This document shows, one piece after another, positions 1 to 64,000 of a DNA stretch of 64,000 nt. The stretch's first letter is position 1, and each line of letters opens with the position of its first letter. The notes beneath the pieces were generated by a model. That model had not been told where the DNA came from, made no database searches, and saw only the letters and a program-made list of their open reading frames with translations. A program made the position numbers and the translations under genes. The DNA is taken from NCBI RefSeq assembly GCF_014287275.1, contig NZ_JACONZ010000002.1, forward strand, positions 1 to 64,000, given 5' to 3'. Origin of the DNA: Anaerofilum hominis. GTDB lineage: Bacteria; Bacillota; Clostridia; Oscillospirales; Ruminococcaceae.

Positions 1-209
1 TGCTCCAAAATCAGCGACCGCTCCAGGTCCGGGTAGGTGCGGCGCAGGATGAGCTGCTTTGAGCCCGGATACCGCAGCGCATACAGCAGCGCGTCGATCA
101 GCTGTCCATAGCTTTTGCCCCCGCCCGCCGCGCCTCCGAACAGCACCTCAAACGCTTTTGCCCGCACAAATGCCAGCTGCCGCGCCGTGATGTCGATGTC
201 CAGCGTCAC
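1..209 (-). CDS. Phage terminase large subunit, N-terminal part (cut by window edge)
   Basis: This is the motor ATPase/nuclease that packages phage DNA into proheads. Only the first 69 codons are present. A GTG start at 209 overlaps the stop of the small-subunit gene in a GTGA arrangement. Around residues 19-27 there is a clear Walker A motif, GGAAGGGKS, followed by a basic stretch containing ILRRTYPDL, typical of TerL ATPase domains. The rest of the gene and presumably the head and tail genes lie to the left of the window. The gene order (small then large subunit, same strand) supports the call. Confidence 0.85.
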   Translation of the reverse strand, partial: MTLDIDITARQLAFVRAKAFEVLFGGAAGGGKSYGQLIDALLYALRYPGSKQLILRRTYPDLERSLILE

Positions 210-634
210 CGGATCACCCTCAGCTTGACCTCCAGCGCGCCCTCACTGTCGACCGCCACATTGTCGGTAAACAGTTTGTGCTTGCGCCCTAAAAGCTCCA
301 GCGCCTTGAGCCGCTGCGTGACACTCACCGGGCGCTCCACCGGGTTACCGAACATATCAAGGCCCGGATAAGTCTTTGTGCCAAACGCCATCGCCGTGAG
401 TTCCTCCAGCACCTGCGCAGCGGTGGCGATCGTCTCGCCGTCTGCCTTGGCCCTTACCTCGCCCATCAATGCATCGTACCTAGCCCGCACCTCGGCCCGC
501 GCAAACAGCTTGGACGCCTTGTTGTCCACGGTCCTGTCTGTTGCCTCCGTGCAGTTATAGGCATCCCGATAGGCGTCACGTTGGCTCTTGCCCTCTACCA
601 GGCCCCGCACAAAAGCTTCCTGTTTCACGGTCAT
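206..634 (-). CDS. Phage terminase small subunit
   Basis: The 142-residue protein recognises the packaging site and hands the DNA to the large subunit. The N-terminal KQEAFVRGLVEGKSQRDAY stretch and the following KASKLFARAEVRARYDAL region match the helix-turn-helix and oligomerisation segments of the TerS family of clostridial phages. I use the ATG at 634 because a GAGGAGGG ribosome site lies just upstream; a longer frame to 709 has no such site. It overlaps the large subunit by four bases, so the two are translationally coupled. Confidence 0.85.
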   Translation of the reverse strand: MTVKQEAFVRGLVEGKSQRDAYRDAYNCTEATDRTVDNKASKLFARAEVRARYDALMGEVRAKADGETIATAAQVLEELTAMAFGTKTYPGLDMFGNPVERPVSVTQRLKALELLGRKHKLFTDNVAVDSEGALEVKLRVIR

Positions 635-705
635 GCTGGGCCCTCCTCTCTTCTGCGTTACCCTTAAATAAAAAAACTTAGGATTTCTCCTAAGTTCAGT
701 GTAAA

Positions 706-909
706 TCATTTGGTGTCCTTTTCGTGGGACATTTTCTCAAGTTTGATTTCGTATCCCCTTCGTTGCAGAGCGAACACAGTATTGTAGTCAAAATAAAATG
801 GCAAGCCCTTTTGAAGTCGAGAAACCTTGCTTTTAGACAACCCCGTTTTTTGAGCAATACTACGTGCACTCTCTTTATTCATGATATCTGCTATCTCATC
901 AAAAATCAT
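706..909 (-). CDS. Small helix-turn-helix protein of the AT-rich insert
   Basis: A 67-residue protein with an evident helix-turn-helix (ARSIAQKTGLSKSKVSRLQKG, residues about 15-34), so probably a DNA-binding regulator. It lies in an AT-rich stretch (about 700-1900) unlike the GC-rich phage genes on either side. It is divergent from the metalloprotease at 1055 and points toward the terminase genes. The pairing of a small HTH protein with a zinc-protease-like protein resembles ImmR/ImmA-type pairs, but the divergent arrangement differs. Function is inferred only. Confidence 0.6.
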   Translation of the reverse strand: MIFDEIADIMNKESARSIAQKTGLSKSKVSRLQKGLPFYFDYNTVFALQRRGYEIKLEKMSHEKDTK

Positions 910-973
910 TTTCTTTAATCCTTTTTAGCAGCCCAGAAGCATTCTATTTTTTGTGGCATTGTTTGCTATCAGG

Positions 974-982
974 TGTTATAAT
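974..982 (+). promoter_or_regulatory. Extended -10 promoter for the metalloprotease gene
   Basis: TGTTATAAT (TG-n-TATAAT) lies 73 bases before the ATG at 1055, in the divergent gap between the HTH protein and the metalloprotease. No good -35 is visible at the usual distance, as is common for extended -10 promoters. Its presence suggests the gene is expressed on its own from the prophage. Confidence 0.5.
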
Positions 983-1054
983 GACAAAAATTATGATTTA
1001 AAGTGTGGTTGAAAAAAATTAAATGCTTTTTGTTTAACGAAAAGGGGAGCTACA

Positions 1055-1876
1055 ATGAAAGACTTGAATCTTGAAACCTTTGTAAAAACTTTGCCAAGTT
1101 TAACAAATTTGTACTATAACTTATATCCTGATATGAAAATTCTAGCCCCCTCCCAAATTATTAACATAAATATCACTTCAAGCCTCAGCAAATCACATCT
1201 TGCTCTGCGTCCAGATTTGAAAGACACGTTAACTGTTCAGAAAATTGAAGACTTCGACAACTACAACGGTCAAATGGTTCTCCCCCCACTAGTTGGCGAA
1301 CCTATTCATATACTTCTGAATAAAAACAAAATTATAGAATATTTTTCTCATAAGGACACGGAGTTAACCCCAATAGGTACATATCTTCATGAATTAACAC
1401 ATGCTATAGATTTTTACTTGATGGCACAAAAAGAAAAATTAAAATCCTATGATCCCTTGTTATCAAGTGATGACTATTTAATGTTTCAAATGTGGTCTGA
1501 ATATCACGCAAGAGAATTAGGCCTTAAATTTCTTTTAACCTTTTCTGAGAAGAATTCTGCCAATAAAAAAGAAGAATTACAGTATATATTAACAACAGCA
1601 TTTCCATATATTATTGAGGTTACTTTTAAAGAGTATCATGCGGCAAAAAATGCAGAAAGTGAAATGTATATTATAATGCAACTTTTAGGTCGCATATCTG
1701 TATGGAAGGATATATACCCCCTAGAATTTAATGATGTTTTTCTTGAAGATGTTTTTGGAACCAATATCTGGATGAAAAATATATTTTACTTTTTAAGAAA
1801 GTTTCGAACCTTAGAAGAAATTTATCCTAACTTCAACACTATGCGTCTAATTTTTTCAGAAAACTGGACCTTTTAA
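1055..1876 (+). CDS. HExxH zinc-metalloprotease-like phage cargo protein
   Basis: A 273-residue protein with no signal peptide. Residues about 111-120 contain LHELTHAIDF, an HExxH zinc site, and about 30 residues later SEYHARELG supplies a plausible third glutamate ligand, the layout of gluzincin/ImmA-like peptidases. I do not recognise a named family for the whole protein. It is transcribed against the surrounding lytic operon, has its own promoter and a GGGGAG ribosome site, and is strikingly AT-rich, so it looks like cargo (a moron) acquired separately. It could be a lysogenic-conversion or anti-phage factor, or an inducer protease acting on the neighbouring HTH protein. Confidence 0.55.
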   Translation: MKDLNLETFVKTLPSLTNLYYNLYPDMKILAPSQIININITSSLSKSHLALRPDLKDTLTVQKIEDFDNYNGQMVLPPLVGEPIHILLNKNKIIEYFSHKDTELTPIGTYLHELTHAIDFYLMAQKEKLKSYDPLLSSDDYLMFQMWSEYHARELGLKFLLTFSEKNSANKKEELQYILTTAFPYIIEVTFKEYHAAKNAESEMYIIMQLLGRISVWKDIYPLEFNDVFLEDVFGTNIWMKNIFYFLRKFRTLEEIYPNFNTMRLIFSENWTF

Positions 1877-1894
1877 AAAATTTATAATATTTTT

Positions 1895-2161
1895 TTACTC
1901 TCCCACCTTTGTTTTTTTCTTCCTCCTGACCTTGATATCCGGCCCGTGCCGGCCCCTGTAGGCCGCTGCCCGATATGGCGTGCCCACATGCCTGTAGCAG
2001 TCCGCCGGGCGTATGCCTCGCAGCGTACCAGTATCGCAAGCATAATGGCACATCATGTACGTGCCAGGCACTCCACCGGCACCGCGGTAATAATAGCAGC
2101 CCTTGCAGACGGTGATCCCGTTTTGGAGGTCCGTCTGCCGATCCAACTCTGCACGGGTCAT
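1895..2161 (-). CDS. Cys-rich small phage protein (GCYYYR family)
   Basis: 88 residues from the ATG at 2161, which overlaps the stop of the DUF551 gene (ATGA). The core VCKGCYYYRGAGG...MMCHYACDTG and PADCYRHVGTPY give four to five cysteines that could bind metal, and a basic RRKKK tail follows. Similar short proteins are common in clostridial prophages. No function is known to me. It is the last small gene before the AT-rich insert. Confidence 0.6.
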   Translation of the reverse strand: MTRAELDRQTDLQNGITVCKGCYYYRGAGGVPGTYMMCHYACDTGTLRGIRPADCYRHVGTPYRAAAYRGRHGPDIKVRRKKKTKVGE

Positions 2162-2406
2162 GGCTGGAGATCCTCCGGCGGGTCCGGCAGTGGCATCCAA
2201 TGAGTGACATTGCTTGACGCCCACGCCCATCCATCTGTTCTAAGAAGCCCAAACTTCGGAGCATTGCAAAAATATCTATTAGTTTGCTTTACCACGCCGT
2301 TATACACAAGCACGGTCAAAAAACAGAATTCCTCTCTTTCAATATGTTTTTTTATAGTCAGGTCATCTTCCGGCAGCCTCTCCTTGACACTGATCCACTG
2401 ACCCAT
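2158..2406 (-). CDS. DUF551 phage protein
   Basis: 82 residues from the ATG at 2406. The start WISVKERLPE and the end VTHWMPLPDPPE are the two conserved blocks of DUF551, a small protein found throughout phages and prophages with no established function. It overlaps the next gene by four bases and is overlapped by the preceding Cys-rich gene. Confidence 0.8.
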   Translation of the reverse strand: MGQWISVKERLPEDDLTIKKHIEREEFCFLTVLVYNGVVKQTNRYFCNAPKFGLLRTDGWAWASSNVTHWMPLPDPPEDLQP

Positions 2407-2593
2407 CGTCCCGCGCCTCCTCTGCCACATATTGCTTGTCTCTGCTCCACCTAAAGTTTTTACAGCAGTTCCAGTAGCTTTTTATCTCGCTTAACTTTAG
2501 ACAAGGGATATACTCATCGCTGGACCCGCCAGACCAATGCGCACAATTACAGCAGCGACGGTTTGATTTTTTGGATTTGTCTACGAGTTTCAC
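2363..2593 (-). CDS. Small Cys-rich phage protein
   Basis: 76 residues from a GTG at 2593 that overlaps the stop of the preceding gene (GTGA) and has a GGAGGGAG ribosome site. RRCCNCAHW, then a cysteine in IPCLKL and CCKNF further on, form a probable zinc site. Its 3' end overlaps the DUF551 gene by 44 bases in another frame, which is unusually long for this cassette, so the true end of one of them may be subject to revision. Confidence 0.55.
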   Translation of the reverse strand: MKLVDKSKKSNRRCCNCAHWSGGSSDEYIPCLKLSEIKSYWNCCKNFRWSRDKQYVAEEARDDGSVDQCQGEAAGR

Positions 2594-2847
2594 GTCATGT
2601 CTCCCTCCATCAGGTCCATCCGAGCTCCGCACCACTTACAGATGGGTGTGACGCACTCGCCCTCTCGACCTGCACATGCGGAGCATATCCATTTGCAATA
2701 TTTGGGACTCCATATCCACCGCCCGTGCACCACCGGCGCGGCTTCAACGGTGGGAAGTGCATTGATATCGTAGCGGTAAACGAAATCTTCCAGTACACCG
2801 TCTTCACTTTTCACGTATGGAATTTTATCGGCATCAATCAGTCTCAT
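2590..2847 (-). CDS. Zinc-ribbon phage protein (RLIDAD family)
   Basis: 85 residues. It opens with MRLIDADKIPY and contains LPTVEAAPVVHGRW, both hallmarks of a small clostridial prophage family, then two Cys pairs (CSACAG and CKWCGAR) typical of a zinc ribbon. The stop overlaps the next gene's GTG, and its own ATG overlaps the 23-residue gene before it. The role is unknown. Confidence 0.65.
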   Translation of the reverse strand: MRLIDADKIPYVKSEDGVLEDFVYRYDINALPTVEAAPVVHGRWIWSPKYCKWICSACAGREGECVTPICKWCGARMDLMEGDMT

Positions 2848-2915
2848 ATTTTCTCTTTTTCCTCCGTTAGGTTCATCCTTTCTTTCAGCGCCTCACGGCT
2901 GATCAGATCATCCAT
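2844..2915 (-). CDS. 23-residue phage peptide
   Basis: A minimal frame from the ATG at 2915 with a perfect AGGAGG site, encoding MDDLISREALKERMNLTEEK plus three residues. It overlaps the end of the 57-residue gene upstream and the start of the next gene by four bases. The DLISREAL motif normally opens a larger prophage protein, so this may be a cut-down version kept for translational coupling. Confidence 0.45.
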   Translation of the reverse strand: MDDLISREALKERMNLTEEKEKI

Positions 2916-3081
2916 GCTGGGCCTCCTTTCTCGTGACAAACACAATGCAAGCGCACCGATTACAAAACCGCTCATGGTTGTCCTGTCTGCACAGGCCCAC
3001 GCCCATTCCATATTTGCGCTCGGTGAAAGCGTTATAATTCCAGTACTCGCAATCGGAACAGTATTTCTCTTGGCTTTCCAT
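2908..3081 (-). CDS. 57-residue Cys-rich phage protein
   Basis: ATG at 3081 preceded by GGGGGAGG. The protein has CSDCEYW near the N-terminus and CRQ...CNRCAC in the second half, suggesting a knuckle-type zinc site. It overlaps the start of the 23-residue peptide gene. It is part of the coupled train of small early genes and has no known function. Confidence 0.55.
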   Translation of the reverse strand: MESQEKYCSDCEYWNYNAFTERKYGMGVGLCRQDNHERFCNRCACIVFVTRKEAQHG

Positions 3082-3109
3082 ATCTGCCTCCCCCGGCTCA
3101 GGCCGGATG

Positions 3110-3709
3110 TTATTTTTCGGTCAGCATGCGGCCACACATGGGGCAGAATCTAATATTTACACCCTCCCAACCGAATGCATGGTCAAAGTAGGACAGCGTG
3201 TCCCCGTGTATGCGAAAGTCGTGTGCTCCTCCTTCGCCCCAATCGGTATGCTCCGTACAGCATGACTCGCAACCCTTCTCCCGCTCCTGCTTCTCGCGGA
3301 AGGCATCCTTTGCAGCCTCGACAGCCTGCCACTCCGCCTCACTGCGGCGGATGTGGCTATACTGGGCCTGCATCACGTTAAGGGTCTGGATATGCTGTTC
3401 AATTTCCGTCATGTACTGCTCTTTTTTTACTTCCCAATCCGCCCTGACCAGTTCTCGGAGGCGGCTCGTTGGAATATCTCGGATGATCTCCAGCCGTTGG
3501 CCTGATTCCGTCCGCAAAGTCATTCCACGCCCATAAGCGTCTAAAATGCGCTCGATTTCCTCAGGCGTAAGCCCCGTGTTCTCGTAGGCCTCAAGCGATG
3601 CTCTTATTTGGGTCATCCATTCGACATACTTTTCGCACCCGTAGTCACATTGACCTCCGTGTGGGCAATCCGGCGTATTGCAAGGGCATTTATTGCTCAG
3701 TTTTTCCAT
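3110..3709 (-). CDS. Phage hypothetical protein with YENTGLTPEEI motif and zinc ribbon
   Basis: 199 residues. The N-terminus carries six cysteines (KCPCNTPDCPHGGQCDYGC), then AYENTGLTPEEIERIL, a motif shared with other small genes in this cassette. A central coiled coil (about residues 85-145) follows, and a C-terminal RFCPMCGRML knuckle matches CCTEH upstream to make a zinc site. This family is abundant in clostridial prophages without an assigned role. Confidence 0.6.
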   Translation of the reverse strand: MEKLSNKCPCNTPDCPHGGQCDYGCEKYVEWMTQIRASLEAYENTGLTPEEIERILDAYGRGMTLRTESGQRLEIIRDIPTSRLRELVRADWEVKKEQYMTEIEQHIQTLNVMQAQYSHIRRSEAEWQAVEAAKDAFREKQEREKGCESCCTEHTDWGEGGAHDFRIHGDTLSYFDHAFGWEGVNIRFCPMCGRMLTEK

Positions 3710-3712
3710 GGC

Positions 3713-3922
3713 CTACTCCTTTTTTGATTTCCAAATCCGCCTTGGCTTCGGCGGCTTGTACGGCAGCACCACGCACCGCCCCTCCCGGTCAGCCTGGGCC
3801 AGTTCGCGGAGGCGGTCAAGGTCGTAGTCGTCGCCCAGGATGTTCTCGATGTCCAGCAGGCGCTCCTCCATGTCGCTGTAATATGGCTTGTCAATGGGGT
3901 TTGTCAGTCTTTCCAATTTCAT
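3713..3922 (-). CDS. Small phage hypothetical protein
   Basis: 69 residues, rich in acidic and arginine residues (SDMEERLLDIENIL, DLDRLRELAQADREGR) with a basic C-terminus. It probably forms a helical hairpin. Its ATG overlaps the stop of the preceding gene by four bases. No function is recognisable. Confidence 0.5.
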   Translation of the reverse strand: MKLERLTNPIDKPYYSDMEERLLDIENILGDDYDLDRLRELAQADREGRCVVLPYKPPKPRRIWKSKKE

Positions 3923-4113
3923 TTCTCCAGCCCCTCCATTCTGGCTTTCAACTCGATGATTTCCTCCGGCTCCAGTCCCGTGTCCTCGTAGGCAGCGAGG
4001 CGTACCACGGCATTACTGGCAGGCGCGCTTTTGCGCTCCTTGTTAAGGTAGGCGCTGGTGCATCCCTTGATGCGGATGCATCTGTCGCCATAGTGTTCGG
4101 TCAATCTTTCCAT
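3919..4113 (-). CDS. Small phage protein with AAYEDTGLEPEEI motif
   Basis: 64 residues opening with MERLTEHYGD and carrying AAYEDTGLEPEEIIEL. The same motif occurs in the 199-residue protein at 3110-3709, so the two may share a domain. Conserved in clostridial prophages, role unknown. It is coupled to the next gene by an ATGA overlap. Confidence 0.55.
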   Translation of the reverse strand: MERLTEHYGDRCIRIKGCTSAYLNKERKSAPASNAVVRLAAYEDTGLEPEEIIELKARMEGLEK

Positions 4114-4116
4114 CGT

Positions 4117-4275
4117 CTACTCACTCCAATTCACGGTCAAACAATCCATGCAGATTTCGAGTTGCCGGTCCAGCTCTCGGTATATTTCTGCATAGGTACG
4201 CGCGAGTTCAACGGGAGCACGTGTCTGTCCCATCCACTCCTGGATGCACTCTTTCATTTCGTCAATAGTTACCAT
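4117..4275 (-). CDS. 52-residue phage protein
   Basis: ATG at 4275 after a GGAGGAGGG site. It encodes MVTIDEMKECIQEWMGQ... ending in TVNWSE and is mostly helical with two cysteines (ICMDC). It fills the gap between two accepted small genes in the same orientation with good spacing. Function unknown. Confidence 0.5.
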   Translation of the reverse strand: MVTIDEMKECIQEWMGQTRAPVELARTYAEIYRELDRQLEICMDCLTVNWSE

Positions 4276-4278
4276 CGT

Positions 4279-4557
4279 CTATCCCTCCTCCTGCGCGGGC
4301 TGGGTGAGCCAGTTCAGCACTCTTCCGATGCACCGCTCGATGCAGCGGTATTTGTTATTGTCGCAGATTTCACACCTGTCGAAGTATGTCAGAAACTCTG
4401 CCAGCTCCTCATCACTCATGGCCCGGATGCGGTCAGCATTTGTAGGCGGGATATAGTTCGCTCCTGGTCTCCATTTGCTGGGCGTATGCCCCGCACGGCA
4501 GTCAATACAGTCAACGCCATCCTTTGCCCCTGCGCAGCTATCACAGTTTTTGACCAT
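4279..4557 (-). CDS. Cys-rich phage protein
   Basis: 92 residues from the ATG at 4557, which shares one base with the stop of the upstream gene (TAATG). CDSCAG...CIDC near the start and CEICDNNKYRCIERC later give eight cysteines, so one or two zinc sites are likely. It contains a MSDEELAEFL helix found in several clostridial prophage proteins. No known role. Confidence 0.6.
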   Translation of the reverse strand: MVKNCDSCAGAKDGVDCIDCRAGHTPSKWRPGANYIPPTNADRIRAMSDEELAEFLTYFDRCEICDNNKYRCIERCIGRVLNWLTQPAQEEG

Positions 4558-4955
4558 TACCCCTCGCCCCCTTCCGGCTGGCGGTAGGCAATCCCGAGTG
4601 CATCCAGCACTCGACAAACAGTCGCCCGGTCATAGTCTTTGGTGGCCTCTGCCAAATCAGCATATGGTTTCATGTCCGGGTGGTCTGTTACACCTTGATT
4701 GACTTTTTCTTGCCACCAGCCGTTGTGTACTGCCTCGCAGATTTCTTCAAACCGTTCCAGCGTCAGCGGCTCGGTGACCGCGGTCTCGGCGCGGTTCATG
4801 CAGTCAATAGCCATGCTCAGAGCAATTGCAAAACATGGGTCTGGTAACTTTGCGTTTGCGTAGTCTTTGAGTGCTGTCAGGTATTCCAGCGCCTTATCTG
4901 TTGGCATGATAACACGATGTGTCTCTGTTAGGCTCTGCTCTAGCTTTTTACTCAT
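4557..4955 (-). CDS. Phage hypothetical protein (GWWQEK family)
   Basis: 132 residues from the ATG at 4955. The second half (FEEICEAVHNGWWQEK, then DHPDMKPYADL and YDRATV) is conserved in many clostridial prophage proteins that sit in early operons. Its N-terminal helix is variable. The start overlaps the preceding gene by eight bases. No enzymatic motif is visible. Confidence 0.6.
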   Translation of the reverse strand: MSKKLEQSLTETHRVIMPTDKALEYLTALKDYANAKLPDPCFAIALSMAIDCMNRAETAVTEPLTLERFEEICEAVHNGWWQEKVNQGVTDHPDMKPYADLAEATKDYDRATVCRVLDALGIAYRQPEGGEG

Positions 4956-5232
4956 CGGCGGCCTCCCTTGTCTCCTCGCACTCCATGCGCAGCGGACACC
5001 ATCTGGGCGAACTTTTGAGCTGAGGGACATTCCCACCCATTACCGTGAATCCGATGAACTTTGCCATCCTCGGACTATGTGGGCAAACCTTATAAAATGT
5101 TTCCTCAGCATCCGGGTGTTCGCAGAAACAAGATCCTCTGGGATTTCCCCTGTTATTTCTGTTTACCGCACAATACCCAGTAAGTTTCATGTAACTGCAA
5201 ATTTTGCATATCGGAGTTATATGTTTACTCAT
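4948..5232 (-). CDS. Cys-rich small phage protein
   Basis: 94 residues with eight cysteines (PICKICSY, GYCAV, GSCFCEH, KVCPHS, RWCPLRMEC), likely one or two zinc-binding units. Its ATG at 5232 overlaps the stop of the upstream gene by eight bases. It belongs to the run of small coupled early genes. Role unknown. Confidence 0.55.
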   Translation of the reverse strand: MSKHITPICKICSYMKLTGYCAVNRNNRGNPRGSCFCEHPDAEETFYKVCPHSPRMAKFIGFTVMGGNVPQLKSSPRWCPLRMECEETREAADE

Positions 5233-5554
5233 GATTTTCTCCCTCCTCGGCCCCCAGGAGGCGATAAGCCCGCTTTATGTAATATCGTTCAAGTCGTTCT
5301 GTTTGCATCGTATCAACAGAGTACGTTTCGATCGATAGCCGGAGTGCTCGTTGCGCCGCGTCCCTCTCCGCCGTCAGCCGCTCGATCTCTGCGGCCTGCC
5401 GCTCGATCTCTGCGGCCTGCTCCTTGATCAGATCTGCCGCGTCCCAATATAATCTATACGGGTAGGGAGCGCCAGCCTCGTGATAATGACAGCTCTTGCA
5501 ATCGGCGCGAAAATCGAAGCACCGCAGCTCCGTGACGATCATCTCTTTATCCAT
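5225..5554 (-). CDS. Coiled-coil phage protein with N-terminal Cys pair
   Basis: 109 residues from the ATG at 5554. An N-terminal ADCKSCHYHEAG Cys/His cluster is followed by KEQAAEIERQAAEIERLTAERD, a regular heptad that predicts a coiled coil. The internal direct repeat QAAEIER is coded by a near-exact DNA repeat at about 5386-5425. It is the first small gene after the DnaB helicase gene. Confidence 0.55.
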   Translation of the reverse strand: MDKEMIVTELRCFDFRADCKSCHYHEAGAPYPYRLYWDAADLIKEQAAEIERQAAEIERLTAERDAAQRALRLSIETYSVDTMQTERLERYYIKRAYRLLGAEEGENHE

Positions 5555-5605
5555 TGTCGACCTCCTTGATTTCCAGGTAGCCACCCCCGTAAACCCGACC
5601 CAATT

Positions 5606-6853
5606 TCAGCTTTCATATCTTGTCTCATAGCTGACATAGCTGTGATACTGCGGCTGCCAGGCAAACTTCAACTCTCCGACACCCCCGTGCCGATTCTTGA
5701 GGATGCTCGCCGTAACCTCCGCGCTGCGGTCCCCGGATAAGAACCCCTCGAATTTCTCCACCTCCAGGGCGATCACCACATCCGCGTCCTGTTCCACCGC
5801 TGCGCCTCCGTACAGATCGCCTTGAGTAGGCCTCCGCCCGTCGGTGGCACGGGATAGCTGCACCAGCTCCACAATGCACAGGTCATGCTTCATGGCAAGC
5901 GCTTTCAGTTCATGGGTAGTGGCGGCGATCTCTTCCCACTGATTTTTCTTCTGCTCCCGCGCAGACATAAGACCGAGATGATCGATGAACAGCACATCCG
6001 GGTGATAGCGAGCGATCTTGCCCTCCACCACTTCAGCATCGATGTGCGTAGTCTCATCGAAATTGATCTTCAAACATTTTGCCTGCAGATCCAGCACTTT
6101 TGCGATTTTTGCCCGGTCCTCCTCTGTCAGGTCCCGGTCCCGCAGCCGGATAGAATTGATCTTCGTTCCGCGGCTCACTACGCGCTGCAGCAGCTGGTCG
6201 GTCGGCATTTCCATGCTGTTGTAGTTCACCTGGTGATCGAGCGCGACCTGAGTTGCCATTTGCAGCGCGAAATCCGTTTTGCCCTTGCCCGGACGCGCGG
6301 CGATCACGACCACACTTTTGCGCTGCAGCCCTCCCACGACGCGGTCAAAGTCTCGCCAACCGGTTTTGATCGATTTATCCGGCTCATACAGACTTTGCAG
6401 ATACTCCGTCGCCGCCTCCACGAAATCCTTGATGCCTGCCTCTTTCAGAGCCGCCGTGATAGCCTCCTGCCGGTCCAACGCCGCCCTGTAACGGGCAATC
6501 AGCTCCGCGGACGTGCCGCCCTCTATTTGTGCGCTTACAGCGACTGCCGTCAACTCTCTGACCCGCCAGCCCTCCAGCACGATTCCGGCATAATCCGCCA
6601 GGCGCGACACGCTGGGCGCCGTCTCACAGCACTCCAGCATCAGCTTTTGATAAGAGCTCCCCAGCACGCTCTGCGCGGTCACAAAATCCGGCGTCTTGCC
6701 CTCTGCCCTTAATTGGCCGCAGGCCTCATAAATGCGGCGCAGCGGCGCCTCTGAGAACATTTCCGCTTTTAAGCGTTCATGGATGTTCTCCGTTTCCTCC
6801 GGGAACAGCAGCATGCATCCCAGCACGCTCTCCTCCGCCAATAGGGTATCCAT
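5606..6853 (-). CDS. DnaB-type replicative DNA helicase (phage)
   Basis: 415 residues. The N-terminal DnaB domain (about 1-100) starts MDTLLAEESVLGCML. The RecA-like C-terminal half has Walker A (AARPGKGKTDFA, about 188-199), Walker B (DVLFIDHLG) and the later GGAAVEQDAD segment. It unwinds DNA at the phage fork and is loaded by the upstream DnaD-like protein, whose stop overlaps its start. Length is slightly short for bacterial DnaB (about 450) but normal for phage copies. Confidence 0.92.
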   Translation of the reverse strand: MDTLLAEESVLGCMLLFPEETENIHERLKAEMFSEAPLRRIYEACGQLRAEGKTPDFVTAQSVLGSSYQKLMLECCETAPSVSRLADYAGIVLEGWRVRELTAVAVSAQIEGGTSAELIARYRAALDRQEAITAALKEAGIKDFVEAATEYLQSLYEPDKSIKTGWRDFDRVVGGLQRKSVVVIAARPGKGKTDFALQMATQVALDHQVNYNSMEMPTDQLLQRVVSRGTKINSIRLRDRDLTEEDRAKIAKVLDLQAKCLKINFDETTHIDAEVVEGKIARYHPDVLFIDHLGLMSAREQKKNQWEEIAATTHELKALAMKHDLCIVELVQLSRATDGRRPTQGDLYGGAAVEQDADVVIALEVEKFEGFLSGDRSAEVTASILKNRHGGVGELKFAWQPQYHSYVSYETRYES

Positions 6854-7590
6854 CAGTAGTCACCCCCGAACACCTCCCGGGCTGTCATATGCTCCACATC
6901 CCGCGCTTTGTCCGGTTCCAGTTTTGGGACCACCGCAGCGGACCGGTTCACCGGCTTTCCATCTTTTCTCCACCAGTTCAACATCGTGGCGTAATGGCTC
7001 TTATACGCTTTACCGGTTTGTGCGAGATAGGCGGAGAGGCGGTCGATATATTCGGCAGCGCCCCGGTCGCCCAAGCTGTCCACCAGCTTCTCATGCTCGT
7101 CGCCCGTCAGTTCAACGTTTTTGAACTCGCCAAAAATATTTTTGTCTGCAGATGTGTCCGCGTTATCGATATCGTTATCGAATACGTTATCGAATACGAA
7201 TACGGGAACATTTGCAGACAATTGTTCGCAATTGTTTTCAACTGGATTCAACTGCCTGCAATTGTCCGCAGGTGCCGGAAATTTGCTCTTTTTCGCCCTC
7301 ACTTTCTGGTGTTTCGACCATGTGCACAACTCAAGATATTTTCTTTTGTCTATTTCGTAAATTCGCAGCAAACCGCTCTCTGAAAGCTTGACAAGCGCGG
7401 CGTTTATTTGTTTGTTCGTGACCTCTTTTAAGGCGAACAGCTTGCCGTTTATGATCCTGCTGTCGGCGTAAAACCGGCCAAAGTCATCACAATTTACGAT
7501 CAGCCGGTAAAAAAGGACCTCTTCGAACCAATTTAGACCGCTCAGAGTCTCGCTTGTGCAAATACTTTCCTTGATGATCCTGTTCGGCAT
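6853..7590 (-). CDS. Phage replication organiser / DnaD-like protein
   Basis: 245 residues. The first 100 form a winged-helix domain (ETLSGLNWFEEVLFYRLI, then KQINAALVKLSESGL) typical of phage replisome organisers that bind the origin. The C-terminal AYKSHYATMLNWWRKDG is a DnaD-like helicase-loading motif. A low-complexity Asn/Asp-rich linker (about 115-150) joins them. It shares one base with the dnaB start. The phage origin is often inside this type of gene; the linker DNA at 7140-7270 contains short repeats (cgttatcgaatacg) that could be such iterons. Confidence 0.8.
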   Translation of the reverse strand: MPNRIIKESICTSETLSGLNWFEEVLFYRLIVNCDDFGRFYADSRIINGKLFALKEVTNKQINAALVKLSESGLLRIYEIDKRKYLELCTWSKHQKVRAKKSKFPAPADNCRQLNPVENNCEQLSANVPVFVFDNVFDNDIDNADTSADKNIFGEFKNVELTGDEHEKLVDSLGDRGAAEYIDRLSAYLAQTGKAYKSHYATMLNWWRKDGKPVNRSAAVVPKLEPDKARDVEHMTAREVFGGDY

Positions 7591-7607
7591 GTGTTCACCG
7601 CCTCACT

Positions 7608-8177
7608 TTATAGTTTTCCCGCTACAGGGCGCCGGCCATCTTCTAACCGGCAGCGCAGCCAATAATACAGGATGCCGTAAATCAGCTTCCCGGTCTCCTC
7701 CGGCCGGCAAAAATTGATGGTCACGTTGTACTTTACCTGCCAGCTCATCAGGCTGGCCGCAAAGGGGCTGGGGGCGAGGCGGCTGCGGTAATCGTGGCTC
7801 CAGATCGCCTGCCAGCTGGCGTTTTCGATGAGCAGGAAAACTTTTATGTCCGCGGCTTTGGCGCGCAGAAATTCCCGCTCAAATCGCGGCCGATCCACCG
7901 TAAAGTTCCCGGCGATCTCATCCAGATTCGCCTTTCTCTCGATCACGACCTCATCCGCAAGGCTGGTAAAACCATCGATTCTTTCAAACCCCGGAAACGC
8001 CGCGATCGGCAACAGGGCGGTATAGTCTCCCTGGTCCAGCTTTCCACGGACCAGGGGACACCCCAGGTCGGCCAGGGCCCGTTCCACATGTCCGCAGACC
8101 TGCTCCCGTGTGTCGCCCACGATCTGCATCTGTTTCAAGATCCTGCGTACCTGCGCCTCGCTATATTCTGTCTTCAT
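7608..8177 (-). CDS. ERCC4/XPF-type nuclease (phage)
   Basis: 189 residues with the ERCC4 nuclease core: GDTREQ at about 21-26, LDQGDY at about 47-52, and VIERKANLDEI at about 74-84, which matches the catalytic ERKxxxD signature. Such single-domain proteins in phages are taken as structure-specific or Holliday-junction nucleases. Its place next to the SSB-like, RecB-like and Sak4-like genes supports a recombination-replication role. Confidence 0.8.
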   Translation of the reverse strand: MKTEYSEAQVRRILKQMQIVGDTREQVCGHVERALADLGCPLVRGKLDQGDYTALLPIAAFPGFERIDGFTSLADEVVIERKANLDEIAGNFTVDRPRFEREFLRAKAADIKVFLLIENASWQAIWSHDYRSRLAPSPFAASLMSWQVKYNVTINFCRPEETGKLIYGILYYWLRCRLEDGRRPVAGKL

Positions 8178-8186
8178 AAGCGCACC

Positions 8187-8642
8187 TCAAAAAGGCATGT
8201 CTTCATCATCCGACGTATCTGCAAAGTCCCGGGTGATCTCCTGCGGGTGCGGTTCCTCGCCGCTCCAGGGAGGCAGCTTGTCGAACTGCTCGCGGGTGAG
8301 ATATCGTCTGACTTTCAGAAAGCCCTGGTCATCTTCTCCCAGCCGCACGCCGCCGCTGAAGCCCGTCCAGCCCCAGATCGTCCGCGCCCGTTCGTCGGGG
8401 ATAGCAAAACAGTCCAGCAGACGTGTCACGTTTTGGTTGTACCTCTCGTTTTTGACAATGTAAATCCTGATCGTGATCTGCTCACCTCTAAAATTGGTCA
8501 GCCCGTCCGGGGCCACAGTCACAACCAGCATCGGGCTGCCGCTCGTTTTGCTCACTGTTTCTTCTACTGCACTGATCTTTGCACGGTAATCTCCCTCGCG
8601 CTTTGCCGGCGCTTCCCGTTCGAATCCATCCATAATGCTCAT
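8187..8642 (-). CDS. Phage single-strand-binding-like protein (DUF669-like)
   Basis: 151 residues, ATG at 8642 after AGGAGG. The middle is a beta-rich domain (YRAKISAVEETVSKTSGSPM) like DUF669 proteins, which often replace SSB in phage recombination modules. The C-terminus ends in DTSDDEDMPF, an acidic tip that copies the protein-docking tail of bacterial SSB (DDDIPF). This strongly suggests it coats ssDNA and recruits partners. Neighbours are two nucleases and a Sak4-like ATPase. Confidence 0.72.
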   Translation of the reverse strand: MSIMDGFEREAPAKREGDYRAKISAVEETVSKTSGSPMLVVTVAPDGLTNFRGEQITIRIYIVKNERYNQNVTRLLDCFAIPDERARTIWGWTGFSGGVRLGEDDQGFLKVRRYLTREQFDKLPPWSGEEPHPQEITRDFADTSDDEDMPF

Positions 8643-8656
8643 ACCTGTTTTCCTCC

Positions 8657-9259
8657 TTAATATTTGCTTCTCCAGTTGTTGTAATAGGTCGCCAAAAGGC
8701 CCGCGCTTTTCAAATATCGGATAAACTGACGTATCGTCAGTTCAATGGGCGGAGTATCCTCACGCAGATATTCCTCCCGGCAGAGGTCTGTGCCGTTGCT
8801 GACAAGATAGACGAACTTTTGGACCTCTGGACAGCATTCAAAGTACATGGGATGCTGTGGGCTGTCCAAAAACTTGCCCGGCTCATAGCTGCGGCTGAAC
8901 TTGATGTCATAGATCACACCTGCTTTCAGTGCATCCAGCCGTCCATAAAGGACAAAATCAGTATCCTCGATCCGCCTCCGCACTGAGGCCGCGACCTGGA
9001 ATTGTCCGCCCTGCACGATCCCGCTAACCGCCTCCACTCCCGCGGCCCACTTGTGTTCTGTAGCCGGCGGGCTGCCTGTGCAGCAGGCGGTGACCATATT
9101 TTCAAATTGGATGCCGTCCAGCATCGGACCGGTAGGACGTTCTTTTCGGCGTTCCAGTACCCGTAGGAAATCCATCTGGGATTTTTCCGGGTCGGACGCC
9201 TTATACAGCCACAGCCAGCTTGACAGCAAGCTTTGGGTCACCAGAAAGCGATTACTCAT
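8657..9259 (-). CDS. PD-(D/E)XK (RecB/Cas4-like) exonuclease
   Basis: 200 residues. GRLDAL, then GVIYDIKFSRSY at about 130-142, gives the D...D-x-K active site; EVQKFVYLV further on supplies the Q-x3-Y helix of the RecB/Cas4 family. An upstream FENMV glutamate is the likely fourth residue. It probably resects double-strand ends to feed the Sak4-like annealing/recombinase protein. It overlaps the ATPase gene by eight bases. Confidence 0.75.
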   Translation of the reverse strand: MSNRFLVTQSLLSSWLWLYKASDPEKSQMDFLRVLERRKERPTGPMLDGIQFENMVTACCTGSPPATEHKWAAGVEAVSGIVQGGQFQVAASVRRRIEDTDFVLYGRLDALKAGVIYDIKFSRSYEPGKFLDSPQHPMYFECCPEVQKFVYLVSNGTDLCREEYLREDTPPIELTIRQFIRYLKSAGLLATYYNNWRSKY

Positions 9260-10181
9260 ATCTCTGTTCCTGCTTGTTATATGTCAGCCCCAACTCTTTC
9301 ACCTTTGCGCGAAACAGTTCACGCCCCTCCCGCTCGCTGGTCAGATGGTGTTGCAGATCTCTCATCTGGCCGGCCGCCTGGTTTGCCGTCTCCGCGTCCA
9401 CGACCTCGGCCATAATAGCTCGGACATTTTTCATTGCCTGGTCATATCCCATCATTTCTTTGGCATTTTGGGCGCTCTCGGCCGCAATATTTTCCCGGGC
9501 CCGATCAAACAGCCGGGTGATAAAATCGTTCGGTGTCCCACTGGACAGTTCCGGCACTTCGATCAGCCCGGTGATCCCGTAACAGCCTTTAGCGAAATAC
9601 TCCTCTGTGGGAGAAAATCCACAAAACCGTTTGTCTCCCACCATCTGCACAAAGCATCCAAGGTCACAGGGCTGCCATACAATGTTCCGCGCAGCGCCCT
9701 CGCACATCAGGCGCTGCTTTGTGATGTCTTTATCCCGTTCCTCCATGGTGTGAAAGATGTATATGATGTTTTTGTTCATTGTGTACTGCAAGACGTTGGT
9801 GAAGCGCACGAACTCGGACTTTACCGCGCCGAATCCTTTTAGAGAAATAGCGCCGTTTTTCTGCTGGTTGAGAGCGGGGTTATCCCGCATGGCCCAGTCC
9901 TGCAGATAAGTGATAAAAGCGCCGCCGGTGTCCAGCACCAGCGTCTTGGCAGCCTTGACCTCCGGGCTTTGTATGTCTTTCAGTACTTCCTCGTAGGTGT
10001 CGCAGACAATGGCGGCCTTGCGGTGCTGTGCCCGCACCCGGCTGATGCCCTTGTCAAAGTCGATCAGTACCGGGTCCGGCGCAGACAGCGCCAGCGTCGT
10101 TTTCCCAATACCGGGGCTGCCGCTGATGATCATGGAAAAATTCTTGTTGGAAAAGTCCATCTCACTTGGTTGTAAAATCAT
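9252..10181 (-). CDS. Sak4-like phage recombination ATPase
   Basis: 309 residues of the RecA-core AAA_24 type. Walker A is SGSPGIGKTTLA at about 20-31 and Walker B-like TLVLDTGG at about 80-87. IIYIFHTMEERD follows as a sensor strand. The last 60 residues are helical. In phages this family (Sak4) is a single-strand annealing recombinase that works with an SSB, which is encoded two genes downstream. The start at 10181 has an AGGAGG site inside the preceding small gene. Confidence 0.75.
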   Translation of the reverse strand: MILQPSEMDFSNKNFSMIISGSPGIGKTTLALSAPDPVLIDFDKGISRVRAQHRKAAIVCDTYEEVLKDIQSPEVKAAKTLVLDTGGAFITYLQDWAMRDNPALNQQKNGAISLKGFGAVKSEFVRFTNVLQYTMNKNIIYIFHTMEERDKDITKQRLMCEGAARNIVWQPCDLGCFVQMVGDKRFCGFSPTEEYFAKGCYGITGLIEVPELSSGTPNDFITRLFDRARENIAAESAQNAKEMMGYDQAMKNVRAIMAEVVDAETANQAAGQMRDLQHHLTSEREGRELFRAKVKELGLTYNKQEQRYE

Positions 10182-10305
10182 ACTGTGCCTCCTGATTTGT
10201 GTCCTGTTCTTCTTTTAAAATCCGGGCCAGATACTCGTCCCAGCTCTCCACCGCGTCATCGTAGCCGGCAAGATCAAACCGCACGTCCTCAACGGTGCCC
10301 AGCAT
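10162..10305 (-). CDS. 47-residue acidic phage protein
   Basis: ATG at 10305. The sequence opens MLGTVEDVRFDLAGYDDAV, is strongly acidic and mostly helical. Its last 20 bases overlap the ATPase gene start and carry that gene's ribosome site, so the two are coupled. Its own start overlaps the end of the 96-residue gene. Role unknown. Confidence 0.5.
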   Translation of the reverse strand: MLGTVEDVRFDLAGYDDAVESWDEYLARILKEEQDTNQEAQYDFTTK

Positions 10306-10579
10306 CTGCGGCCCCCTCTATGTAGGCATAAAACCGCACCCCGCCCGCATAGGCTTCCAGCCTTGCACAGGCGTAGGGATTATCCTCCAGCGGCTCTTTG
10401 CGCCAAACTCTAAAACAGGTGTGGAACAACCTTTCGGACAGCAGCACACCGTCATGGGTGACGTCCAGTACGCCCCCACAACTCTCCACCGCGCCATGGA
10501 TCTCCCGCTGGATGCGGGCCAGCCGGCGCAGCATCTGCCCCTGATTCCGCCGCCGTGCGGCAGCGTCGTTGCTCTCCAT
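10289..10579 (-). CDS. Phage hypothetical protein
   Basis: 96 residues, basic N-terminal helix (DAAARRRNQGQMLRRLARIQREI) then a beta-rich part ending in GVRFYAYIEGAADAGHR. No recognised domain. It is in the early operon between a membrane peptide and the recombination genes. Confidence 0.5.
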   Translation of the reverse strand: MESNDAAARRRNQGQMLRRLARIQREIHGAVESCGGVLDVTHDGVLLSERLFHTCFRVWRKEPLEDNPYACARLEAYAGGVRFYAYIEGAADAGHR

Positions 10580-10638
10580 TTCAAACCCTCCTTGACAAAA
10601 TATCGAAATTTGATTATGCTGAGGGTGGTTAAGAACCC

Positions 10639-10785
10639 TTAGCTGTTGCGCTTGTCAGAGCTGCTACTCTGGCAGGCACTTTCTTTTTGCCCGTTGGCCC
10701 AAATTGCCAATACCACTGCCGCCGCCAGAAAAAACAGCGGGTGACAGGTGGACAGGACCAGCAGGGCCGAGATCAGCCAGCGCAT
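10639..10785 (-). CDS. 48-residue single-pass membrane peptide
   Basis: ATG at 10785 with a GGAGGTGA site. The first 30 residues (MRWLISALLVLSTCHPLFFL onward) form one hydrophobic segment, followed by a polar Ser-rich tail. The start overlaps the end of the 3D-domain gene by 13 bases. Lying next to a cell-wall-type protein, it may help it act at the envelope, but this is only a guess. Confidence 0.5.
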   Translation of the reverse strand: MRWLISALLVLSTCHPLFFLAAAVVLAIWANGQKESACQSSSSDKRNS

Positions 10786-11300
10786 GATGTGTCACCTCCC
10801 AGCAGCCAGACATCATGCCATCCATACCCCGGCCACCGCAGCGCGTCCTCGTGGCTGCCCTCGACCGCCACATCGATGCAGTAACCCTGCACCGCGCCGC
10901 CGATGTCCTGGGCCACCCTTACGCCTACATCCTGCACATACACGACGGACCCCAGCGGGATGATCTCCGGGTCCACGGCGATGGTCAGCCCTGCTGTTAC
11001 CGGCGCTCCGCTGGCCGTGATCCCGTCACCTGTGCCGCAGATGTGCGGGTATCGCTCGGTGCAATAAGAGGTGCACCGAAAGTTTCCGATATATTGGGCT
11101 CCCATCCCTGCCGGCAGCAGCGCCCGGGACGACAGCTCGTCCACCTGTGCTGCAAGACCCGCGATCTCCGCGTCCCGCCCGGCCAGCTCAACGTCTCTCC
11201 GGGCGGCCTGTGCCTCGATGGCCCATCCGGCCCCCAGCAGCGCAACGCCCAGCGCCGCAGCCAGCGAGAGCATCAGCAGGCGGTATTGATAGCGCCGCAT
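10773..11300 (-). CDS. 3D-domain protein with membrane anchor
   Basis: 175 residues. A hydrophobic N-terminal segment (about 7-30) is followed by a short coiled coil (DAEIAGLAAQVDELSS). The 3D domain (about 75-170) contains GDGITASGAPVTAGLTIAVD and VAQDIGGAVQGYCIDV, the conserved aspartates of the MltA/resuscitation-factor fold. 3D domains bind or cleave peptidoglycan. Finding one as an early gene next to the Cro-like gene, rather than in a lysis cassette, is unexpected; it could change the wall during superinfection or lysogeny. Confidence 0.75.
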   Translation of the reverse strand: MRRYQYRLLMLSLAAALGVALLGAGWAIEAQAARRDVELAGRDAEIAGLAAQVDELSSRALLPAGMGAQYIGNFRCTSYCTERYPHICGTGDGITASGAPVTAGLTIAVDPEIIPLGSVVYVQDVGVRVAQDIGGAVQGYCIDVAVEGSHEDALRWPGYGWHDVWLLGGDTSCAG

Positions 11301-11524
11301 CAGCTCACCTCTACGGCCGGTACATCGGCCTCGGGAATACTGCCGCCCATACGCTGGATGAGGAATTGCGCAATAGTATCAGCCGGAATGTCGGCCCATT
11401 GGCTGCGCTCCTTGTCCATATGCCAGTTTCCGTTTTCGTCCTGCACCATGTACCCTACGACAGGTATGTGACAGGCATTGTTGGCGTTCAACAGATCGTG
11501 CTGAGTTCCTGTTTCCTTTTTCAT
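11300..11524 (-). CDS. Small phage hypothetical protein
   Basis: 74 residues from MKKETGTQHDLL to PAVEVS. It includes PVVGYMVQDENGNWHMDKERSQW, a beta-hairpin-like stretch. No domain is recognised. It sits between the Cro-like and 3D genes; the stop and the next ATG share a base (TGATG). Confidence 0.5.
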   Translation of the reverse strand: MKKETGTQHDLLNANNACHIPVVGYMVQDENGNWHMDKERSQWADIPADTIAQFLIQRMGGSIPEADVPAVEVS

Positions 11525-11559
11525 GTGCTCCTCTTTCCCGCCGCCCTCTGGGGCGGTTT

Positions 11560-11775
11560 TTATTTTTCATCCGCTTCGATGCCCAGAATTTTGCAGATGC
11601 TCTGTGCAACACGCGCAGATGTGCGTTGGCCTGTCAATATTTTGCTCATGTACGCACTGTCGATTTTCAAGCCCGTGTCCGCATTCACCGCCGCACAAAG
11701 CCATTCCTGTGTGCGTACAGGAGGCCCAAGAAGTTTCGTTTTAACTACCAAGCCAAACGTGGTATATTCAGCCAT
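11560..11775 (-). CDS. Cro-like helix-turn-helix repressor
   Basis: 71 residues from the ATG at 11775 (MAEYTTFGL). A helix-turn-helix is visible at about residues 36-60 (DSAYMSKILTGQRTSARVAQ). As the first gene of the leftward early operon, opposite a CI-like gene across a four-operator region, it fits the Cro role: shutting down repressor synthesis and tuning early transcription. Confidence 0.65.
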   Translation of the reverse strand: MAEYTTFGLVVKTKLLGPPVRTQEWLCAAVNADTGLKIDSAYMSKILTGQRTSARVAQSICKILGIEADEK

Positions 11776-11809
11776 CTTGCCGAAAACCCTCCTTTCCTTC
11801 AAGAAGTCA

Positions 11810-11838
11810 TTGACTTGTACAAATGATTGTACTATTAT
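11810..11838 (+). promoter_or_regulatory. Rightward promoter of the lysogeny switch
   Basis: TTGACT (11810-11815), a 17-base spacer consisting of one T plus operator O1, then TATTAT (11833-11838). It faces the CI-like gene at 11974, giving a leader of about 130 bases that crosses the opposing promoter. Confidence 0.7.
11817..11832. promoter_or_regulatory. Phage operator O1
   Basis: GTACAA-ATGA-TTGTAC, a perfect 6-bp inverted repeat with a 4-bp centre. It fills the spacer of the rightward promoter exactly, so repressor binding here should exclude polymerase. One of four copies in 124 bases. Confidence 0.8.
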
Positions 11839-11858
11839 GAAATTGCAAACATCATTAA

Positions 11859-11874
11859 GTGCAATCCGTTGTAC
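11859..11874. promoter_or_regulatory. Phage operator O2
   Basis: GTGCAA-TCCG-TTGTAC; one mismatch in the left arm relative to the consensus. It lies between the two facing promoters. Confidence 0.7.
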
Positions 11875-11887
11875 ATTTCATGACTAT

Positions 11888-11916
11888 ATGATAGTACAAT
11901 GCGTTGTACAAGTCAA
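11888..11916 (-). promoter_or_regulatory. Leftward early promoter
   Basis: Read on the minus strand: TTGACT (11916-11911), a 17-base spacer made of one T plus operator O3, then TATCAT (11893-11888). The architecture mirrors the rightward promoter. It would drive the Cro-like gene and the early operon. Confidence 0.7.
11894..11909. promoter_or_regulatory. Phage operator O3
   Basis: GTACAA-TGCG-TTGTAC, perfect arms, occupying the spacer of the leftward promoter. Confidence 0.8.
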
Positions 11917-11924
11917 TAGATTTT

Positions 11925-11940
11925 GGACAACTAGTTGTAC
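11925..11940. promoter_or_regulatory. Phage operator O4
   Basis: GGACAA-CTAG-TTGTAC; one mismatch in the left arm. It lies upstream of the leftward -35 element and 34 bases before the CI-like start codon, so it could help cooperative binding or autoregulation. Confidence 0.7.
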
Positions 11941-11973
11941 TTTGTAGGCCTGCACAAAAAAGGAGACTCTTTT

Positions 11974-12429
11974 ATGGCATCTGTATATGAAAAAATTTTG
12001 GAGTTGTGCCAGCAAAAGGGGGTATCTCCTGGGAAAATGTGTAATGACCTGGGATATTCCAGGAACACCATGACCGCCCTAAAAAATGGACGCTCCACCA
12101 CTATTAAGCTTGATAAAGCGCAGCGGATAGCCGCTTACTTCGGCGTATCTGTAGACTATCTCCTCGGCAACGACACAAAAAAAGAGCCCGCCGCAGATAG
12201 CGACGGGTTAACGGCACGGGACCGGCGGGACATTGCCCGCGATCTCGAAAAAATAATGCGGGATCTGGAGGAACAGGACACCCTCATGTTTGATGGCGAT
12301 CCCGCCAGCCCCGAAGCGCGGGAAAGCATCCGTAATGCACTTGCAATGGGGCTGGAGTATGCCAAGAAGTTAAACAAAGAAAAATACACACCCAAAAAAT
12401 ATCGAAAAAGCAAGGATCAGGAGGAGTGA
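11974..12429 (+). CDS. CI-like XRE-family phage repressor
   Basis: 151 residues from the ATG at 11974 with an AGGAG site. The XRE domain (about 3-65) includes GVSPGKMCNDLGYSRNTMTA and ends with VDYLLGND, a typical repressor signature. The C-terminal part is a charged helical region (RDIARDLEKIMRDLEEQ) rather than a LexA-like peptidase, so induction probably depends on the ImmA-like protease encoded three bases downstream. It is expected to bind the GTACAA-N4-TTGTAC operators. Confidence 0.85.
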   Translation: MASVYEKILELCQQKGVSPGKMCNDLGYSRNTMTALKNGRSTTIKLDKAQRIAAYFGVSVDYLLGNDTKKEPAADSDGLTARDRRDIARDLEKIMRDLEEQDTLMFDGDPASPEARESIRNALAMGLEYAKKLNKEKYTPKKYRKSKDQEE

Positions 12430-12432
12430 TCC

Positions 12433-12888
12433 ATGAAGCCGAAAGAACTGGCCGAGGCCGTCATAACAAGGTTGCACACCGCCGACCCGGACGAGCTTTG
12501 CGCCGCTCTGAATATCCGCATCCTCCCATCCTCCCTTGTCGATCTGCGGGGCTTTCTGGTCCGTATGAAACGCAGCAACCTGATCTTTATCGCGGATGAT
12601 CTGGACGACTTCTCGCGCCGCTTTGTGCTATTTCATGAAATCGGTCATTTTTTGATGCATCGGGAGGTCAACCGTATTTTTATGGACAGCCGAACCTTTT
12701 TCAAAACATCTCCGTATGAGCGGGAGGCCGACCAATTTGCCGTCTGCTGTCTTTATCCAGACGACGCCGATCTATATGCCTATATAGATCGCGACATCCA
12801 AACCGTTAGCCGCTGCCTCGGCCTCCCCGCAGAGCTGGCGCGCTACCGCATGGAGCTGATCGACTATCCGTTCAATCTGTTACTGTAA
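12433..12888 (+). CDS. ImmA/IrrE-family metallo-endopeptidase
   Basis: 151 residues. FHEIGHFLMH at about 74-83 is the HExxH zinc site and EREADQFAVCCLYP at about 98-111 gives the downstream glutamate of the family. It likely cleaves the adjacent XRE repressor upon DNA damage or another cue, allowing prophage induction as in ICEBs1. Coupled closely to the repressor gene. Confidence 0.88.
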   Translation: MKPKELAEAVITRLHTADPDELCAALNIRILPSSLVDLRGFLVRMKRSNLIFIADDLDDFSRRFVLFHEIGHFLMHREVNRIFMDSRTFFKTSPYEREADQFAVCCLYPDDADLYAYIDRDIQTVSRCLGLPAELARYRMELIDYPFNLLL

Positions 12889-12908
12889 ATTAAAAAAGGA
12901 ATAGGGAC

Positions 12909-13367
12909 GTGAAAAAAATGGAGGGACAACAGAAAAATGCAGCGGTGTGGGGAAGAAACATCATAGGGTTCGTGCTGGGAGCGGTGCTGGGCTATGCCGC
13001 CTATTTTGTGACAGGGGTACTTTTCGGCTTTCTTCTGTCCGTGAGGTGGCTCGCAGCTCTTTTGAGCTGGCCGTCCACCCCTCTGCTGTATGCCCTGTTC
13101 GGCATGGGGCTGGCAGGGGTGGGCGTTGGCACCTTAATCGCAGGTAAAGTCTGTCTCCCTAGCAGCAAAGGAGTAAAAACGGGATGCCTTGTTCTGGGCG
13201 GGCTTATTATCCTTTATTTTGGGCTCTGCGCTGTCAGCAGTTTGCTTTCGCATGGTCTCTCAGATTACGTCTGGGGATACGGCGCAACTGCATTGATGGG
13301 GCTGCTGCCGATTGAAGAAGCGAAGTCAAAAAAACGCCATCGTAAAATGGCGGTAACCAGGAGATGA
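12909..13367 (+). CDS. Phage-borne membrane protein
   Basis: 152 residues from a GTG at 12909 (an ATG at 12918 is an alternative). About four hydrophobic segments (about 15-45, 55-80, 92-115, 122-140) and a basic C-terminus (KSKKRHRK) suggest a small multi-pass protein with a cytosolic tail. It lies in the lysogenic operon between immA and the integrase, where superinfection-exclusion genes often reside. No family recognised. Confidence 0.6.
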   Translation: MKKMEGQQKNAAVWGRNIIGFVLGAVLGYAAYFVTGVLFGFLLSVRWLAALLSWPSTPLLYALFGMGLAGVGVGTLIAGKVCLPSSKGVKTGCLVLGGLIILYFGLCAVSSLLSHGLSDYVWGYGATALMGLLPIEEAKSKKRHRKMAVTRR

Positions 13368-13371
13368 AATC

Positions 13372-14487
13372 ATGGAGAGCAAGAAAAAGTCCGAGTTGCC
13401 GGGTTTAACGTTTTTTTTCGTCTTTACCCTGGTTGTTGGTCTGCTGCGCGAGCTGTGGACCACCTATGAAATGTTTGTTGACTATAACGCTTTCTGGGGC
13501 ACCGAATACGCGAGTATTGCCGCGATCGATATCGGGCTGCGCCTTATCGAGCTTGCAATGTATGTGGGGATGCTGGTCTTTATTGCTCTGCGGAAACGTA
13601 CATTTCTCATCTGCTTTTGGGTCGATTACGGCTGCCGGGTCTTCTCCCTGCTCTGTGTCCTCGTGATGGGCGGGCCCGCCGCCTCTTTCCTCACCCCCCT
13701 GGTGCTGCCGACGATCTGGGCTGCTTATTTTTATCGGTCCTCAAATTTCGCCCACGCTTTTACGCCATATAAACCTCCGTTTTTCTCTTTCGAGGGTATG
13801 GCGCCCGTCACCCCCGCCGAGAGCCCGGCCGGGGCAGCCGATGGCTCCTCTTCTCCTCAAACACCCGATGCACCGGCCGCCGCTGAAAGTGTGTCGCCCC
13901 CATCCCCGCCGGAAGCCGTAACGCCCCAGCCTGCACAGGAAGAACTCCCTGTTTCAGTTCCGATGGCCGCTCCCAGCGAGTCAAGTGCCGCCACATCCGT
14001 TGCGACTTCTCCGTCCTCAGTACCGCAGGCCGAAGCGGTCCCCTCATCCTCCGCCCAGCACAGATTTTGTAAATACTGTGGAGCTGAATATGGGCCACAG
14101 GATACTGTTTGTCCCAAATGCGGAAAGAGAGTAAGATACTTTTCACCCAGCAAGCCCCATGTTCCTCTTCTGGCCGCACTGTTGATCATTTCTCTTGTGG
14201 GAAATATCATTTTGGGGGTTGTGTCTGTAAAACAGAGCAATGAGATCAAAGAAAATCAAAAAGTCCTGGACATTCTTGCCTCTCTTTCCTATGAACCCAA
14301 AATCGGCGATCCGTGGGAAAATACTATCATAGGTTTTTCAAAATTGCATGTTGCCATCGTAACGCCCAATGGAGAGGTCTATCATGCGCCCGGGTGCCAA
14401 TATTTGAAAGCGGCAAAATCCCTGCGGATTTATTCGGTCTCGGGGGCAGAACAACTTGACTATGCGCCCTGCAGCGTGTGCCATTGA
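13372..14487 (+). CDS. Membrane protein with zinc ribbon and C-terminal YHxxGCxYL/PCxxCH domain
   Basis: 371 residues. The N-terminal third has three or four membrane helices. A Pro/Ala/Ser-rich linker (about 140-228) leads to a zinc ribbon (FCKYCGAEYG and CPKCGKR, about 231-255), a further transmembrane helix (about 264-286) and a C-terminal unit with VYHAPGCQYL and YAPCSVCH. That last motif recurs in the next gene and resembles small Cys domains found at the ends of secreted nucleases. It probably sits in the membrane with the domain exposed. Role unknown; accessory lysogenic gene. Confidence 0.6.
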   Translation: MESKKKSELPGLTFFFVFTLVVGLLRELWTTYEMFVDYNAFWGTEYASIAAIDIGLRLIELAMYVGMLVFIALRKRTFLICFWVDYGCRVFSLLCVLVMGGPAASFLTPLVLPTIWAAYFYRSSNFAHAFTPYKPPFFSFEGMAPVTPAESPAGAADGSSSPQTPDAPAAAESVSPPSPPEAVTPQPAQEELPVSVPMAAPSESSAATSVATSPSSVPQAEAVPSSSAQHRFCKYCGAEYGPQDTVCPKCGKRVRYFSPSKPHVPLLAALLIISLVGNIILGVVSVKQSNEIKENQKVLDILASLSYEPKIGDPWENTIIGFSKLHVAIVTPNGEVYHAPGCQYLKAAKSLRIYSVSGAEQLDYAPCSVCH

Positions 14488-14519
14488 TTTTTCTGATTCA
14501 GTAAGGGGAGATCAATAAA

Positions 14520-15122
14520 ATGGGAAACAAACAAAAAAATTTCAGAATTTTGAACTGGATCTTTTCTGTGTTCTGCCTGTTCGGATTCCTTGCCTATTTT
14601 GGCAGCTTCAGCGGTTTTCTGTTTTTGATTGTCGGCATTTTTTCCTCGCCTATCGGCCCAATAAAAAAGCTTTTTGATTTTGACCTGCCTGCAAGTCTGG
14701 CAAAATACATAGGCTCGGCCAAAAATCTGCGCATCGCCCTTTTTGCGCTGCTTTTTGTGGTCGGACTGTTCAGCGTCCCGCGCCCCGTTGATGCCGGGCC
14801 GGATTCGTCAGTATCTCAGCCGTTGAGTACTGCGGCCGCCACCGCAGCGCCTACCCCCATCGCAACGGCCTCACCCACACCAAAGCCGACGCCCTCCCCC
14901 GAACCGACCACAGAGCCCACGCCAGCCCCCACCGAGGCGCCCTCTCCGGCTGCCGCCCCGGTGGAACAGCCTGTTTCGGTGACAGTGTACGTGACCAACA
15001 CAGGGGCAAAATATCATGCCGCTGGTTGTCAGTATCTGCGAAAGAGTCAAGTGCCTATCAGTTTGGATGATGCAAAGGCGCAAGGGTATACCCCCTGTTC
15101 CAAATGTCATCCGCCGCAATAG
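14520..15122 (+). CDS. Membrane protein with Pro/Thr-rich stalk and C-terminal YHxxGCxYL/GYxPCxxC domain
   Basis: 200 residues. Two membrane segments (about 14-45 and 66-86), then a Pro/Thr/Ala stalk (about 95-150) and a C-terminal domain with KYHAAGCQYLRKSQ and GYTPCSKCHPP. The domain is the same type as in the preceding gene, so the two look like a pair derived by duplication. The layout suggests an extracytoplasmic head on a stalk. Function unknown; possibly a surface or superinfection-exclusion factor. Confidence 0.6.
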   Translation: MGNKQKNFRILNWIFSVFCLFGFLAYFGSFSGFLFLIVGIFSSPIGPIKKLFDFDLPASLAKYIGSAKNLRIALFALLFVVGLFSVPRPVDAGPDSSVSQPLSTAAATAAPTPIATASPTPKPTPSPEPTTEPTPAPTEAPSPAAAPVEQPVSVTVYVTNTGAKYHAAGCQYLRKSQVPISLDDAKAQGYTPCSKCHPPQ

Positions 15123-15175
15123 TGAAACGGGAAAAATCCCCCACCGACCGTAATCTGTAAAAATCGTCAAGGGAG

Positions 15176-16694
<1,519 letters not shown>

Positions 16695-16723
16695 ATATCC
16701 GCCCCACTCTTTGGGGCTAGATT

Positions 16724-16752
16724 AGAATACCACGAAGTGAGACGGATGTCAA
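16724..16752 (-). promoter_or_regulatory. tRNA-fMet promoter
   Basis: On the minus strand: TTGACA (16752-16747), 17-base spacer, TATTCT (16729-16724), with about 30 bases to the tRNA 5' end. Confidence 0.8.
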
Positions 16753-16825
16753 GAGAGAATATCGAAAAAATTATTTTCAGCCCCAAAGCCGTCCTCCGCG
16801 GCCGCCCGGAAAAGAGGGCTGCAGA

Positions 16826-17980
16826 TCACGCATTCAGCGCGTCGAACGCCACCTGGATGAGGAAGGCGACGCCCGTCTCAAAGCAGCGCTCGTCGATGCA
16901 GAACTTGTCGCTGTGCTGCGGGTACTCGCCGCCGCCGCCCAGCATCGCAAACGAGCCCGGCACCACCGGGGTGTACTCGGCAAAATCTTCCGCGCCCATC
17001 TGGCGGGGCAGATTGGTGAGGATCATGCGCGGGTCGGCGGCCACCTTTTTCAGCGCGCCCAGCGTGATGTCGGTGGCGTGCTGGTCGTTGATCAGCACGT
17101 CCACGGCAAACTCGTATTCCACGTCGGCGGTGCAGCGGTAGGCGGCGGCGATCTCCTTGGCGATGCGCTCGATGCGCTCGGGCATGCTTTTGCGCAGTTC
17201 GCGGTCAAAAGTGCGCACGGTGCCGGCCATTTCGGCCTCGCCGGAGACGATGTTGTTTTTGGTGCCCGAGACAAAGCGGCCGACGGTGACCACGGCGGGT
17301 TCGGCCGGGGCGATCTCGCGGCTGACAATGCTCTGCAGGGCGGTGACGACGTTGGCGGCGGCCAGGGTGGCGTCCACGCCGGTGTTGGGCATCGCGCCGT
17401 GACAGCCCTTGCCGTGGACCTTGATGCCGAAGTGGTCGGAGGCGGCGGCGGACGGCCCGGCGACGGTGGCGACGGCGCCCACCGGCATCATGGCGGCGAT
17501 GTGCTGGCCAAAGATCATGTCCACGCCCTCAAGCGCGCCCTGCTTCACCAGGGCCTTGGCGCCCTGCACGGTCTCCTCGGCGGGCTGGAAGATCAGCCGC
17601 ACGGTGCCGGGGATCTCGTCTTTCACGCTGACCAGCGCCTTGGCGGCGCCCATCAGCATGGCCGCGTGGGTGTCGTGGCCGCAGGCGTGCATGACGCCGT
17701 CTATCTTGGAGGCAAAGGGCAGGCCGGTGTGCTCCTCCACCGGCAGCGCGTCGATATCCGCGCGCAGGGCCACGGTCTTGCCCGGCTTGCCGCCCTTGAT
17801 GTCCGCCATGGCGCCGGTGGGCTCAAAGCGGTGGACGGTCAGGCCCATCGACTCCAGCTCTTTGACGATGCGGTCGGTGGTCCACACTTCCTCCATGCTC
17901 AGTTCCGGGTGCTCATGCAGTTCGTGGCGGAAAGCGACGACATACTCCTGTACCTGTGCGGCTAACTGTTTGCTGTCCAT
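16826..17980 (-). CDS. M20-family amidohydrolase
   Basis: 384 residues from the ATG at 17980 (AAGGAG site upstream). It carries the M20D signatures: LRADIDALPVEE, MHACGHDTHAAMLMGAAK with the metal-binding Cys/His, FQPAEE with the catalytic glutamate pair, and MGAEDFAEY near the C-terminus. These enzymes hydrolyse N-acyl amino acids or aminoacyl amides (hippurate, N-acetyl-diaminopimelate, IAA-conjugates); the exact substrate cannot be told. The insert dimerisation domain is about 180-290. It is monocistronic by spacing. Confidence 0.88.
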   Translation of the reverse strand: MDSKQLAAQVQEYVVAFRHELHEHPELSMEEVWTTDRIVKELESMGLTVHRFEPTGAMADIKGGKPGKTVALRADIDALPVEEHTGLPFASKIDGVMHACGHDTHAAMLMGAAKALVSVKDEIPGTVRLIFQPAEETVQGAKALVKQGALEGVDMIFGQHIAAMMPVGAVATVAGPSAAASDHFGIKVHGKGCHGAMPNTGVDATLAAANVVTALQSIVSREIAPAEPAVVTVGRFVSGTKNNIVSGEAEMAGTVRTFDRELRKSMPERIERIAKEIAAAYRCTADVEYEFAVDVLINDQHATDITLGALKKVAADPRMILTNLPRQMGAEDFAEYTPVVPGSFAMLGGGGEYPQHSDKFCIDERCFETGVAFLIQVAFDALNA

Positions 17981-18172
17981 TTCGCAACTACTCCTTTTTG
18001 CCCGGCCGGGCCGGATAAAGCGGGCCGCGGCTGCGGGACATTTGTTTGTTACCAGTATACCGCCGCCGGCCGCCCGGCGCAAGCCCGCAGTGCATGCCTG
18101 CCGGCGGCGGGGGCGCTTTCCCCCGGCTGCAGCCGGGTCCCCGTGCGGGCGTGCAGCGGGCGCGCCCGCCGG

Positions 18173-18201
18173 TTGAAAGGGCGGAGCGAAAGAGGTATAA
18201 T
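18173..18201 (+). promoter_or_regulatory. Promoter of nitroreductase gene 1
   Basis: TTGAAA (18173-18178), 17-base spacer, TATAAT (18196-18201). Confidence 0.75.
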
Positions 18202-18205
18202 AAAA

Positions 18206-18224
18206 ATATACTATTTAAGTATAT
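18206..18224. promoter_or_regulatory. Palindromic operator downstream of the -10
   Basis: ATATACT-ATTTA-AGTATAT, perfect 7-bp arms, placed right at the expected transcription start. It looks like a repressor site of the MarR/TetR type; no candidate regulator gene is adjacent. Confidence 0.5.
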
Positions 18225-18260
18225 GATTTGGAATTTATGTGAAACAGGGGAGGTCAAAAA

Positions 18261-18857
18261 ATGGACGGTTTTCTGAAAGCACTGCAGGAAAGGCGCAGCT
18301 GTTATGCGCTTTCAAAGGAGTCGCCGGTGAGCGGCGAGGCGCTGGAGACGCTGATCCGCCAGGCGGTGAAGCACACGCCCTCCGCCTTTAACATGCAAAG
18401 CGGACGCGCGGTTTTGCTGCTGGGCGCCCATCACGACAAGCTGTGGCAGATCACGCTGGAGACGCTGGCGGCCATTGTGCCGCGGGACCGGTTTGCCGCC
18501 ACGGAACAGAAGATCGCCGGTTTTGCAGCCGGTCACGGGACGGTGCTGTTTTTCGACGACGCGGCGGTGACCGGCGCCTATGCGCAGCAGAACCCCGCTT
18601 ACCGCGATAACTTTCCGGTCTGGGCCCAGCAGGCGGCCGGTATGCTGCAGCTTGCGGTCTGGGCCCTGCTGGAAGAGGCGGGCCTCGGCGCGTCGCTGCA
18701 GCACTATAACCCGCTCATTGACGAGGCGGTCAAGCAGGCTTGGCAGATCCCGGACAGCTGGCAGCTGCTGGCCCAGATGCCGTTTGGCGCGCCCGCAGGC
18801 GCGCCGGGCGAAAAGACGTTTGAGCCGCTGGAAAAGCGGGTGAAAGTTTACCGCTGA
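18261..18857 (+). CDS. Nitroreductase-family protein 1
   Basis: 198 residues. FMN-dependent nitroreductase fold: ALQERRSCYALSKESPV near the start, KHTPSAFNMQSGRAVLL (FMN-binding loop), and AVWALLEEAGLGASLQHYNP in the C-terminal half. It resembles the YdgI/HBN1-like branch that reduces nitro compounds or quinones using NAD(P)H. It has its own promoter with an operator-like palindrome, so it is probably inducible. Confidence 0.85.
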   Translation: MDGFLKALQERRSCYALSKESPVSGEALETLIRQAVKHTPSAFNMQSGRAVLLLGAHHDKLWQITLETLAAIVPRDRFAATEQKIAGFAAGHGTVLFFDDAAVTGAYAQQNPAYRDNFPVWAQQAAGMLQLAVWALLEEAGLGASLQHYNPLIDEAVKQAWQIPDSWQLLAQMPFGAPAGAPGEKTFEPLEKRVKVYR

Positions 18858-18883
18858 GCTGTTGTGCCGCGCCGCCCAAGGTG

Positions 18884-18892
18884 TGGTATACT
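18884..18892 (+). promoter_or_regulatory. Extended -10 promoter before the esterase
   Basis: TGGTATACT; a weak TTGTGC lies 19 bases upstream of the -10. It would serve the esterase gene at 19014. Confidence 0.45.
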
Positions 18893-19013
18893 GGAGACAG
18901 AAAGACCGGGTGCGCGGCGCGGGATGAGCGGGGCTTTTTAGGGGAGACAGGGCCGGGTGCGCGGCTGCGGGGCGCGGTCCGGCGGACGGCGCCCACAGCG
19001 GGGGGAAAAACGG

Positions 19014-19730
19014 ATGAGGGGCAAAGTGAGCGATTTTATGGCGGGCGGGCGGCGCGTCTTTGTCTACGCGCCGCCGGGCGCGGGCCAGGCGCTGCCGCTG
19101 GTGCAGATGGCGGCGGGAGATGCGCTGAGCGAGCAGCTGCCCCAGATCATGGGCGAAGTGGAGCCGCTGCTGGGACAGGGCTGCGCCCCCTTTTTGATGT
19201 GCTGGACCGCGCCGGCGGACTGGGAGCGGGACTATACCCCCTGGCCCGCGCCTGCACTGCAGGGGCGGCAGCCCTTTTCCGGGGGCGCGGACGCATATCT
19301 CGACCTGCTGGAGGGCACAGTAAAACCGGCGGTGGCTGCCCGCTTCGATGTTCTCCCAGGCGCGCGTAGCACCGCCCTGGCCGGATATTCGCTGGGCGGG
19401 CTGCTGGCCCTGTACGGGCTGCTCTCCCGGCCCGGATACGGGCGGGCGGCAAGCCTTTCTGGCTCGCTGTGGTACGACGGCTGGGCCTCCTGGCAGGCGG
19501 CTCATCCGGCGCGGCCGGGGTGCCGCTGCTACCTCTCGCTGGGTAAGGCGGAAGAGCGCAGCCGGGACGAGAGGATGGGCCGCGTGGGACAGGCCACCCG
19601 CGCGGCCGCAGACCTGCTGCTGCAGCAGCTCGGACCGCAGAACGCGGTGCTGGAGTGGAACAACGGCGGGCATTTCACCGGCATCCCCCACCGCATCGCC
19701 AAAGGGCTGCTGTGGCTGATGCGGGATTGA
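19014..19730 (+). CDS. Alpha/beta-hydrolase esterase (Fes/EstD-like)
   Basis: 238 residues from the ATG at 19014. The nucleophile elbow is ALAGYSLGGLLAL (Ser about 124), and EWNNGGHF near the C-terminus supplies the catalytic histidine. The fold and the SLSGSLWYDG segment after the elbow match the enterochelin-esterase/esterase D group. The natural substrate is not evident. No signal peptide, so cytoplasmic. Confidence 0.75.
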   Translation: MRGKVSDFMAGGRRVFVYAPPGAGQALPLVQMAAGDALSEQLPQIMGEVEPLLGQGCAPFLMCWTAPADWERDYTPWPAPALQGRQPFSGGADAYLDLLEGTVKPAVAARFDVLPGARSTALAGYSLGGLLALYGLLSRPGYGRAASLSGSLWYDGWASWQAAHPARPGCRCYLSLGKAEERSRDERMGRVGQATRAAADLLLQQLGPQNAVLEWNNGGHFTGIPHRIAKGLLWLMRD

Positions 19731-20031
19731 ACAGCCGCACAGGCGCGGCCAGGCTGTGCGGCTGCGGGCTGCCCCGCGCCTCTTTGCAGCTGTGCGGGGC
19801 GCTGCCGATGGGAACCATTGTGTGACACGGACACAAAGCGCAGCCCGGTGGAACCGGATGCCGCGGCAAGAAGAGGGCGGACAGCCCCGGTTTTGGACCG
19901 CAGGGTCCAGGAGGGCAAGGACCGACTGAGTATTTCTATGCCCGCAGCGCGGGCAAAAGGCGGAAAGAAAGCCGGACGGACGGTCTGGCTCCCTTGTCCG
20001 GCTCAACATTGTAAGAGGGGGGCGGGTCAGC
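19731..20031. other. GC-rich intergenic region, no feature seen
   Basis: Between the esterase and the SRAP gene. No promoter close to consensus, no hairpin with a T tract and no coding frame with a ribosome site. Confidence 0.5.
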
Positions 20032-20655
20032 TTGTGCTGCCGTTATTATATTGATAAAAGCCTGATGCGCGGCCTGTTCGACCTGTTTCACGGGCTGCCC
20101 CAGGTGGAGCAGCAGCGGCTGGCCGGGCTGCAGGGGGAGGTCTTTCCCACCGGGCGCGCGCCGGCGGTGCGCGCTGCGCAGGACAGTGCGGAGTTGTTTG
20201 TCCCCCGCTGGGGGTTTGCCGGGCAGGACCGGCGGCAGCCTGTGGTGAACGCGCGGGCTGAAACGGTGGCGGAGCGGCCGATGTTCCGCGACAGTTTTGC
20301 GCTGCGCCGCTGCCTGGTGCCTGCCAGCGGGTTTTTTGAGTGGGATAAACTGGCTCCCCGGGGCAGAGGGCCAAAGACGAAGTACGCCTTTGCCCGCGCC
20401 GACGGCGCGCCGCTGCTGCTGGCCGGCTGCTGGAAGCGCGGCCCCGAGGGGGACCGCTTTGTGGTGCTGACCACAGCGGCCAACAGCTCGATGGCGGAGA
20501 TCCATGACCGCATGCCGGTGCTCATCGCGCCGGAGAACGCAGAGGAGTATTTGTTTGACGAGACCTCGGCCCGGCTGCTGGCCGCCCAGCAGGGCCCCGA
20601 ACTGGTGCGGGAGGCGCAGCTGCCCCCCGGCGGCGGCGAGCAGCTGCGCTTTTGA
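20032..20655 (+). CDS. SOS-response-associated peptidase family (YedK/HMCES-like)
   Basis: 207 residues, TTG start at 20032 after a GAGGGGG site. After Met removal the protein begins with Cys2 (MCCRYYID), the residue that crosslinks to abasic sites in ssDNA. NARAETVAER, SGFFEWDK and IHDRMPVL are the other SRAP signature blocks with the active-site Asn, Glu and His. It shields abasic DNA at forks. No partner is adjacent, though several DNA-repair genes (Ku, Ada-AlkA, Ogt) lie in the window. Confidence 0.92.
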   Translation: MCCRYYIDKSLMRGLFDLFHGLPQVEQQRLAGLQGEVFPTGRAPAVRAAQDSAELFVPRWGFAGQDRRQPVVNARAETVAERPMFRDSFALRRCLVPASGFFEWDKLAPRGRGPKTKYAFARADGAPLLLAGCWKRGPEGDRFVVLTTAANSSMAEIHDRMPVLIAPENAEEYLFDETSARLLAAQQGPELVREAQLPPGGGEQLRF

Positions 20656-20677
20656 GCGGTGAGAAGGGAGAAAACAG

Positions 20678-21379
20678 ATGACACAGGAAGTCTATCAGCT
20701 GCTGGAAAACTATATGCTCCACTGTATGAAAGACAGCGCCCACGATAAGGAGCACATCTACCGGGTGCTGTACACTGCGCTGGACATCGCCGGGACGGAA
20801 CAGGGAGCAGACAAAGACGTGCTGATCTGCGCCTGCCTGCTGCACGATATCGGGCGGCGGGAACAGTTTGAGGACCCCCGCCTGGACCATGCCGCCGTGG
20901 GGGCGGAAAAGGCGCGGCGTTTTTTGATGGAACACGGCTTTGGAGAAGTCGCCGCCCGCCGGACGGCGGCCTGCATCCGCACCCATCGCTTCCGCGCAGA
21001 GCAGCCCCCCGAGAGCTTGGAGGCAAAGATCCTCTTTGACGCCGACAAACTGGAGGCGGCGGGGGCGCTGGGCGCTGCCCGCACCCTGCTTTATCTCGGC
21101 CGCGCCGGCCAGCCATTGTATTCCATGACGCCGCAGGGGCGGGTGGCCGATGGAGCGGGCGACGAGCCTCCCTCTTTTTTTCATGAATACCGATATAAGC
21201 TGGAGGGGCTGTACGGCAGGTTCTTTACCCGGCGCGGCGCGCAGCTAGCCCATTTGCGCAGGGCGGCGGCAGCTGATTTTTACCGGGCGCTGCTGGCGGA
21301 GGTGAGCCTGCCCTATGAGCGGGGACCCGGGCTACTGCGCGCGGAACTCGATGGAAAGGCAGCGAAGCCTGGGCCGTGA
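20678..21379 (+). CDS. HD-domain phosphohydrolase
   Basis: 233 residues. KDSAHDKEHIYRVLYTA (first His), ACLLHDIGR (HD) and LFDADKLEA (second Asp) form the metal site of the YedJ/YpgQ-like HD hydrolases, which act on nucleotides or related phosphates. The gene follows the SRAP gene by 22 bases and has a GAAGGGAG site, so they may be co-transcribed. Confidence 0.82.
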   Translation: MTQEVYQLLENYMLHCMKDSAHDKEHIYRVLYTALDIAGTEQGADKDVLICACLLHDIGRREQFEDPRLDHAAVGAEKARRFLMEHGFGEVAARRTAACIRTHRFRAEQPPESLEAKILFDADKLEAAGALGAARTLLYLGRAGQPLYSMTPQGRVADGAGDEPPSFFHEYRYKLEGLYGRFFTRRGAQLAHLRRAAAADFYRALLAEVSLPYERGPGLLRAELDGKAAKPGP

Positions 21380-21504
21380 GCGGGGGCGTGTCGCGGCAAA
21401 GCTTTTACATAGAGAACGTGCCGGAGAGCGGCGCATTTCACAGGCAGGCGGCAGGATGCCGCGGATAAGGGAAAGACGCTTTCAAGGTTTGTCCGCAGGA
21501 AAGC

Positions 21505-21645
21505 TGCGGCATCGGCCACTGAGTGAAAGGTTATTGGCTTTGCCGACAGCTGAGCGGGAGAGAACACTATCGAAGTTTGCCTATGGCAAACTTGCGGCAT
21601 CGGCCGCTGAGTGAAAGGTTATTTGCTCTGCCGACAGCCGATGCG
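21505..21645. repeat. Direct repeat pair with a hairpin between
   Basis: Two copies of about 53 bases (21505-21557 and 21593-21645, offset 88) share the block GCGGCATCGGCC and GAGTGAAAGGTTATT, with a few substitutions. Between them is a perfect hairpin, GTTTGCC-TAT-GGCAAAC (21575-21591). The rest of the 484-base gap (21380-21863) shows no gene. Confidence 0.6.
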
Positions 21646-21863
21646 GGTGTCCGCGAAAGCGGAGCTCTGCTTTTCGGCGGTCTGACGCAGGACAAAACGC
21701 CGCAGGCCTGCGGGCTCGGGGGCGCTCTGTGCGGCCATGCGTGAAAACGGAAGAGCAGCCTCTCTCCATCGGCCGCTGGGGCGGGCGCGCCGCAAAAACA
21801 GGTACGGGCAGCAGAGGAAAAGGAAAACCCGCTTCCCCTGCTGTGAAAAATAGGGAGCTGAAA

Positions 21864-22385
21864 ATGGAAAGGATGATCGGTATGACAGTGATGGAAGCGA
21901 TCCAGGCGCGCCGCAGCGTGCGCAGCTACAGCAGCCAGCCGGTGACGCAGCAAGAGCTGGAATCGGTGCTGGAGGCCGGACGGCTGGCCCCCTCGGCCCG
22001 CAACCGGCAGGCCTGGCACTTCACCGCCGTGCGGGACGCGGCCCTGCGGGAGCGGCTGATGGCGGCCTGCAAGGATCAGAAGCAGGTGGGGGAAGCGCCG
22101 GTCACACTGGTGGTCTGGGCAGAGGACGACCCCCTCATGGCCTGCGGCCAGTCGGCCTCCACGGTGGATTGTTCCATTGCACTCAGCTTTATGCTGCTGC
22201 GTGCGGCGGAACTGGGCCTTGGCACCTGCTGGCTTGGCGCCTTTGACGCGGAGCAGGTCAAGGAGGCGCTGGGCCTGCCCGCCCAGGCGGTGGCAGTGGC
22301 AGTCACGCCACTGGGCCACCCGGCCGAGCAGCCCGCGGCCCGGCCCCGCAAGGCCCCGGCGGAAGTCTGGGACGTCCGCGGGTAA
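21864..22385 (+). CDS. Nitroreductase-family protein 2
   Basis: 173 residues from the ATG at 21864 (GGGAG site). Typical compact nitroreductase: MEAIQARRSVRSY, GRLAPSARNRQAWHF and AAELGLGTCWLGAF, which are the FMN- and substrate-contacting loops. Substrate unknown; enzymes of this length often act as iron-sulfur-free NADH:flavin/quinone reductases. It is paralogous in type to the genes at 18261 and 41549. Confidence 0.85.
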   Translation: MERMIGMTVMEAIQARRSVRSYSSQPVTQQELESVLEAGRLAPSARNRQAWHFTAVRDAALRERLMAACKDQKQVGEAPVTLVVWAEDDPLMACGQSASTVDCSIALSFMLLRAAELGLGTCWLGAFDAEQVKEALGLPAQAVAVAVTPLGHPAEQPAARPRKAPAEVWDVRG

Positions 22386-22567
22386 ACGCGGCGCCGGCCT
22401 TGCCCTTGTGCCGGCCGGCGCGGGAAGCGCTTTTTTGCAATTCCGCTCTGCCGGGCGTAGCCGGACGGCGGCGACGCGCGGGGAACTGCCCGGCTGCGGG
22501 GACGCCGGCGGCGCCAGGGCACTTGCCCGCCTCAGCCGCATCGGGGGCGCAAAAGCGGCCGGAGCGC

Positions 22568-22749
22568 TTGAGAGAACATATCATCACTATACAATACAAA
22601 ATTTTATAGACAAGTTGCAGAGGGAACGCAGGAGGGCAGTGTTCATCCGCAATTTGTAAATTGAAGAAGATCCTTTTTATTCCAAAATCCCCCGCGATGG
22701 CATAAGTTTTGATGGGACAGCTTCTGGACGCCTGACCGGCGTCCTTTTT
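22568..22749 (+). ncRNA. Candidate small RNA or orphan leader
   Basis: A promoter-like TTGAGA - 16 bases - TACAAT (22568-22595) is followed about 130 bases later by a strong terminator (GGACGCC-TGACC-GGCGTCC then TTTTT, 22726-22749), with no convincing gene between. It contains GGAGGG followed by a six-codon frame starting GTG at 22640, which could be a leader peptide. I match it to no known RNA family. Confidence 0.35.
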
Positions 22750-22763
22750 CTGACAAAAAGCGG

Positions 22764-22794
22764 CCGATCCGCGTGGATCGACCGCTTTATCGTT
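22764..22794. terminator. Bidirectional terminator-like hairpin
   Basis: An AAGCGG / CCGCTT stem extended by CGATCC / GGATCG, one C/A mismatch, four-base loop. It lies 15 bases after the previous terminator. The region from here to the DUF6440 gene (22795-23117) contains no convincing gene. Confidence 0.5.
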
Positions 22795-23117
22795 GGATGC
22801 GAAGCCGAGCAAATGACAGCAGGACAAATGCAGAGTAGAGCATTTTCATATACTTGCAGTATAAAATTGCTGATATTTTCTGAACACAGCAGCGGATGGT
22901 CCCTTTGATCGGCGTGCGCACTGCTTGGAATCGCAGGTCACAGGCACTGGTCAGGACGGCGTTTTCGTCCCTCTGCTTGTCTGACATCGTGGGTCGTCTT
23001 TATTTGCATTGCCGAACTCTATTTCGCGCTCCCTGTTAAAATTTCTGCTTTGTAAAGATGCGCCGCCCTTTCTCTTTTGTTATTTCTCGGCAGACGGCAC
23101 AGCGCTCAGCTTCCGGG

Positions 23118-23312
23118 TCATGACCGATCTTCTCCGTTGAGGGGCGTAACGATCGGTTTACCGTCTTTATCCATCAAAACGGTGATGCCGCAGCCATTGG
23201 TCTTGTTGGAAGACATCAGCAGATAGTTTACTCCTGTTTCTGTATCTACAATGATTTTTCTGACGTTGGTGACCCCCTGGTCATAAACTTCTATAAAACG
23301 ATCTTTTGCCAT
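23118..23312 (-). CDS. DUF6440-family protein
   Basis: 64 residues from the ATG at 23312 with an AAGGAG site. The core IIVDTETGVNYLLMSS and the end LMDKDGKPIVTP are the conserved blocks of this small clostridial family; GCGITVLMD precedes the latter. No function is established. It stands alone between two long GC-rich non-coding stretches. Confidence 0.8.
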   Translation of the reverse strand: MAKDRFIEVYDQGVTNVRKIIVDTETGVNYLLMSSNKTNGCGITVLMDKDGKPIVTPLNGEDRS

Positions 23313-23869
23313 TTTGAAGCACTCCTTTTTCATTTTCATTTTTGGGATAGACGATAAAGTTCTGTTTATAAAGCGATCCTCACGATGCGATGAAGAAGAA
23401 ACGCGGAGCAATAAAGGCAGGCCGGGGCTGTTTTTTGGCCTCCCGCGCGGCCGTCAGGCACTCGGGCCGCGGCAAGTCACGGCAGACGAAAGCGGGCATT
23501 GAAACGCGGCCCGCACGGGCGGTTTAAGGCGCTGAGGCTGCCCGCTTTTTGCCGGGCATGTTTCGTGATAGAGGCTCCCGTGCGGCAGCAGCCTTTTTTC
23601 GGCGCCTGCGGTTTGGGGCCGGGCCTGGGGTGCAGGACGGGCCCGGACCTGCGGGCGACCCGCAAGCGTTCACGCCCCGGCCGCATTTGCGCTGTTTCCG
23701 AAAGCCCTGGCCTGAAGCTGCGTTTTTTTCGCCTGTCCGGCCCCCGCCCGCGGACGGAGGCGCCGGACAAGGGGATGCGCGCGGCTTTCTTCACCTCCCT
23801 TTAGAAAAAGGCTGCGCCCCGCAGCCGGGCCCGTTTTGGCGCCTGCCGGGGCCTTTTTGGAAAAATTGC
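23313..23869. other. GC-rich intergenic region, no gene seen
   Basis: About 560 bases. Open frames exist on both strands, as expected at this GC content, but none has a ribosome site or recognisable protein. The rightmost part carries the promoter of the acetyltransferase. Confidence 0.5.
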
Positions 23870-23898
23870 TTGAGCCCGGCCCCGGGGTGCGGTAAACT
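23870..23898 (+). promoter_or_regulatory. Promoter of the GNAT-HD operon
   Basis: TTGAGC (23870-23875), 17-base spacer, TAAACT (23893-23898), 37 bases before the GTG start. Confidence 0.6.
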
Positions 23899-23935
23899 AA
23901 ACAGGAAGGGACCGCAGACGGGGGAGGCGGAAGAG

Positions 23936-24409
23936 GTGGAGATACGGCTGAGGAGTTATGAGGACCGGGACCTGCCCGCGCTGGCACAGCTGTTTTATGA
24001 TACGGTCCATACGGTAAACGCCGGGGACTATGACCCGCAGCAGTTGAACGCCTGGGCGCCGGGGCAGATCGACGCGGCCCGCTGGCATGAAACGCTGGAG
24101 GCGCATTTTTCCCTGGTGGCGGAGGACGGGGCCGGCGGCCTTTTGGGATTTGCCGACCTGGACGAGGCCGCGGGGTATCTGGACCGGCTCTACGTACACG
24201 CCGCACATCAGGGAAAAGGCGTGGGCGCCGTGCTCTGCACCGCGCTGGAGACCCGCGCCTGTTATGCGGGCTGCCGGGCCGTCACCACCCATGCCTCTGT
24301 CACAGCCCGGCCGTTTTTTGAGGCCAGAGGCTACCGGGTGCTGCGCGCACAGCAGGTGGAGCGCGGCGGGGTCACGCTCCCCAATTTTGTTATGGAAAAA
24401 TGTCTGTAA
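23936..24409 (+). CDS. GNAT-family N-acetyltransferase
   Basis: 157 residues from the GTG at 23936 (GGGGAGG site). LRSYEDRDLPALAQLFYDTV opens the fold; LDRLYVHAAHQGKGVGAVLC is the acetyl-CoA pyrophosphate loop (Q-x-K-G-x-G), and ARPFFEARGYRVLRAQQV is the conserved C-terminal strand-helix. It resembles YafP-like acetyltransferases. Twelve bases separate it from the HD hydrolase gene. Confidence 0.85.
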   Translation: MEIRLRSYEDRDLPALAQLFYDTVHTVNAGDYDPQQLNAWAPGQIDAARWHETLEAHFSLVAEDGAGGLLGFADLDEAAGYLDRLYVHAAHQGKGVGAVLCTALETRACYAGCRAVTTHASVTARPFFEARGYRVLRAQQVERGGVTLPNFVMEKCL

Positions 24410-24421
24410 GGAGGAGATAAA

Positions 24422-24967
24422 ATGCCGGTCAACAAGATCCACGCGGCGATCCAGTTCGCCGCGCTGGCGCACGGGCAGCAGAAGAGAAAGGGAACCGAGA
24501 TACCCTATCTGGTCCATCCCTTTGAGGTGGCGCAGCTGCTCACTGCAGAGGGCGCGCCGGAGGAGCTCATCCTCGCCGGGCTGCTGCACGACACGCTGGA
24601 AGACGCCCATATCGCGCCCGAGCAGATCGAAGAGGAATTTGGCCGCGCCGTGGCCCTGCTGGTGCTGTCTGCGTCGGAGGACAAGACAAAAAGCTGGGAG
24701 GAGCGCAAAGCCCACACAGTGGAATATCTGCAGAGGGACGCGCCCTATGAGGCACTTTTGCTGGCCTGCGCCGACAAGCTGTCCAACCTGCGCAGTATCG
24801 CGGCGGATCATGAGAGCGAGGGAGAGGCGGTCTGGGACCGATTCAGGCGCGGCCGGGCCCAGCAGCGCTGGTATTATGCCGGGCTGCTGCGCGCGTTTGC
24901 ACCGCTGCAGGACACGGGGATGTACCAGGAGTTCTGCGTGCTGTTTGAGGAGGTCTTCGGCTGCTGA
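24422..24967 (+). CDS. Mesh1-like HD hydrolase (small alarmone hydrolase type)
   Basis: 181 residues, only an HD domain. Signatures match the RelA/SpoT hydrolase domain: AHGQQKRKGTEIPYLVHPFEVA (with the RKG-x-PY-HP motif), LLHDTLEDA (HD-ED) and LLACADKLSNLRSI (catalytic Asp near the end). There is no synthetase or regulatory domain. It probably hydrolyses (p)ppGpp or NADPH. Co-transcribed with the GNAT gene. Confidence 0.82.
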   Translation: MPVNKIHAAIQFAALAHGQQKRKGTEIPYLVHPFEVAQLLTAEGAPEELILAGLLHDTLEDAHIAPEQIEEEFGRAVALLVLSASEDKTKSWEERKAHTVEYLQRDAPYEALLLACADKLSNLRSIAADHESEGEAVWDRFRRGRAQQRWYYAGLLRAFAPLQDTGMYQEFCVLFEEVFGC

Positions 24968-25291
24968 GGCCGGGCGCGCTGCGGCGCTGCTGCGGGGAGA
25001 CAGGAGCAAAACGCCGGTGGCGCATCTGCACCAGGACGGCCCGGAGCGAGCGGCCTGGAGCGGAGCCACCCCGGCGCAGGGACAGCAGGGCAGCCCCCAT
25101 ACCGACCGGCGGGCAGGCGTTCCCCGTGCGGCCGCCGGAGAAAAACCGGCTTTTGGGGGACGCCGCAAAGCCCACCGCCGCCTTTTGTCCCGGGCCGGGC
25201 CTTGCGGCCCTGTGCCCGGAAGTGCTGCGGGGCACAGCCGGCGGGCGCCGGAAAAAGCGCGCTCTGCCGCGCGGAGAAAGGGGGATAAAAG
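24968..25291. other. GC-rich intergenic region, nothing seen
   Basis: 324 bases between the HD hydrolase and glycosyltransferase genes without a clear promoter, terminator or gene. A GGGGGA site immediately precedes the next start. Confidence 0.5.
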
Positions 25292-26095
25292 ATGACGAAG
25301 CCGCTGGTGAGTATCGTCGTGCCGGTGTACAACGCCGCGCCCGATCTGGCGCGCTGCATTGAGAGCGTGCGGCGGCAAAGCTATGAGCGGATCGAGGTCT
25401 TGCTGGTCAACGACGGCAGCAGGGACGCCAGCCTGCCCATCTGCGAGATGTATGCCCGGGTGGACGGCAGGGTGCGGGTGATCGACCGGCCCAACAGCGG
25501 CGTGTCGGCCGCCCGCAACGCCGCCCTGGCCCAGGCGGAGGGCGAGTATCTGCAATTTGTGGACAGCGACGATTATCTTGACCCGCAGGCCACGCGGCTG
25601 CTGGTGGACCGGGCGCAGGCGACGGGGGCGGACATGGTCATCTCCCATTACTGGCGGGTGATCGGGGAAGAAAAGACCGCGCACGGCTTTTTGTGTGAAG
25701 ACGCGGTGATGGACCAGCTGGAATTTGCCAAAAACCTGATGGAGGAGCCCGCCAGCTTTTATTATGGCGTCATGTGGAACAAGCTCTACCGGCAGGAGAT
25801 CATCCGCCGCTACGGCATCCAGTGCAATGTGGACCTGGGCTGGAGCGAGGATTTCCTCTTCAATCTGGAGTATATCCGCTATGCGCAGCGGTTTGCGGCG
25901 CTGCCCGTCCCCATCTACTATTATGTAAAGAATGAGAAGAGCATCACCGCCACCCAGATCCACTGGCGCAGCGCGCTGGAGACCAAGCGGAACCTGTTCG
26001 GCTATTACCGCGATCTCTATACCAACCTGGGCCTGTATGAAAAATATAAACCGCAGATCTTCAAGTATCTGATCGCCAGCGCGGAGCATCCTTAA
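25292..26095 (+). CDS. Family 2 glycosyltransferase
   Basis: 267 residues. GT-A fold: VSIVVPVYNAAPDLARCI, LVNDGSRDAS and QFVDSDDYLDP give the nucleotide-sugar site and the DxD metal motif. LGWSEDFLFNLEY is the acceptor-side ED motif. It adds a sugar to a cell-surface glycan. At 267 residues it is shorter than the usual 320-340, ending at LIASAEHP without a membrane helix, so the C-terminus may be cut. Confidence 0.85.
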   Translation: MTKPLVSIVVPVYNAAPDLARCIESVRRQSYERIEVLLVNDGSRDASLPICEMYARVDGRVRVIDRPNSGVSAARNAALAQAEGEYLQFVDSDDYLDPQATRLLVDRAQATGADMVISHYWRVIGEEKTAHGFLCEDAVMDQLEFAKNLMEEPASFYYGVMWNKLYRQEIIRRYGIQCNVDLGWSEDFLFNLEYIRYAQRFAALPVPIYYYVKNEKSITATQIHWRSALETKRNLFGYYRDLYTNLGLYEKYKPQIFKYLIASAEHP

Positions 26096-26308
26096 CGGCG
26101 GCGATCAGCAGCGGCCACCCTGGGCAGCGCGGCGGACCGCGCGGGAACGTCAGGACCGTTTTGGGGCGGAAGCGCTCCTGCGCCGGGCGCGCGGTATAAG
26201 ACCCGGAAGCGATGCGCAGCGGCTGCGCCGGGCAGAGGGCCGTCTGCGCCGGCAGCCCGGCCGCCGCCCGGGCAGAGGAGGACGGCCCGCCGCCTGTGTA
26301 TCGCACAT

Positions 26309-26353
26309 AAAAAAGATCCTTCCGGGGAACGCTAACCCCCGGGAGGCTTTTTT
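26309..26353 (+). terminator. Rho-independent terminator
   Basis: A stem with CCGGGG / CCCCGG and flanking A and T tracts, working in both directions by symmetry. It lies between the glycosyltransferase and Ku genes; the 200 bases before it hold nothing recognisable. Confidence 0.65.
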
Positions 26354-26414
26354 ATGCCCTGCGGTCTGCCCGGCCGGCAGCGGTGCGCCTCCCCCAAAAA
26401 GGAGGCGCTTTAAA

Positions 26415-27215
26415 ATGGCTGTCGCATATAAGGGCAACATCGTTTTTGGGCTAGTGCAGATCCCGGTGACGCTGCACACCGCCACGCGCGACCTGGATGT
26501 GCGCTTCAACCAGCTGCACCGGGGAGACCACCGCCGCATCCGCTATAAAAAGGTGTGCGGCCACTGCCAGAAAGAGGTCACCGGCAAGGATATCGTGCGC
26601 GGCTTTGAGTACGCGGACGATAAATTCGTCATCATCACCGACGAGGACCTGGCCCGCGTCAAAACGCCCGCCGACCGCACGGTGACCATCCTGCAGTTTG
26701 TGGACCGGGGCGCGGTGTCGCCGGTCTATTTTGACCGCACCTTTCACGCCGCGCCCACAGCGGGGGGCGAAAAAGCTTACCGCGTGCTGGCCGACGCCAT
26801 GCGCGGGACCCACACGGCGGCCCTCTGCCGCACGGTGATGGATCATCGGGACACCCTGGTCCTTTTGGTGCCGGATGAGGAGGGCATCCTTGCGGAGACG
26901 CTTTTTTACGACGAGGAAGTGCGGCGTCTGCCCAAGATCGCCCCCACCGAGGCCCCGGGCGCGGGGGAGCTGAAGATGGCAAAGACCCTCATCGGCCGCA
27001 TGAAAGCGCCCTTTCAGCCCGAGCAGTATCACGATGAGTACCGCAAACGGCTCAAGCGGATGATCGAGGACAAGATCGCGGGCAAGCGGCCCAAGCTGAG
27101 CCGGCCGCAGCGGCCCAGCAATGTCATCGAGCTGGGGGATGCGCTGCGGGCCAGCGTGCAGGAGACACCTGCGCGCGGCCGCGGCAGAGCGGGCAAGCCG
27201 GTAACGCCCGCCTGA
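26415..27215 (+). CDS. ku: Ku DNA end-binding protein
   Basis: 266 residues, the normal length for bacterial Ku. The N-terminus YKGNIVFGLVQIPVTLHTAT and the central RYKKVCGHCQKEV and VKGFEYADDKFVII-like blocks are characteristic of the Ku core, which forms a ring on DNA ends. The C-terminal tail is basic and Pro-rich. It recruits ligase D for end-joining. No ligD is seen in the window, so the partner must be elsewhere. Confidence 0.93.
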   Translation: MAVAYKGNIVFGLVQIPVTLHTATRDLDVRFNQLHRGDHRRIRYKKVCGHCQKEVTGKDIVRGFEYADDKFVIITDEDLARVKTPADRTVTILQFVDRGAVSPVYFDRTFHAAPTAGGEKAYRVLADAMRGTHTAALCRTVMDHRDTLVLLVPDEEGILAETLFYDEEVRRLPKIAPTEAPGAGELKMAKTLIGRMKAPFQPEQYHDEYRKRLKRMIEDKIAGKRPKLSRPQRPSNVIELGDALRASVQETPARGRGRAGKPVTPA

Positions 27216-27622
27216 AGAAAAACGCGGGCCGGGCGCTGGGCGGCGCAGGCGCCGGCAGCAGCATGCTGCCCCCGGTTTATGGGGCGGTCAAGCAGGGAGT
27301 CACCGCCCGCGCCTGAGGCTGATTTTCCCGGCAGCACAGCCGGTCCGCCGAACCGGCGCGCCCCATCCCGCAGGCCCTGGCGAGAAGCGGCATCCCTGAA
27401 GTCGGCGCTTTGACGGCCAAAGGCGTCCGCAAGTTCTTCCGGCAGGGAGAAAGAGGAGCTGTCAGAGGATGCGGGTTTTTCCGGCGCTTTTCGATCTCAT
27501 CCGCAGATTTTTGATCGTCTGGAGCGGAAGAGGCCCGATGGCCCGCGGAGGACAAGGGCTGCAGATCGGGTCTCCAAAAACATGTGTCTCCTTTTGCCCT
27601 GGTGTTTCCATAATAGTGCTAT
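27216..27622. other. Intergenic region, nothing seen
   Basis: About 400 GC-rich bases between Ku and the XRE gene. No gene or terminator with a clean T tract was found. Confidence 0.5.
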
Positions 27623-27651
27623 TTGACCTATAAGTCAAGGCCTTTTATGAC
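27623..27651 (+). promoter_or_regulatory. Promoter of the XRE regulator
   Basis: TTGACC (27623-27628), 17-base spacer, TATGAC (27646-27651), 25 bases before the ATG. Confidence 0.6.
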
Positions 27652-27664
27652 AGAATGTCATAAA
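27623..27664. promoter_or_regulatory. Two palindromic operators over the XRE promoter
   Basis: TTGAC-N6-GTCAA (27623-27638) covers the -35, and TTTATGAC-N5-GTCATAAA (27644-27664) covers the -10. Both share TGAC...GTCA half-sites, so the encoded XRE protein probably represses its own gene. Confidence 0.6.
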
Positions 27665-27675
27665 GGGGAGATGGC

Positions 27676-27897
27676 ATGGAAAACTTGAAAAAGCTTCGTT
27701 TAGAGGCAAAAATGACGCAGGTGGCGCTGCAATTGGCCGTGGGGATCGACCAAAGCATGATTTCCAAATACGAGCGCGGCGACCGCTGGCCCAATTACCA
27801 TGAGCTGATCGTTCTGGCTGGATTTTTTAATACCAGCGTGGATTATCTCATGGGGCGGACCGGGGAACGGAGGCCCTATCCTCCGGCTGAAAAGTGA
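27676..27897 (+). CDS. XRE-family transcriptional regulator
   Basis: 73 residues, essentially a single helix-turn-helix (LRLEAKMTQVALQLAVGIDQ then SMISKYERG, and VDYLMGRT at the end). It likely binds the two TGAC/GTCA palindromes directly upstream. No other target is evident in the window. It is followed by a strong terminator and is monocistronic. Confidence 0.85.
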   Translation: MENLKKLRLEAKMTQVALQLAVGIDQSMISKYERGDRWPNYHELIVLAGFFNTSVDYLMGRTGERRPYPPAEK

Positions 27898-27920
27898 AAA
27901 GCCGGCTGCCTCCGGCTGAA

Positions 27921-27952
27921 AAAAAGACCATCCCCGCGGGGATGGTCTTTTT
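27921..27952. terminator. Strong bidirectional terminator
   Basis: A fully symmetric hairpin (AAAAGACCATCCCC and its complement, two-base centre-free turn) with A and T tracts. It ends the XRE transcript and may also stop read-through from the convergent DMT gene. Confidence 0.8.
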
Positions 27953-28049
27953 GATTTCCCGGGACAAGCCGCTGAGGCGGGCGGCCGGGGCGCCGCGAAA
28001 AAACAGGACAGCGGGGAAAAACGCAGCCTTTCCCGCAGAGGCCGGGGCA

Positions 28050-28943
28050 TCACTCCACGCCGAGGATGGCGATGCCCACCATCACCAGCGCGATCACGGC
28101 ATATTGGGCCTTGGTGAGTTTCTCTTTCAAAAACAGCCGGGCCCACAGGGCGGAGAAGATGCTGTAAGAGGCGATGGTGGGCGCCGCCACGATGGCGTTG
28201 CCGGACAGCGCGAACACATAGCTGAACTGGCCCGCGGTCTCGCAGAGGGCGGCGGCGAATTTGGTCTTTTCCCGCAGGGGGTGGAACCGCTCCTTTTTCA
28301 CAAAGGTCAGCCAGCAGAAAGCAAACACAGCCATGAGCAGGAAAGTGAATTCATACGAGAGATTTGCCGTGATCTCGTCCATCACCACGTCCAGCACAAA
28401 AGAATCTGAAAAAGTGCCCAGGCCGTCGATCAGGCAATAAAGGATGGGAAAAAGGATGGCGAGAACGCTGCGGGTGTATTTTTTGTCCGGCGTTTCGCCG
28501 GCGAGAAGGCGCTGGGCGTCGGCCTGCCGTTTTTCCAGCACGGCCAGCGCCAGGATGCCGGCGCTGATCAGCAGCACGGCCCCCAGCTGCAGGCCGGTCA
28601 TCCGCTGACCCAAAAACAGAAAGCAGAGCAGCGCCGTGATGGCCCCGGAGGAATTGCAGATGGGCGAGGAGACCGACAGCTCGATATACCGCAGGCCCGC
28701 GTAGCCGAAGATCATCGACAGGATGTACATGGCCGAGACGGGCAGATATTTCAGCAGGTTGATCGGGTCATACGCAACGCCGCCGACCGTGACCTGCCAG
28801 ATGGCGTGCAGGCCCATCACGGCGCCCACGGCCAGCACCATCTTCCAGTGACTGTTTTTGTCGTCGGGCGCGGAACCCATCTTTGAGAACAGGTCCGAGC
28901 CGCTCCAGAACAGGATCGTGACAAGGGTGAATACAAACCACAT
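28050..28943 (-). CDS. DMT/EamA-family membrane transporter
   Basis: 297 residues with ten predicted hydrophobic segments arranged as two EamA repeats (about 1-135 and 155-297). Examples are the LGQRMTGLQLGAVLLISAGI end of repeat one and LFLKEKLTKAQYAVIALVMV in repeat two. Family members export metabolites or amino acids; the substrate is unknown. A DAQRLLAGETPDKK loop separates the halves. The short KRQ segment is cytosolic. Confidence 0.82.
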   Translation of the reverse strand: MWFVFTLVTILFWSGSDLFSKMGSAPDDKNSHWKMVLAVGAVMGLHAIWQVTVGGVAYDPINLLKYLPVSAMYILSMIFGYAGLRYIELSVSSPICNSSGAITALLCFLFLGQRMTGLQLGAVLLISAGILALAVLEKRQADAQRLLAGETPDKKYTRSVLAILFPILYCLIDGLGTFSDSFVLDVVMDEITANLSYEFTFLLMAVFAFCWLTFVKKERFHPLREKTKFAAALCETAGQFSYVFALSGNAIVAAPTIASYSIFSALWARLFLKEKLTKAQYAVIALVMVGIAILGVE

Positions 28944-29289
28944 ATTAAATTTTAACTCCCATCGCGCGGCATTGGCCGCGCCGTTTTATTTTTTTTATGC
29001 CGGCGGACGGGAAACGCCGGTGGCGGCCGCACAGGGCGGCGATGCCAGGGATCGGGCATGCGATGACTCCTGCTCCGGCAGCGGTGCGGAACACCGCGGC
29101 TCTGTGAATTTTTTGACGACTCATCATATCATATTTAAGGATGGGGCACAAGGGCGCAGCGCTCGGATAAAAAAGGCCCCGGCCGGGGCGCCGGTGCGGC
29201 GGCCTCAGACCAGGGCAGAGAGAAAGGTAAACCAAAAAGGAAAAACTTTTTAAAACGGGCGCATTAAAACGGGCGCCGGAGAAAGGCGA
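28944..29289. other. Intergenic region between DMT and araD
   Basis: 346 bases. It holds a GC-rich hairpin near 28962-28980 followed on the plus strand by a T-rich run, but no plus-strand gene precedes it. A direct repeat GCGCCCGTTTTAA occurs at the araD end. No gene found. Confidence 0.4.
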
Positions 29290-29994
29290 TCAGCCGCTGT
29301 TCTGCCCGTAATAAGCGTTCGGGCCGTGCTTGCGCAGGAAATGCTTGTCCTGGACGCGCCGGGGGGCGGGGGCTGCGCTGGGGTCGACCTCCCGGGTGAG
29401 GATGGCCATTTTGGCCACCTCCTCCAGCACCACCGCGTGATACACCGCCTGGGCCGCGTCCGTGCCCCAGGTGAAAGGCCCGTGGCTGCTGCAGATCACA
29501 CCCGGCACCTGCGCCGGATCCAGCCCGCGTGCGCGGAACGTCTCCGCGATCACGGCCCCGGTGTTCTTTTCATAGTCCTCGTCGATCTCCGCCTGGGTGA
29601 GCTGCCGGGCGCAGGGCACCGGGCCGTAGAAATAATCCGCGTGGGTGGTGCCGTAACAGGGGATATCCCTGCCGGCCTGGGCCCAGGCGACGGCGGCCGG
29701 GCTGTGGGTATGTACCACCCCGCCGAGCGCGGGAAAGGCGCGGTACAGCTCCAGGTGGGTCCTGGTATCGGAGGAGGGGTTGAGGCTTCCCTCCACCACC
29801 CGTCCGCTCTCCAGGTCCACCGCCACCATGTCCTCGGGCCTCAGGTCCTCGTAGTCCACCCCGGACGGCTTGATGACCATCAGCCCCCGGCTGCGGTCAA
29901 CGCCCGAGACGTTCCCCCAGGTGAAGGTCACCAACCCGTATTTCGGCAGCAGCAGGTTTGCTTCCCACACCTGTCTTTTTAATGTTTCCAGCAT
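29290..29994 (-). CDS. araD: L-ribulose-5-phosphate 4-epimerase
   Basis: 234 residues. Class II aldolase/adducin fold: [30 protein letters not shown] (zinc-binding His-x-His), [12 protein letters not shown] with the next metal histidine, and SSHGPFTWG with the third. It converts L-ribulose-5-P to D-xylulose-5-P, the last arabinose-specific step. Third gene of the leftward kinase-araA-araD operon, ten bases after araA. Confidence 0.95.
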
Positions 29995-30004
29995 ACAGGC
30001 CGCC

Positions 30005-31480
30005 TCATTTCAGTTTCCAGGCCAGGTCGGAGAGGAACAGATCGTGCTCCAGCGCCTCCACGGTAGTGCCTTTTGTGATATGGACAAATTCGATCTCCAT
30101 CATACGGGCCCAATCCCGCATTTGTGAGGCGGTGACGTCGTAGCTGAGCACTGTGTGATGGGCGCCGCCCGCTGTGATCCAGCACTCTACGCCGGTAGTG
30201 AGATCGGGATAGGCTTTCCACATCACGCGGGCGACCGGCAGATTGGGCATTTCCATGATCGGTTTGACACACTCGATATCCTGGCAGATCAGCCGCAGGC
30301 GGCCGCCCATATCGATGAGGCTGACCACGATGGCCGGCCCTTCATGTCCCTCAAAGACCAGACGCGCGGGCGGCTCCCGGTCACCGATGCCCAGCGGATG
30401 CACTTCGATGCGGGGTCTGGTGGCTGCCACGCTGGGGCAGACTTCCAGCATATGAGCGCCCAGGCTGTACTCCTGTCCTTTTACCAGATGATAGGTGTAA
30501 TCCTCCATAAATGCGGTGCCGCCGGTCTGGCCCTCGCTCATCGCCTTGAGGATCGAAGTCATCGCCGCCACTTTCCAGTCGCCTTCGCCCCCATAACCGT
30601 AGCCCTGCGCCATCAAGTGCTGGCTGGCAAGGCCGGGCAGCTGCCGCATACCGTACAGATCCTGGAAAGTATTGCTGAAAGCCCGGCAGCCCTCGGCGTC
30701 CATCATCTTTTTCATGGCGATCTCTTCCCTGGCCTGGTAGCGCACGGTTTCCAGATCATCGGTCGCAAGGTCATACAAAGAACGATAAGTCTCCATGAGG
30801 GCGTCGATCTCCTGGTCTGTGACAGCGTCCATCGTTTCGACCAGCTGTCCCACCGGCCAGGTGTTTACCTGCCAGCCCAGCTTGGCCTGCACCTCTACTT
30901 TGTCGCCCTCGGTGACTGCCACCTCGCGCATGTTATCGCCAAAGCGCATCACCTTGAGCTGCTTGGAAAAAGCCACGCCGACGGCGGCACGCATCCAGCG
31001 GCTGAGCCGGTCCTGCACCTCTTTGTCCTGCCAATAGCCTGCGATCACCTTGCGCGGCATCCGCAGCCGGGCGGCGATAAACCCGTGTTCCCGGTCCCCG
31101 TGAGCGGCCTGGTTCAGGTTCATGAAATCCATATCGATCTCTTCATTGGGGATTTCCCGGTTGTACTGCGTCGCGAGATGGCAGCAGGGCTTTTGCAGGT
31201 CCGTAAAGCCGTTGATCCACATTTTAGAGGGACTGAAAGTGTGGCACCAGGTGATAATGCCTGCGCAGCGATCGTCGAAATTAGCCGCACGCACCACCTC
31301 CGAGATCTCTTTGTTGGTCTTAGCGGTGACCTTGTAGACCAGGCGGCACGGCAGATTGCCGGAAGCGTTCAGCTTTTCCGTCATCTCCTCTGCCCTGGCG
31401 GCCACGGTTTCAAGAACCTCGGGCCCATATAAAAACTGGCTGCCCACTACAAACCAAAATTCATAATCTTTCATGCTCAT
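30005..31480 (-). CDS. araA: L-arabinose isomerase
   Basis: 491 residues, full length. [18 protein letters not shown] starts the family; [12 protein letters not shown] and [17 protein letters not shown] (with the catalytic/metal glutamate), MLEVCPS and the late [11 protein letters not shown] provide the Mn-binding Glu and His residues. It converts L-arabinose to L-ribulose in the cytosol. It has an AAGGAGG site and sits in the ara operon. Confidence 0.96.
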
Positions 31481-31676
31481 TTATGTATCCTCCTTGTTAT
31501 GATAGATGCCCCGTCTGTGATGGGGATGTTTGGCCGTTTCCTTTTCAGGTGTTATCATGTCAGAAAAACAGCGGTATTTTTCAGCAGGCGCGGAAAGCCC
31601 TGCGGCGAAAGTCGGATGCACCTGCCGGCCCGGGCTCAGAGGGAACGGTATCCGATCTCTGCGGATAACCCCGCTT

Positions 31677-33272
31677 TTATTTCAGCGCCGTCACGGCGGC
31701 CCTCTCCGCGGCAAGGGCGCTTTTATAATTTTCCATAAAGCAGTCAAAACCCGCTGCGTCCTCGCTCCGGGGCTGAGAGATGATCCCGGAAGTCTGGCTG
31801 AAAACTTTTGAGTCGAGATAAGCTTCCAGCGTTTCCTCCTGATCGCGTCCGCACATATAGGCGGCCAGTATGGCCATTCCCCAGGGGCCGCCTTCCCCAG
31901 CAGTTTCCATCACGGTCACTGGTACTTTTAAAGCCCCGGCCAACAGCCGCTGGCCGACCTCCGCCGTTTTGAATAGTCCTCCGTGTCCCAAAAGCCGCTC
32001 CAAACGGACCTGTTCCTGATCGAACAGCAGGTCCATGCCCAGTTTGAGGGTGGCCATGGTGGAGTAAAGCTGTACGCGGGCGAAGTTTGCAAGCGTGAGG
32101 CGCGCGTCCGGACGCCGCAGAAAAAGCGGCCTGCCGTCTTCCAATCCGGTAACGGGCTCGCCTGAATAATAATTTATGTTGACAAGTCCGCCGCAGTCCG
32201 GCTCCCCCTCCAGTGCTTTGGCATAAAACAGGTCATAGAGACGGGGCTTTTCAAGCGGCGCACCGGCCGCGTCCGCCATCTCCCCAAGCATCTTGATCCA
32301 GGCGTCCAGATCGGAGGTGCAGGTGTTGCAGTGCACCATAGCTACAGGCTTACCAGTAGGGGTGGTGACGAGGTCGATCTCAGGATAAACTTTGGAAAGC
32401 GGCCTCTCCAGCACAGCCATCGCAAAGACGGAAGTGCCGGCCGACACATTGCCGGTGCGCGCCGCGACCGAGTTTGTGGCGGTCATACCGGTGCCGGCGT
32501 CCCCTTCGGGCGGGCAGAGGGGAATGCCGTGCTGCAGGCGGCCACTGGGGTCCAGCAGGCGGGCCCCCTCCGGGGTCAGCCGACCCGCCGGCGCGCCGGC
32601 GGGCAATACCTGCGGCAGCACGTCATCCAGGAGAAAGGGCAGGCCGCGCTCTTTCAGCAGCGCGTTGAACTTTGCTTTCATCCCCGCGTCAAAATCGCAG
32701 GCTGCGCTGTCGATGGGAAACATGCCGGAGGCCTCGCCGACGCCCAGCACCTTTTCACCGGTCAGCTGCCAATGCACATAACCTGCAAGCGTGGTGAGAA
32801 AGGCGAGTTCCTTGACATGTTCCTCTCTGTTCAGGATCGCCTGATACAGATGAGCGATGCTCCAGCGCTGGGGGATGTTGAAGCCGAACAGGCCGGTCAG
32901 TTCAGCCGCGGCCTGGCCGGTGGTGGTGTTGCGCCAGGTGCGAAAAGCCGCCAGTTGGCGCCCATCGCGGTCAAACGGCAGATAACCGTGCATCATTGCC
33001 GAAAAGCCCATCGCTTTGACACTGCAGAGGGGAACGCCGTATTTGGCCTCCACTGCCCCGGCAAGGCTGGCGTATGCACTTTGAATGCCGGTCCAGACAT
33101 CGTCCAGACGATAGGTCCAGTACCCGTCTTCCAGCCGATTTTCCCACTCATAACTGCCGGAAGCCAGCGGGGCGTGATCCGGACCGATCAACACGGCCTT
33201 GATCCGGGTGGACCCCAACTCAAGGCCCAGAACGGTATCGCCGCATCTAATTAATTTCTGGGGGTGAGACAC
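31677..33272 (-). CDS. FGGY-family carbohydrate kinase, probable L-ribulokinase
   Basis: 531 residues from a GTG at 33272 (AAGGAG site). [16 protein letters not shown] is the phosphate-1 loop; [12 protein letters not shown] and WRNTTTG line the sugar site; [11 protein letters not shown] and [12 protein letters not shown] are the later ATP-site loops. By position ahead of araA and araD it should make L-ribulose-5-P. The sequence is closer to the large clostridial FGGY type than to classical AraB, so xylulokinase is an alternative by sequence alone. About 196 non-coding bases separate it from araA. Confidence 0.85.
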
Positions 33273-33421
33273 TTTTCTCTCTCCTTTTTAATTACGGTTT
33301 TAACATTTGGATTGGAAGTAAACTACAAAATTTTTATGAACGATTTTTAATCAGGAAAAGCGGTGCAAAAGAACTAAAACGATGAAGCATATAAGGTGCT
33401 GGTAGTATAGACAATTTGACA

Positions 33422-33476
33422 AAAGACACATACAAATTAAACAAAAAACTAAAATAACAAAATTGTACGAACAATT
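33422..33476. promoter_or_regulatory. AraR-box-like operators upstream of the kinase-araAD operon
   Basis: AATTGTACGAACAATT (33461-33476) matches 13 of 16 positions of the AraR consensus ATTTGTACGTACAAAT as I recall it from Bacillus subtilis. A half-site (ATACAAAT) lies about 37 bases away at 33430-33437. A possible -10, TATACT on the minus strand at 33409-33404, is just downstream. Confidence 0.6.
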
Positions 33477-33534
33477 ATAAATTTAGTCTACATGATCTAT
33501 TCTATTTTAGCAATATACATATTTTACAAAAAAT

Positions 33535-33568
33535 AAAACATAGTTTCGGCGGAATAAAACTATGTTTT
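33535..33568. terminator. AT-rich hairpin in the ara control region
   Basis: AAAACATAGTTT and its complement around a ten-base loop, flanked by T-rich DNA on both strands. It could be a second terminator or a regulatory hairpin. Confidence 0.45.
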
Positions 33569-33725
33569 TGCTTTTTTATCGTTTTCACAAAAAATATTTT
33601 TAACTTTTCCTAAAAATGAAAAAATAAATACGTATTATAATAGTAATACAAATTTTAGAATGCTTTTATTTTAATAATAACGAACTTCCCCAAAAGATAA
33701 AAAGTGACAGCTTTTAATTCTTGCA

Positions 33726-33781
33726 AAAAATAGAAATGACGTGGATCAACTTCACCAAAGAAGTTGATCCACGTCATTTCT
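33726..33781 (-). terminator. araR terminator
   Basis: A perfect stem of at least 21 bp (33733-33753 with 33760-33780, six-base loop) and, on the minus strand, a T tract after it. It lies 138 bases past the araR stop. Confidence 0.8.
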
Positions 33782-33918
33782 TCTATTAAAGATTCAGATT
33801 TACCAGAGAACAGAAAACGGGTTATAATGTCCTGCCACCTCGTCTTTTTTCTCTTTCACCCGTTAGGATAATTTGTGTGATAAAGTGTCATATACTCCCA
33901 AGGCGTATTCTCAAGCGT

Positions 33919-34974
33919 TTAAGTGCTCTCCTTTTCAATAATTTTCCAGGGGACAACAGTAGGCTCTTGAGGGATGCCAGCTATAAGAGAAAGTAACTTT
34001 TGTGCAGCGGTTTCGCCGATTTGTTTTTTATGCTGTGAACATGAAGTGATTTTTACTGAGGCATAGTTACTGTAGGAACTATTATCAAAGCTGATCAAAG
34101 CCATCTGCTGGGGCACTGCTATTCCTTCCGCCTTTAGAGCATCTAATACCTGCACGGCAATCTCATCATTATAACAGACCACTGCGGAGCAGCCTTCCAA
34201 CTTTTCCATAAGTTGAAGAGAGGCGATGTTCTTTTTATCCTCAGTTGTATACCAGAGGACGTGATCGTCAGATACGGAAAGGCCCCCCTGCAATAGCGCT
34301 TCATAGTAACCCGTACAGCGTCGATGTCCTTGAATGTCGTCGCTTTTAAAAATACCTGCGATCTGGCGATGCCCCTTGCTCATCAAAAACTGAGTAGCGT
34401 TATAGCCACCTTTGCGATCGTCAGTAGCTACGTAAATAGGAGAGACAAGGCCGGGATAGAAGCTATGAACAAAGACAATGGGACGTCCCATGTCATACCA
34501 TCTCTGGTATAAGTCTAGGTTTGGATTGGGCAAGGCTGTCTTGGTGCCCTCCACGATCAGTCCGTCCAACGGCCGTGATAAAACGTCCAACAGTATTTTG
34601 CGTTCGTTGTCGATTCGGTTCTGGGTAGCAAACACAAGGGGGGAGTAATTTTCTGCAGAGAGGACCTCCTCGATTCCGCGCAGGATATCGGGGAAAATAT
34701 ATTCGCTGATATAGGTAGTGATAACGGCAATATTGTAACTGGGTGTAGACTGCACATGGGAATGCCGAACAACAGAACCGCTGCCCTGGCGGCGTTCAAT
34801 AAGTCCATCCCGTTCCAGGATAGAGAGCGCTTGGCGCACAGTCTGCCTGCTTAAGCAATGAGTTGCCGTCAATTCATTTTCGGTGGGAAGACGATCCCCT
34901 TCTTTATAAATTCCTCGGGTAATTTCATCACTGATTTGGGAAGCGAGAAGTTGGTATTTGGGCTGCTGTTTCAT
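33919..34974 (-). CDS. araR: AraR-type GntR/LacI hybrid repressor
   Basis: 351 residues. The N-terminal GntR winged helix (QLLASQISDEITRGIYKEGD, LSRQTVRQALSILERDGLIE) is joined to a LacI-type periplasmic-binding-like effector domain (from about residue 78, NIAVITTYISEYIFPDILRG). This combination is diagnostic of AraR, the arabinose-released repressor. It has its own promoter and terminator and lies between the catabolic and transport operons, both of which carry AraR-box-like sites. Confidence 0.9.
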   Translation of the reverse strand: MKQQPKYQLLASQISDEITRGIYKEGDRLPTENELTATHCLSRQTVRQALSILERDGLIERRQGSGSVVRHSHVQSTPSYNIAVITTYISEYIFPDILRGIEEVLSAENYSPLVFATQNRIDNERKILLDVLSRPLDGLIVEGTKTALPNPNLDLYQRWYDMGRPIVFVHSFYPGLVSPIYVATDDRKGGYNATQFLMSKGHRQIAGIFKSDDIQGHRRCTGYYEALLQGGLSVSDDHVLWYTTEDKKNIASLQLMEKLEGCSAVVCYNDEIAVQVLDALKAEGIAVPQQMALISFDNSSYSNYASVKITSCSQHKKQIGETAAQKLLSLIAGIPQEPTVVPWKIIEKEST

Positions 34975-35004
34975 ATAATTACATCCTATTTACCGTTTTC
35001 TACC

Positions 35005-35032
35005 ATTGTACCATATTCTTTGCTTTTTTCAA
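35005..35032 (-). promoter_or_regulatory. araR promoter
   Basis: On the minus strand: TTGAAA (35032-35027), 16-base spacer, TACAAT (35010-35005). The -10 overlaps an AraR half box (ATTGTAC), hinting at autoregulation. Confidence 0.65.
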
Positions 35033-35180
35033 TTGCGGACCACCTTGGTAGCAATGAAAGACAGCTGTCTCGCAGGTCGCGAAGCGGTCTCCACCTTTTC
35101 AATCCGTTTTCAGCCCAAAGTATTAAAATGCAATTTTAAAGCGAATGCTTTCCTATATAAAACTATTATGTATCAATCAT

Positions 35181-35220
35181 TTTTTAAACAGCCTGGGGAA
35201 TTCCCCAGGCTGTTTAAAAA
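35181..35220. terminator. Terminator of the arabinose ABC operon
   Basis: A perfect 40-base palindrome centred on GAATTC with A and T ends, just past the substrate-binding-protein stop. Confidence 0.85.
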
Positions 35221-35236
35221 TATCTGTGAGACTTGA

Positions 35237-36277
35237 TTAGCTTTCTGCATAGAAGAGATCTGCATTTTCCTTAGTAACGATTGAAACGCCGGTGTCGACA
35301 GTTGTAGGGAGAGGGGTAAGACGATTTTCTTCCCATTCATCTACGACCAGATCGTGCTGGGTCTGAAACAAAAATTGGAAAGACCAATACCCCATCAGTT
35401 CAACTCCTTGTGCCACTGAACCGGTGATGACTCCCGCTTTGATGAAGTCTAAAGTCGCATTATCAGTGTCAAAGGCACAAATTTTGATCTCACCTGTGTT
35501 GCCGGATTCCTCGACAGCGGTGGCAACGCCCGCACCCATCTGAGCGCTGGTAGTATAAAATCCTTTCACTCCAGGATAGGCCTGCATGATCGAAGCAGCT
35601 GCTTTAGAAGATTCAACGGAGTCGGCTTTGCCGTCTTCTATCGCGACCACCTGAATATCAGGTTCGTTTTTTTCCATATACTCCACAAAACCATCGATGC
35701 GGTCAATCTGGCTTTCACTGCCGGAAGGGCTGCCGACAATAGCGACCTCACCGGCATGGCCGATTTGCTCAGCGATAAATTTTGCGGCAGCGGCACCGGC
35801 GTTATAGTTGCCGGTACCCAAATAGGCCAATCGATCGGACTGGGCAGAGTCAGAGTCGTAGGTCACGACAGGAATTCCGGCTGCACGGGCTTCGTTGATG
35901 ACATCAATAAGACCTGTGGAATCATTACATGTCAAAGCGATACCGGCGGGGTTCTTAGCGATCACAGAACGGATGTAGTTAACATAAGAAGCGATATCGC
36001 TGTCGGTGGGGCCGCCAAACTCCGTTTTGGCACCATAGAGTTCCGCTGCCTTGGTAAAGCCGTTATAACACCCTTTCCAATATTCAATACCGGAATAAAA
36101 TGCCAGCATATAATAGACCTCGTCCTCTTGCGCCCTTAAGGGGGAGTTAATTGTATCAGACGCACCGGAAGTGGCAGGTTCAGTCCCTGCATTACCAGAA
36201 GCGCTCTGCCCCCCTCCACAGGCCGTCAGGCTGAAAACCATCGTGAACGCTAATAATACTGACAATAATTTTTTCAT
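35237..36277 (-). CDS. Sugar ABC transporter substrate-binding lipoprotein
   Basis: 346 residues with a lipoprotein signal (hydrophobic stretch then FSLTACGGG, lipid on Cys20). The mature part is a Peripla_BP_4 fold like RbsB/XylF (YMLAFYSGIEYWKGC, VVTYDSDSAQSDRLAYLGTGN, IDRIDGF). It captures sugar outside the membrane for the RbsC- and RbsA-like proteins upstream. From the AraR context I infer L-arabinose. Confidence 0.88.
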   Translation of the reverse strand: MKKLLSVLLAFTMVFSLTACGGGQSASGNAGTEPATSGASDTINSPLRAQEDEVYYMLAFYSGIEYWKGCYNGFTKAAELYGAKTEFGGPTDSDIASYVNYIRSVIAKNPAGIALTCNDSTGLIDVINEARAAGIPVVTYDSDSAQSDRLAYLGTGNYNAGAAAAKFIAEQIGHAGEVAIVGSPSGSESQIDRIDGFVEYMEKNEPDIQVVAIEDGKADSVESSKAAASIMQAYPGVKGFYTTSAQMGAGVATAVEESGNTGEIKICAFDTDNATLDFIKAGVITGSVAQGVELMGYWSFQFLFQTQHDLVVDEWEENRLTPLPTTVDTGVSIVTKENADLFYAES

Positions 36278-36342
36278 TTTTTACTCCTTTTTTCTTTTTA
36301 TTTTAAGCGCTTTGTGCCTTGCGCCTCAAAAACTGTAGATGG

Positions 36343-37299
36343 TTAACCTTTTTTTGTATGAGAAAAGTAATCCAGAAGTACGGCGGCAAGCAGAATTACA
36401 CCACTGATTAAATTCTGCCAGTAGACACTCACGCTCATAAGAACCAGTGCGTTGTCGACAAGACTGAGCAAGATCAACGCCAATGTAGTACCAAGAATCG
36501 TCCCGGATCCTCCCGATGCAGAAGCACCACCGATAACTGCGGCGGACATAGCGGTCATTGTGACGGTCCCTCCGGCAGCGGGAGACGCGACTGAAAGACG
36601 GGCGGTGGTCAAAACCCCCGCAATACCCGCCATAACGCCTGCAAACACAAAGGTCATGGTCTTAACCTTTTTGGCGTTAATGCCGGAGTAGGTGGCCGCC
36701 TGAGGATTAGACCCTACGTAATAAACCTTACGTACCATAGAGGAACGACGCATGAGGACATCTACAATAATGCCAAGGATGAGAAATTCTAAAAAAATCA
36801 TCGGGAAAAATCCACCGACAAATCCTTTGCCGATGAAAGAAAAAAATTCTGGCGCAGAACGGAGCGATTGGGGGGACCCCGTTGTGATGACATTGGCAAT
36901 ACCTTGGCATACAAATTGGGTGCCAAGAGTACAAATCATGGGATTAAGGGTGGTATAACTGATAATGATGCCATTTAAAAGACCGACTGCGGCGCAGGAA
37001 AGAAGAGCAATGAGGATAGCCAGCAGGATAGGAACCCCTTTGATAAAGAGAACACCGACGATTGAACCGGACATAGCGAGTTGTGCACCCAGAGAGATAT
37101 CGATAGCACCTCCAGCCATAACAATTGTCGTTCCGATTGCAAGAATGGCGGTACAGCTCAAGCCGATTAATACCGAGCGAAGATTTGCCCATGTAAAAAA
37201 ATGAGGGGAAATTAAAGAGAGCACCAAACCCGCAAGAAGTACAATAAGGAGGACAGTGGCTTCGCGGAAGTTAGCGAAAAATTTTTTTACATTTCGCAT
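36343..37299 (-). CDS. Sugar ABC transporter permease (RbsC/AraH-like)
   Basis: 318 residues and eight to ten hydrophobic segments. IVMAGGAIDISLGAQLAMSG and the late AVIGGASASGGSGTILGT are the BPD_transp_2 family signatures. It forms the membrane channel with the ATPase whose gene overlaps it by 13 bases. Likely carries arabinose. Confidence 0.9.
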   Translation of the reverse strand: MRNVKKFFANFREATVLLIVLLAGLVLSLISPHFFTWANLRSVLIGLSCTAILAIGTTIVMAGGAIDISLGAQLAMSGSIVGVLFIKGVPILLAILIALLSCAAVGLLNGIIISYTTLNPMICTLGTQFVCQGIANVITTGSPQSLRSAPEFFSFIGKGFVGGFFPMIFLEFLILGIIVDVLMRRSSMVRKVYYVGSNPQAATYSGINAKKVKTMTFVFAGVMAGIAGVLTTARLSVASPAAGGTVTMTAMSAAVIGGASASGGSGTILGTTLALILLSLVDNALVLMSVSVYWQNLISGVILLAAVLLDYFSHTKKG

Positions 37300-38813
37300 A
37301 TTGCATCAACTCCTTTTTTTCGGTTGGAGGCCATCAGCATCAAGGTCTCCTCATTGATATCCTTACCGACGACTTCTCCAACCACGGAGCCTTCGTGCAT
37401 CACGACTACCCGGTCGCAGACTCCGATGATCTCTGGCAGTTCGGAAGAGACAACAATCACACCGATTCCCTCTTCACTTAGTTTGCGGAGCTTGTGGTGG
37501 ATCTCGCTTTTGGAACCCACGTCAATGCCTCGGGTAGGTTCATCCATGATCAGCACCCGAGGATGAGCGACAAGCCATTTGGCGATCATGACTTTCTGTT
37601 GATTGCCTCCAGACATTGCACCTGCGGGGGTAAGGTCGGAAGCTACACGCACATCCATCTCGTGGATCATGGCAGAAGAAAGGTTTTTTTCTTCCTCATT
37701 ATTTAAAAAGCCGTGATGGCAGAACTCCTCTAGCACGGTGACGGAGATATTGCGACGTGTTGTCATGTTCAAAAACAGGCCATTAGCTTTTCGGTCTTCG
37801 GTGAGATAAAAAAGGCCCAGACGAATGAGCTCGGAACTTTTTACTTTGCCACAGAATTTTTGTCCCTCCAACCAGATTTGTCCCTGAGTGTAGGGCAAAA
37901 AACCGCATAAAGCCTGCATTACCTCTGTACGTCCAGAGCCCACCAACCCAGAAAAACCGAGAATTTCATGCTTTTTAAGAGTAAAAGAGATGTTTTGAAA
38001 GCGTTTGCCAGAAAGATTTTCTACACGAAGCAGTTCTTTACCGGGCGGGACAGAGGCTTTGGGAGGATAATAGTCCCCAAGGCTACGTCCTACCATTTTG
38101 AGTACGATATCATCTGGCGTGACTTCATGGATTGACAAAGTATCCACATATTTTCCATCTCGCAATACTGTGGCGCGATCACAGATGCGAAAAATCTCCG
38201 GCATACGATGTGAGATGTAAATCACGCCGACGCCACTGTCTTTCAGCATTTCAATAGAATGATAAAGATTTTCCGTCTCACTTTCGGTGAGAGAGGAAGT
38301 TGGTTCATCAAAAATAATGAGTTTTACATTCATGGAAAGGGCGCGTGCGATCTCAACAACCTGTTGCTGAGCCACGTTTAGTTCTCCCGTACGTGTACGG
38401 GCATCAAAGCCCGCACCGAAGCGACGCAGAAGCAAGTTGGTTTCTTCATATAGCCGTACAAAATCAACCGCACCGCCACGCTTGGTGGGAATGTTCCACA
38501 TGAAGACATTTTCCGCTACACTCATATGGGGACACAAAGACATCTCCTGATGGACAAAGCCAATTCCGGCCATACAGGCTTGACGAGGTGAGATAAAATT
38601 AACTTCTTCCCCATCTAAACAAATACGACCGCTGTCCCGCTGGTATACCCCGGACACGATATTCATCATGGTGGATTTGCCTGCGCCGTTTTCTCCCACT
38701 AGAGCGTGGACCTCTCCTTTCTTTACGGAGAGTTGAACATTATCCAGCACTTTAACAGGCCCAAAGGACTTTGTGAGGTTTTCGACTGTTAGGATTTCTT
38801 CGCTTTTTTCCAT
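37287..38813 (-). CDS. Sugar ABC transporter ATPase (RbsA/AraG-like, two domains)
   Basis: 508 residues from the ATG at 38813, chosen for its GGAGGTGA site. Two ABC domains: the first with Walker A GENGAGKSTMMN, signature LNVAQQQ and Walker B LIIFDEPTSSL; the second with a degenerate Walker A (GLVGSGRTE), signature MSGGNQQ and LIMDEPTRGID. This asymmetry is normal for the family. It powers sugar import. Confidence 0.93.
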   Translation of the reverse strand: MEKSEEILTVENLTKSFGPVKVLDNVQLSVKKGEVHALVGENGAGKSTMMNIVSGVYQRDSGRICLDGEEVNFISPRQACMAGIGFVHQEMSLCPHMSVAENVFMWNIPTKRGGAVDFVRLYEETNLLLRRFGAGFDARTRTGELNVAQQQVVEIARALSMNVKLIIFDEPTSSLTESETENLYHSIEMLKDSGVGVIYISHRMPEIFRICDRATVLRDGKYVDTLSIHEVTPDDIVLKMVGRSLGDYYPPKASVPPGKELLRVENLSGKRFQNISFTLKKHEILGFSGLVGSGRTEVMQALCGFLPYTQGQIWLEGQKFCGKVKSSELIRLGLFYLTEDRKANGLFLNMTTRRNISVTVLEEFCHHGFLNNEEEKNLSSAMIHEMDVRVASDLTPAGAMSGGNQQKVMIAKWLVAHPRVLIMDEPTRGIDVGSKSEIHHKLRKLSEEGIGVIVVSSELPEIIGVCDRVVVMHEGSVVGEVVGKDINEETLMLMASNRKKGVDAICEM

Positions 38814-38870
38814 TTTATCACCTCCGAAAATGAGCATGAGGGACGATTAGAATTGAGAAATAAGGAGATC

Positions 38871-39686
38871 TCAAAATGCGAACAATTTATTCAGCCAATC
38901 GATACAGCAAGGAACCCAACTGCTGACGTTTACCGGATGTTCCAGATGGTAAGCTGTGAGATCGCTGTTAAGCGAAAGTCCATGCGGACCGTGTTCAAAA
39001 ATGTGCAACTCGAAAGGTATTTGGAACTCTAAACATTTTGCTGCAAATAGGAGCGCATTTTTAACCGGAACCTTTTCATCGTTCACCGTGTGCCAGATAA
39101 AAGCAGGCGGAGTCTGGTTGTCTACGTAGCGAACCGAGCTAAGCTCCTCTGGGCGATCTTTCAGTAATGTGCCAAGTTGGGTGTTGGAAGACGGACGTTG
39201 CTCCATTTCTACCGGTGCGTAAGCAAGGAGCATGGCATCGGGACGGCTTCCCCCCCGAGGAATCCCGAGGCGTTCCTCCACACCGCGATGCCATTGTGTG
39301 CCAAGGATGGAAGTTAGGTTTCCACCGGCAGAAAAACCACCGACTGCAATTTTGCATGGATCGATGTTCCATTCGTCCGCGTGCTGACGGACGGTCCAGA
39401 CGGCTTTGGCTACATCCTCCAATGGCGCAGGCCAGACTGATTTGTCACCTGTACGATAAATCAGAACAAAAACGTTATAACCAGCGCAAAGGAAAGGGTA
39501 GGCAACCGGTTCTCCCTCGCGGTCTGAACAGTAGCTATAGCCACCGCCGGGCAATAGGATAAGAGCGGGACGCTTAGGAGGCAACCATTCTCCTACGTCT
39601 TCCCAGTCTTGCTCATAACGATCGTGAAGATAAGTAATAAGATAGGCATCCTTTTCATCAGTCAAATAAATTTTTTGATGTAGCAT
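38871..39686 (-). CDS. BD-FAE-like alpha/beta-hydrolase esterase
   Basis: 271 residues from the ATG at 39686 (GGAG site). LILLPGGGYSYCSDREGEP carries the HGGG-like oxyanion loop, AVGGFSAGGNL is the nucleophile elbow, and EHGPHGLSL near the end has the catalytic histidine. This architecture matches bacterial feruloyl/acetyl-xylan esterases. No signal peptide, so it would act on imported oligosaccharides or esters. It is the first gene of the transporter operon and has AraR-box-like sites in its promoter, tying it to arabinoxylan use. Confidence 0.82.
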   Translation of the reverse strand: MLHQKIYLTDEKDAYLITYLHDRYEQDWEDVGEWLPPKRPALILLPGGGYSYCSDREGEPVAYPFLCAGYNVFVLIYRTGDKSVWPAPLEDVAKAVWTVRQHADEWNIDPCKIAVGGFSAGGNLTSILGTQWHRGVEERLGIPRGGSRPDAMLLAYAPVEMEQRPSSNTQLGTLLKDRPEELSSVRYVDNQTPPAFIWHTVNDEKVPVKNALLFAAKCLEFQIPFELHIFEHGPHGLSLNSDLTAYHLEHPVNVSSWVPCCIDWLNKLFAF

Positions 39687-39730
39687 GAAGAACGCTCCTT
39701 TCAAATGGGGAGAAATAGATAGCAAAGACA

Positions 39731-39746
39731 ATTTGTACGAATAAAT
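39731..39746. promoter_or_regulatory. AraR-box-like operator 1 of the transporter operon
   Basis: ATTTGTACGAATAAAT matches 14 of 16 positions of the recalled AraR consensus. It overlaps the -10 and the expected start of transcription. Confidence 0.65.
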
Positions 39747-39773
39747 TATATAAAATAAAAAGGATACATACAA
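39745..39773 (-). promoter_or_regulatory. Promoter of the esterase-ABC operon
   Basis: On the minus strand: TTGTAT (39773-39768), 17-base spacer, TATAAT (39750-39745). Confidence 0.7.
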
Positions 39774-39815
39774 TAGTTTTTGGTATAAATTTTTATAACA
39801 GCTAATTTTTCATCG

Positions 39816-39831
39816 TGTTGTACATACAATT
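39816..39831. promoter_or_regulatory. AraR-box-like operator 2 of the transporter operon
   Basis: TGTTGTACATACAATT, 12 of 16 consensus positions, with a near-palindromic TTGTACATACAA core. It lies 85 bases upstream of operator 1, about eight helical turns, allowing looping. The stretch from here to 40,021 is AT-rich with no gene. Confidence 0.6.
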
Positions 39832-40021
39832 AGGGGGTGTCTTATAAATTTTGCTGAGAAAAAGGCCGGAATTTGCATTATTAGGATATGGAAAAAAACA
39901 AATGTTCGCTATTACTGAAATGAAATAGAAATTTGTTTTTGTTTCCAGTTTCTTATTGTCTGGTAAAAACAGAATAGAAAGGGAACTAAACGTCAAGGAT
40001 TAAAATGGAGTGGGACAAAAT

Positions 40022-40054
40022 AAAACGGATTCGCCAGAAAGGCGAATCCGTTTT
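40022..40054 (-). terminator. pyrB terminator
   Basis: A 14-bp perfect stem (AAAACGGATTCGCC, five-base loop) followed on the minus strand by a T-rich run; it lies 77 bases past the pyrB stop. Confidence 0.75.
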
Positions 40055-40130
40055 ATTATTTATTAAAAAATGGTAAAAAAGCAAAATAATGTATTGGGGT
40101 CTCAGCCAAATGATTTAGGATTAGTGCTTT

Positions 40131-41216
40131 CTATTCCCCCTCCCGCCCACAGTAAAAGCAGCGGCAGGTCCCGCCTTTGGCCGGGACGAAGAGATGATCG
40201 ATCCCGGCTTCGGCGGCGGTGATACAGCGCTTGTCGCCGCAGCGCAGAAGATTTTTCTGCGTTTCCGCCGGCAGTAGCGGCGCGCCCTCTCCCAGCTGGA
40301 CGGGCCCCAGGCCCAGCAGGGTCATCATCAGGGCCATGCGGGCGTAAACGCCGTTTTGCGCCTGCTCAAAATAGGCGGCGCGGGGGTCGTCGTCCACCTC
40401 CGGTGCGATCTCATTCACCCGGGGCAGCGGATGCAGCACCGGCATCGCAGCCCGGGCCGCCGCAAGTTTGTCCGCGGTGAGGATATAGCAGTCCTTGAGG
40501 CGCTCATAAACGGCTTTGTCGCTGAACCGCTCCTGCTGGACGCGGGTCATATAGAGCAGGTCCAGCCCGGGCAGGGCTTCCTCCAGGGAGCGGGTCTCAG
40601 TCAATGCGCTGCTGGGCGCGTCTGCGATCTCCTCGCTGACAAAAGCGGGCAGGCGCAGTTCCTCCGGGCTGATGCAGACAAAGCGGTTGCCGGGATAGCG
40701 GGAGAGCGCGGCGATCAGCGAGTGCACCGTGCGGCCGTATTTCAGGTCGCCGCACAGGCCCACGGTCAGATGGTCCAGCCGCCCCAGCCGCCGCCGGATC
40801 GTCACCAGATCGGTGAGGGTCTGGGTGGGGTGCTGGTGGCCGCCGTCGCCCGCGTTGATCACCGGGATGCGGGAGTAGAGCGCGGCCCGGAAAGGCGCGC
40901 CCTCCAGCGGATGGCGCATGGCGCAGATATCCGCGTAACAGGACAGGATGCGGATGGTGTCGGCCACCGTCTCGCCTTTGGAGACGGAGCTGGAGCTGGC
41001 CGAGGAAAAGCCGAGCACCGAGCCGCCCAGATTCAGCATGGCGGACTCAAACGAGAGCCGTGTGCGGGTGCTGGGCTCATAAAAAAGGACAGCCAGCTTT
41101 TTGCCGGCGCAGACGCCGCGGTAAGCGGCGGGGTCCCGCGCGATATCGTCCGCGAGGGCGAGCAGGCCGTCCAGCTCTTCCACGGAAAGGTCGAGCGGCG
41201 TGAGAAAATGGCGCAT
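40131..41216 (-). CDS. pyrB: Aspartate carbamoyltransferase fused to a PyrI-type zinc domain
   Basis: 361 residues against about 305 for ordinary PyrB. Residues 1-300 are the catalytic chain: [13 protein letters not shown] (carbamoyl-phosphate site), [27 protein letters not shown] and [12 protein letters not shown]. The last 45 residues add [14 protein letters not shown] ... CRCFYCGRE, which matches the four-Cys zinc domain of the PyrI regulatory chain (CPNxxCI ... CxYC). The nucleotide-binding half of PyrI is missing. It makes carbamoyl-aspartate for pyrimidine synthesis, probably without allosteric control. Confidence 0.9.
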
Positions 41217-41329
41217 GAAAAAGACCTCCTATCGGGACAGGATAAAGGATGGGGCGCAGGCAGCCCGGCAAAAGCGGGCGCGGGCAGAAGAGGAAGCGTC
41301 TGAAAGAAAGACGCCGTAAACTGCCTAAA

Positions 41330-41358
41330 ATTATACCTGCCGCAGGGCGGATTGTAAA
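41330..41358 (-). promoter_or_regulatory. pyrB promoter
   Basis: On the minus strand: TTTACA (41358-41353), 17-base spacer, TATAAT (41335-41330). The leader of about 105 bases contains a small hairpin (GCGTCT / AGACGC, 41296-41314) with no T tract. Confidence 0.7.
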
Positions 41359-41407
41359 CGAAGAGCAGAATTTTCGTCGTTTTTGGCGTTTTGATGCTTT
41401 GAAAATA

Positions 41408-41416
41408 TGATATACT
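41408..41416 (+). promoter_or_regulatory. Extended -10 promoter of nitroreductase gene 3
   Basis: TGATATACT, pointing away from pyrB toward the gene at 41549. No good -35. Confidence 0.45.
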
Positions 41417-41548
41417 GGATAAAAAAGCAAGCGGCCGCGCCCCGCCCCCCGCTGGAGGATGCGGCAGTGCCCGCAGGTCCCCTGTAGGGGGGCGAAAAAA
41501 GGCGGAACCCCCGCTTTTGCGGCCGAGAGAAGAAAGGTGTTTGCAGAG

Positions 41549-42082
41549 ATGGATTCTTTCGCAGAACTGGCTGCGCGCCGGCAGAGCTGCCGCGCCTATG
41601 ACCCCGCCCGGCAGGTGGAGCCGGAAAAGCTGGAGGCCTGCCTGCAGGCTGCGCGGCTGGCCCCCTCCGCCTGCAACAGCCAGCCCTGGCACATCACGCT
41701 GGCCCAGGGCAGCTTGGCGGCGCAGGTGGGCGAGTGCCTGCGCAGCATGGGGATGAATAAATTCACCGCCGGCTGCCCGGTTTTCGCGGTGGTCACAGAG
41801 GAGGGCTACAACCCCTCTGCCGCCGCGGGCGCAAAGCTCAAAGATCAGGATTACCGCTCGGTGGATATCGGCATCATGGCGGCCCATTTCACGCTGCAGG
41901 CCGCGGATCTGGGGCTGGGCAGCTGCATTCTGGGCTGGTTTGATGAAAAAAAGCTCCAGCGTCTGCTGCACACCGACAAAAGGGTGCGGCTGGTGTTGGC
42001 GCTGGGCTACCCCAGTGAGGGGGATCCGCTGCGGCCCAAGACCCGCAAGCCTCTGGACGAGCTGGTTTCCCGGCCCGGGTGA
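41549..42082 (+). CDS. Nitroreductase-family protein 3
   Basis: 177 residues from the ATG at 41549. ELAARRQSCRAYDPARQV, RLAPSACNSQPWHITLA and ADLGLGSCILGWFDE are the FMN-site loops. FTAGCPVFAVVTEEGYNP is typical of the branch common in gut Clostridia. Substrate unknown. Third paralogous-type flavoenzyme in 24 kb; divergent from pyrB. Confidence 0.85.
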   Translation: MDSFAELAARRQSCRAYDPARQVEPEKLEACLQAARLAPSACNSQPWHITLAQGSLAAQVGECLRSMGMNKFTAGCPVFAVVTEEGYNPSAAAGAKLKDQDYRSVDIGIMAAHFTLQAADLGLGSCILGWFDEKKLQRLLHTDKRVRLVLALGYPSEGDPLRPKTRKPLDELVSRPG

Positions 42083-42165
42083 GGCGTGCGTCCGGCCCGC
42101 TCTGCCGGCCCGGGTCGACCGGACGGCCGGCGATCTGCACTTCAGAAGAACGGAGGAAACTGAAA

Positions 42166-42504
42166 ATGCCCTTTATCCATACCATGACCAACCTGCCCAT
42201 CCCGGAGGAAACGGAAAAAAGACTGAAAGCCGCTTACGGCGAGGCGGCGGCCCTGATCGGCAAAAGTGAAAACTGGCTGATGCTGCGCTTTGAGGACAGC
42301 TGCCGCCTTTGGATGGCGGGCAGCGGGGAGCCCGCCGCGATGGTACAGGTGGACCTGTACGGAAAAGCGGCCCCCGAAGCGTATGAAGCCATGACCGCCC
42401 GCCTCACCGCCGTGCTGGAAAAAGAGCTGGGCCTTGCGCCCGGGCGCGTGTATGTGAGGTATGCGCAGACCCCCTATTGGGGCTGGGACGGCGGCAATTT
42501 CTAA
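42166..42504 (+). CDS. MIF-like tautomerase-superfamily protein
   Basis: 112 residues from the ATG at 42166. After Met removal the N-terminus is Pro (MPFIHTMTNLPI), the catalytic base of tautomerases. The beta-alpha-beta repeats and the end YVRYAQTPYWGWDGGNF match the macrophage-migration-inhibitory-factor group. It probably tautomerises phenylpyruvate-like keto-enols; the physiological substrate is unknown. It follows the nitroreductase by 83 bases. Confidence 0.85.
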   Translation: MPFIHTMTNLPIPEETEKRLKAAYGEAAALIGKSENWLMLRFEDSCRLWMAGSGEPAAMVQVDLYGKAAPEAYEAMTARLTAVLEKELGLAPGRVYVRYAQTPYWGWDGGNF

Positions 42505-42549
42505 CCGTGCTCCCGGCGGGATGCTGCGCGGCCCGACAGGTACAGGAAA

Positions 42550-42620
42550 GAAATAATTTCTCTGTTTGGATTGTATTGATTTCTTTTGTTTGGTATAATT
42601 ATCCAGAAGAAAATCATTTC
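42550..42620 (+). promoter_or_regulatory. deoR-family gene promoter with flanking palindromes
   Basis: TTGTAT (42571-42576), 17-base spacer, TATAAT (42594-42599). The promoter is bracketed by GAAATAATTTC (42550-42560) and GAAAATCATTTC (42609-42620), a plausible pair of autoregulatory sites. Confidence 0.6.
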
Positions 42621-42648
42621 GTATGAAAATCAAATTTGAGGTTTTGAT

Positions 42649-43419
42649 ATGACATCCTATCAGGAACGCGCGGATTTTATTTTGAACCAGCTTGAACAGT
42701 TAGGGGAAGTACGGGTGAAAGAACTCAGTGCCTGTCTCAACTGTTCCGAGGTGACAATACGGGGTGACATTCGGCGGTTAGAGGGGGAGGGACTGCTCAA
42801 ACGGACCCACGGGGGCGCGATCAATAAGGTGCGCATGTTAGAGGTACTGTGTGAGCCGGGCGAATACATGTGGAATCAACAGGAAAAGGCGCGCATCGCC
42901 TCCTGCGCATATGAATACATCAACAATCGGGATTCCATCATCATCGATGATTCCACCACTGGTGGTTATCTGGCAAAAGTGATCCGGCAGCACCCACAAA
43001 AGCACATTATTGTGATTACCAATTCGCTTCTGGCGGCTGCGGAGCTGTCTGCGGCAAAGCACGTGGAACTTTTTGTCGTCAGCGGGCATGTGATCGGGGC
43101 GCCTCCGGCGGCGCTGGACAATTTTACAATCGACGCCTTTCATCAGTTCAAAGTTTCCAAGGCTTTTATCGGTGCCAATGGAATCAGCCTGCGAGACGGA
43201 TTATTTTCGCTAGGGGCACCCCAGCGGGATGTGAAGAAAGCGATCATCTCAGTCTCTAACGAGGTGTATGTCCTTGCGGACCACACGAAATTTGACGGCG
43301 GCAATCTGTTCAATATCTGTGGGATGGACGAGGTCACCAGAGTGATCACCGACAGCAAGGTGAGCGAGGAGATCATAAAAGAGACAAAGGAGCGGGGAAT
43401 CTATATAGATATCGTATAA
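42649..43419 (+). CDS. DeoR-family transcriptional regulator
   Basis: 256 residues. The N-terminal winged helix (QLGEVRVKELSACLNCSEVT, then GLLKRTHGGA) is the DeoR HTH; the remaining DeoRC domain (DSIIIDDSTTGGYLAKVI, ALDNFTIDAFHQFKVSKAFIGANG) binds a sugar phosphate. It lies directly upstream of the pdxA2-DUF1537-liv operon and is the obvious regulator. A tetronate or tetrulose phosphate is the likely effector. Confidence 0.9.
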   Translation: MTSYQERADFILNQLEQLGEVRVKELSACLNCSEVTIRGDIRRLEGEGLLKRTHGGAINKVRMLEVLCEPGEYMWNQQEKARIASCAYEYINNRDSIIIDDSTTGGYLAKVIRQHPQKHIIVITNSLLAAAELSAAKHVELFVVSGHVIGAPPAALDNFTIDAFHQFKVSKAFIGANGISLRDGLFSLGAPQRDVKKAIISVSNEVYVLADHTKFDGGNLFNICGMDEVTRVITDSKVSEEIIKETKERGIYIDIV

Positions 43420-43430
43420 CCTGCCTCCGC

Positions 43431-43490
43431 AAAACAAAACAGAGAGCCGCTCAGGAAGTTTTTTATCCTGGGCGGCTCTCTGTTTTGTTT
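43431..43490. terminator. Terminator after the deoR-family gene
   Basis: A long stem (AAAACAGAGAGCCGC with its complement, plus an inner CAGGA/TCCTG) and T-rich end. Confidence 0.8.
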
Positions 43491-43642
43491 AAAAAAGGAG
43501 GTGATGTTTCGATAAAATGTCGAATATTTGCGATTTTTTAAAAAAACGAAAATGAAAAGAAATATTATTTGGGAAAAAGCTCAAAAAAATAAAATAAAAA
43601 ATAACAAATATAATGAAAATAGTTGGAATAAACTGTTTAATA

Positions 43643-43671
43643 TTGCGATTTTGCTTTTGTATTGCTAAAAT
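43643..43671 (+). promoter_or_regulatory. Promoter of the C4 sugar-acid operon
   Basis: TTGCGA (43643-43648), 17-base spacer, TAAAAT (43666-43671) with an extended TGC. It is embedded in an extremely AT-rich stretch (43491-43766). A hairpin GGTC...GACC enclosing AAAGA-gag-TCTTT (43767-43790) follows in the leader and may be the operator. Confidence 0.55.
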
Positions 43672-43831
43672 GAGAGTAAATAAAAAATTGTTTTTTGAAT
43701 TCAAAAATAAAAAATTTGCTATTTTTTAAAAGACAAAAAATTTTCTTTTTTAACTTTTTTAAAAAAGGTCGAAAGAGAGTCTTTGGGACCTTGTACAAAC
43801 TGTAAGATATCAAGCGTAAGGAGTGGCCGCT

Positions 43832-44875
43832 ATGTCAGAACAATGGAGACCGATTACTGCCATCACGATGGGAGACCCGGCCGGGATAGGGCCGGAGATC
43901 TGCGTGGATACGATGTTGGACGAGGGAGTCCACAAGCTCTGCCGCCCCTTTGTGATAGGCTCTCTTCCTATTTTGCAGCGCGCGGCCGACTGTAAAGGGG
44001 CCCATCTGGAGTTTCGCCGCATCAGCGATCCGCGAGAGGCTCAATATCTGCCAGGCGTCTGCGATATCCTGGAGACGGGCGACTATGATACGGATTCCAT
44101 CGTCTGGGGAAAGGTGCAGAAGCTGGCGGGTCGGATGTCGTTGGATTTCATTTATAAGTCGATCGAACTGGGGCTTGCCAAAAAGATCGATGCGGTCTCC
44201 ACCAGTCCCATCAACAAGCAATCGATCAAACTGGCCGGCTGCAAAGAGCCCGGACACACCGAGATTTATCAGAAAAGGACGGGCAGCCGCTATGCCCTGA
44301 CCATGTTCAGCTGCCACAAGCTGCGGGTCTTTTTTGTAAGCCGGCATATGAGTCTGATTGACGCCTGCCACTTTGCCAATAAGGCAAATGTTTTGCAGGA
44401 TGTCATTGATATTGATACTGAGCTAAAAAAGATCGGGATCACGCGGCCGCTGATCGCGGTGGCGGCGTTGAACCCCCATGGAGGGGACAACGGACTGTTC
44501 GGCACCGAAGAGCAGACAGACCTGATCCCGGCGGTGGAAGAGGCGTGCCAGTTGGGGATCAACTGTGTGGGACCCTGCCCAGCGGACTCGGTGTTTAACC
44601 TTGGGAAATCGGGAAAGTATGACGCGATCCTTTCCCTTTACCACGATCAGGGCCATATCGCCTGTAAGACACTGGATTTTGAAAAGTCTGTCACCCTGAC
44701 CTTTGGTCTCCCTTTTATTCGCAGTTCGGTAGACCACGGCACGGCGTTTGATCTGGCCGGAAAAGGGCTGGCCCAGGGTGAATCTATGATCGAATCCACC
44801 AAAGTAGTCTCAGAGTATGCCGCTCTTCAACATGAAAAAGAGGAGATGGGCCGAACGGCAGGATCTGCTTGCTAA
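43832..44875 (+). CDS. PdxA2-type 4-phospho-threonate/erythronate dehydrogenase
   Basis: 347 residues from the ATG at 43832 (AAGGAG site). PdxA fold with TMGDPAGIGPEI, PGHTEIYQ (metal His), ALNPHGGDNGLFG and YHDQGHIACKTL. The YHDQGHIA and SVDHGTAFDLAG blocks are typical of the PdxA2 branch that pairs with DUF1537 kinases and oxidatively decarboxylates 4-phospho-tetronates to DHAP and CO2. No vitamin B6 genes are nearby. Confidence 0.88.
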   Translation: MSEQWRPITAITMGDPAGIGPEICVDTMLDEGVHKLCRPFVIGSLPILQRAADCKGAHLEFRRISDPREAQYLPGVCDILETGDYDTDSIVWGKVQKLAGRMSLDFIYKSIELGLAKKIDAVSTSPINKQSIKLAGCKEPGHTEIYQKRTGSRYALTMFSCHKLRVFFVSRHMSLIDACHFANKANVLQDVIDIDTELKKIGITRPLIAVAALNPHGGDNGLFGTEEQTDLIPAVEEACQLGINCVGPCPADSVFNLGKSGKYDAILSLYHDQGHIACKTLDFEKSVTLTFGLPFIRSSVDHGTAFDLAGKGLAQGESMIESTKVVSEYAALQHEKEEMGRTAGSAC

Positions 44876-44890
44876 AGGGGGATGAGGAAA

Positions 44891-46246
44891 ATGCCTTTTC
44901 TGGGTGTGGCGGCAGACGATCTCACTGGGGCGACGACTGCGGGTGTGCTGCTGGCTCGCTCCGGGGCTCGCGCCACAGTCTTTTATGATGGGCAGTCCCA
45001 ACTGGGCGAGGAGGGAGAACGGGCGGATGCGGTACTGATCAGCACTTCCAGCCGTTCGCTCCGTCGGGAACAGGCCTATTTCCAGGCCGCACAGGCGACC
45101 CGCGCCCTGCGTGAGGCGAGAGCCCAGTATTTTTCGAAACGCATTGACACAACCCTGCGCGGACAGATCGGAGCGGAGCTCGACGCTATGCTGGATATGC
45201 TGGGGGACAGTACGGTGGCGATCGTCGTACCGGCCATGCCCCAGTCAAGGCGCATCCTAGTAGGCGGATATTCTGTGATAGACGGCGTCGTGCTTTCCCA
45301 GACCCCTGTGGCGCAGGATGTCCTCACCCCGGTGAGGGAGGCTTATGTACCCGACCTGCTGCAGGAGCAGAGCAAGCGCAAGGTGGGGCTGGTGCCGCTG
45401 AAATCAGTGCTCACAGGTCCGGAGGAAACGGCAGAAGCGTTGCGCAGCCAGAGGGCGCGGGGGTGTGAGATCCTGGTGGTAGACGCTGTTACCTTGGAGG
45501 ATATAGGTACGGTGGCCCGGGCCTGCGCCGATCTCCAGTGGCGGATATTGTCTGCTGATCCCGGCCCGTTTACGGTGCAGCTGATGCGTTGCCGAAGCCT
45601 GCTGGGGGAGGAACGTTCCGTCCCCATCCGGCCCGCGGCGATACTAGGGCAGGCGGCACCAGGGCAGGCGGTGCTGGTGGCGGCGGGGTCTGCCACACCG
45701 GTCACACGGGAACAGATGGAAGTGTTGACGAAGCGTAAAAGAACCCTCCAAATCAGCATAGACCCGGCCCGACTGGCTTTTGACGGCCGCGAGGCGCGGG
45801 AAGAGGGCCTGGCCGCGGCCGCAAAGGCGATGGCGGCTTTGAAAGGAGCGGATGCACCGGAAGTAGTCCTGCTGGAGACAGCTTTGCACGGGACACGGCT
45901 GCAGCTGGACCAGGTGGACCAAGAGCATGGATACCCCAAGGGCAGGAGTGCAGAACTGATCAATAAGGGCCTGGGGTGGATCGTTGCCCGGATCTTGGAC
46001 GAACGGGCGGACCGCGTCGCCGGGCTCTACTGCACCGGGGGCGATACGGAGGTACAGGTGTGCCGGGCGTTAGGATCACCTTGCTTAGAGATGGTGGACT
46101 ACGTCTTTCCGCAGGCGGATTTGGCGCGGTTGCGGGGGAGATATGCGGGGATGCCCATTGTTGGCAAAGGCGGTTTGACTGGAAGCAGCGAGGCTGCTTG
46201 TGTGATCGTGGATAGGATTTTTAAAGAGGCTGGCCGGATGTCCTGA
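44891..46246 (+). CDS. DUF1537 four-carbon acid-sugar kinase
   Basis: 451 residues from the ATG at 44891 (a second ATG nine bases earlier touches the ribosome site). VAADDLTGATTAGVLLA is the sugar-acid-binding N-domain signature. The nucleotide-binding C-domain ends with GGDTEVQV and VGKGGLTGSSEA. Family members phosphorylate D-threonate, L-threonate or D-erythronate at O4. The product is the substrate of the PdxA2 protein encoded 15 bases upstream. Confidence 0.9.
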   Translation: MPFLGVAADDLTGATTAGVLLARSGARATVFYDGQSQLGEEGERADAVLISTSSRSLRREQAYFQAAQATRALREARAQYFSKRIDTTLRGQIGAELDAMLDMLGDSTVAIVVPAMPQSRRILVGGYSVIDGVVLSQTPVAQDVLTPVREAYVPDLLQEQSKRKVGLVPLKSVLTGPEETAEALRSQRARGCEILVVDAVTLEDIGTVARACADLQWRILSADPGPFTVQLMRCRSLLGEERSVPIRPAAILGQAAPGQAVLVAAGSATPVTREQMEVLTKRKRTLQISIDPARLAFDGREAREEGLAAAAKAMAALKGADAPEVVLLETALHGTRLQLDQVDQEHGYPKGRSAELINKGLGWIVARILDERADRVAGLYCTGGDTEVQVCRALGSPCLEMVDYVFPQADLARLRGRYAGMPIVGKGGLTGSSEAACVIVDRIFKEAGRMS

Positions 46247-46269
46247 GCTTCAGAAAGAGGGGAGATAAG

Positions 46270-46707
46270 ATGAAAATTGCATTTGGAAGTGATCCTAACG
46301 CCACCGAATACAAGGAAAAGATGATGAAGTATGTGGTGGGCTTGGGCCATGAGGTGATGGATTTTGGTTCAGACGACCCCATCTACGCGCATGTGGCCAT
46401 CCAGGTAGCAGAACAAGTGGCTGCAAAAAAGTATGACAGGGGCATCCTGTTCTGCGGCACCGGCCTTGGGATGATGCTGGCTGCGAACAAGGTGAAAGGC
46501 GCCTACGCCGCAGTGGTGGGGGATGTGTACAGCGCTCAGAGAGCCTGCCTGTCCAACAATTGCAATATCATTACTCTGGGATCCCAGGTCACCGGAGAAA
46601 AAAAAGCGGAAGCACTCATCCACGAGTATCTGGAATGCACCTATATCTATAACGACCGTTCCGGCAAAAAGGTGGATGCTATCATCGAATATGAACAGCG
46701 ACATTGA
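46270..46707 (+). CDS. RpiB/DerI-like sugar-phosphate isomerase
   Basis: 145 residues. ILFCGTGLGMMLAANKVKG holds the catalytic Cys and phosphate loop, and CLSNNCNIITLGSQ follows the family pattern. The usual GSDHAG at the N-terminus is GSDPNA here, so the phosphate-site His is replaced by Pro. In tetritol catabolism an RpiB homologue (DerI/EryI) turns D-erythrulose-4-P into D-erythrose-4-P; ribose-5-P isomerase is the alternative. Confidence 0.8.
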   Translation: MKIAFGSDPNATEYKEKMMKYVVGLGHEVMDFGSDDPIYAHVAIQVAEQVAAKKYDRGILFCGTGLGMMLAANKVKGAYAAVVGDVYSAQRACLSNNCNIITLGSQVTGEKKAEALIHEYLECTYIYNDRSGKKVDAIIEYEQRH

Positions 46708-46740
46708 GTAGGGACGGGAAAGAAGCGCGAGGATGAAAAG

Positions 46741-47526
46741 ATGAAAAAGATCTATTTTGGGACAAATCTCAAAATGTACAAGGATATCCGCGAGACCAAG
46801 CGCTACCTCTCGGACCTGGAGGCACGCACCCGGGACATTTCTCGGGCGGAGATAGAACTGTTTGTGCTGCCCTCTTTCACCTCTCTGCCAGACGCCTGTC
46901 GCAATACGGACCGGCGGCTCATCCGGTTGGGCGCACAGAATATGTGCTGGGAGGAGCAGGGCCAGTTTACAGGCGAGGTCAGTCCTCTGATGCTGCAGGA
47001 ACTGGGGTTGGATCTGGTGATGGCTGGCCACTCAGAGCGGAGACATGTCTTTCGTGAGACGGATAAAGAGGAGAACTGCAAAGTGCGAAGCGCTTTGGAA
47101 CACGGTTTCACGGCTTTGCTCTGCATCGGGGAGACAGCGGAAGAAAAAGAGTGCGGACTCAGCGACGCATCGCTGAGAGGCCAACTGCTTGCCGGGTTGG
47201 ATGGTATATGGCCCGGCCAGGCCCCGGACCTCTGGATCGCCTATGAACCGGTCTGGGCTATTGGGGTAGAGGGGGTTCCCGCCACGGCGGAATATGCCGC
47301 TGAGAAACACCGGGTGATCCGGTGTTGTCTCAAAGCGCTGCTGGGTGAGGCCGGCGCACAGGTGCCGATCCTTTACGGCGGCAGCGTCAACCCGGACAAC
47401 GCCGACGAATTCATCACCTGCGCAGAGATTGACGGGATGTTCGTGGGCCGCAGCGCTTGGCAGGCACAAACCTTTGAAAAAATGATCCGCAGCGCGCTCG
47501 CCGCTGCCCGCAGGGCGGGAAAATAG
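46741..47526 (+). CDS. TpiA/LerI-like isomerase
   Basis: 261 residues, a TIM barrel. FGTNLKMYKD has the catalytic Asn and Lys but the usual Trp of NWKM is Leu; AGHSERRHVF has the catalytic His, IAYEPVWAIG the catalytic Glu, and YGGSVNPDN the phosphate loop. It could be a true triose-phosphate isomerase acting on DHAP from PdxA2, or a LerI/EryH-type L-erythrulose-1-P isomerase, as suggested by its adjacency to the RpiB-like gene. Confidence 0.82.
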   Translation: MKKIYFGTNLKMYKDIRETKRYLSDLEARTRDISRAEIELFVLPSFTSLPDACRNTDRRLIRLGAQNMCWEEQGQFTGEVSPLMLQELGLDLVMAGHSERRHVFRETDKEENCKVRSALEHGFTALLCIGETAEEKECGLSDASLRGQLLAGLDGIWPGQAPDLWIAYEPVWAIGVEGVPATAEYAAEKHRVIRCCLKALLGEAGAQVPILYGGSVNPDNADEFITCAEIDGMFVGRSAWQAQTFEKMIRSALAAARRAGK

Positions 47527-47598
47527 CAAGAACCCGGCAAGCGGAGGGAACTCCGTCTTGTGAAATAAAAAACAGACAGAAGAAATGGAGAGAGAAAA

Positions 47599-48810
47599 AT
47601 GAAAAAGATCATGGCATTCATCATGGCACTGACATTAACGTTCAGTTTGGCGGCCTGCGGAGGCAGCTCTTCCTCTGCAGAAGTCAGCGGGAGTGGTGGC
47701 GCGACCGGGTCAGGAAACCTGGCGGTGGCGGAGGACGAAAAGGTTTATGTGGGCGTTTGCAGCCACCTTTCCGGCAGCTATTCTTATCTTTATGAGTACG
47801 CCAAAGAATCTTTTGATGTCTGCTTGAGCTATCTCAATGCCAACGGCGGCATTATGGGCCACGAAGTGGAGGTCGTGTGGTTTGATCTGGGCGACAGCAT
47901 CGATACCGCAATGAATGCCTTTGAGTTGGCGACAGAGGACAAACGACTCTCAACGATCGTCATGAGCACTTATTCGCAGAACTGTCTGGCCGTATTGGAC
48001 GCAGCTACCGCCGCCAAGATACCTACCTTTATGGGCGGCTCAGGTGACGCGATTAATACGGGGGCCGACTATATCTGGATGAACCGACCGCTGGACAGCT
48101 CCGCGTCGGCTACCATCGTCACCTATGCGGTAGACACGTTGAAATATACCAAGCCGGTGATCTGCTACAACACTTTGGCTTCCACCCAAGCGGGCGCTGA
48201 GTATATGATCGAATACTTGGGAGATCGCGGCATCGAAGTGGACGACGCACACACTTTTGGCTATTCCAATGAGGAAAAAAACTTTGACACCTACGCAGCG
48301 CAGGTCAAGAGCCTGATCGATGCGGGCGAGTGCGACGGCATCCTCTGCTTTGGCAACCAAACCGATCTTGCGGCGCTCGCAAAATCGCTGGACGCCGCCG
48401 GCTGCGATGTACCCTGCATGGGCAACGCACAGGTGATCAATGAGACCACCCTCAGTCTGGCAGGCGCCTCGATCAACGGCTGGTATTCGGTAGCGGAGTC
48501 CTACGCGGAGGATGAGGGCAAGCTGAACCAGGAATTTCGAGAGATCTACAATGAGGCGACGGGACACTATCCTACCACCAACCTGTACGGCGGATATTTC
48601 CTGTTCTATCTTGAAGCTCTCTGCGAAAAAGCCGGGGATCCTTATGATCGTGATTACATCAATGAAGCCATCAAAGAGGTGGAATTTGACACCCCCTCTG
48701 GCATCTACAAATATTGGGGCGAGGGAGACAGCAATCTGCGAAACAACATGTATGTCTGCGTGGTCGAGGACGGCGTGGCAAAGATTTTAAACTCGGTAGA
48801 GTATCGCTGA
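47599..48810 (+). CDS. Liv-type ABC transporter substrate-binding lipoprotein
   Basis: 403 residues with a lipoprotein signal (FSLAACGGSS, lipid on Cys20) and a Ser/Gly linker. The mature part is Peripla_BP_6: VYVGVCSHLSGSYSYLYEYA, LNANGGIMGHEVEVVWFD, YPTTNLYGGYFLFYL. This fold binds branched-chain amino acids, but also aromatic acids, urea and amides. In this operon the cargo is probably the sugar acid or its ester. Confidence 0.88.
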   Translation: MKKIMAFIMALTLTFSLAACGGSSSSAEVSGSGGATGSGNLAVAEDEKVYVGVCSHLSGSYSYLYEYAKESFDVCLSYLNANGGIMGHEVEVVWFDLGDSIDTAMNAFELATEDKRLSTIVMSTYSQNCLAVLDAATAAKIPTFMGGSGDAINTGADYIWMNRPLDSSASATIVTYAVDTLKYTKPVICYNTLASTQAGAEYMIEYLGDRGIEVDDAHTFGYSNEEKNFDTYAAQVKSLIDAGECDGILCFGNQTDLAALAKSLDAAGCDVPCMGNAQVINETTLSLAGASINGWYSVAESYAEDEGKLNQEFREIYNEATGHYPTTNLYGGYFLFYLEALCEKAGDPYDRDYINEAIKEVEFDTPSGIYKYWGEGDSNLRNNMYVCVVEDGVAKILNSVEYR

Positions 48811-48947
48811 CAGAGGAACGCTTTTGAACAGCGAACGGGCATTCTTTTGGCGGAGGGCCGGAGGCCGTAAAGACCGCGGTGGAAGGCCGTAGAGGGTTTG
48901 TAATCGATAAACAGATGCGGTGGAAACACCGGTAAAGCGGGGTCATT

Positions 48948-49841
48948 ATGAACTTTAATTTATTTGTTTCACTGCTGGTAAACGGCTTGGCGATGGGAAT
49001 GGTATACGCGTTGTTGGCGATGGGGCTCATCATGCTTTTTCGCTCTGCCGGCGTTATGAACTTCGCCCAGGGGATGATGTTGGCCGTCGGCGCATATATC
49101 AGTTACGCCACCCAGGTACAGGCGGATCTGCCGCTTTATGCGGCGATCCCTCTTTGTCTGGCTTCCTATGTGGTCTTCGGGCTCATTTTTATGGCTTGTA
49201 TCTATCTGCCGCTGAAAGATACAAAATTCCCTGCGGCGATTGTCGTGGCCACGATGGGGACCTCCTCCATCCTCTCTGAAGCCTGTACTCTGATCTGGGG
49301 AGGCGAGGCATTGTCGGTGCCGTACCTGGTTACCAACGGAGAGGGCAAGAGCGCCTATCTGACGATCGGCGGCGTTTCAATCCAATGGCAATACATCCTC
49401 ACCACCATCGTGGGCGTCGTGCTGATCTTTTTGGTCTATGTACTGTTCGACAAGCTGTACGTGGGGAAAATGATGGAAGCGGCCGCGCAGGACAAATACA
49501 CTGCCTCGCTGATCGGAATCCCCAAGTTGGTCACGATCGCCATCACCTATGCGATTGCCATCTCGCTGGGATGCATCGGTGGGTTTATGGTCTCCCCGGT
49601 GACCTACTGTTCCGTGAGCCTCAGCTCTCTCCAGCTGCGGGCTTTCGCCTCGGTGGTCATCGGCGGCACGCGCAGCATCAAAGGCGCTGTGATCGGTGCG
49701 CTGCTGGTGGGGCTGGTGGAAGCTTTTGCCACAGTCAACCTGTCCAATTACAAAGATGCAGTGGTATTTATTCTCCTAATCGTATTTTTGCTGGTCAAAC
49801 CGGATGGCTTGGTACGCAGCAAGATTGGCGATAAGGCGTGA
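48948..49841 (+). CDS. Liv-type ABC transporter permease (LivH-like)
   Basis: 297 residues, about eight membrane segments. GLAMGMVYALLAMGLIMLFR and SAGVMNFAQGMMLAVGAY open the family; FASVVIGGTRSIKGAVIGAL is the EAA-type cytosolic loop that contacts the ATPase. Second gene of the transporter set. Confidence 0.92.
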   Translation: MNFNLFVSLLVNGLAMGMVYALLAMGLIMLFRSAGVMNFAQGMMLAVGAYISYATQVQADLPLYAAIPLCLASYVVFGLIFMACIYLPLKDTKFPAAIVVATMGTSSILSEACTLIWGGEALSVPYLVTNGEGKSAYLTIGGVSIQWQYILTTIVGVVLIFLVYVLFDKLYVGKMMEAAAQDKYTASLIGIPKLVTIAITYAIAISLGCIGGFMVSPVTYCSVSLSSLQLRAFASVVIGGTRSIKGAVIGALLVGLVEAFATVNLSNYKDAVVFILLIVFLLVKPDGLVRSKIGDKA

Positions 49842-49850
49842 GGTGTGGAT

Positions 49851-50873
49851 ATGAAATTGATTCAGAAGCCTTTGAGGCGATTTCGGGTGTCGACTCTGCT
49901 GCTATTTGCTCTGGTGCTGCTGTGCGCCGTTCTGGTGCCCCAATTGTTTTCCGGCTATACCCTTAAAGTCATCAACCTTTCCCTTCTTTACGGCATCATG
50001 GTGTTGAGCACGGTGATCGTGCTGGGAATGGGCGGACAGATGTCCATGGCGAACGTGGCGATGTTTGGCCTGGGGGCTTACGTCACCGCCAACCTTTGCT
50101 CCAGCCATATGGGAATCAAAAATTTTAATACGTTGCTGGCGCTCGTCATCTCCGTCGTCGGGGTGGGACTAGTCTCTTTTCTGCTGGGGCTTCTTCTGGA
50201 AAGACTGGATGGAACCTTTTTCACTTTTGCCACAATTGGCGTCGTCCAGGTCTGTGCGGCATTTTTTTCGCAGTATCGGCCGCTTTTTGGAGGCCCGGAT
50301 GGCATCAGTGGTGTGGCTAAGTTGGAGCTGTTCGGATTTAAAGTAGAGGATTATAAAAGCTGGTTTTATGTGCTGGTGTTTTTCCTCCTCGTGGTCGGTG
50401 CTTTTACGGCGCGGCTGAAAAAGACGAAATTTGGCCGCTCGCTTTTCTGTATCCGCGACAACAAGACCGCTGCTGTCACGCTGGGCGTGAATGTTTTTAT
50501 GACGCGGGTATATGCGTTTACCATCCAAGGGATCATCTGTGGCCTATGCGGCGCTCTGTATGCCTTTATGAACGGTTATGTGGGATCCACCATGTTCACG
50601 TTCACCAAGGCGACTGACATGATGATGATGACTATGATCGGCGGCCTGAACAGCATTGCAGGTTCCGTTTTTGGGTCCTTTGTTGTCACGGTTCTGCCTG
50701 AAACGCTGCGAAGTTTACAATCTTACCTGCGCTTAATCTTTGGCGTGATCGTGGTGCTGCTGATGATCTTTATGCCCACAGGTCTGGCGGGGTTGGCGTC
50801 GTCCACGGCGGAAAAAGCCGGGCGTAGGCTACGCAAGGCGAAAGAAAAGAAGAGTGAGGCGAGGCAACCATGA
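49851..50873 (+). CDS. Liv-type ABC transporter permease (LivM-like)
   Basis: 340 residues, about ten membrane segments. LGMGGQMSMANVAMFGLGAY and TMIGGLNSIAGSVFGSF are the LivM signatures. A basic C-terminal tail (KAGRRLRKAKEKK) faces the cytosol. The last four bases overlap the LivG-like gene. Confidence 0.92.
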   Translation: MKLIQKPLRRFRVSTLLLFALVLLCAVLVPQLFSGYTLKVINLSLLYGIMVLSTVIVLGMGGQMSMANVAMFGLGAYVTANLCSSHMGIKNFNTLLALVISVVGVGLVSFLLGLLLERLDGTFFTFATIGVVQVCAAFFSQYRPLFGGPDGISGVAKLELFGFKVEDYKSWFYVLVFFLLVVGAFTARLKKTKFGRSLFCIRDNKTAAVTLGVNVFMTRVYAFTIQGIICGLCGALYAFMNGYVGSTMFTFTKATDMMMMTMIGGLNSIAGSVFGSFVVTVLPETLRSLQSYLRLIFGVIVVLLMIFMPTGLAGLASSTAEKAGRRLRKAKEKKSEARQP

Positions 50874-51625
50874 AACCTGTATTGGAGCTAGAGCACATAA
50901 ACAAGGCTTTCGGTGGGGTGATTGCCGCCAGTGATGTGACCTTTTCGGTGATGCCCGGAGAGATCCACGGCCTGATAGGGCCGAATGGGGCCGGAAAGAC
51001 CACAATGATGAACATCATCAGCGGAATCTATAAAGCGGACAGCGGCAAGATCTTTCTTTCGGGAAAAAGTATCGCGGAGATGCCCGCCCATCGGCGATCG
51101 GTTATGGGGATTGGGCGCACTTTTCAAAGTCCGCGCCTGCTGAAAGGGGCGAATATTCGGGACAATCTGCTGGTAGGTACCGATGTGGCACAGGATATGG
51201 GCTATGCCAAAAGCTTCTTCAGCCGCAGAGACCGAGCGTTTGAAAAAGAACTGGAAGAATACATGGAAATTGCAGGTTTTTCGATCGACTTGGAAGATGA
51301 CATCTCTAAGCTGACCTTTGGGCAGCGCAAGATATTGGAGATCATCCGTTCCCTGCTTGCCAACCCCAAAATCATGCTGGTGGACGAGCCCGCGGCTGGG
51401 CTGAATGAGAATGAAGGAGAAAACGCCATGGCTCTGCTGCGGCTGGTAGCGAGCAAGGGGATTGCCGTACTCTTTATTGAGCATGCCATGCATCTGGTCA
51501 TGAACACTTGCCACCAGATCGAGGTGCTCAATTTCGGAAAGATCATCGCATCCGGCACGCCGCAAGAGGTCTCCAACAACAAAGAGGTAATTGCCGCTTA
51601 TCTGGGGAGGGCCGACGATGATTGA
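50870..51625 (+). CDS. Liv-type ABC transporter ATPase (LivG-like)
   Basis: 251 residues. Walker A GPNGAGKTTMMN, Walker B IMLVDEPAAGLN and the typical LivG-type loop GIGRTFQSPRLL. The ABC signature region reads LTFGQRK in place of the usual LSGGQ/LSYGQ, within family variation. It overlaps both neighbours. Confidence 0.93.
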   Translation: MKPVLELEHINKAFGGVIAASDVTFSVMPGEIHGLIGPNGAGKTTMMNIISGIYKADSGKIFLSGKSIAEMPAHRRSVMGIGRTFQSPRLLKGANIRDNLLVGTDVAQDMGYAKSFFSRRDRAFEKELEEYMEIAGFSIDLEDDISKLTFGQRKILEIIRSLLANPKIMLVDEPAAGLNENEGENAMALLRLVASKGIAVLFIEHAMHLVMNTCHQIEVLNFGKIIASGTPQEVSNNKEVIAAYLGRADDD

Positions 51626-52340
51626 GATCCGCGATTTGCATTGCTATTATGGGGCGATTGAGGCGTTGAGAGGCATTAACATGAAGATCGAGGACGGCGC
51701 CATCACCTGCCTCATCGGTTCCAACGGCGCGGGGAAGACCAGCACCCTGAAGTCCATCTCCAACGTGGTGTGCCGCACTGGAGGTATTATTTATGATGGT
51801 GTCGACCTCTCACATTTGAGAGATATTCAGATCGCCAGGCAAGGAGTCATTCACGTCCCGGAAGGGCGCGGAGTTTTTCCGGGCCTTACAGTGGAGGAGA
51901 ACCTACTTACCGGTACTGTCAACTGGCACGGTCTGTTCGGCAAGGGGAGATACGACCAGGATCTGGCAGAGGTGTACGAACTTTTTCCGCGTCTGCAGGA
52001 GCGCCGCAATCAGCTCGCTTGGTCCCTGTCCGGCGGAGAGCAACAGATGCTCGCAATCGGGCGTGGCTTGATGGGGCGGCCGAAAGTGATGATGCTGGAC
52101 GAGCCGTCGATGGGGCTGGCGCCCTTGGTGGTGGCAGAGCTTTTTGAAAAGATAGTGGAGATTAACAGGGAGCGCGGTATCACGATCCTGCTGGTGGAGC
52201 AAAATGCAAAACTGGCACTGAAAGTGTCCAATTACGCTTATGTGCTGGAGCAGGGATGTATCCTGTTAGAGGGGCCTGCAGAAGAGCTGCGGTATGACCC
52301 GAGAGTGGTGTCCGCTTATATGGGGACCGGCGCACATTGA
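51618..52340 (+). CDS. Liv-type ABC transporter ATPase (LivF-like)
   Basis: 240 residues from the ATG at 51618. Walker A GSNGAGKTSTLK, signature SLSGGEQQM and Walker B VMMLDEPSMGLAP are intact; HVPEGRGVFPGLTV is the LivF-specific Q-loop region. It pairs with the LivG-like subunit. Confidence 0.94.
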   Translation: MIEIRDLHCYYGAIEALRGINMKIEDGAITCLIGSNGAGKTSTLKSISNVVCRTGGIIYDGVDLSHLRDIQIARQGVIHVPEGRGVFPGLTVEENLLTGTVNWHGLFGKGRYDQDLAEVYELFPRLQERRNQLAWSLSGGEQQMLAIGRGLMGRPKVMMLDEPSMGLAPLVVAELFEKIVEINRERGITILLVEQNAKLALKVSNYAYVLEQGCILLEGPAEELRYDPRVVSAYMGTGAH

Positions 52341-52376
52341 ACTTTTGTGGCAGGACCTGACAAGAAAGGAGAAAAA

Positions 52377-53888
52377 ATGGCGATTTTAAGGGCTGAAACA
52401 ACTCTGGGAGTTGTAAAAGGACAACCAGCTGGCAACCATATCGTGTCTGTTTTCAAGGGAATACCCTACGCAAAGTCCCCCGTTGGAGAGTTGCGTTGGA
52501 AAGCCCCGCAGCCGGCGGAGCCCTGGCAGGGCGAGCGGGAATGCTACGTGTTTTCATCTATTCCCATGCAACCCCGGCGTCCCAAAGACTCTTTTTATAC
52601 GCGATCATTTTTTCCGGTATCTCTGCCCCGCAGCGAGGATTCTCTCTATCTCAATATCTGGACTCCGGCCGAGTCTGCCCAGGAGCGGTTGCCGGTTGCC
52701 TTTTGGATCTTTGGCGGAGGGTATACGACCGGATACGGAAATAAGATTGAGTTTGACGGGGAAGGATTTGCCAAACGAGGCTGTGTTTTTGTCGATTTCA
52801 ACTACAGAGTAGGGCCATTTGGTTTCCTTGCGCACCCGGAATTGAGCGCGCAGGATGAAAACGGCGTGTCGGGAAATTATGGCCTGCTGGACCAGCTTGC
52901 CGCCCTGCGATGGGTAAAAGAAAACATCGCCGCATTTGGAGGGGATCCGGATCAGATTACGATTTTTGGGCAGTCGGCCGGAGCTGGGAGCTGTATGTGT
53001 CTTGACTGCAGCCCACTTGCCAAGGGGCTGTTTCAACGGGCGATCTATGAGAGTGGCGGCGGTTTTTCCGTGACGGGAATCCAGAATCTGGACTCTTTGG
53101 CAGAAGCTGAACAGAGAGGTGTGGAAACACTGGAAGCTTTGGGTCTGCCCGATATCGCTGCGGCGCGGGCCATGGATGGGGAACAGCTGATCGACCAGCT
53201 GTACTCTATGGACCGCACGGGGGATGCGCTTGGGTTTAGGCCCAATCAGGACGGTTATGTCCTGCGGGAATCCATTTTGGACTGCCTTATCTCCGGGCAT
53301 AACCATGTGGTTCCCTTTATGATCGGCTGCACAGCCAATGAGGGCTATGCGTTTGAAAAAGATGTTTTTGCCCAGGCCGTGCACTATGGCGACAGAGCAG
53401 AGGACTATCTCAAAGCCTGTGGAGTATCTCTCTCCAGCTCATCTAAGGACGCTGTGGACACTTTTGGAGAAAGTATGTTTGCCTCTTGTCTGTCCTGGAA
53501 CGAGTTTGAGCTATGGCGGAGCGGTAAGAGCGGATACCAGTACTATTTCACGAAAAAAGCCCCAGGAGATGACAGCGGGGCATTCCATTCTGCTGAACAT
53601 CACTATATTTTTCAGACACTGGAGAGGGACTGGAGACCTTATGACGGCACGGACTACGACCTGTCCAACTTAATGGCGGAGTACTGGGCAAACTTTGTAA
53701 AGACCGGAGATCCCAACGGAGCTGACCTCCCCCGCTGGGAGCGCTTTGAAGAAAGTGGGCGCATGATGGAACTGGGTTACCGGGTCGGGATGATCGAGCC
53801 CTTTCTTCCTCCTAACGTGAGATTCAATGTGGATTATACTCTGGAGATGATGAAAGAGAGATATCGGGAATTTAAAACAACCCTTTGA
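52377..53888 (+). CDS. Type-B carboxylesterase
   Basis: 503 residues from the ATG at 52377 (AAAGGAG site). GIPYAKSPVGELRW, EDSLYLNIWTP, FGGGY (oxyanion hole) and GQSAGAGSCM (nucleophile Ser about 202) are the COesterase blocks; ANEGY gives the acid residue and GAFHSAEHHY the histidine. No signal peptide, so it is intracellular and would cleave an imported ester. It lies 36 bases after the LivF-like gene, so it belongs to the operon; an acylated sugar acid is my favoured substrate. Confidence 0.85.
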   Translation: MAILRAETTLGVVKGQPAGNHIVSVFKGIPYAKSPVGELRWKAPQPAEPWQGERECYVFSSIPMQPRRPKDSFYTRSFFPVSLPRSEDSLYLNIWTPAESAQERLPVAFWIFGGGYTTGYGNKIEFDGEGFAKRGCVFVDFNYRVGPFGFLAHPELSAQDENGVSGNYGLLDQLAALRWVKENIAAFGGDPDQITIFGQSAGAGSCMCLDCSPLAKGLFQRAIYESGGGFSVTGIQNLDSLAEAEQRGVETLEALGLPDIAAARAMDGEQLIDQLYSMDRTGDALGFRPNQDGYVLRESILDCLISGHNHVVPFMIGCTANEGYAFEKDVFAQAVHYGDRAEDYLKACGVSLSSSSKDAVDTFGESMFASCLSWNEFELWRSGKSGYQYYFTKKAPGDDSGAFHSAEHHYIFQTLERDWRPYDGTDYDLSNLMAEYWANFVKTGDPNGADLPRWERFEESGRMMELGYRVGMIEPFLPPNVRFNVDYTLEMMKERYREFKTTL

Positions 53889-53893
53889 GGGAA

Positions 53894-53935
53894 AGGCCCC
53901 GGAAAGGACGGCTGCGGCTTTCCTATTTCGGGGCC
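53894..53935 (+). terminator. Hairpin after the carboxylesterase operon
   Basis: AGGCCCCG / CGGGGCCT ends with an inner GGAAAG / CTTTCC pair. No T tract follows, so termination is uncertain. Confidence 0.45.
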
Positions 53936-53955
53936 TATCCTATCGCCTGGCAATG

Positions 53956-53964
53956 TGCTATACT
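53956..53964 (+). promoter_or_regulatory. Extended -10 promoter of the alpha/beta-hydrolase gene
   Basis: TGCTATACT, 84 bases before the GTG at 54048. Confidence 0.45.
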
Positions 53965-54047
53965 GAAAACGATCCTGTGACCTAGTAATTCAGGCCGCGC
54001 AGTGCCTGGATGGGCGTCGGAGAACAAAAGGAGGGGGGATCTACTCA

Positions 54048-54917
54048 GTGGCACAACAGACGATCGAGCCCCGCGAGTCGGGCTATCTGCAGACAGGGGA
54101 CACTTATCTTTATTATCGGGACTATGGCGACAACGCGGCGCCGCATACCTTGCTGCTGCTGCACGGCAACGGCGAGGACTGGCGCTGCTTTGAGCGCCAG
54201 ATCGGACCCTTTGCCGCGGCGGGGTACCGGGTGGTGACGCTGGACAGCCGGGGGCACGGCGCGTCCAAAAGGGGAAAACTGCCCATGACCCCGCAGCAGC
54301 TCGCCGCCGATGCGCTGGATGCGCTGGAGGGGCTGGGGATCGCCAAAGCGGTCCCGGTGGGGTTTTCCGACGGCGGCAACCTGGCCCTGCTGATGGCGGC
54401 GATGCGGCCGGATGTGGTGGAAGCGCTGGTGGCCGCCGGGCCGAACCTGGTGCCGGCAGGGGCGAAGCTCTCCGCCCAGCTGCCCTGTGAACTGGGCTAT
54501 CCCCTGTGCCGCCTGCTGGGCAGATGGTCGCCGCAGGCGGCGCTGCGGGCGGATGTTCTGGGCCTGATGGTGGATCAGCCGCAGCTCTCTTTTGAGGCGC
54601 TGTCCGCGATCGCCGCGCCGGCGCTTATCCTGGGCGGCGAACACGACATGATCCGGGCGGGGCATCTGCGCCATATTGCCGCCGCTCTGCCCTGCGGGCG
54701 GCTTTCCGTGCTGGCGGGGGCGAGCCATTTTGTCTTTGGCGAGCCCTGGGCGGAAGAGACGAACCGCCGGGTGCTGGGCTTTCTTGCCCAGGTGCTGCCG
54801 CGGAAAAAGGCGGTGGGCCCCGGAGCGGAAACAGTCCCGGCGCCAGCGGCTGCGGACGCGGAGGAAGCGGAAGCGGGACCGCTGGCAGAAGTTTTCTTTG
54901 AAAATCCATTGACATGA
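54048..54917 (+). CDS. Alpha/beta-fold hydrolase
   Basis: 289 residues from the GTG at 54048 (AAGGAGGGG site). LLLLHGNGEDWRCF (oxyanion HGNG), VTLDSRGHGAS, VGFSDGGNLAL (nucleophile Ser about 106), GGEHDMIRAG (acid) and AGASHFVF (His). The family includes haloperoxidase-like and lactone hydrolases; the substrate is unknown. The last 30 residues are Ala/Glu-rich and probably disordered. Confidence 0.85.
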   Translation: MAQQTIEPRESGYLQTGDTYLYYRDYGDNAAPHTLLLLHGNGEDWRCFERQIGPFAAAGYRVVTLDSRGHGASKRGKLPMTPQQLAADALDALEGLGIAKAVPVGFSDGGNLALLMAAMRPDVVEALVAAGPNLVPAGAKLSAQLPCELGYPLCRLLGRWSPQAALRADVLGLMVDQPQLSFEALSAIAAPALILGGEHDMIRAGHLRHIAAALPCGRLSVLAGASHFVFGEPWAEETNRRVLGFLAQVLPRKKAVGPGAETVPAPAAADAEEAEAGPLAEVFFENPLT

Positions 54918-54937
54918 TATCCGGCAGCTTATATAAT
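54909..54937 (+). promoter_or_regulatory. Consensus promoter of the GntR-tal-tkt operon
   Basis: TTGACA (54909-54914), exactly 17 bases, TATAAT (54932-54937): a perfect sigma-A match overlapping the hydrolase stop codon. Further TATAAT copies follow within 20 bases. Confidence 0.85.
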
Positions 54938-54959
54938 CATAATATAATATAATGTTATA

Positions 54960-54995
54960 ATAAATGAGGGAAAAAGATCTGCTTTCCTCATTTAT
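54960..54995. promoter_or_regulatory. Inverted repeat downstream of the consensus promoter
   Basis: ATAAATGAGG and its perfect complement CCTCATTTAT around a 16-base centre, at about +15 to +50. It could be the operator of the GntR protein or a leader hairpin. Confidence 0.5.
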
Positions 54996-55184
54996 AGAGA
55001 CCGGCGCCCAGGCGCGCGCGGGCGTCCCGCTGCTGCCGCCGCCTTTAAAGGGCGGCGATCGGGTCTCGATCCGCCACCGCCGCCGGGAAAGACAGCACCT
55101 GCCGGGCCCGGTGCAGGCGGTTTCGGCAGGGCGCGGGGCTCAGGGACAAAAGTGAAGAAACTTCTATAAAGGGGGTGCGGACGC

Positions 55185-55919
55185 GTGGAAAACGAGCTTG
55201 ATTTCAGCGGCCGTACCCAATTGTATTTTCAGCTCTATGACATCCTGTACAAGGATATCCGGGACGGCGTTTACAAGCCCGGCCAGTTGCTGCCCACCGA
55301 GAACACCCTGATCGAGCAGTACCACATCAGCCGCATCACGGTGCGCAAGGCGCTGGATCTTTTGATGAACGACGGCCTCATCGCCAAACGCCGCGGCTAC
55401 GGCACCTTCGTGCAGAACCGCAAGGTGGAGCAGACCCTCACCCGCGTACAGCATTTTGCCAATGAGATGGAAAAGCGGGGCTATGTGTCCTCTGTGACCA
55501 TGCTGGCCAACGAGGTGGTCTACGCCAGCAAGGCCGTTGCCGGCGAGCTGCACATCGGCGAGGGAGACGAGCTGGTGCGGGTCGAGCGGCTGCGCTATGC
55601 CGACGGGGTGCCCATGTGCATCGAAAATTCTTACCTCATCCGCGCCCGGTGCCCCGACGTTCAGCGGCACGACTTCTCCAAGCAGTCGCTGCGCAAGTTT
55701 CTGGAAGAGCGCTACGACATTGTCTGGAAGCGCGCCCGGCAGAAGATCTATGCCGTGGCCGCCACGGGGCGCACGGCGAACTATCTGGGCATCAAGGAGG
55801 GCGACCCCCTCATCTACATAGAGCGGGTGTCCTACACCCGGGACGACGAGCCTGCCGAGTATCTGCAGACCTGGTACCGGGGCGACAGCTACTATCTGAC
55901 GGCCGAGCTGCAGGCCTGA
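55185..55919 (+). CDS. GntR-family (HutC/UTRA) regulator
   Basis: 244 residues from the GTG at 55185. Winged helix at 10-75 (YFQLYDILYKDIRDGVYKPG, ISRITVRKALDLLMNDGLI) and a UTRA effector domain from about 90 (VERLRYADGVPMCIENSYL, YIERVSYTRDDEPAEY). UTRA domains bind sugar phosphates, fitting the transaldolase and transketolase genes that follow. Probably autoregulated. Confidence 0.88.
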   Translation: MENELDFSGRTQLYFQLYDILYKDIRDGVYKPGQLLPTENTLIEQYHISRITVRKALDLLMNDGLIAKRRGYGTFVQNRKVEQTLTRVQHFANEMEKRGYVSSVTMLANEVVYASKAVAGELHIGEGDELVRVERLRYADGVPMCIENSYLIRARCPDVQRHDFSKQSLRKFLEERYDIVWKRARQKIYAVAATGRTANYLGIKEGDPLIYIERVSYTRDDEPAEYLQTWYRGDSYYLTAELQA

Positions 55920-56003
55920 GCAAAGGTTCCTTTGCCGCGCGCGGGGGAGAGCGCTTCCGCCGGGGCATCCAATAAAATCATTCTATTTTAGGAGGACGGC
56001 ATT

Positions 56004-56663
56004 ATGAAATTCTTCATCGACACCGCAAACGTGGAAGAGATCAAAATGGCAAACGACATGGGCGTCATCTGTGGCGTCACCACCAACCCCAGCCTGATCG
56101 CCAAAGAGGGCCGCGACTACGCCGAGACGCTGGCGGAGATCGCCTCCATCGTCGACGGCCCCATCTCTGGCGAGGTCAAGGCCACCACCGCCGACGCCGA
56201 GGGCATGATCGCCGAGGGCCGCGCCATCTATGCGCTGGACCCCAAGCACATGGTCGTCAAGATCCCCATGACTGTTGAGGGCCTGAAAGCCATCAAGGTG
56301 CTGGCCGCCGAGGGCATCCCCACCAACTGCACCCTGATCTTCAGCGCCAACCAGGCGCTGCTGGCCGCCCGCGCCGGCGCCGCCTACGTCTCCCCGTTCC
56401 TGGGCCGTCTGGACGACATCAGCATGCCCGGCATCGACCTGATCCAGACCATCAGCGACATGTTTGCCAATTTCCCCGACATCCACACCGAGATCATCGC
56501 CGCTTCGGTCCGCAACCCCATCCATGTCACCGACTGCGCGCTGGCCGGGGCCGACATCGCCACCGTGCCCTATAAGGTGATCGAGCAGATGACCAAGCAC
56601 CCGCTGACCGACCAGGGCATCGAGAAGTTCAAGGCCGACTACATCAAGGTGTTCGGCGAGTAA
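56004..56663 (+). CDS. tal: Transaldolase, TalC/FSA type
   Basis: 219 residues, the short single-barrel form. [20 protein letters not shown] and [14 protein letters not shown] start the family, [17 protein letters not shown] holds the Schiff-base Lys, and [18 protein letters not shown] follows. It moves a dihydroxyacetone unit between sedoheptulose-7-P and glyceraldehyde-3-P, or cleaves fructose-6-P. Its strong GGAGGA site suggests high expression. Confidence 0.93.
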
Positions 56664-56778
56664 TTTTTTGCAAACAGGCTTTTTCCCGCCGGGCCGCGTC
56701 CCGGGCGGGAGAGGGCCGGGATCCAGCCGGGCGGCGGCTTTCCGCCTGCCGCCCGCCGTGAAAGGATGATAACAGAGC

Positions 56779-57624
56779 ATGACAAACGCTGAGAAAAAGA
56801 CGCTCGCCGTCACCGCCTGCAAGGTGCGCATGGGCGTTATCGAGGGGGTACACGGCGCCAAAGCCGGCCACCCGGGCGGCAGCCTTTCCGCCGCCGACCT
56901 GTTTACTTACCTGTACTTCAAAGAGATGAAAGTGGACCCCAAAAACCCGCGCTGGGCGGACCGCGACCGCTTTGTGCTGTCCAAGGGCCACACCGCGCCC
57001 GGCCTGTATGCGGCCCTGGCGAACAGGGGCTTTTTCCCCGTGGAGGACCTGCCCACCCTGCGCCACATCGACAGCTATCTGCAGGGCCACCCCAATATGA
57101 ACACCGTGCCCGGCATCGACATGTCCACCGGCTCGCTGGGCCAGGGCGTTTCCACCGCCGTGGGCATGGCGCTGGCTGCCAAGACCACCGGCCGCGACTA
57201 CCGCACCTATACCCTGCTGGGCGACGGCGAGATCCAGGAGGGTCAGGTTTGGGAGGCGTTCATGTCCGCCGCCCACTACAAGCTGGATAATCTGCTGGTC
57301 TTTATCGACAACAACGGCCTGCAGATCGACGGCGAGGTGGCCAAGGTCATGAGCCCGTATCCCATCGATGAAAAGATGAAGGCTTTCGGCTTCAACGTCA
57401 TCAACATCAACGGCCATGATTTCGACGAGATCGAGGCCGCCTGCGAGGCCGCAAAGGCCTGCAAGGGCAAGCCCACCGCCGTGGTGATGAAGACCACCAA
57501 GGGCAAGGGCGTCAGCTATATGGAGAACCAGGCGGGCTGGCACGGCAAGGCCCCCAACGACGAGCAGTATGAGATCGCCATGAACGAGCTCAGGGCGCAG
57601 CTTGCAGAAGTGGAGGCGAAATAA
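56779..57624 (+). CDS. Transketolase N-terminal subunit
   Basis: 281 residues, the thiamine-diphosphate-binding half of a split transketolase. AGHPGGSLSAADLFTYLYF, LSKGHTAPGLYAAL, GSLGQGVSTAVGMALA and LLGDGEIQEGQVWEA (GDG...N ThDP motif, then NNGLQIDG) are intact. It pairs with the C-terminal subunit encoded two bases downstream. Confidence 0.95.
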   Translation: MTNAEKKTLAVTACKVRMGVIEGVHGAKAGHPGGSLSAADLFTYLYFKEMKVDPKNPRWADRDRFVLSKGHTAPGLYAALANRGFFPVEDLPTLRHIDSYLQGHPNMNTVPGIDMSTGSLGQGVSTAVGMALAAKTTGRDYRTYTLLGDGEIQEGQVWEAFMSAAHYKLDNLLVFIDNNGLQIDGEVAKVMSPYPIDEKMKAFGFNVININGHDFDEIEAACEAAKACKGKPTAVVMKTTKGKGVSYMENQAGWHGKAPNDEQYEIAMNELRAQLAEVEAK

Positions 57625-57626
57625 GT

Positions 57627-58568
57627 ATGGCAGAAGTAAAAAAGATCGCCACCCGCGAAAGCTATGGCAACGCGCTCGTGGAGCTGGGCAAAGAGCATCA
57701 GGACCTGGTCGTGCTGGACGCCGACCTGGCCGAGGCCACCAAGACCGGCATTTTTCAGAAAGCGTTCCCGGAGCGGCATTTTGACTTCGGCATTGCGGAA
57801 GCCAACATGATGGACGCCGCCGCGGGCATGAGCACCGCAGGGCTGGTGCCGTTTGTGTCCACCTTTGCGATGTTCGCCGCAGGCCGCGCGTTTGAGCAGG
57901 TCCGCAATACCCTGGGCTATCCTCACCTCAACGTCAAGATCGGCGCCACCCACGGCGGCATCAGCGTGGGCGAGGATGGCGCGTCCCACCAGTGCTGCGA
58001 GGATTTTGCGCTCATGCGCACCATCCCCGGCATGGTCGTGGTCAGCCCCTCCGACGACGTGGAGGCCCGGGCTGCGGTCAAGGCCGCTTATGAGCATGAC
58101 GGCCCCGTCTACCTGCGCTTTGGCCGCCTGGCGGTGCCGGTTATCAATGATGTGCCGGGGTACCGGTTTGAGCTGGGCAAGGGCGTGACCCTGCGGGACG
58201 GCAAGGATATCACCGTGATCGCCACCGGCCTGATGGTCGCCGAGGCGCTGGCCGCCGCCGAGACCCTGGCGGCGGAGGGCATTGACGTGCGGGTGCTGAA
58301 CATCCACACCATCAAGCCGCTGGACGAAGAGCTGGTGCTCAAGGCCGCGAAAGAGACCGGCCGGATCGTCACCGCCGAAGAGCACAACGTCATCGGCGGC
58401 CTCGGCGAGGCGGTCTGCAGCTGCCTGGCTGAAAACTGCCCCACCCCGGTGCGCCGCATCGGCGTCAACGACGAGTTTGGCCACTCCGGCCCGGCCGCCG
58501 CGCTGCTCAAGCAGTTCGGCCTCTCGGCGGAGCACATCGCCGAGGTCGTTCGCGAGATGGTGAAATAA
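57627..58568 (+). CDS. Transketolase C-terminal subunit
   Basis: 313 residues, pyrimidine-binding and C-terminal domains. VVLDADLAEATKTGIFQKAF, FDFGIAEANMMDAAAGMS (catalytic Glu), THGGISVGEDGASHQCCEDF and VVSPSDDVEARAAVKAA are typical. It completes the transketolase heterotetramer and works with the transaldolase in the non-oxidative pentose phosphate pathway. Confidence 0.95.
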   Translation: MAEVKKIATRESYGNALVELGKEHQDLVVLDADLAEATKTGIFQKAFPERHFDFGIAEANMMDAAAGMSTAGLVPFVSTFAMFAAGRAFEQVRNTLGYPHLNVKIGATHGGISVGEDGASHQCCEDFALMRTIPGMVVVSPSDDVEARAAVKAAYEHDGPVYLRFGRLAVPVINDVPGYRFELGKGVTLRDGKDITVIATGLMVAEALAAAETLAAEGIDVRVLNIHTIKPLDEELVLKAAKETGRIVTAEEHNVIGGLGEAVCSCLAENCPTPVRRIGVNDEFGHSGPAAALLKQFGLSAEHIAEVVREMVK

Positions 58569-58604
58569 GACTGTTTTGGCAGGCGTTTGCCGATAACAGC
58601 AGAG

Positions 58605-58645
58605 AAAAAGAGGCTTCACCCCAACGGGGTGAAGCCTCTTTTTTG
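58605..58645 (+). terminator. Terminator of the tal-tkt operon
   Basis: A 17-bp perfect stem (AAAAGAGGCTTCACCCC, three-base loop) and T tract. Confidence 0.9.
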
Positions 58646-58770
58646 CAGTGCGGCGGCAGCGGTGGGATTTTTTGGGGGGCGATGGGCGCCTTTTTGCAGG
58701 GTCAAAAGGGGGAGGGCGTCCTGCAAAAAAGCGTTCCTTGCCGCAGAGAAAGTGCCAAACCGCCTGCCGG

Positions 58771-59213
58771 ACGGCGAACGGGGAGCAGACACCGTTTTAA
58801 CAAGAGAGCGCCCAGCGGCCGCCCGCCGGGCGCTGAGCGGCCCCGCACAGCTATATCGGCATGGACAGTTTCCCTGGCTTTTTCCACGCGGATCCACAGT
58901 GCAGCGCTTTACAGAGCCGCGCCTGGGAAGCGCATGTGGAAAAAGACTTTGCTGAAAATTTCAACTGCGTTTCCGCAGCGCCGAACAGCTATATCGGCAC
59001 GGACAGTTTCCCTGGCTTTTCCACGCGGCTCCGCAGTGCGGCGCTTTACAGAACCGCGCCTAGGAGAGCGCATGTGAAAAAAATTTTGCTGAAAATTTTA
59101 AACTGCGTTTCCGCAGCCCCGCAAAACCGGCCGCTGGGCGGCAAACAGGGAGCAGACGCCGTTTTAAAAAGAGAGCGCACCTAGCGGCTGTCCGCCGGGC
59201 AATGAGCGGCCCC
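58771..59213. repeat. Nested A-B-B-A repeat block
   Basis: Two copies of a 138-base unit lie in tandem (58849-58986 and 58987-about 59119; starts AGCTATATCGGC, ends GCGTTTCCGCAGC). They are flanked by two copies of a second unit of about 75 bases (58771-58845 and 59139-59213; GGAGCAGAC, CCGTTTTAA, GAGCGGCCCCGC). All are direct copies with scattered substitutions. There is no gene in 58,646-59,309. Confidence 0.7.
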
Positions 59214-59309
59214 GCTGGTTTACAGGCGGCGGCCATTTTGGCCGCACAGGCACAAAGCGCCGGCCCGGTTTTGCGGCGCGAAAAAAGAGGGGAGTCAAGT
59301 TTTTCAGCG

Positions 59310-59855
59310 TTAAAGAGCGGTCCCCTTTTTCGGTGTGAACAGCCCGTCCAGCGGCGCGCCTTCTAATTTAAGGAGAAAAAGCTTTTTTTCCACCCCGCCG
59401 GCATACCCGGTCAGGCTGCCGCCGGACCCCACCACCCGGTGGCAGGGGATCAGGATCGAGATGGGGTTGTGCCCCACGGCCCCGCCCACAGCCTGGGCCG
59501 AGACGCGGCGTCCGCCTTGGCGCTCCAGCGCGCGGGCGATCTGGCCATAGGTGGTCAGGCCGCCGTAGGGGATGCGGCGCAGGGCGGCCCACACGGCCTG
59601 CCGGAACGGGCTGCCTGCCGGGGCAAGGGGCGGGGCGGCCCCCGGGTCCCTGCCGGCAAAATACAGGTCCAGCCAGCGGCGCGCGGCGTCAAAAACCGGC
59701 AGTTCCGCCCGCAGCGGCTCCTGTCCTCTGGGCAGGGTGCTGCCAAAATATTTTTGATCTCTCATCCACAGCCCGGTAATGCTTTGGCCGTCAGAGGCCA
59801 GCACAAGGGGGCCGATGGGGGAATCGCAGTCGGCCAGAAAGGTTTTTGGGGTCAT
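59310..59855 (-). CDS. ogt: Methylated-DNA-protein-cysteine methyltransferase
   Basis: 181 residues. ILIPCHRVVGSGG contains the methyl-acceptor Cys (PCHRV), preceded by the HTH region TTYGQIARALERQGGRRVSAQAVGGAVGHNP. The N-terminal ribonuclease-like domain is about 1-85. It removes methyl groups from O6-methylguanine. It overlaps the Ada-AlkA gene by four bases, forming an adaptive-response pair. Confidence 0.95.
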   Translation of the reverse strand: MTPKTFLADCDSPIGPLVLASDGQSITGLWMRDQKYFGSTLPRGQEPLRAELPVFDAARRWLDLYFAGRDPGAAPPLAPAGSPFRQAVWAALRRIPYGGLTTYGQIARALERQGGRRVSAQAVGGAVGHNPISILIPCHRVVGSGGSLTGYAGGVEKKLFLLKLEGAPLDGLFTPKKGTAL

Positions 59856-61351
59856 CTCGCATCCGCTCCTTTTTTTGTCTCAAGAAAATTCCACAGGTTG
59901 ACGGTGGCATAAGAGCGCCAGGGGGCCCACGGCCCGGACAGTGCCAGAAGCTGCTTTGGCGTGCGGCCGGGCAGCGCTTTTTTTACGCCGCAGTCGGTAT
60001 ACAGAAAGGCGTCCGTCCAGCTCAGCGTGCGCATGGCCACATATTGCGCGGTCCAGGGGCCAAAGCCGGGCAGCGACAGCAGGACCTGCAGCTGCCGCTG
60101 CGGGTCCGCGCCTGCCGAGAGATCGAGCCTGCCCTCCGCCAGGGCCTGCGCCAGCGCCAGGATGGAGCGGGCGCGGCCCCGGGGGATCCCCAGTCCGCAG
60201 AGGCGGTCCTCTGCGGCGGCCCCCAGCGCCGCGACGTCGGCTGCGCTGGGAAACAGAAAGCGCGGGCCGGCGGGCAGGTCCGGCAGCGGCGTGCCGAGGG
60301 AGGCCGCGACGCGGCCTGCCAGCACGGTGGCCGCCCGCACCGTGATCTGCTGCCCCAGCACGGCCCGCACCGCGGTTTCAAACGGCTCAAAGCAGCCCGG
60401 CAGACGGGCGCCCGGCCGGCAGAGGCCGTCCTGCAGCCGGTTCATCGGCAAAAGCCGTCGGCCGATCTCCTGGGGGTCGCAGTCCAGGTCGAACAGCTGC
60501 CGCACCCGGGCCAGCACGGCGGCCAGTACCGGCAGCAGCGGGGCGGAGACGGTGACGGCCAGGGCGTTTTTCTTTGCCTCCGGCCGCACCTCGAACAGGC
60601 CGCAGCAGCGCTCGCCGTCCCGCAGGAGGGCGGCGGTGCGGCGGTAAACGCCGCCGCAGACCTCTTCCACGCCGGGAATGGCCCGTTTTTGCAGAAACGC
60701 GAGAAGCTCGTCCCAGAGATAGGGCGGGCGGTAGCCCAGAAAGAGGGTGATCCGCTCCTGCTCCGCCGGGCCCTCTTTTTGCCGCCGAAGCGCGCTGGGA
60801 GAAAGGCGGTACCGCTGCTGAAAAAGGGCGTTGAAGCGGCGCAGGCTGCTGAAACCGGCGGCAAACGCCGCCTGAGTGACCGGCAGATCGGTGTCGGTGA
60901 GCAGGCTTTTGGCCAGCAGCAGCCGCCGGGTCTGCAGATACTGCACCGGCGGGACGCCGTACTCCGCCAGAAATACCCGCCGCAGATGACGGCCCGTGAC
61001 GCCCAGGGCCGCGGCAAGCTGTTCCAGGCTGCACTGCCACAGGCCGTCCTCCATGCGGGCGGCCGCCCGGCGCGCCAGGGCGGGGGAGGCGTCCACCGGG
61101 GCAAGGCCGGGGGCCAGCTCTGGGCGGCATTTCAGACAGGGGCGGTAGCCCGCAGCCTCGGCCGCCGCGGCGCTGGGGAAAAAGCTGCAGTGCTCTTTTT
61201 TGGGGGTCCTGGCGCTGCACACCGGCCGGCAATAGACGCCGGTAGAGGAGATGCCGACAAATATCCGCCCGTCGAAGCGGGCGTCGCGGGCCAGCAGCAC
61301 GGGCCAGCAGATATCGGGGTCGAGTGGAACGGCCGCCTGCAGCGGTTTCAT
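59852..61351 (-). CDS. Ada-type regulator fused to AlkA glycosylase
   Basis: 499 residues from the ATG at 61351 (GGGAGGG site). Residues 1-80 are the Ada metal-binding domain with four zinc cysteines (GVYCRPVCSAR, EHCSFF, YRPCLKCRPE) that sense methyl phosphotriesters. About 90-190 is an AraC HTH pair (VTGRHLRRVFLAEYGV). The rest is AlkA: GYRPPYLWDELLAFL, then the helix-hairpin-helix with LSLPGFGPWTAQYVAMR. It senses damage, activates its operon and excises 3-methyladenine. Confidence 0.93.
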   Translation of the reverse strand: MKPLQAAVPLDPDICWPVLLARDARFDGRIFVGISSTGVYCRPVCSARTPKKEHCSFFPSAAAAEAAGYRPCLKCRPELAPGLAPVDASPALARRAAARMEDGLWQCSLEQLAAALGVTGRHLRRVFLAEYGVPPVQYLQTRRLLLAKSLLTDTDLPVTQAAFAAGFSSLRRFNALFQQRYRLSPSALRRQKEGPAEQERITLFLGYRPPYLWDELLAFLQKRAIPGVEEVCGGVYRRTAALLRDGERCCGLFEVRPEAKKNALAVTVSAPLLPVLAAVLARVRQLFDLDCDPQEIGRRLLPMNRLQDGLCRPGARLPGCFEPFETAVRAVLGQQITVRAATVLAGRVAASLGTPLPDLPAGPRFLFPSAADVAALGAAAEDRLCGLGIPRGRARSILALAQALAEGRLDLSAGADPQRQLQVLLSLPGFGPWTAQYVAMRTLSWTDAFLYTDCGVKKALPGRTPKQLLALSGPWAPWRSYATVNLWNFLETKKGADAR

Positions 61352-61517
61352 GGCTTTCCCTCCCCTGTACGGTGTTGCGGCGGGCCCCAAACGGTGCGGG
61401 CACGCCCGGTAAGGACAGTATACTGCCGCTTCGCCCGAAAGACCAGCCGTTTTCGGACATCAAAAAAATTTTTTTGAAGAGGACGGATCCGCTTTGGGTG
61501 CGGGGCAAAAAACGAAG

Positions 61518-61553
61518 AACAGGCAGCTGATATGGAGATATCAGCTGCCTGTT
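61518..61553 (-). terminator. gltX terminator
   Basis: A 16-bp perfect stem (AACAGGCAGCTGATAT, four-base loop) followed on the minus strand by a T-rich run, 50 bases past the gltX stop. Confidence 0.75.
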
Positions 61554-61603
61554 TGGCGTTCGATATGGGGCCGGCGCGCCGGGGCGCGGGCTGCGGCAGG
61601 GGC

Positions 61604-63058
61604 TCAGGCCAGCTCCGCAAGGCCGGCTCTCAGGCGGGCGAGAGCCTCTTCCCGGCCCAGGATGGCGGCGATCTCGATGCCACCGCCCGGCGTGAACTGC
61701 ATGCCGGACAGCGCGATGCGCATCGGCCAGAGCATCCAGCCGTTTTTGACCTCCATTTTTGCGATCAGGTCAAAGCAGGCGGCGTGGATCTTTTCGGTGG
61801 TCCAGTCCGCTTCGCCCAGCGCTTCCAGCGCGGGGATCAGCGCTTCCAGCGCCGCTTTCGCGGTCTCGGGGGTGGTCTTCATCTTTTTGCTGGCGTAGAG
61901 GTCCAGCCCGTGCGGCTGCACCTGGTCGATAAAGGGCAGCTGGGCCGGGATCTCGCCCAGCACCTCGCAGCGCTGCTGCAGCACATGGGCCAGCAGCCGC
62001 TTGTCGCATGTGCGGCGCACCGCCTGGTCGATCCACGGCAGCGCTTTTTCATAAAAAGCGTCGGGGGACAGGCGGCGGATATACTCGCCGTTCATAAAAC
62101 GCAGCTTTTCCGGGTCGAAAATGGCCGGGGAACGGCTGATGCCCTCCTCACTGAAAGCGTCCACCATCTCGGGCAGGGTGAAGATCTCGTTTTCTCCCTT
62201 GGGGCTCCAGCCGCAGAGGGCGATATAGTTGAGGATCGCCTCGGTGAGATACCCCTTGGCCACCAGATCCTGATAGCTGGCGTCCCCGTTGCGTTTGGAC
62301 AGCTTGTTCTGGGCGTCTTTCATCACCGGCGGGCAGTGGATGTAGACCGGCTTCTCCCAGCCGAACGCCTCGTAGAGCAGGTTGTATTTGGGGGTGGAGG
62401 AGAGGTACTCGCTGCCGCGGATGACATGGCTGATCGCCATCAGATGGTCGTCCACCACGTTGGCGAAGTTGTAGGTGGGCATCCCGTCGGTCTTGATGAG
62501 GATCTGGTCGTCCAGTTCGGCATTTTCCACTTCGATGTGGCCGTAGACCACGTCGTCAAAGCCGGTCACACCCTCCCGCGGCATCTTCTGGCGGATGACA
62601 AAGGGCTTGCCGTCCGCCAGGTTCTTTTCGATTTCCTCCGGGGAAAGGCTGCGGCAGTGACCGTCATAGTGGGGGGCCTGGCCGCTGGCTTTCTGGATGG
62701 TGCGCATCTCGTCCAGCCGCTGTTTGTCGCAGAAGCAGTAATAGGCGTGCCCGCTCTGCACCAGCTGTTTGGCGTAGTCCATATACAGGCCCATGCGCTC
62801 GCTCTGCACATAGGGGCCGTAGCCGCCGTCCTTGTCCGGCCCCTCGTCCCAGAGCAGCCCGGTCTCCCGCAGGGTGTTGTAGATGATGTCCACAGCACCC
62901 TCCACGTACCGTTCCTGGTCGGTGTCCTCGATGCGCAGCACAAAGGTGCCGCCGCAGCTTTTGGCCTTCAGGTAGGCGTACAGGGCGGTGCGCAGGTTGC
63001 CCACATGCATATAACCGGTCGGGCTGGGGGCGAAACGCGTTCTCACGTTGCTCTCCAT
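61604..63058 (-). CDS. gltX: Glutamate-tRNA ligase
   Basis: 484 residues from the ATG at 63058 (GAGGAGG site). RFAPSPTGYMHVGNLRTAL is the HIGH-type motif and NKLSKRNGD the KMSKS motif; VLRIEDTDQERYV binds ATP/Glu. The zinc site region includes YYCFCDKQRL. Length is normal for bacterial GluRS. In organisms lacking GlnRS it is non-discriminating and also charges tRNA-Gln; this cannot be decided here. Confidence 0.96.
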   Translation of the reverse strand: MESNVRTRFAPSPTGYMHVGNLRTALYAYLKAKSCGGTFVLRIEDTDQERYVEGAVDIIYNTLRETGLLWDEGPDKDGGYGPYVQSERMGLYMDYAKQLVQSGHAYYCFCDKQRLDEMRTIQKASGQAPHYDGHCRSLSPEEIEKNLADGKPFVIRQKMPREGVTGFDDVVYGHIEVENAELDDQILIKTDGMPTYNFANVVDDHLMAISHVIRGSEYLSSTPKYNLLYEAFGWEKPVYIHCPPVMKDAQNKLSKRNGDASYQDLVAKGYLTEAILNYIALCGWSPKGENEIFTLPEMVDAFSEEGISRSPAIFDPEKLRFMNGEYIRRLSPDAFYEKALPWIDQAVRRTCDKRLLAHVLQQRCEVLGEIPAQLPFIDQVQPHGLDLYASKKMKTTPETAKAALEALIPALEALGEADWTTEKIHAACFDLIAKMEVKNGWMLWPMRIALSGMQFTPGGGIEIAAILGREEALARLRAGLAELA

Positions 63059-63571
63059 ATATACTTCCTCCTCTAAAAAGGTATCGGGCTTTTGACACAG
63101 GGTCATACTCTTAAAGTCTACCCTGAGCAGACGGGTTTGTCAATGAAAAAGCGCTTTCCGCCGCCGTTTTCGGCCCGGCCCAGCTCCGGGCGCCAAGAGC
63201 GGGCGGCCGTGCGGGGGCGGCGCAGAAGCGGCGGTCTCCCCGCCGCGGCCCGCGCCCGGCGGACGGCCCGGCGAAAGGGAGAAAAGAGCGGGGCGGCCGT
63301 CCTCCTTTTTGAGATAAGCGCTGCTGTCAGCTTGGGCAGACCGGCCCCTGCTGAAACAGCGGGAAAGGGCCCCCGCGGTTTTTCGGCGCAGGAGCCCTTT
63401 GACCCGGGGCTTTCGCCCCTCTTTGCCGCCCTGCCCGCCGCCCCGGCCCCAGAGGGCCGTATGCCGCCGAAGCGGCCCGCCCCTGCGCGCCCGGAGGAGA
63501 GCGGTGGGCAGGGAGAGGGGGCGCTTTTTAGCGGGACCGAAAAACGGAAACGGAAAAGACCGGCTGCCGAG
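63059..63571. other. GC-rich intergenic region, no gene seen
   Basis: About 510 bases. Open frames on both strands have Arg/Pro/Ala-rich compositions with no ribosome site and no recognisable motif, as expected for non-coding GC-rich DNA. Confidence 0.5.
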
Positions 63572-63599
63572 AAAAAAGGATGCCCGGCAAGGGGCATCC
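63572..63599 (-). terminator. Terminator of the DUF3795 gene
   Basis: GGATGCCC / GGGGCATCC stem and, on the minus strand, a T tract, 20 bases past the stop. Confidence 0.75.
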
Positions 63600-63618
63600 A
63601 CAGACAGAGCGGGACCGG

Positions 63619-63999
63619 CTACTTCGATTTTTTCCGGCACTCGCTGCATTCCCCGTCATGCAGGGAGAGGATGCCGCCGCATTGCGGGCAGGTATAGGCT
63701 GCTTTCTGTTGTTCCATAAAGCGCTTCAGGCCTTGCGTTTGCACAAAACGGCTGTTTTCCATCAGGCTGGCCTGATAGCGCTGGTTGTAGCTTTTTTCAA
63801 GGTTTTTGATCCGCCTGCAGGGATAGCCGGGACATTCAAAGCAATGGGACAGGGCCTTTTCTCTGACGCAGTCCTTTATTTTGCATTTGCGGCAATGTTC
63901 CGGTTTTCCCGCATCGCTGTTCCGGCAGCCGGCGCACGGCTTTTTTGTGCTGCAGTGCCGATAACAGACTTTGCAGTTCATCCCGCAGGGGGCGAACAT
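63619..63999 (-). CDS. DUF3795-family Cys-rich protein
   Basis: 126 residues. APCGMNCKVCYRHC, CAGCRNSDAGKPEHCRKCKIKDC and CFECPGYPCRRI are the cysteine clusters of DUF3795; a final CPQCGG/CSECRK pair adds a zinc ribbon. Fourteen-plus cysteines suggest iron-sulfur or zinc binding. Function unknown. The ATG at 63999 fits the family's usual N-terminus, but the ribosome site would be outside the window. Confidence 0.8.
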   Translation of the reverse strand: MFAPCGMNCKVCYRHCSTKKPCAGCRNSDAGKPEHCRKCKIKDCVREKALSHCFECPGYPCRRIKNLEKSYNQRYQASLMENSRFVQTQGLKRFMEQQKAAYTCPQCGGILSLHDGECSECRKKSK

Positions 64000-64000
64000 G

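Follow-up and report, generated by a model that had tools for sequence, protein, structure and literature searches.

What is the function of an operon in which an acid kinase and a dehydrogenase are joined by two apparent core sugar-phosphate isomerases, a Liv-type importer and an esterase? Within the stretch of DNA analysed here (the window, 64,000 nucleotides), the main unit of this operon runs from pdxA2 to a type-B carboxylesterase gene (43823-53888, forward strand), and a deoR gene (42649-43419, forward strand) precedes it. The genes named in a first-pass annotation are all found at their places on one strand, each scoring above its curated Pfam cut-off, and the reading of the whole as a sugar-acid catabolic operon is supported. 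The gene order is deoR, pdxA2, DUF1537 kinase, RpiB-like, TIM-like, binding protein, livH, livM, livG, livF and carboxylesterase; these genes, their candidate control sites and a neighbouring unit are as follows.

42579..42593, forward strand: candidate regulator site ATTTCTTTTGTTTGG, upstream of deoR (pattern match, one mismatch)
42649..43419, forward strand: DeoR-family regulator (PF00455, DeoRC, 134.8 bits; PF08220, 52.5 bits)
43432..43490, forward strand: terminator-like inverted repeat 3' of deoR (25-nt arms, 96% complementary)
43549..43563, reverse strand: candidate regulator site ATTTCTTTTCATTTT, upstream of pdxA2 (pattern match)
43823..44875, forward strand: PdxA2-type 4-phosphate dehydrogenase, of the subgroup with VSRH and CKTLDF (Pfam PdxA, 303.7 bits)
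44882..46246, forward strand: DUF1537 kinase (four-carbon acid sugar kinase family), with both domains (PF07005, 204.3 bits; PF17042, 98.3 bits)
46270..46707, forward strand: RpiB-like isomerase with DerI-type signature (Pfam LacAB_rpiB, 137.3 bits)
46741..47526, forward strand: TIM-like isomerase with LerI-type signature (Pfam TIM, 233.1 bits)
47599..48810, forward strand: Liv-type lipoprotein solute-binding protein (PF13458, Peripla_BP_6, 148 bits)
48948..49841, forward strand: LivH-type permease (PF02653, BPD_transp_2, 88.6 bits)
49845..50873, forward strand: LivM-type permease (PF02653, BPD_transp_2, 115.9 bits)
50870..51625, forward strand: LivG-type ATPase (PF00005, ABC_tran, 96.4 bits; PF12399, 44.5 bits)
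51618..52340, forward strand: LivF-type ATPase (PF00005, 93.0 bits; start ATG 51618, revised from TTG 51591)
52347..53888, forward strand: type-B carboxylesterase (Pfam COesterase, 334.6 bits)
56004..56663, forward strand: TalC/FSA-type transaldolase, a possible erythrose-4-phosphate sink
56779..57624 and 57627..58568, forward strand: split transketolase, a possible erythrose-4-phosphate sink

From pdxA2 to the esterase gene, the intergenic gaps are 6, 23, 33, 72, 137, 3, -4, -8 and 6 nt (candidate starts being GTG 43823 or ATG 43832 for pdxA2, and GTG 52347 or ATG 52377 for the esterase). The deoR gene probably has its own transcript, because the 25-nt inverted repeat at 43432-43490 and 403 nt in all separate it from pdxA2. 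The regulator's nearest NCBIfam model is AgaR (139.5 bits, below the cut-off of 260). Since the operator pattern was derived after the two sites in the window had been seen, their count is post hoc and only the count among relatives--which share descent--tests it: among relatives, 33 of 75 upstream regions contain a related pattern, TTTCNTTTYNTTT, as against a mean of 6.0 and a maximum of 10 over 20 shuffles. An Rfam search of 42400-56000 (E up to 0.1) for RNA control gave no match, and a search of phage records found no near match that would indicate a phage origin. A tRNA-Glu called by ARAGORN at 47294-47388 was taken as false, as it lies inside the TIM-like gene where Rfam places no tRNA. 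A neighbouring operon, for arabinose, includes an arylesterase-like gene (38871-39773) as well as genes for an ABC importer.

The pairing at the core of the operon recurs more often than chance would allow. Among the 81 nearest loci, which were fetched with the DUF1537 kinase as bait, pdxA2 lies upstream of the kinase in every one, within 1.7 kb throughout and within 0.6 kb in 80. A KdgT-type permease is present in 72 of them; hence the view that tetronate importers are usually of the TRAP, MFS or GntP types does not describe this module, although one report (PMC10580937) does give an MFS importer for another DUF1537 cluster.

A known precedent for such a pair leads to DHAP, as the first-pass annotation had supposed. 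DUF1537 kinases and PdxA2 act together on D-threonate, in a pathway reportedly described by Zhang and colleagues in 2016 as consisting of DtnK (a DUF1537 kinase) and PdxA2, and here too the two genes adjoin. Accordingly, a tetronate of the D-threonate type might be imported and then phosphorylated by the kinase, after which PdxA2 would yield DHAP and CO2; the TIM-like protein would isomerize DHAP, and the RpiB-like protein would serve a side path. Two papers assign a DUF1537 kinase to D-threonate (PMC10971088) and PdxA2 to organic-acid catabolism (PMC9997740), and the model nearest to the window's kinase is NF047819, by name a D-threonate kinase of gamma-proteobacterial type. Its score, however, is 188.4 bits against a cut-off of 450, and PdxA2, which passes NF002992 (493.7 bits, cut-off 470), reaches 270.9 of the 583 bits set for the D-threonate-4-phosphate dehydrogenase equivalog NF002891; both fall far short. 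Unlike the PdxA2 of the D-threonate pathway, moreover, that of the module belongs to a subgroup with conserved motifs of its own (VSRH and CKTLDF, as compared across relatives), and the operon has further parts: isomerases of the LerI and DerI types, a Liv importer and an esterase.

The isomerases bear on the question, for the apparent 'TpiA' and 'RpiB' carry, by sequence, signatures of LerI- and DerI-type tetrulose-phosphate isomerases that set them apart from housekeeping copies. Among solved structures, the TIM-like protein scores best against the L-erythrulose-1-phosphate isomerase 11ef (200.7 bits), with a true TIM next (194.3 bits); in common with 11ef it has an IGxxGxPA loop and the motif GRSAW, in contrast to the IGTG-xA and GGAS of TIM. 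A search with the window's protein gave 48 TIM-like genes (at least 60% covered and within 8 kb of the kinase, over the 81 loci), of which none has GGAS, 40 have GR[SA]AW, five TRTAF and two GRFGL, and one is a fragment. GGAS is found instead in the best-scoring (housekeeping) TIMs of all seven relatives' genomes searched, and these housekeeping proteins split from the kinase-linked ones with 100/100 support; were the route to end in DHAP, the second TIM would be idle. The catalytic Lys, His and Glu motifs of TIM are kept, which speaks for that route; that LerI-type enzymes may themselves retain some TIM activity is a further point against the tetrulose-phosphate reading. Among NCBIfam matches to the TIM-like protein there are TIM models only and none for LerI. 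One gene, in genome G006, was considered as a broken LerI copy and rejected, its interruption consisting of unknown bases only.

The RpiB-like protein lacks the hallmarks of ribose-5-phosphate isomerase B: the His that opens the sugar ring is replaced by Ser, as in 5ifz (which we take to be DerI), and GRHxxRV is lost. At the His position, 45 of the 48 RpiB-like genes near the kinase encode Ser, two His and one Val. Although 16 loci have the LerI type without a nearby RpiB-like gene, a Ser-type RpiB occurs elsewhere in all 12 of the corresponding whole genomes searched. The protein passes the general RpiB subfamily model NF004051 (142.4 bits, cut-off 135) and not NF051858, by name a rhizobial DerI model (117.3 bits, cut-off 240). 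A route to DHAP would leave this Ser-type RpiB without a role; indeed it needs neither a LerI- nor a DerI-type isomerase, so that conversion of a C4 acid to DHAP is doubtful as the whole story, while its sugar-acid catabolic part stands.

Some loci do not conform. Neither isomerase is in reach in 21 of the 81 (11 of which have at least 6 kb on both sides), and in genome G690 a DerI-like gene (52%) occurs without a DUF1537 kinase of this type. Two of the nearest loci (L001 and L003) lack the LerI type and encode, in the position following the permease, an archaeal-type TIM (NF003302; 167.9 and 176.0 bits against a cut-off of 132). This arrangement might mean that plain TIM is required, which favours the DHAP route; on that account confidence in a path through tetrulose phosphate to erythrose-4-phosphate was lowered slightly, leaving it moderately likely, while the DHAP route, taken as a whole, is rather improbable.

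What, then, enters the operon? The Liv importer is complete--a binding protein, two permeases and two ATPases--and, like HAAT/Liv importers, has its five parts in the usual order. Unlike theirs, its binding protein has only a small set of relatives (15 proteins with E no higher than 0.001, from 7995 candidates scored) and lacks the ammonium-site Asp: at the position of N280 of 4obb it has Ala where LivJ (4gnr) has Asp, within GNAQ as against GGDG in 4gnr (GxDG in HAAT). This fits a non-amino-acid ligand, although the Asp is also missing from binding proteins without a nearby PdxA. Of the 15 matches to LivG in 400 genomes, those with PdxA no more than 9 kb away number three and are also the three best-scoring; with E limited to 1e-55, 13 genomes match, of which three have PdxA near and two of those DUF1537 as well. 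In the family to which G008 (the source genome of locus L052) belongs, the binding protein matches at 24 places in 17 of 397 genomes (E up to 1e-30), and neither PdxA nor the kinase is near any of the 11 places examined with their surroundings. The earlier proposal that this importer does not serve an amino acid is thus probably right, given the missing Asp and the closest LivG relatives near PdxA, and a hydroxy or sugar acid is its likely cargo.

A contrary view is that the Liv genes and esterase are mere neighbours, a true importer of an amino acid or peptide derivative having landed behind a tetronate module. Among the 81 nearest loci of the module, none has a match to the binding protein, LivH, LivM or the esterase; the binding-protein gene is set off by gaps of 72 and 137 nt; and the top fold match of the protein's predicted structure (m695e6721712b, pLDDT 84.5) is the leucine-binding LivK 3td9. 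Yet such an arrival would account neither for the missing Asp nor for the PdxA near the closest LivG relatives in three other genomes, and the module would be left with no importer, as against KdgT in most relatives; this view is therefore held to be quite improbable. Conservation of the gene order beyond this genome, the lack of which would have told against the first-pass reading, holds for pdxA2-DUF1537 and in part for the added Liv genes (none of the 81 loci has this importer, and PdxA is near in three of the 13 genomes matching LivG). As neither importer nor esterase matches anything in those loci, the KdgT modules may handle a different ligand.

The esterase suggests a form in which the acid may arrive. 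Its catalytic triad of Ser, Glu and His aligns with that of fumonisin esterase (GQSAGAG, ANEG, AFHSAEH), fumonisin and p-nitrobenzyl esterases are among its best-matching proteins of solved structure, and, as no signal peptide is evident by eye at its start, it is probably cytoplasmic. Uptake as an ester or lactone is accordingly conceivable, if somewhat less probable than not. One variant is a phenolic or other tetronate ester, such as plant caffeoyl- or coumaroyl-threonate, that would be split inside, the acid passing to the kinase and the aromatic half leaving the cell. Papers on many plants mention caffeoyl- and coumaroyl-threonic acids; fold matches of the binding protein include Liv-type proteins with p-coumarate, caffeate and hydroxybenzoates; and the neighbouring arabinose operon likewise pairs an importer with an arylesterase-like gene. 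Against this, no aromatic-acid genes were recognized in the operon, the esterase family is generalist, and the LerI/DerI pair would go unexplained unless the acid were branched, which makes this variant distinctly unlikely.

The best overall explanation, held slightly more firmly than its denial, is an inducible operon for sugar-acid import and catabolism via tetrulose phosphate isomerases. Gene content, the isomerase and PdxA2 signatures, the recurrence of the module and the missing Asp are what is read directly; the substrate, the individual reactions and their sequence are what we infer from them. The Liv-type importer would take up an acidic non-amino-acid ligand, from which the cytoplasmic esterase would release the acid, if imported as an ester; the DUF1537 kinase would phosphorylate a terminal hydroxyl; the PdxA2 paralogue would oxidize the adjacent hydroxyl, the resulting beta-keto acid then losing CO2; the LerI-type ('TpiA') and DerI-type ('RpiB') isomerases would convert the tetrulose phosphate to D-erythrose-4-phosphate; and transaldolase and transketolase would feed this into the pentose phosphate pathway. 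Genes for the latter two lie 2 kb downstream, probably as a separate unit (56004..58568), with a full-consensus match to a sigma-70-type promoter upstream at 54909-54937; in a Klebsiella plasmid locus (L081), rpiB, tal and tkt form a single run.

The same type of isomerase pair, by signature, is said to serve erythritol catabolism (Barbier and colleagues, 2014), but the operon lacks an erythritol kinase and an erythritol-phosphate dehydrogenase and is fed instead by an acid kinase and PdxA2. D-apiose/apionate catabolism uses the DUF1537 kinase OiaK and ends through L-erythrulose-1-phosphate, LerI, DerI and erythrose-4-phosphate; a description of this catabolism is credited to Carter and colleagues (2018). 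The window's operon differs in having no RuBisCO-like decarboxylase or oxidoisomerase and a kinase that is not OiaK (50.2 bits, cut-off 700), so that PdxA2 would perform both oxidation and decarboxylation. PdxA-type enzymes oxidize the carbon adjoining the phosphate-bearing one, and linear pentonates were for this reason rejected as the feed on general chemical grounds. Isoapionate is the only simple feed thought of for which none of the operon's enzymes would be superfluous, and hence a tentative proposal, more probably wrong than right, is that the widespread pdxA2-DUF1537-(KdgT)-LerI-DerI module is an undescribed isoapionate path, here Liv-fed with an ester or lactone from which the esterase frees the acid. 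This branched five-carbon acid, 2-C-(hydroxymethyl)tetronate, would be phosphorylated at O4; the special PdxA2 would oxidize C3 to give 3-oxo-isoapionate-4-phosphate, an intermediate through which D-apiose/apionate catabolism passes according to PMC6302742; decarboxylation would yield L-erythrulose-1-phosphate; and LerI and then DerI would form D-erythrulose-4-phosphate and D-erythrose-4-phosphate. A search mostly of literature outside subscription found none joining erythrulose with PdxA2 or DUF1537.

If this is true, the set that looks like 'threonate to DHAP, with TIM and RpiB' is a pathway of its own, leading to erythrose-4-phosphate, and two apparent core genes of glycolysis and the pentose phosphate pathway are misnamed in the hosts of the module, which include many gut Lachnospiraceae, some Oscillospiraceae and enterobacteria. 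The operon also offers a Liv-type importer whose substrate is probably not an amino acid, together with a short list of candidate compounds, and a PdxA2 that acts on a branched acid would extend the chemistry known for its family.

The operon proposed in the first-pass annotation is real: its ten genes lie head to tail, and all were assigned to families by profile matches.

42649-43419: deoR, regulator gene directly ahead of the operon
43823-53888: operon of ten genes, head to tail (pdxA2, DUF1537 kinase, RpiB-like, TIM-like, Liv-type binding protein, livHMGF and type-B carboxylesterase)

A contig scan with the kinase alignment yielded 404 relatives, the best 80 of which were used, together with one plasmid locus, as a set of 81 loci. 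In all 81, pdxA2 occurs at most 1.7 kb upstream of the kinase, and in 72 a KdgT-type permease (a name taken from the annotation of one locus, L081) is present, L019 of the gut commensal Coprococcus comes being an example; within the six nearest loci (L001-L006) identity is 78-80% for PdxA2 and, in five of the six, 71-73% for RpiB. The window's binding protein, LivH, LivM and esterase were matched at E up to 1e-8 in none of the 81 loci, many of which end at contig ends; LivG and LivF gave weak matches (21-33%) of the general ATPase kind. The expectation of a conserved pdxA2-DUF1537-liv order thus holds for its first two members but not for the Liv addition (0/81), though two other genomes combine all three. 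Judged by gene content, the core module belongs to a known kind, to which the Liv importer and esterase are a local addition, since no locus in the set matches the binding protein, LivH, LivM or the esterase.

The deoR gene is likely to form a transcript separate from the operon, because a strong terminator-like repeat lies 3' of it and a 403-nt AT-rich gap separates it from pdxA2. Two similar candidate sites were found, one upstream of deoR and the other upstream of pdxA2; their pattern, allowing at most one mismatch, has these two matches in 64 kb and no others (0.12 expected; at least two in 1 of 100 shuffles), a count that is post hoc inasmuch as the pattern was drawn from those same two sites. 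A related, shorter pattern occurs in 33 of 75 relatives' upstream regions (shuffles, n = 20: mean 6.0, maximum 10), 6 of the 81 loci having been left out because their upstream DNA was short or unusable. The NCBIfam model nearest to the regulator is AgaR, at a score far under the AgaR cut-off. The gene just ahead of deoR (42079-42504) codes for a small member of the macrophage migration inhibitory factor (MIF) family (PF01187).

A search of 400 genomes from a single family found matches to the binding protein (E up to 1e-25) in four; PdxA lies near the match in three of these (loci L137, L138 and L139), and a DUF1537 gene in two (L138 and L139). A LivG search of the same genomes returned 15 matches in 13 genomes, the top three of which (59, 55 and 53%) belong to the genomes of L137, L138 and L139; no PdxA was found in the DNA read around the other 12, five of these stretches being shorter than 9 kb and hence little proof. 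L138 and L139 have in common an operon encoding a PrpR-type activator, PdxA, a 2-hydroxyacid dehydrogenase, DUF1537, a dihydrodipicolinate-synthase-like aldolase, an iron alcohol dehydrogenase, the binding protein and LivHMGF; by this gene order, Liv, PdxA and DUF1537 are combined in at least one setting apart from the window's operon. At L137, where DUF1537 was not found, PdxA is encoded on the opposite strand, and the neighbourhood includes a PfkB kinase. The Liv genes of L137 include two similar binding proteins, and a DeoC/LacD aldolase, a zinc alcohol dehydrogenase, a 2-hydroxyacid dehydrogenase and the N-half of a transketolase are nearby.

The binding protein is rare: at least 15 proteins match at E up to 0.001 (7995 candidates scored), with identities of 96, 42, 32, 31% and lower. 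Its predicted model (pLDDT 84.5, from an alignment of 15 rows) matches structures of Liv-type proteins with ligands as different as leucine, urea, hydroxybenzoates and p-coumarate, so that the fold gives no choice of ligand. In structure 4obb the bound ligand is a 2-oxo acid; in 4nv3, the N280D mutant of the same protein, it is a compound with a name beginning with 'v', read here as valine. At the N280 position (the ammonium site) the window protein has Ala and LivJ (4gnr) has Asp. Several other relatives have this Asp, within GxDG; it is absent from the PdxA-linked binding proteins of L137, L138 and L139, and also from others without PdxA. The missing Asp and the PdxA-adjacent nearest LivG relatives make a sugar or hydroxy acid the likely cargo of the importer, in keeping with that part of the original interpretation. 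Liv-type binding proteins at nine further loci (L141-L149), which mostly have a GWY motif near window-protein residue 295 and lack Asp at the ammonium site, are possibly a clade for hydroxy acids, to judge from these residues. The Liv-type binding proteins P0001 and P0004 have identical signal and linker sequences (residues 1-39) and diverge widely thereafter.

The esterase is a type-B carboxylesterase whose triad aligns and which has no evident signal peptide. Because its relatives are many, the family indicates no substrate; from its placement among these genes, the imported compound may be an ester or lactone. A neighbouring L-arabinose operon likewise contains both an ABC importer and an arylesterase-like gene.

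29290-39773, minus strand: L-arabinose operon (AraD, AraA, FGGY kinase, GntR/LacI-type regulator, RbsABC-type importer and arylesterase-like gene)
38871-39773, minus strand: lp_1002-like arylesterase/BD-FAE gene (180.3 bits, under the model cut-off of 300)

Elsewhere, a Ku-domain protein (PF02735) is encoded at 26415-27215, and 26% of the words sampled from the window also occur in a virus record (G001), so that part of the window may be prophage.

By their motifs, neither isomerase of the operon is ordinary. Among solved structures, the TIM-like protein scores best against an L-erythrulose-1-phosphate isomerase (LerI; 11ef, 200.7 bits; best TIM, 194.3 bits), and the two have in common a longer loop 6 (IGxxGxPA) and GRSAW replacing GGAS. 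A search with the window protein found GGAS in none of 48 TIM-like genes within 8 kb of a kinase, and GGAS occurs in all seven best-scoring TIMs of relatives, which were taken as housekeeping; in an IQ-TREE tree of 60 rows a 100/100 branch sets these seven apart on one side, the finer placing being unsure owing to long branches, including the window's own. (In genome G006, at L101 and L104, a LerI-type gene with GRSAW is interrupted by unknown bases; close to it is an open frame that, by eye, resembles a dihydroxyacetone-kinase subunit.) In the RpiB-like protein, LSNN replaces the HND or HNN of RpiB, and RSGKKV its GRHQxRV. The His that LSNN lacks serves RpiB as the base in opening the ribose ring; since no such ring forms in four-carbon phosphates of this type, its loss makes sense. 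Among 48 RpiB-like genes near the kinase the residue is Ser in 45, His in two and Val in one.

Both isomerase types are near the kinase in 32 of the 81 loci and at least one in 60; neither was within reach in 21, of which 11 have at least 6 kb on both sides. Sixteen loci have the LerI type without an RpiB-like gene nearby; all 12 of their genomes that were searched whole have a Ser-type copy elsewhere, the other RpiB copy being His-type in all nine where the letters were read. Within a one-family sample of 38 genomes centred on G008 (the genome of L052, which has kinase and isomerase by selection), the RpiB-like protein was matched at 50% or more, by identity alone, in G710 and G690. Of the 37 non-centre genomes only G710 has a close kinase (54%, E 1.8e-147), G690 thus having the isomerase match without one; five more have distant DUF1537 matches (26-32%). 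In two of the nearest loci the genes for the permease and a small membrane-type protein are followed by one for an archaeal-type TIM (NF003302, cut-off 132; L001 4859-5461, 167.9 bits; L003 4845-5447, 176.0 bits) rather than the LerI type. This TIM may serve as an ordinary TIM or substitute for LerI. Because of this TIM and the 21 loci with neither isomerase, the odds of the isomerase reading are put slightly lower.

In PdxA chemistry, oxidation takes place at the carbon adjacent to the one that bears the phosphate, and CO2 is lost. Acting on threonate-4-phosphate, PdxA2 would yield DHAP, the endpoint originally proposed, and LerI and the D-erythrulose-4-phosphate isomerase (DerI) would then be without a task. 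An acid with a CH2OH branch on C2 would instead yield erythrulose-1-phosphate, the LerI substrate, which DerI would carry on to erythrose-4-phosphate. Motifs of the PdxA2 subgroup (VSRHMSL and CKTLDFEKS versus VSTHIAL and LKLLGFYDG in solved PdxA2 2hi1) are in line with another substrate. In apiose catabolism, 3-oxo-isoapionate-4-phosphate is a known compound, decarboxylated by a RuBisCO-like protein (PMC6302742). The original interpretation is partly right: erythrose-4-phosphate is a likelier end point of the path than DHAP, and a branched acid is the specific prediction for its putative substrate.
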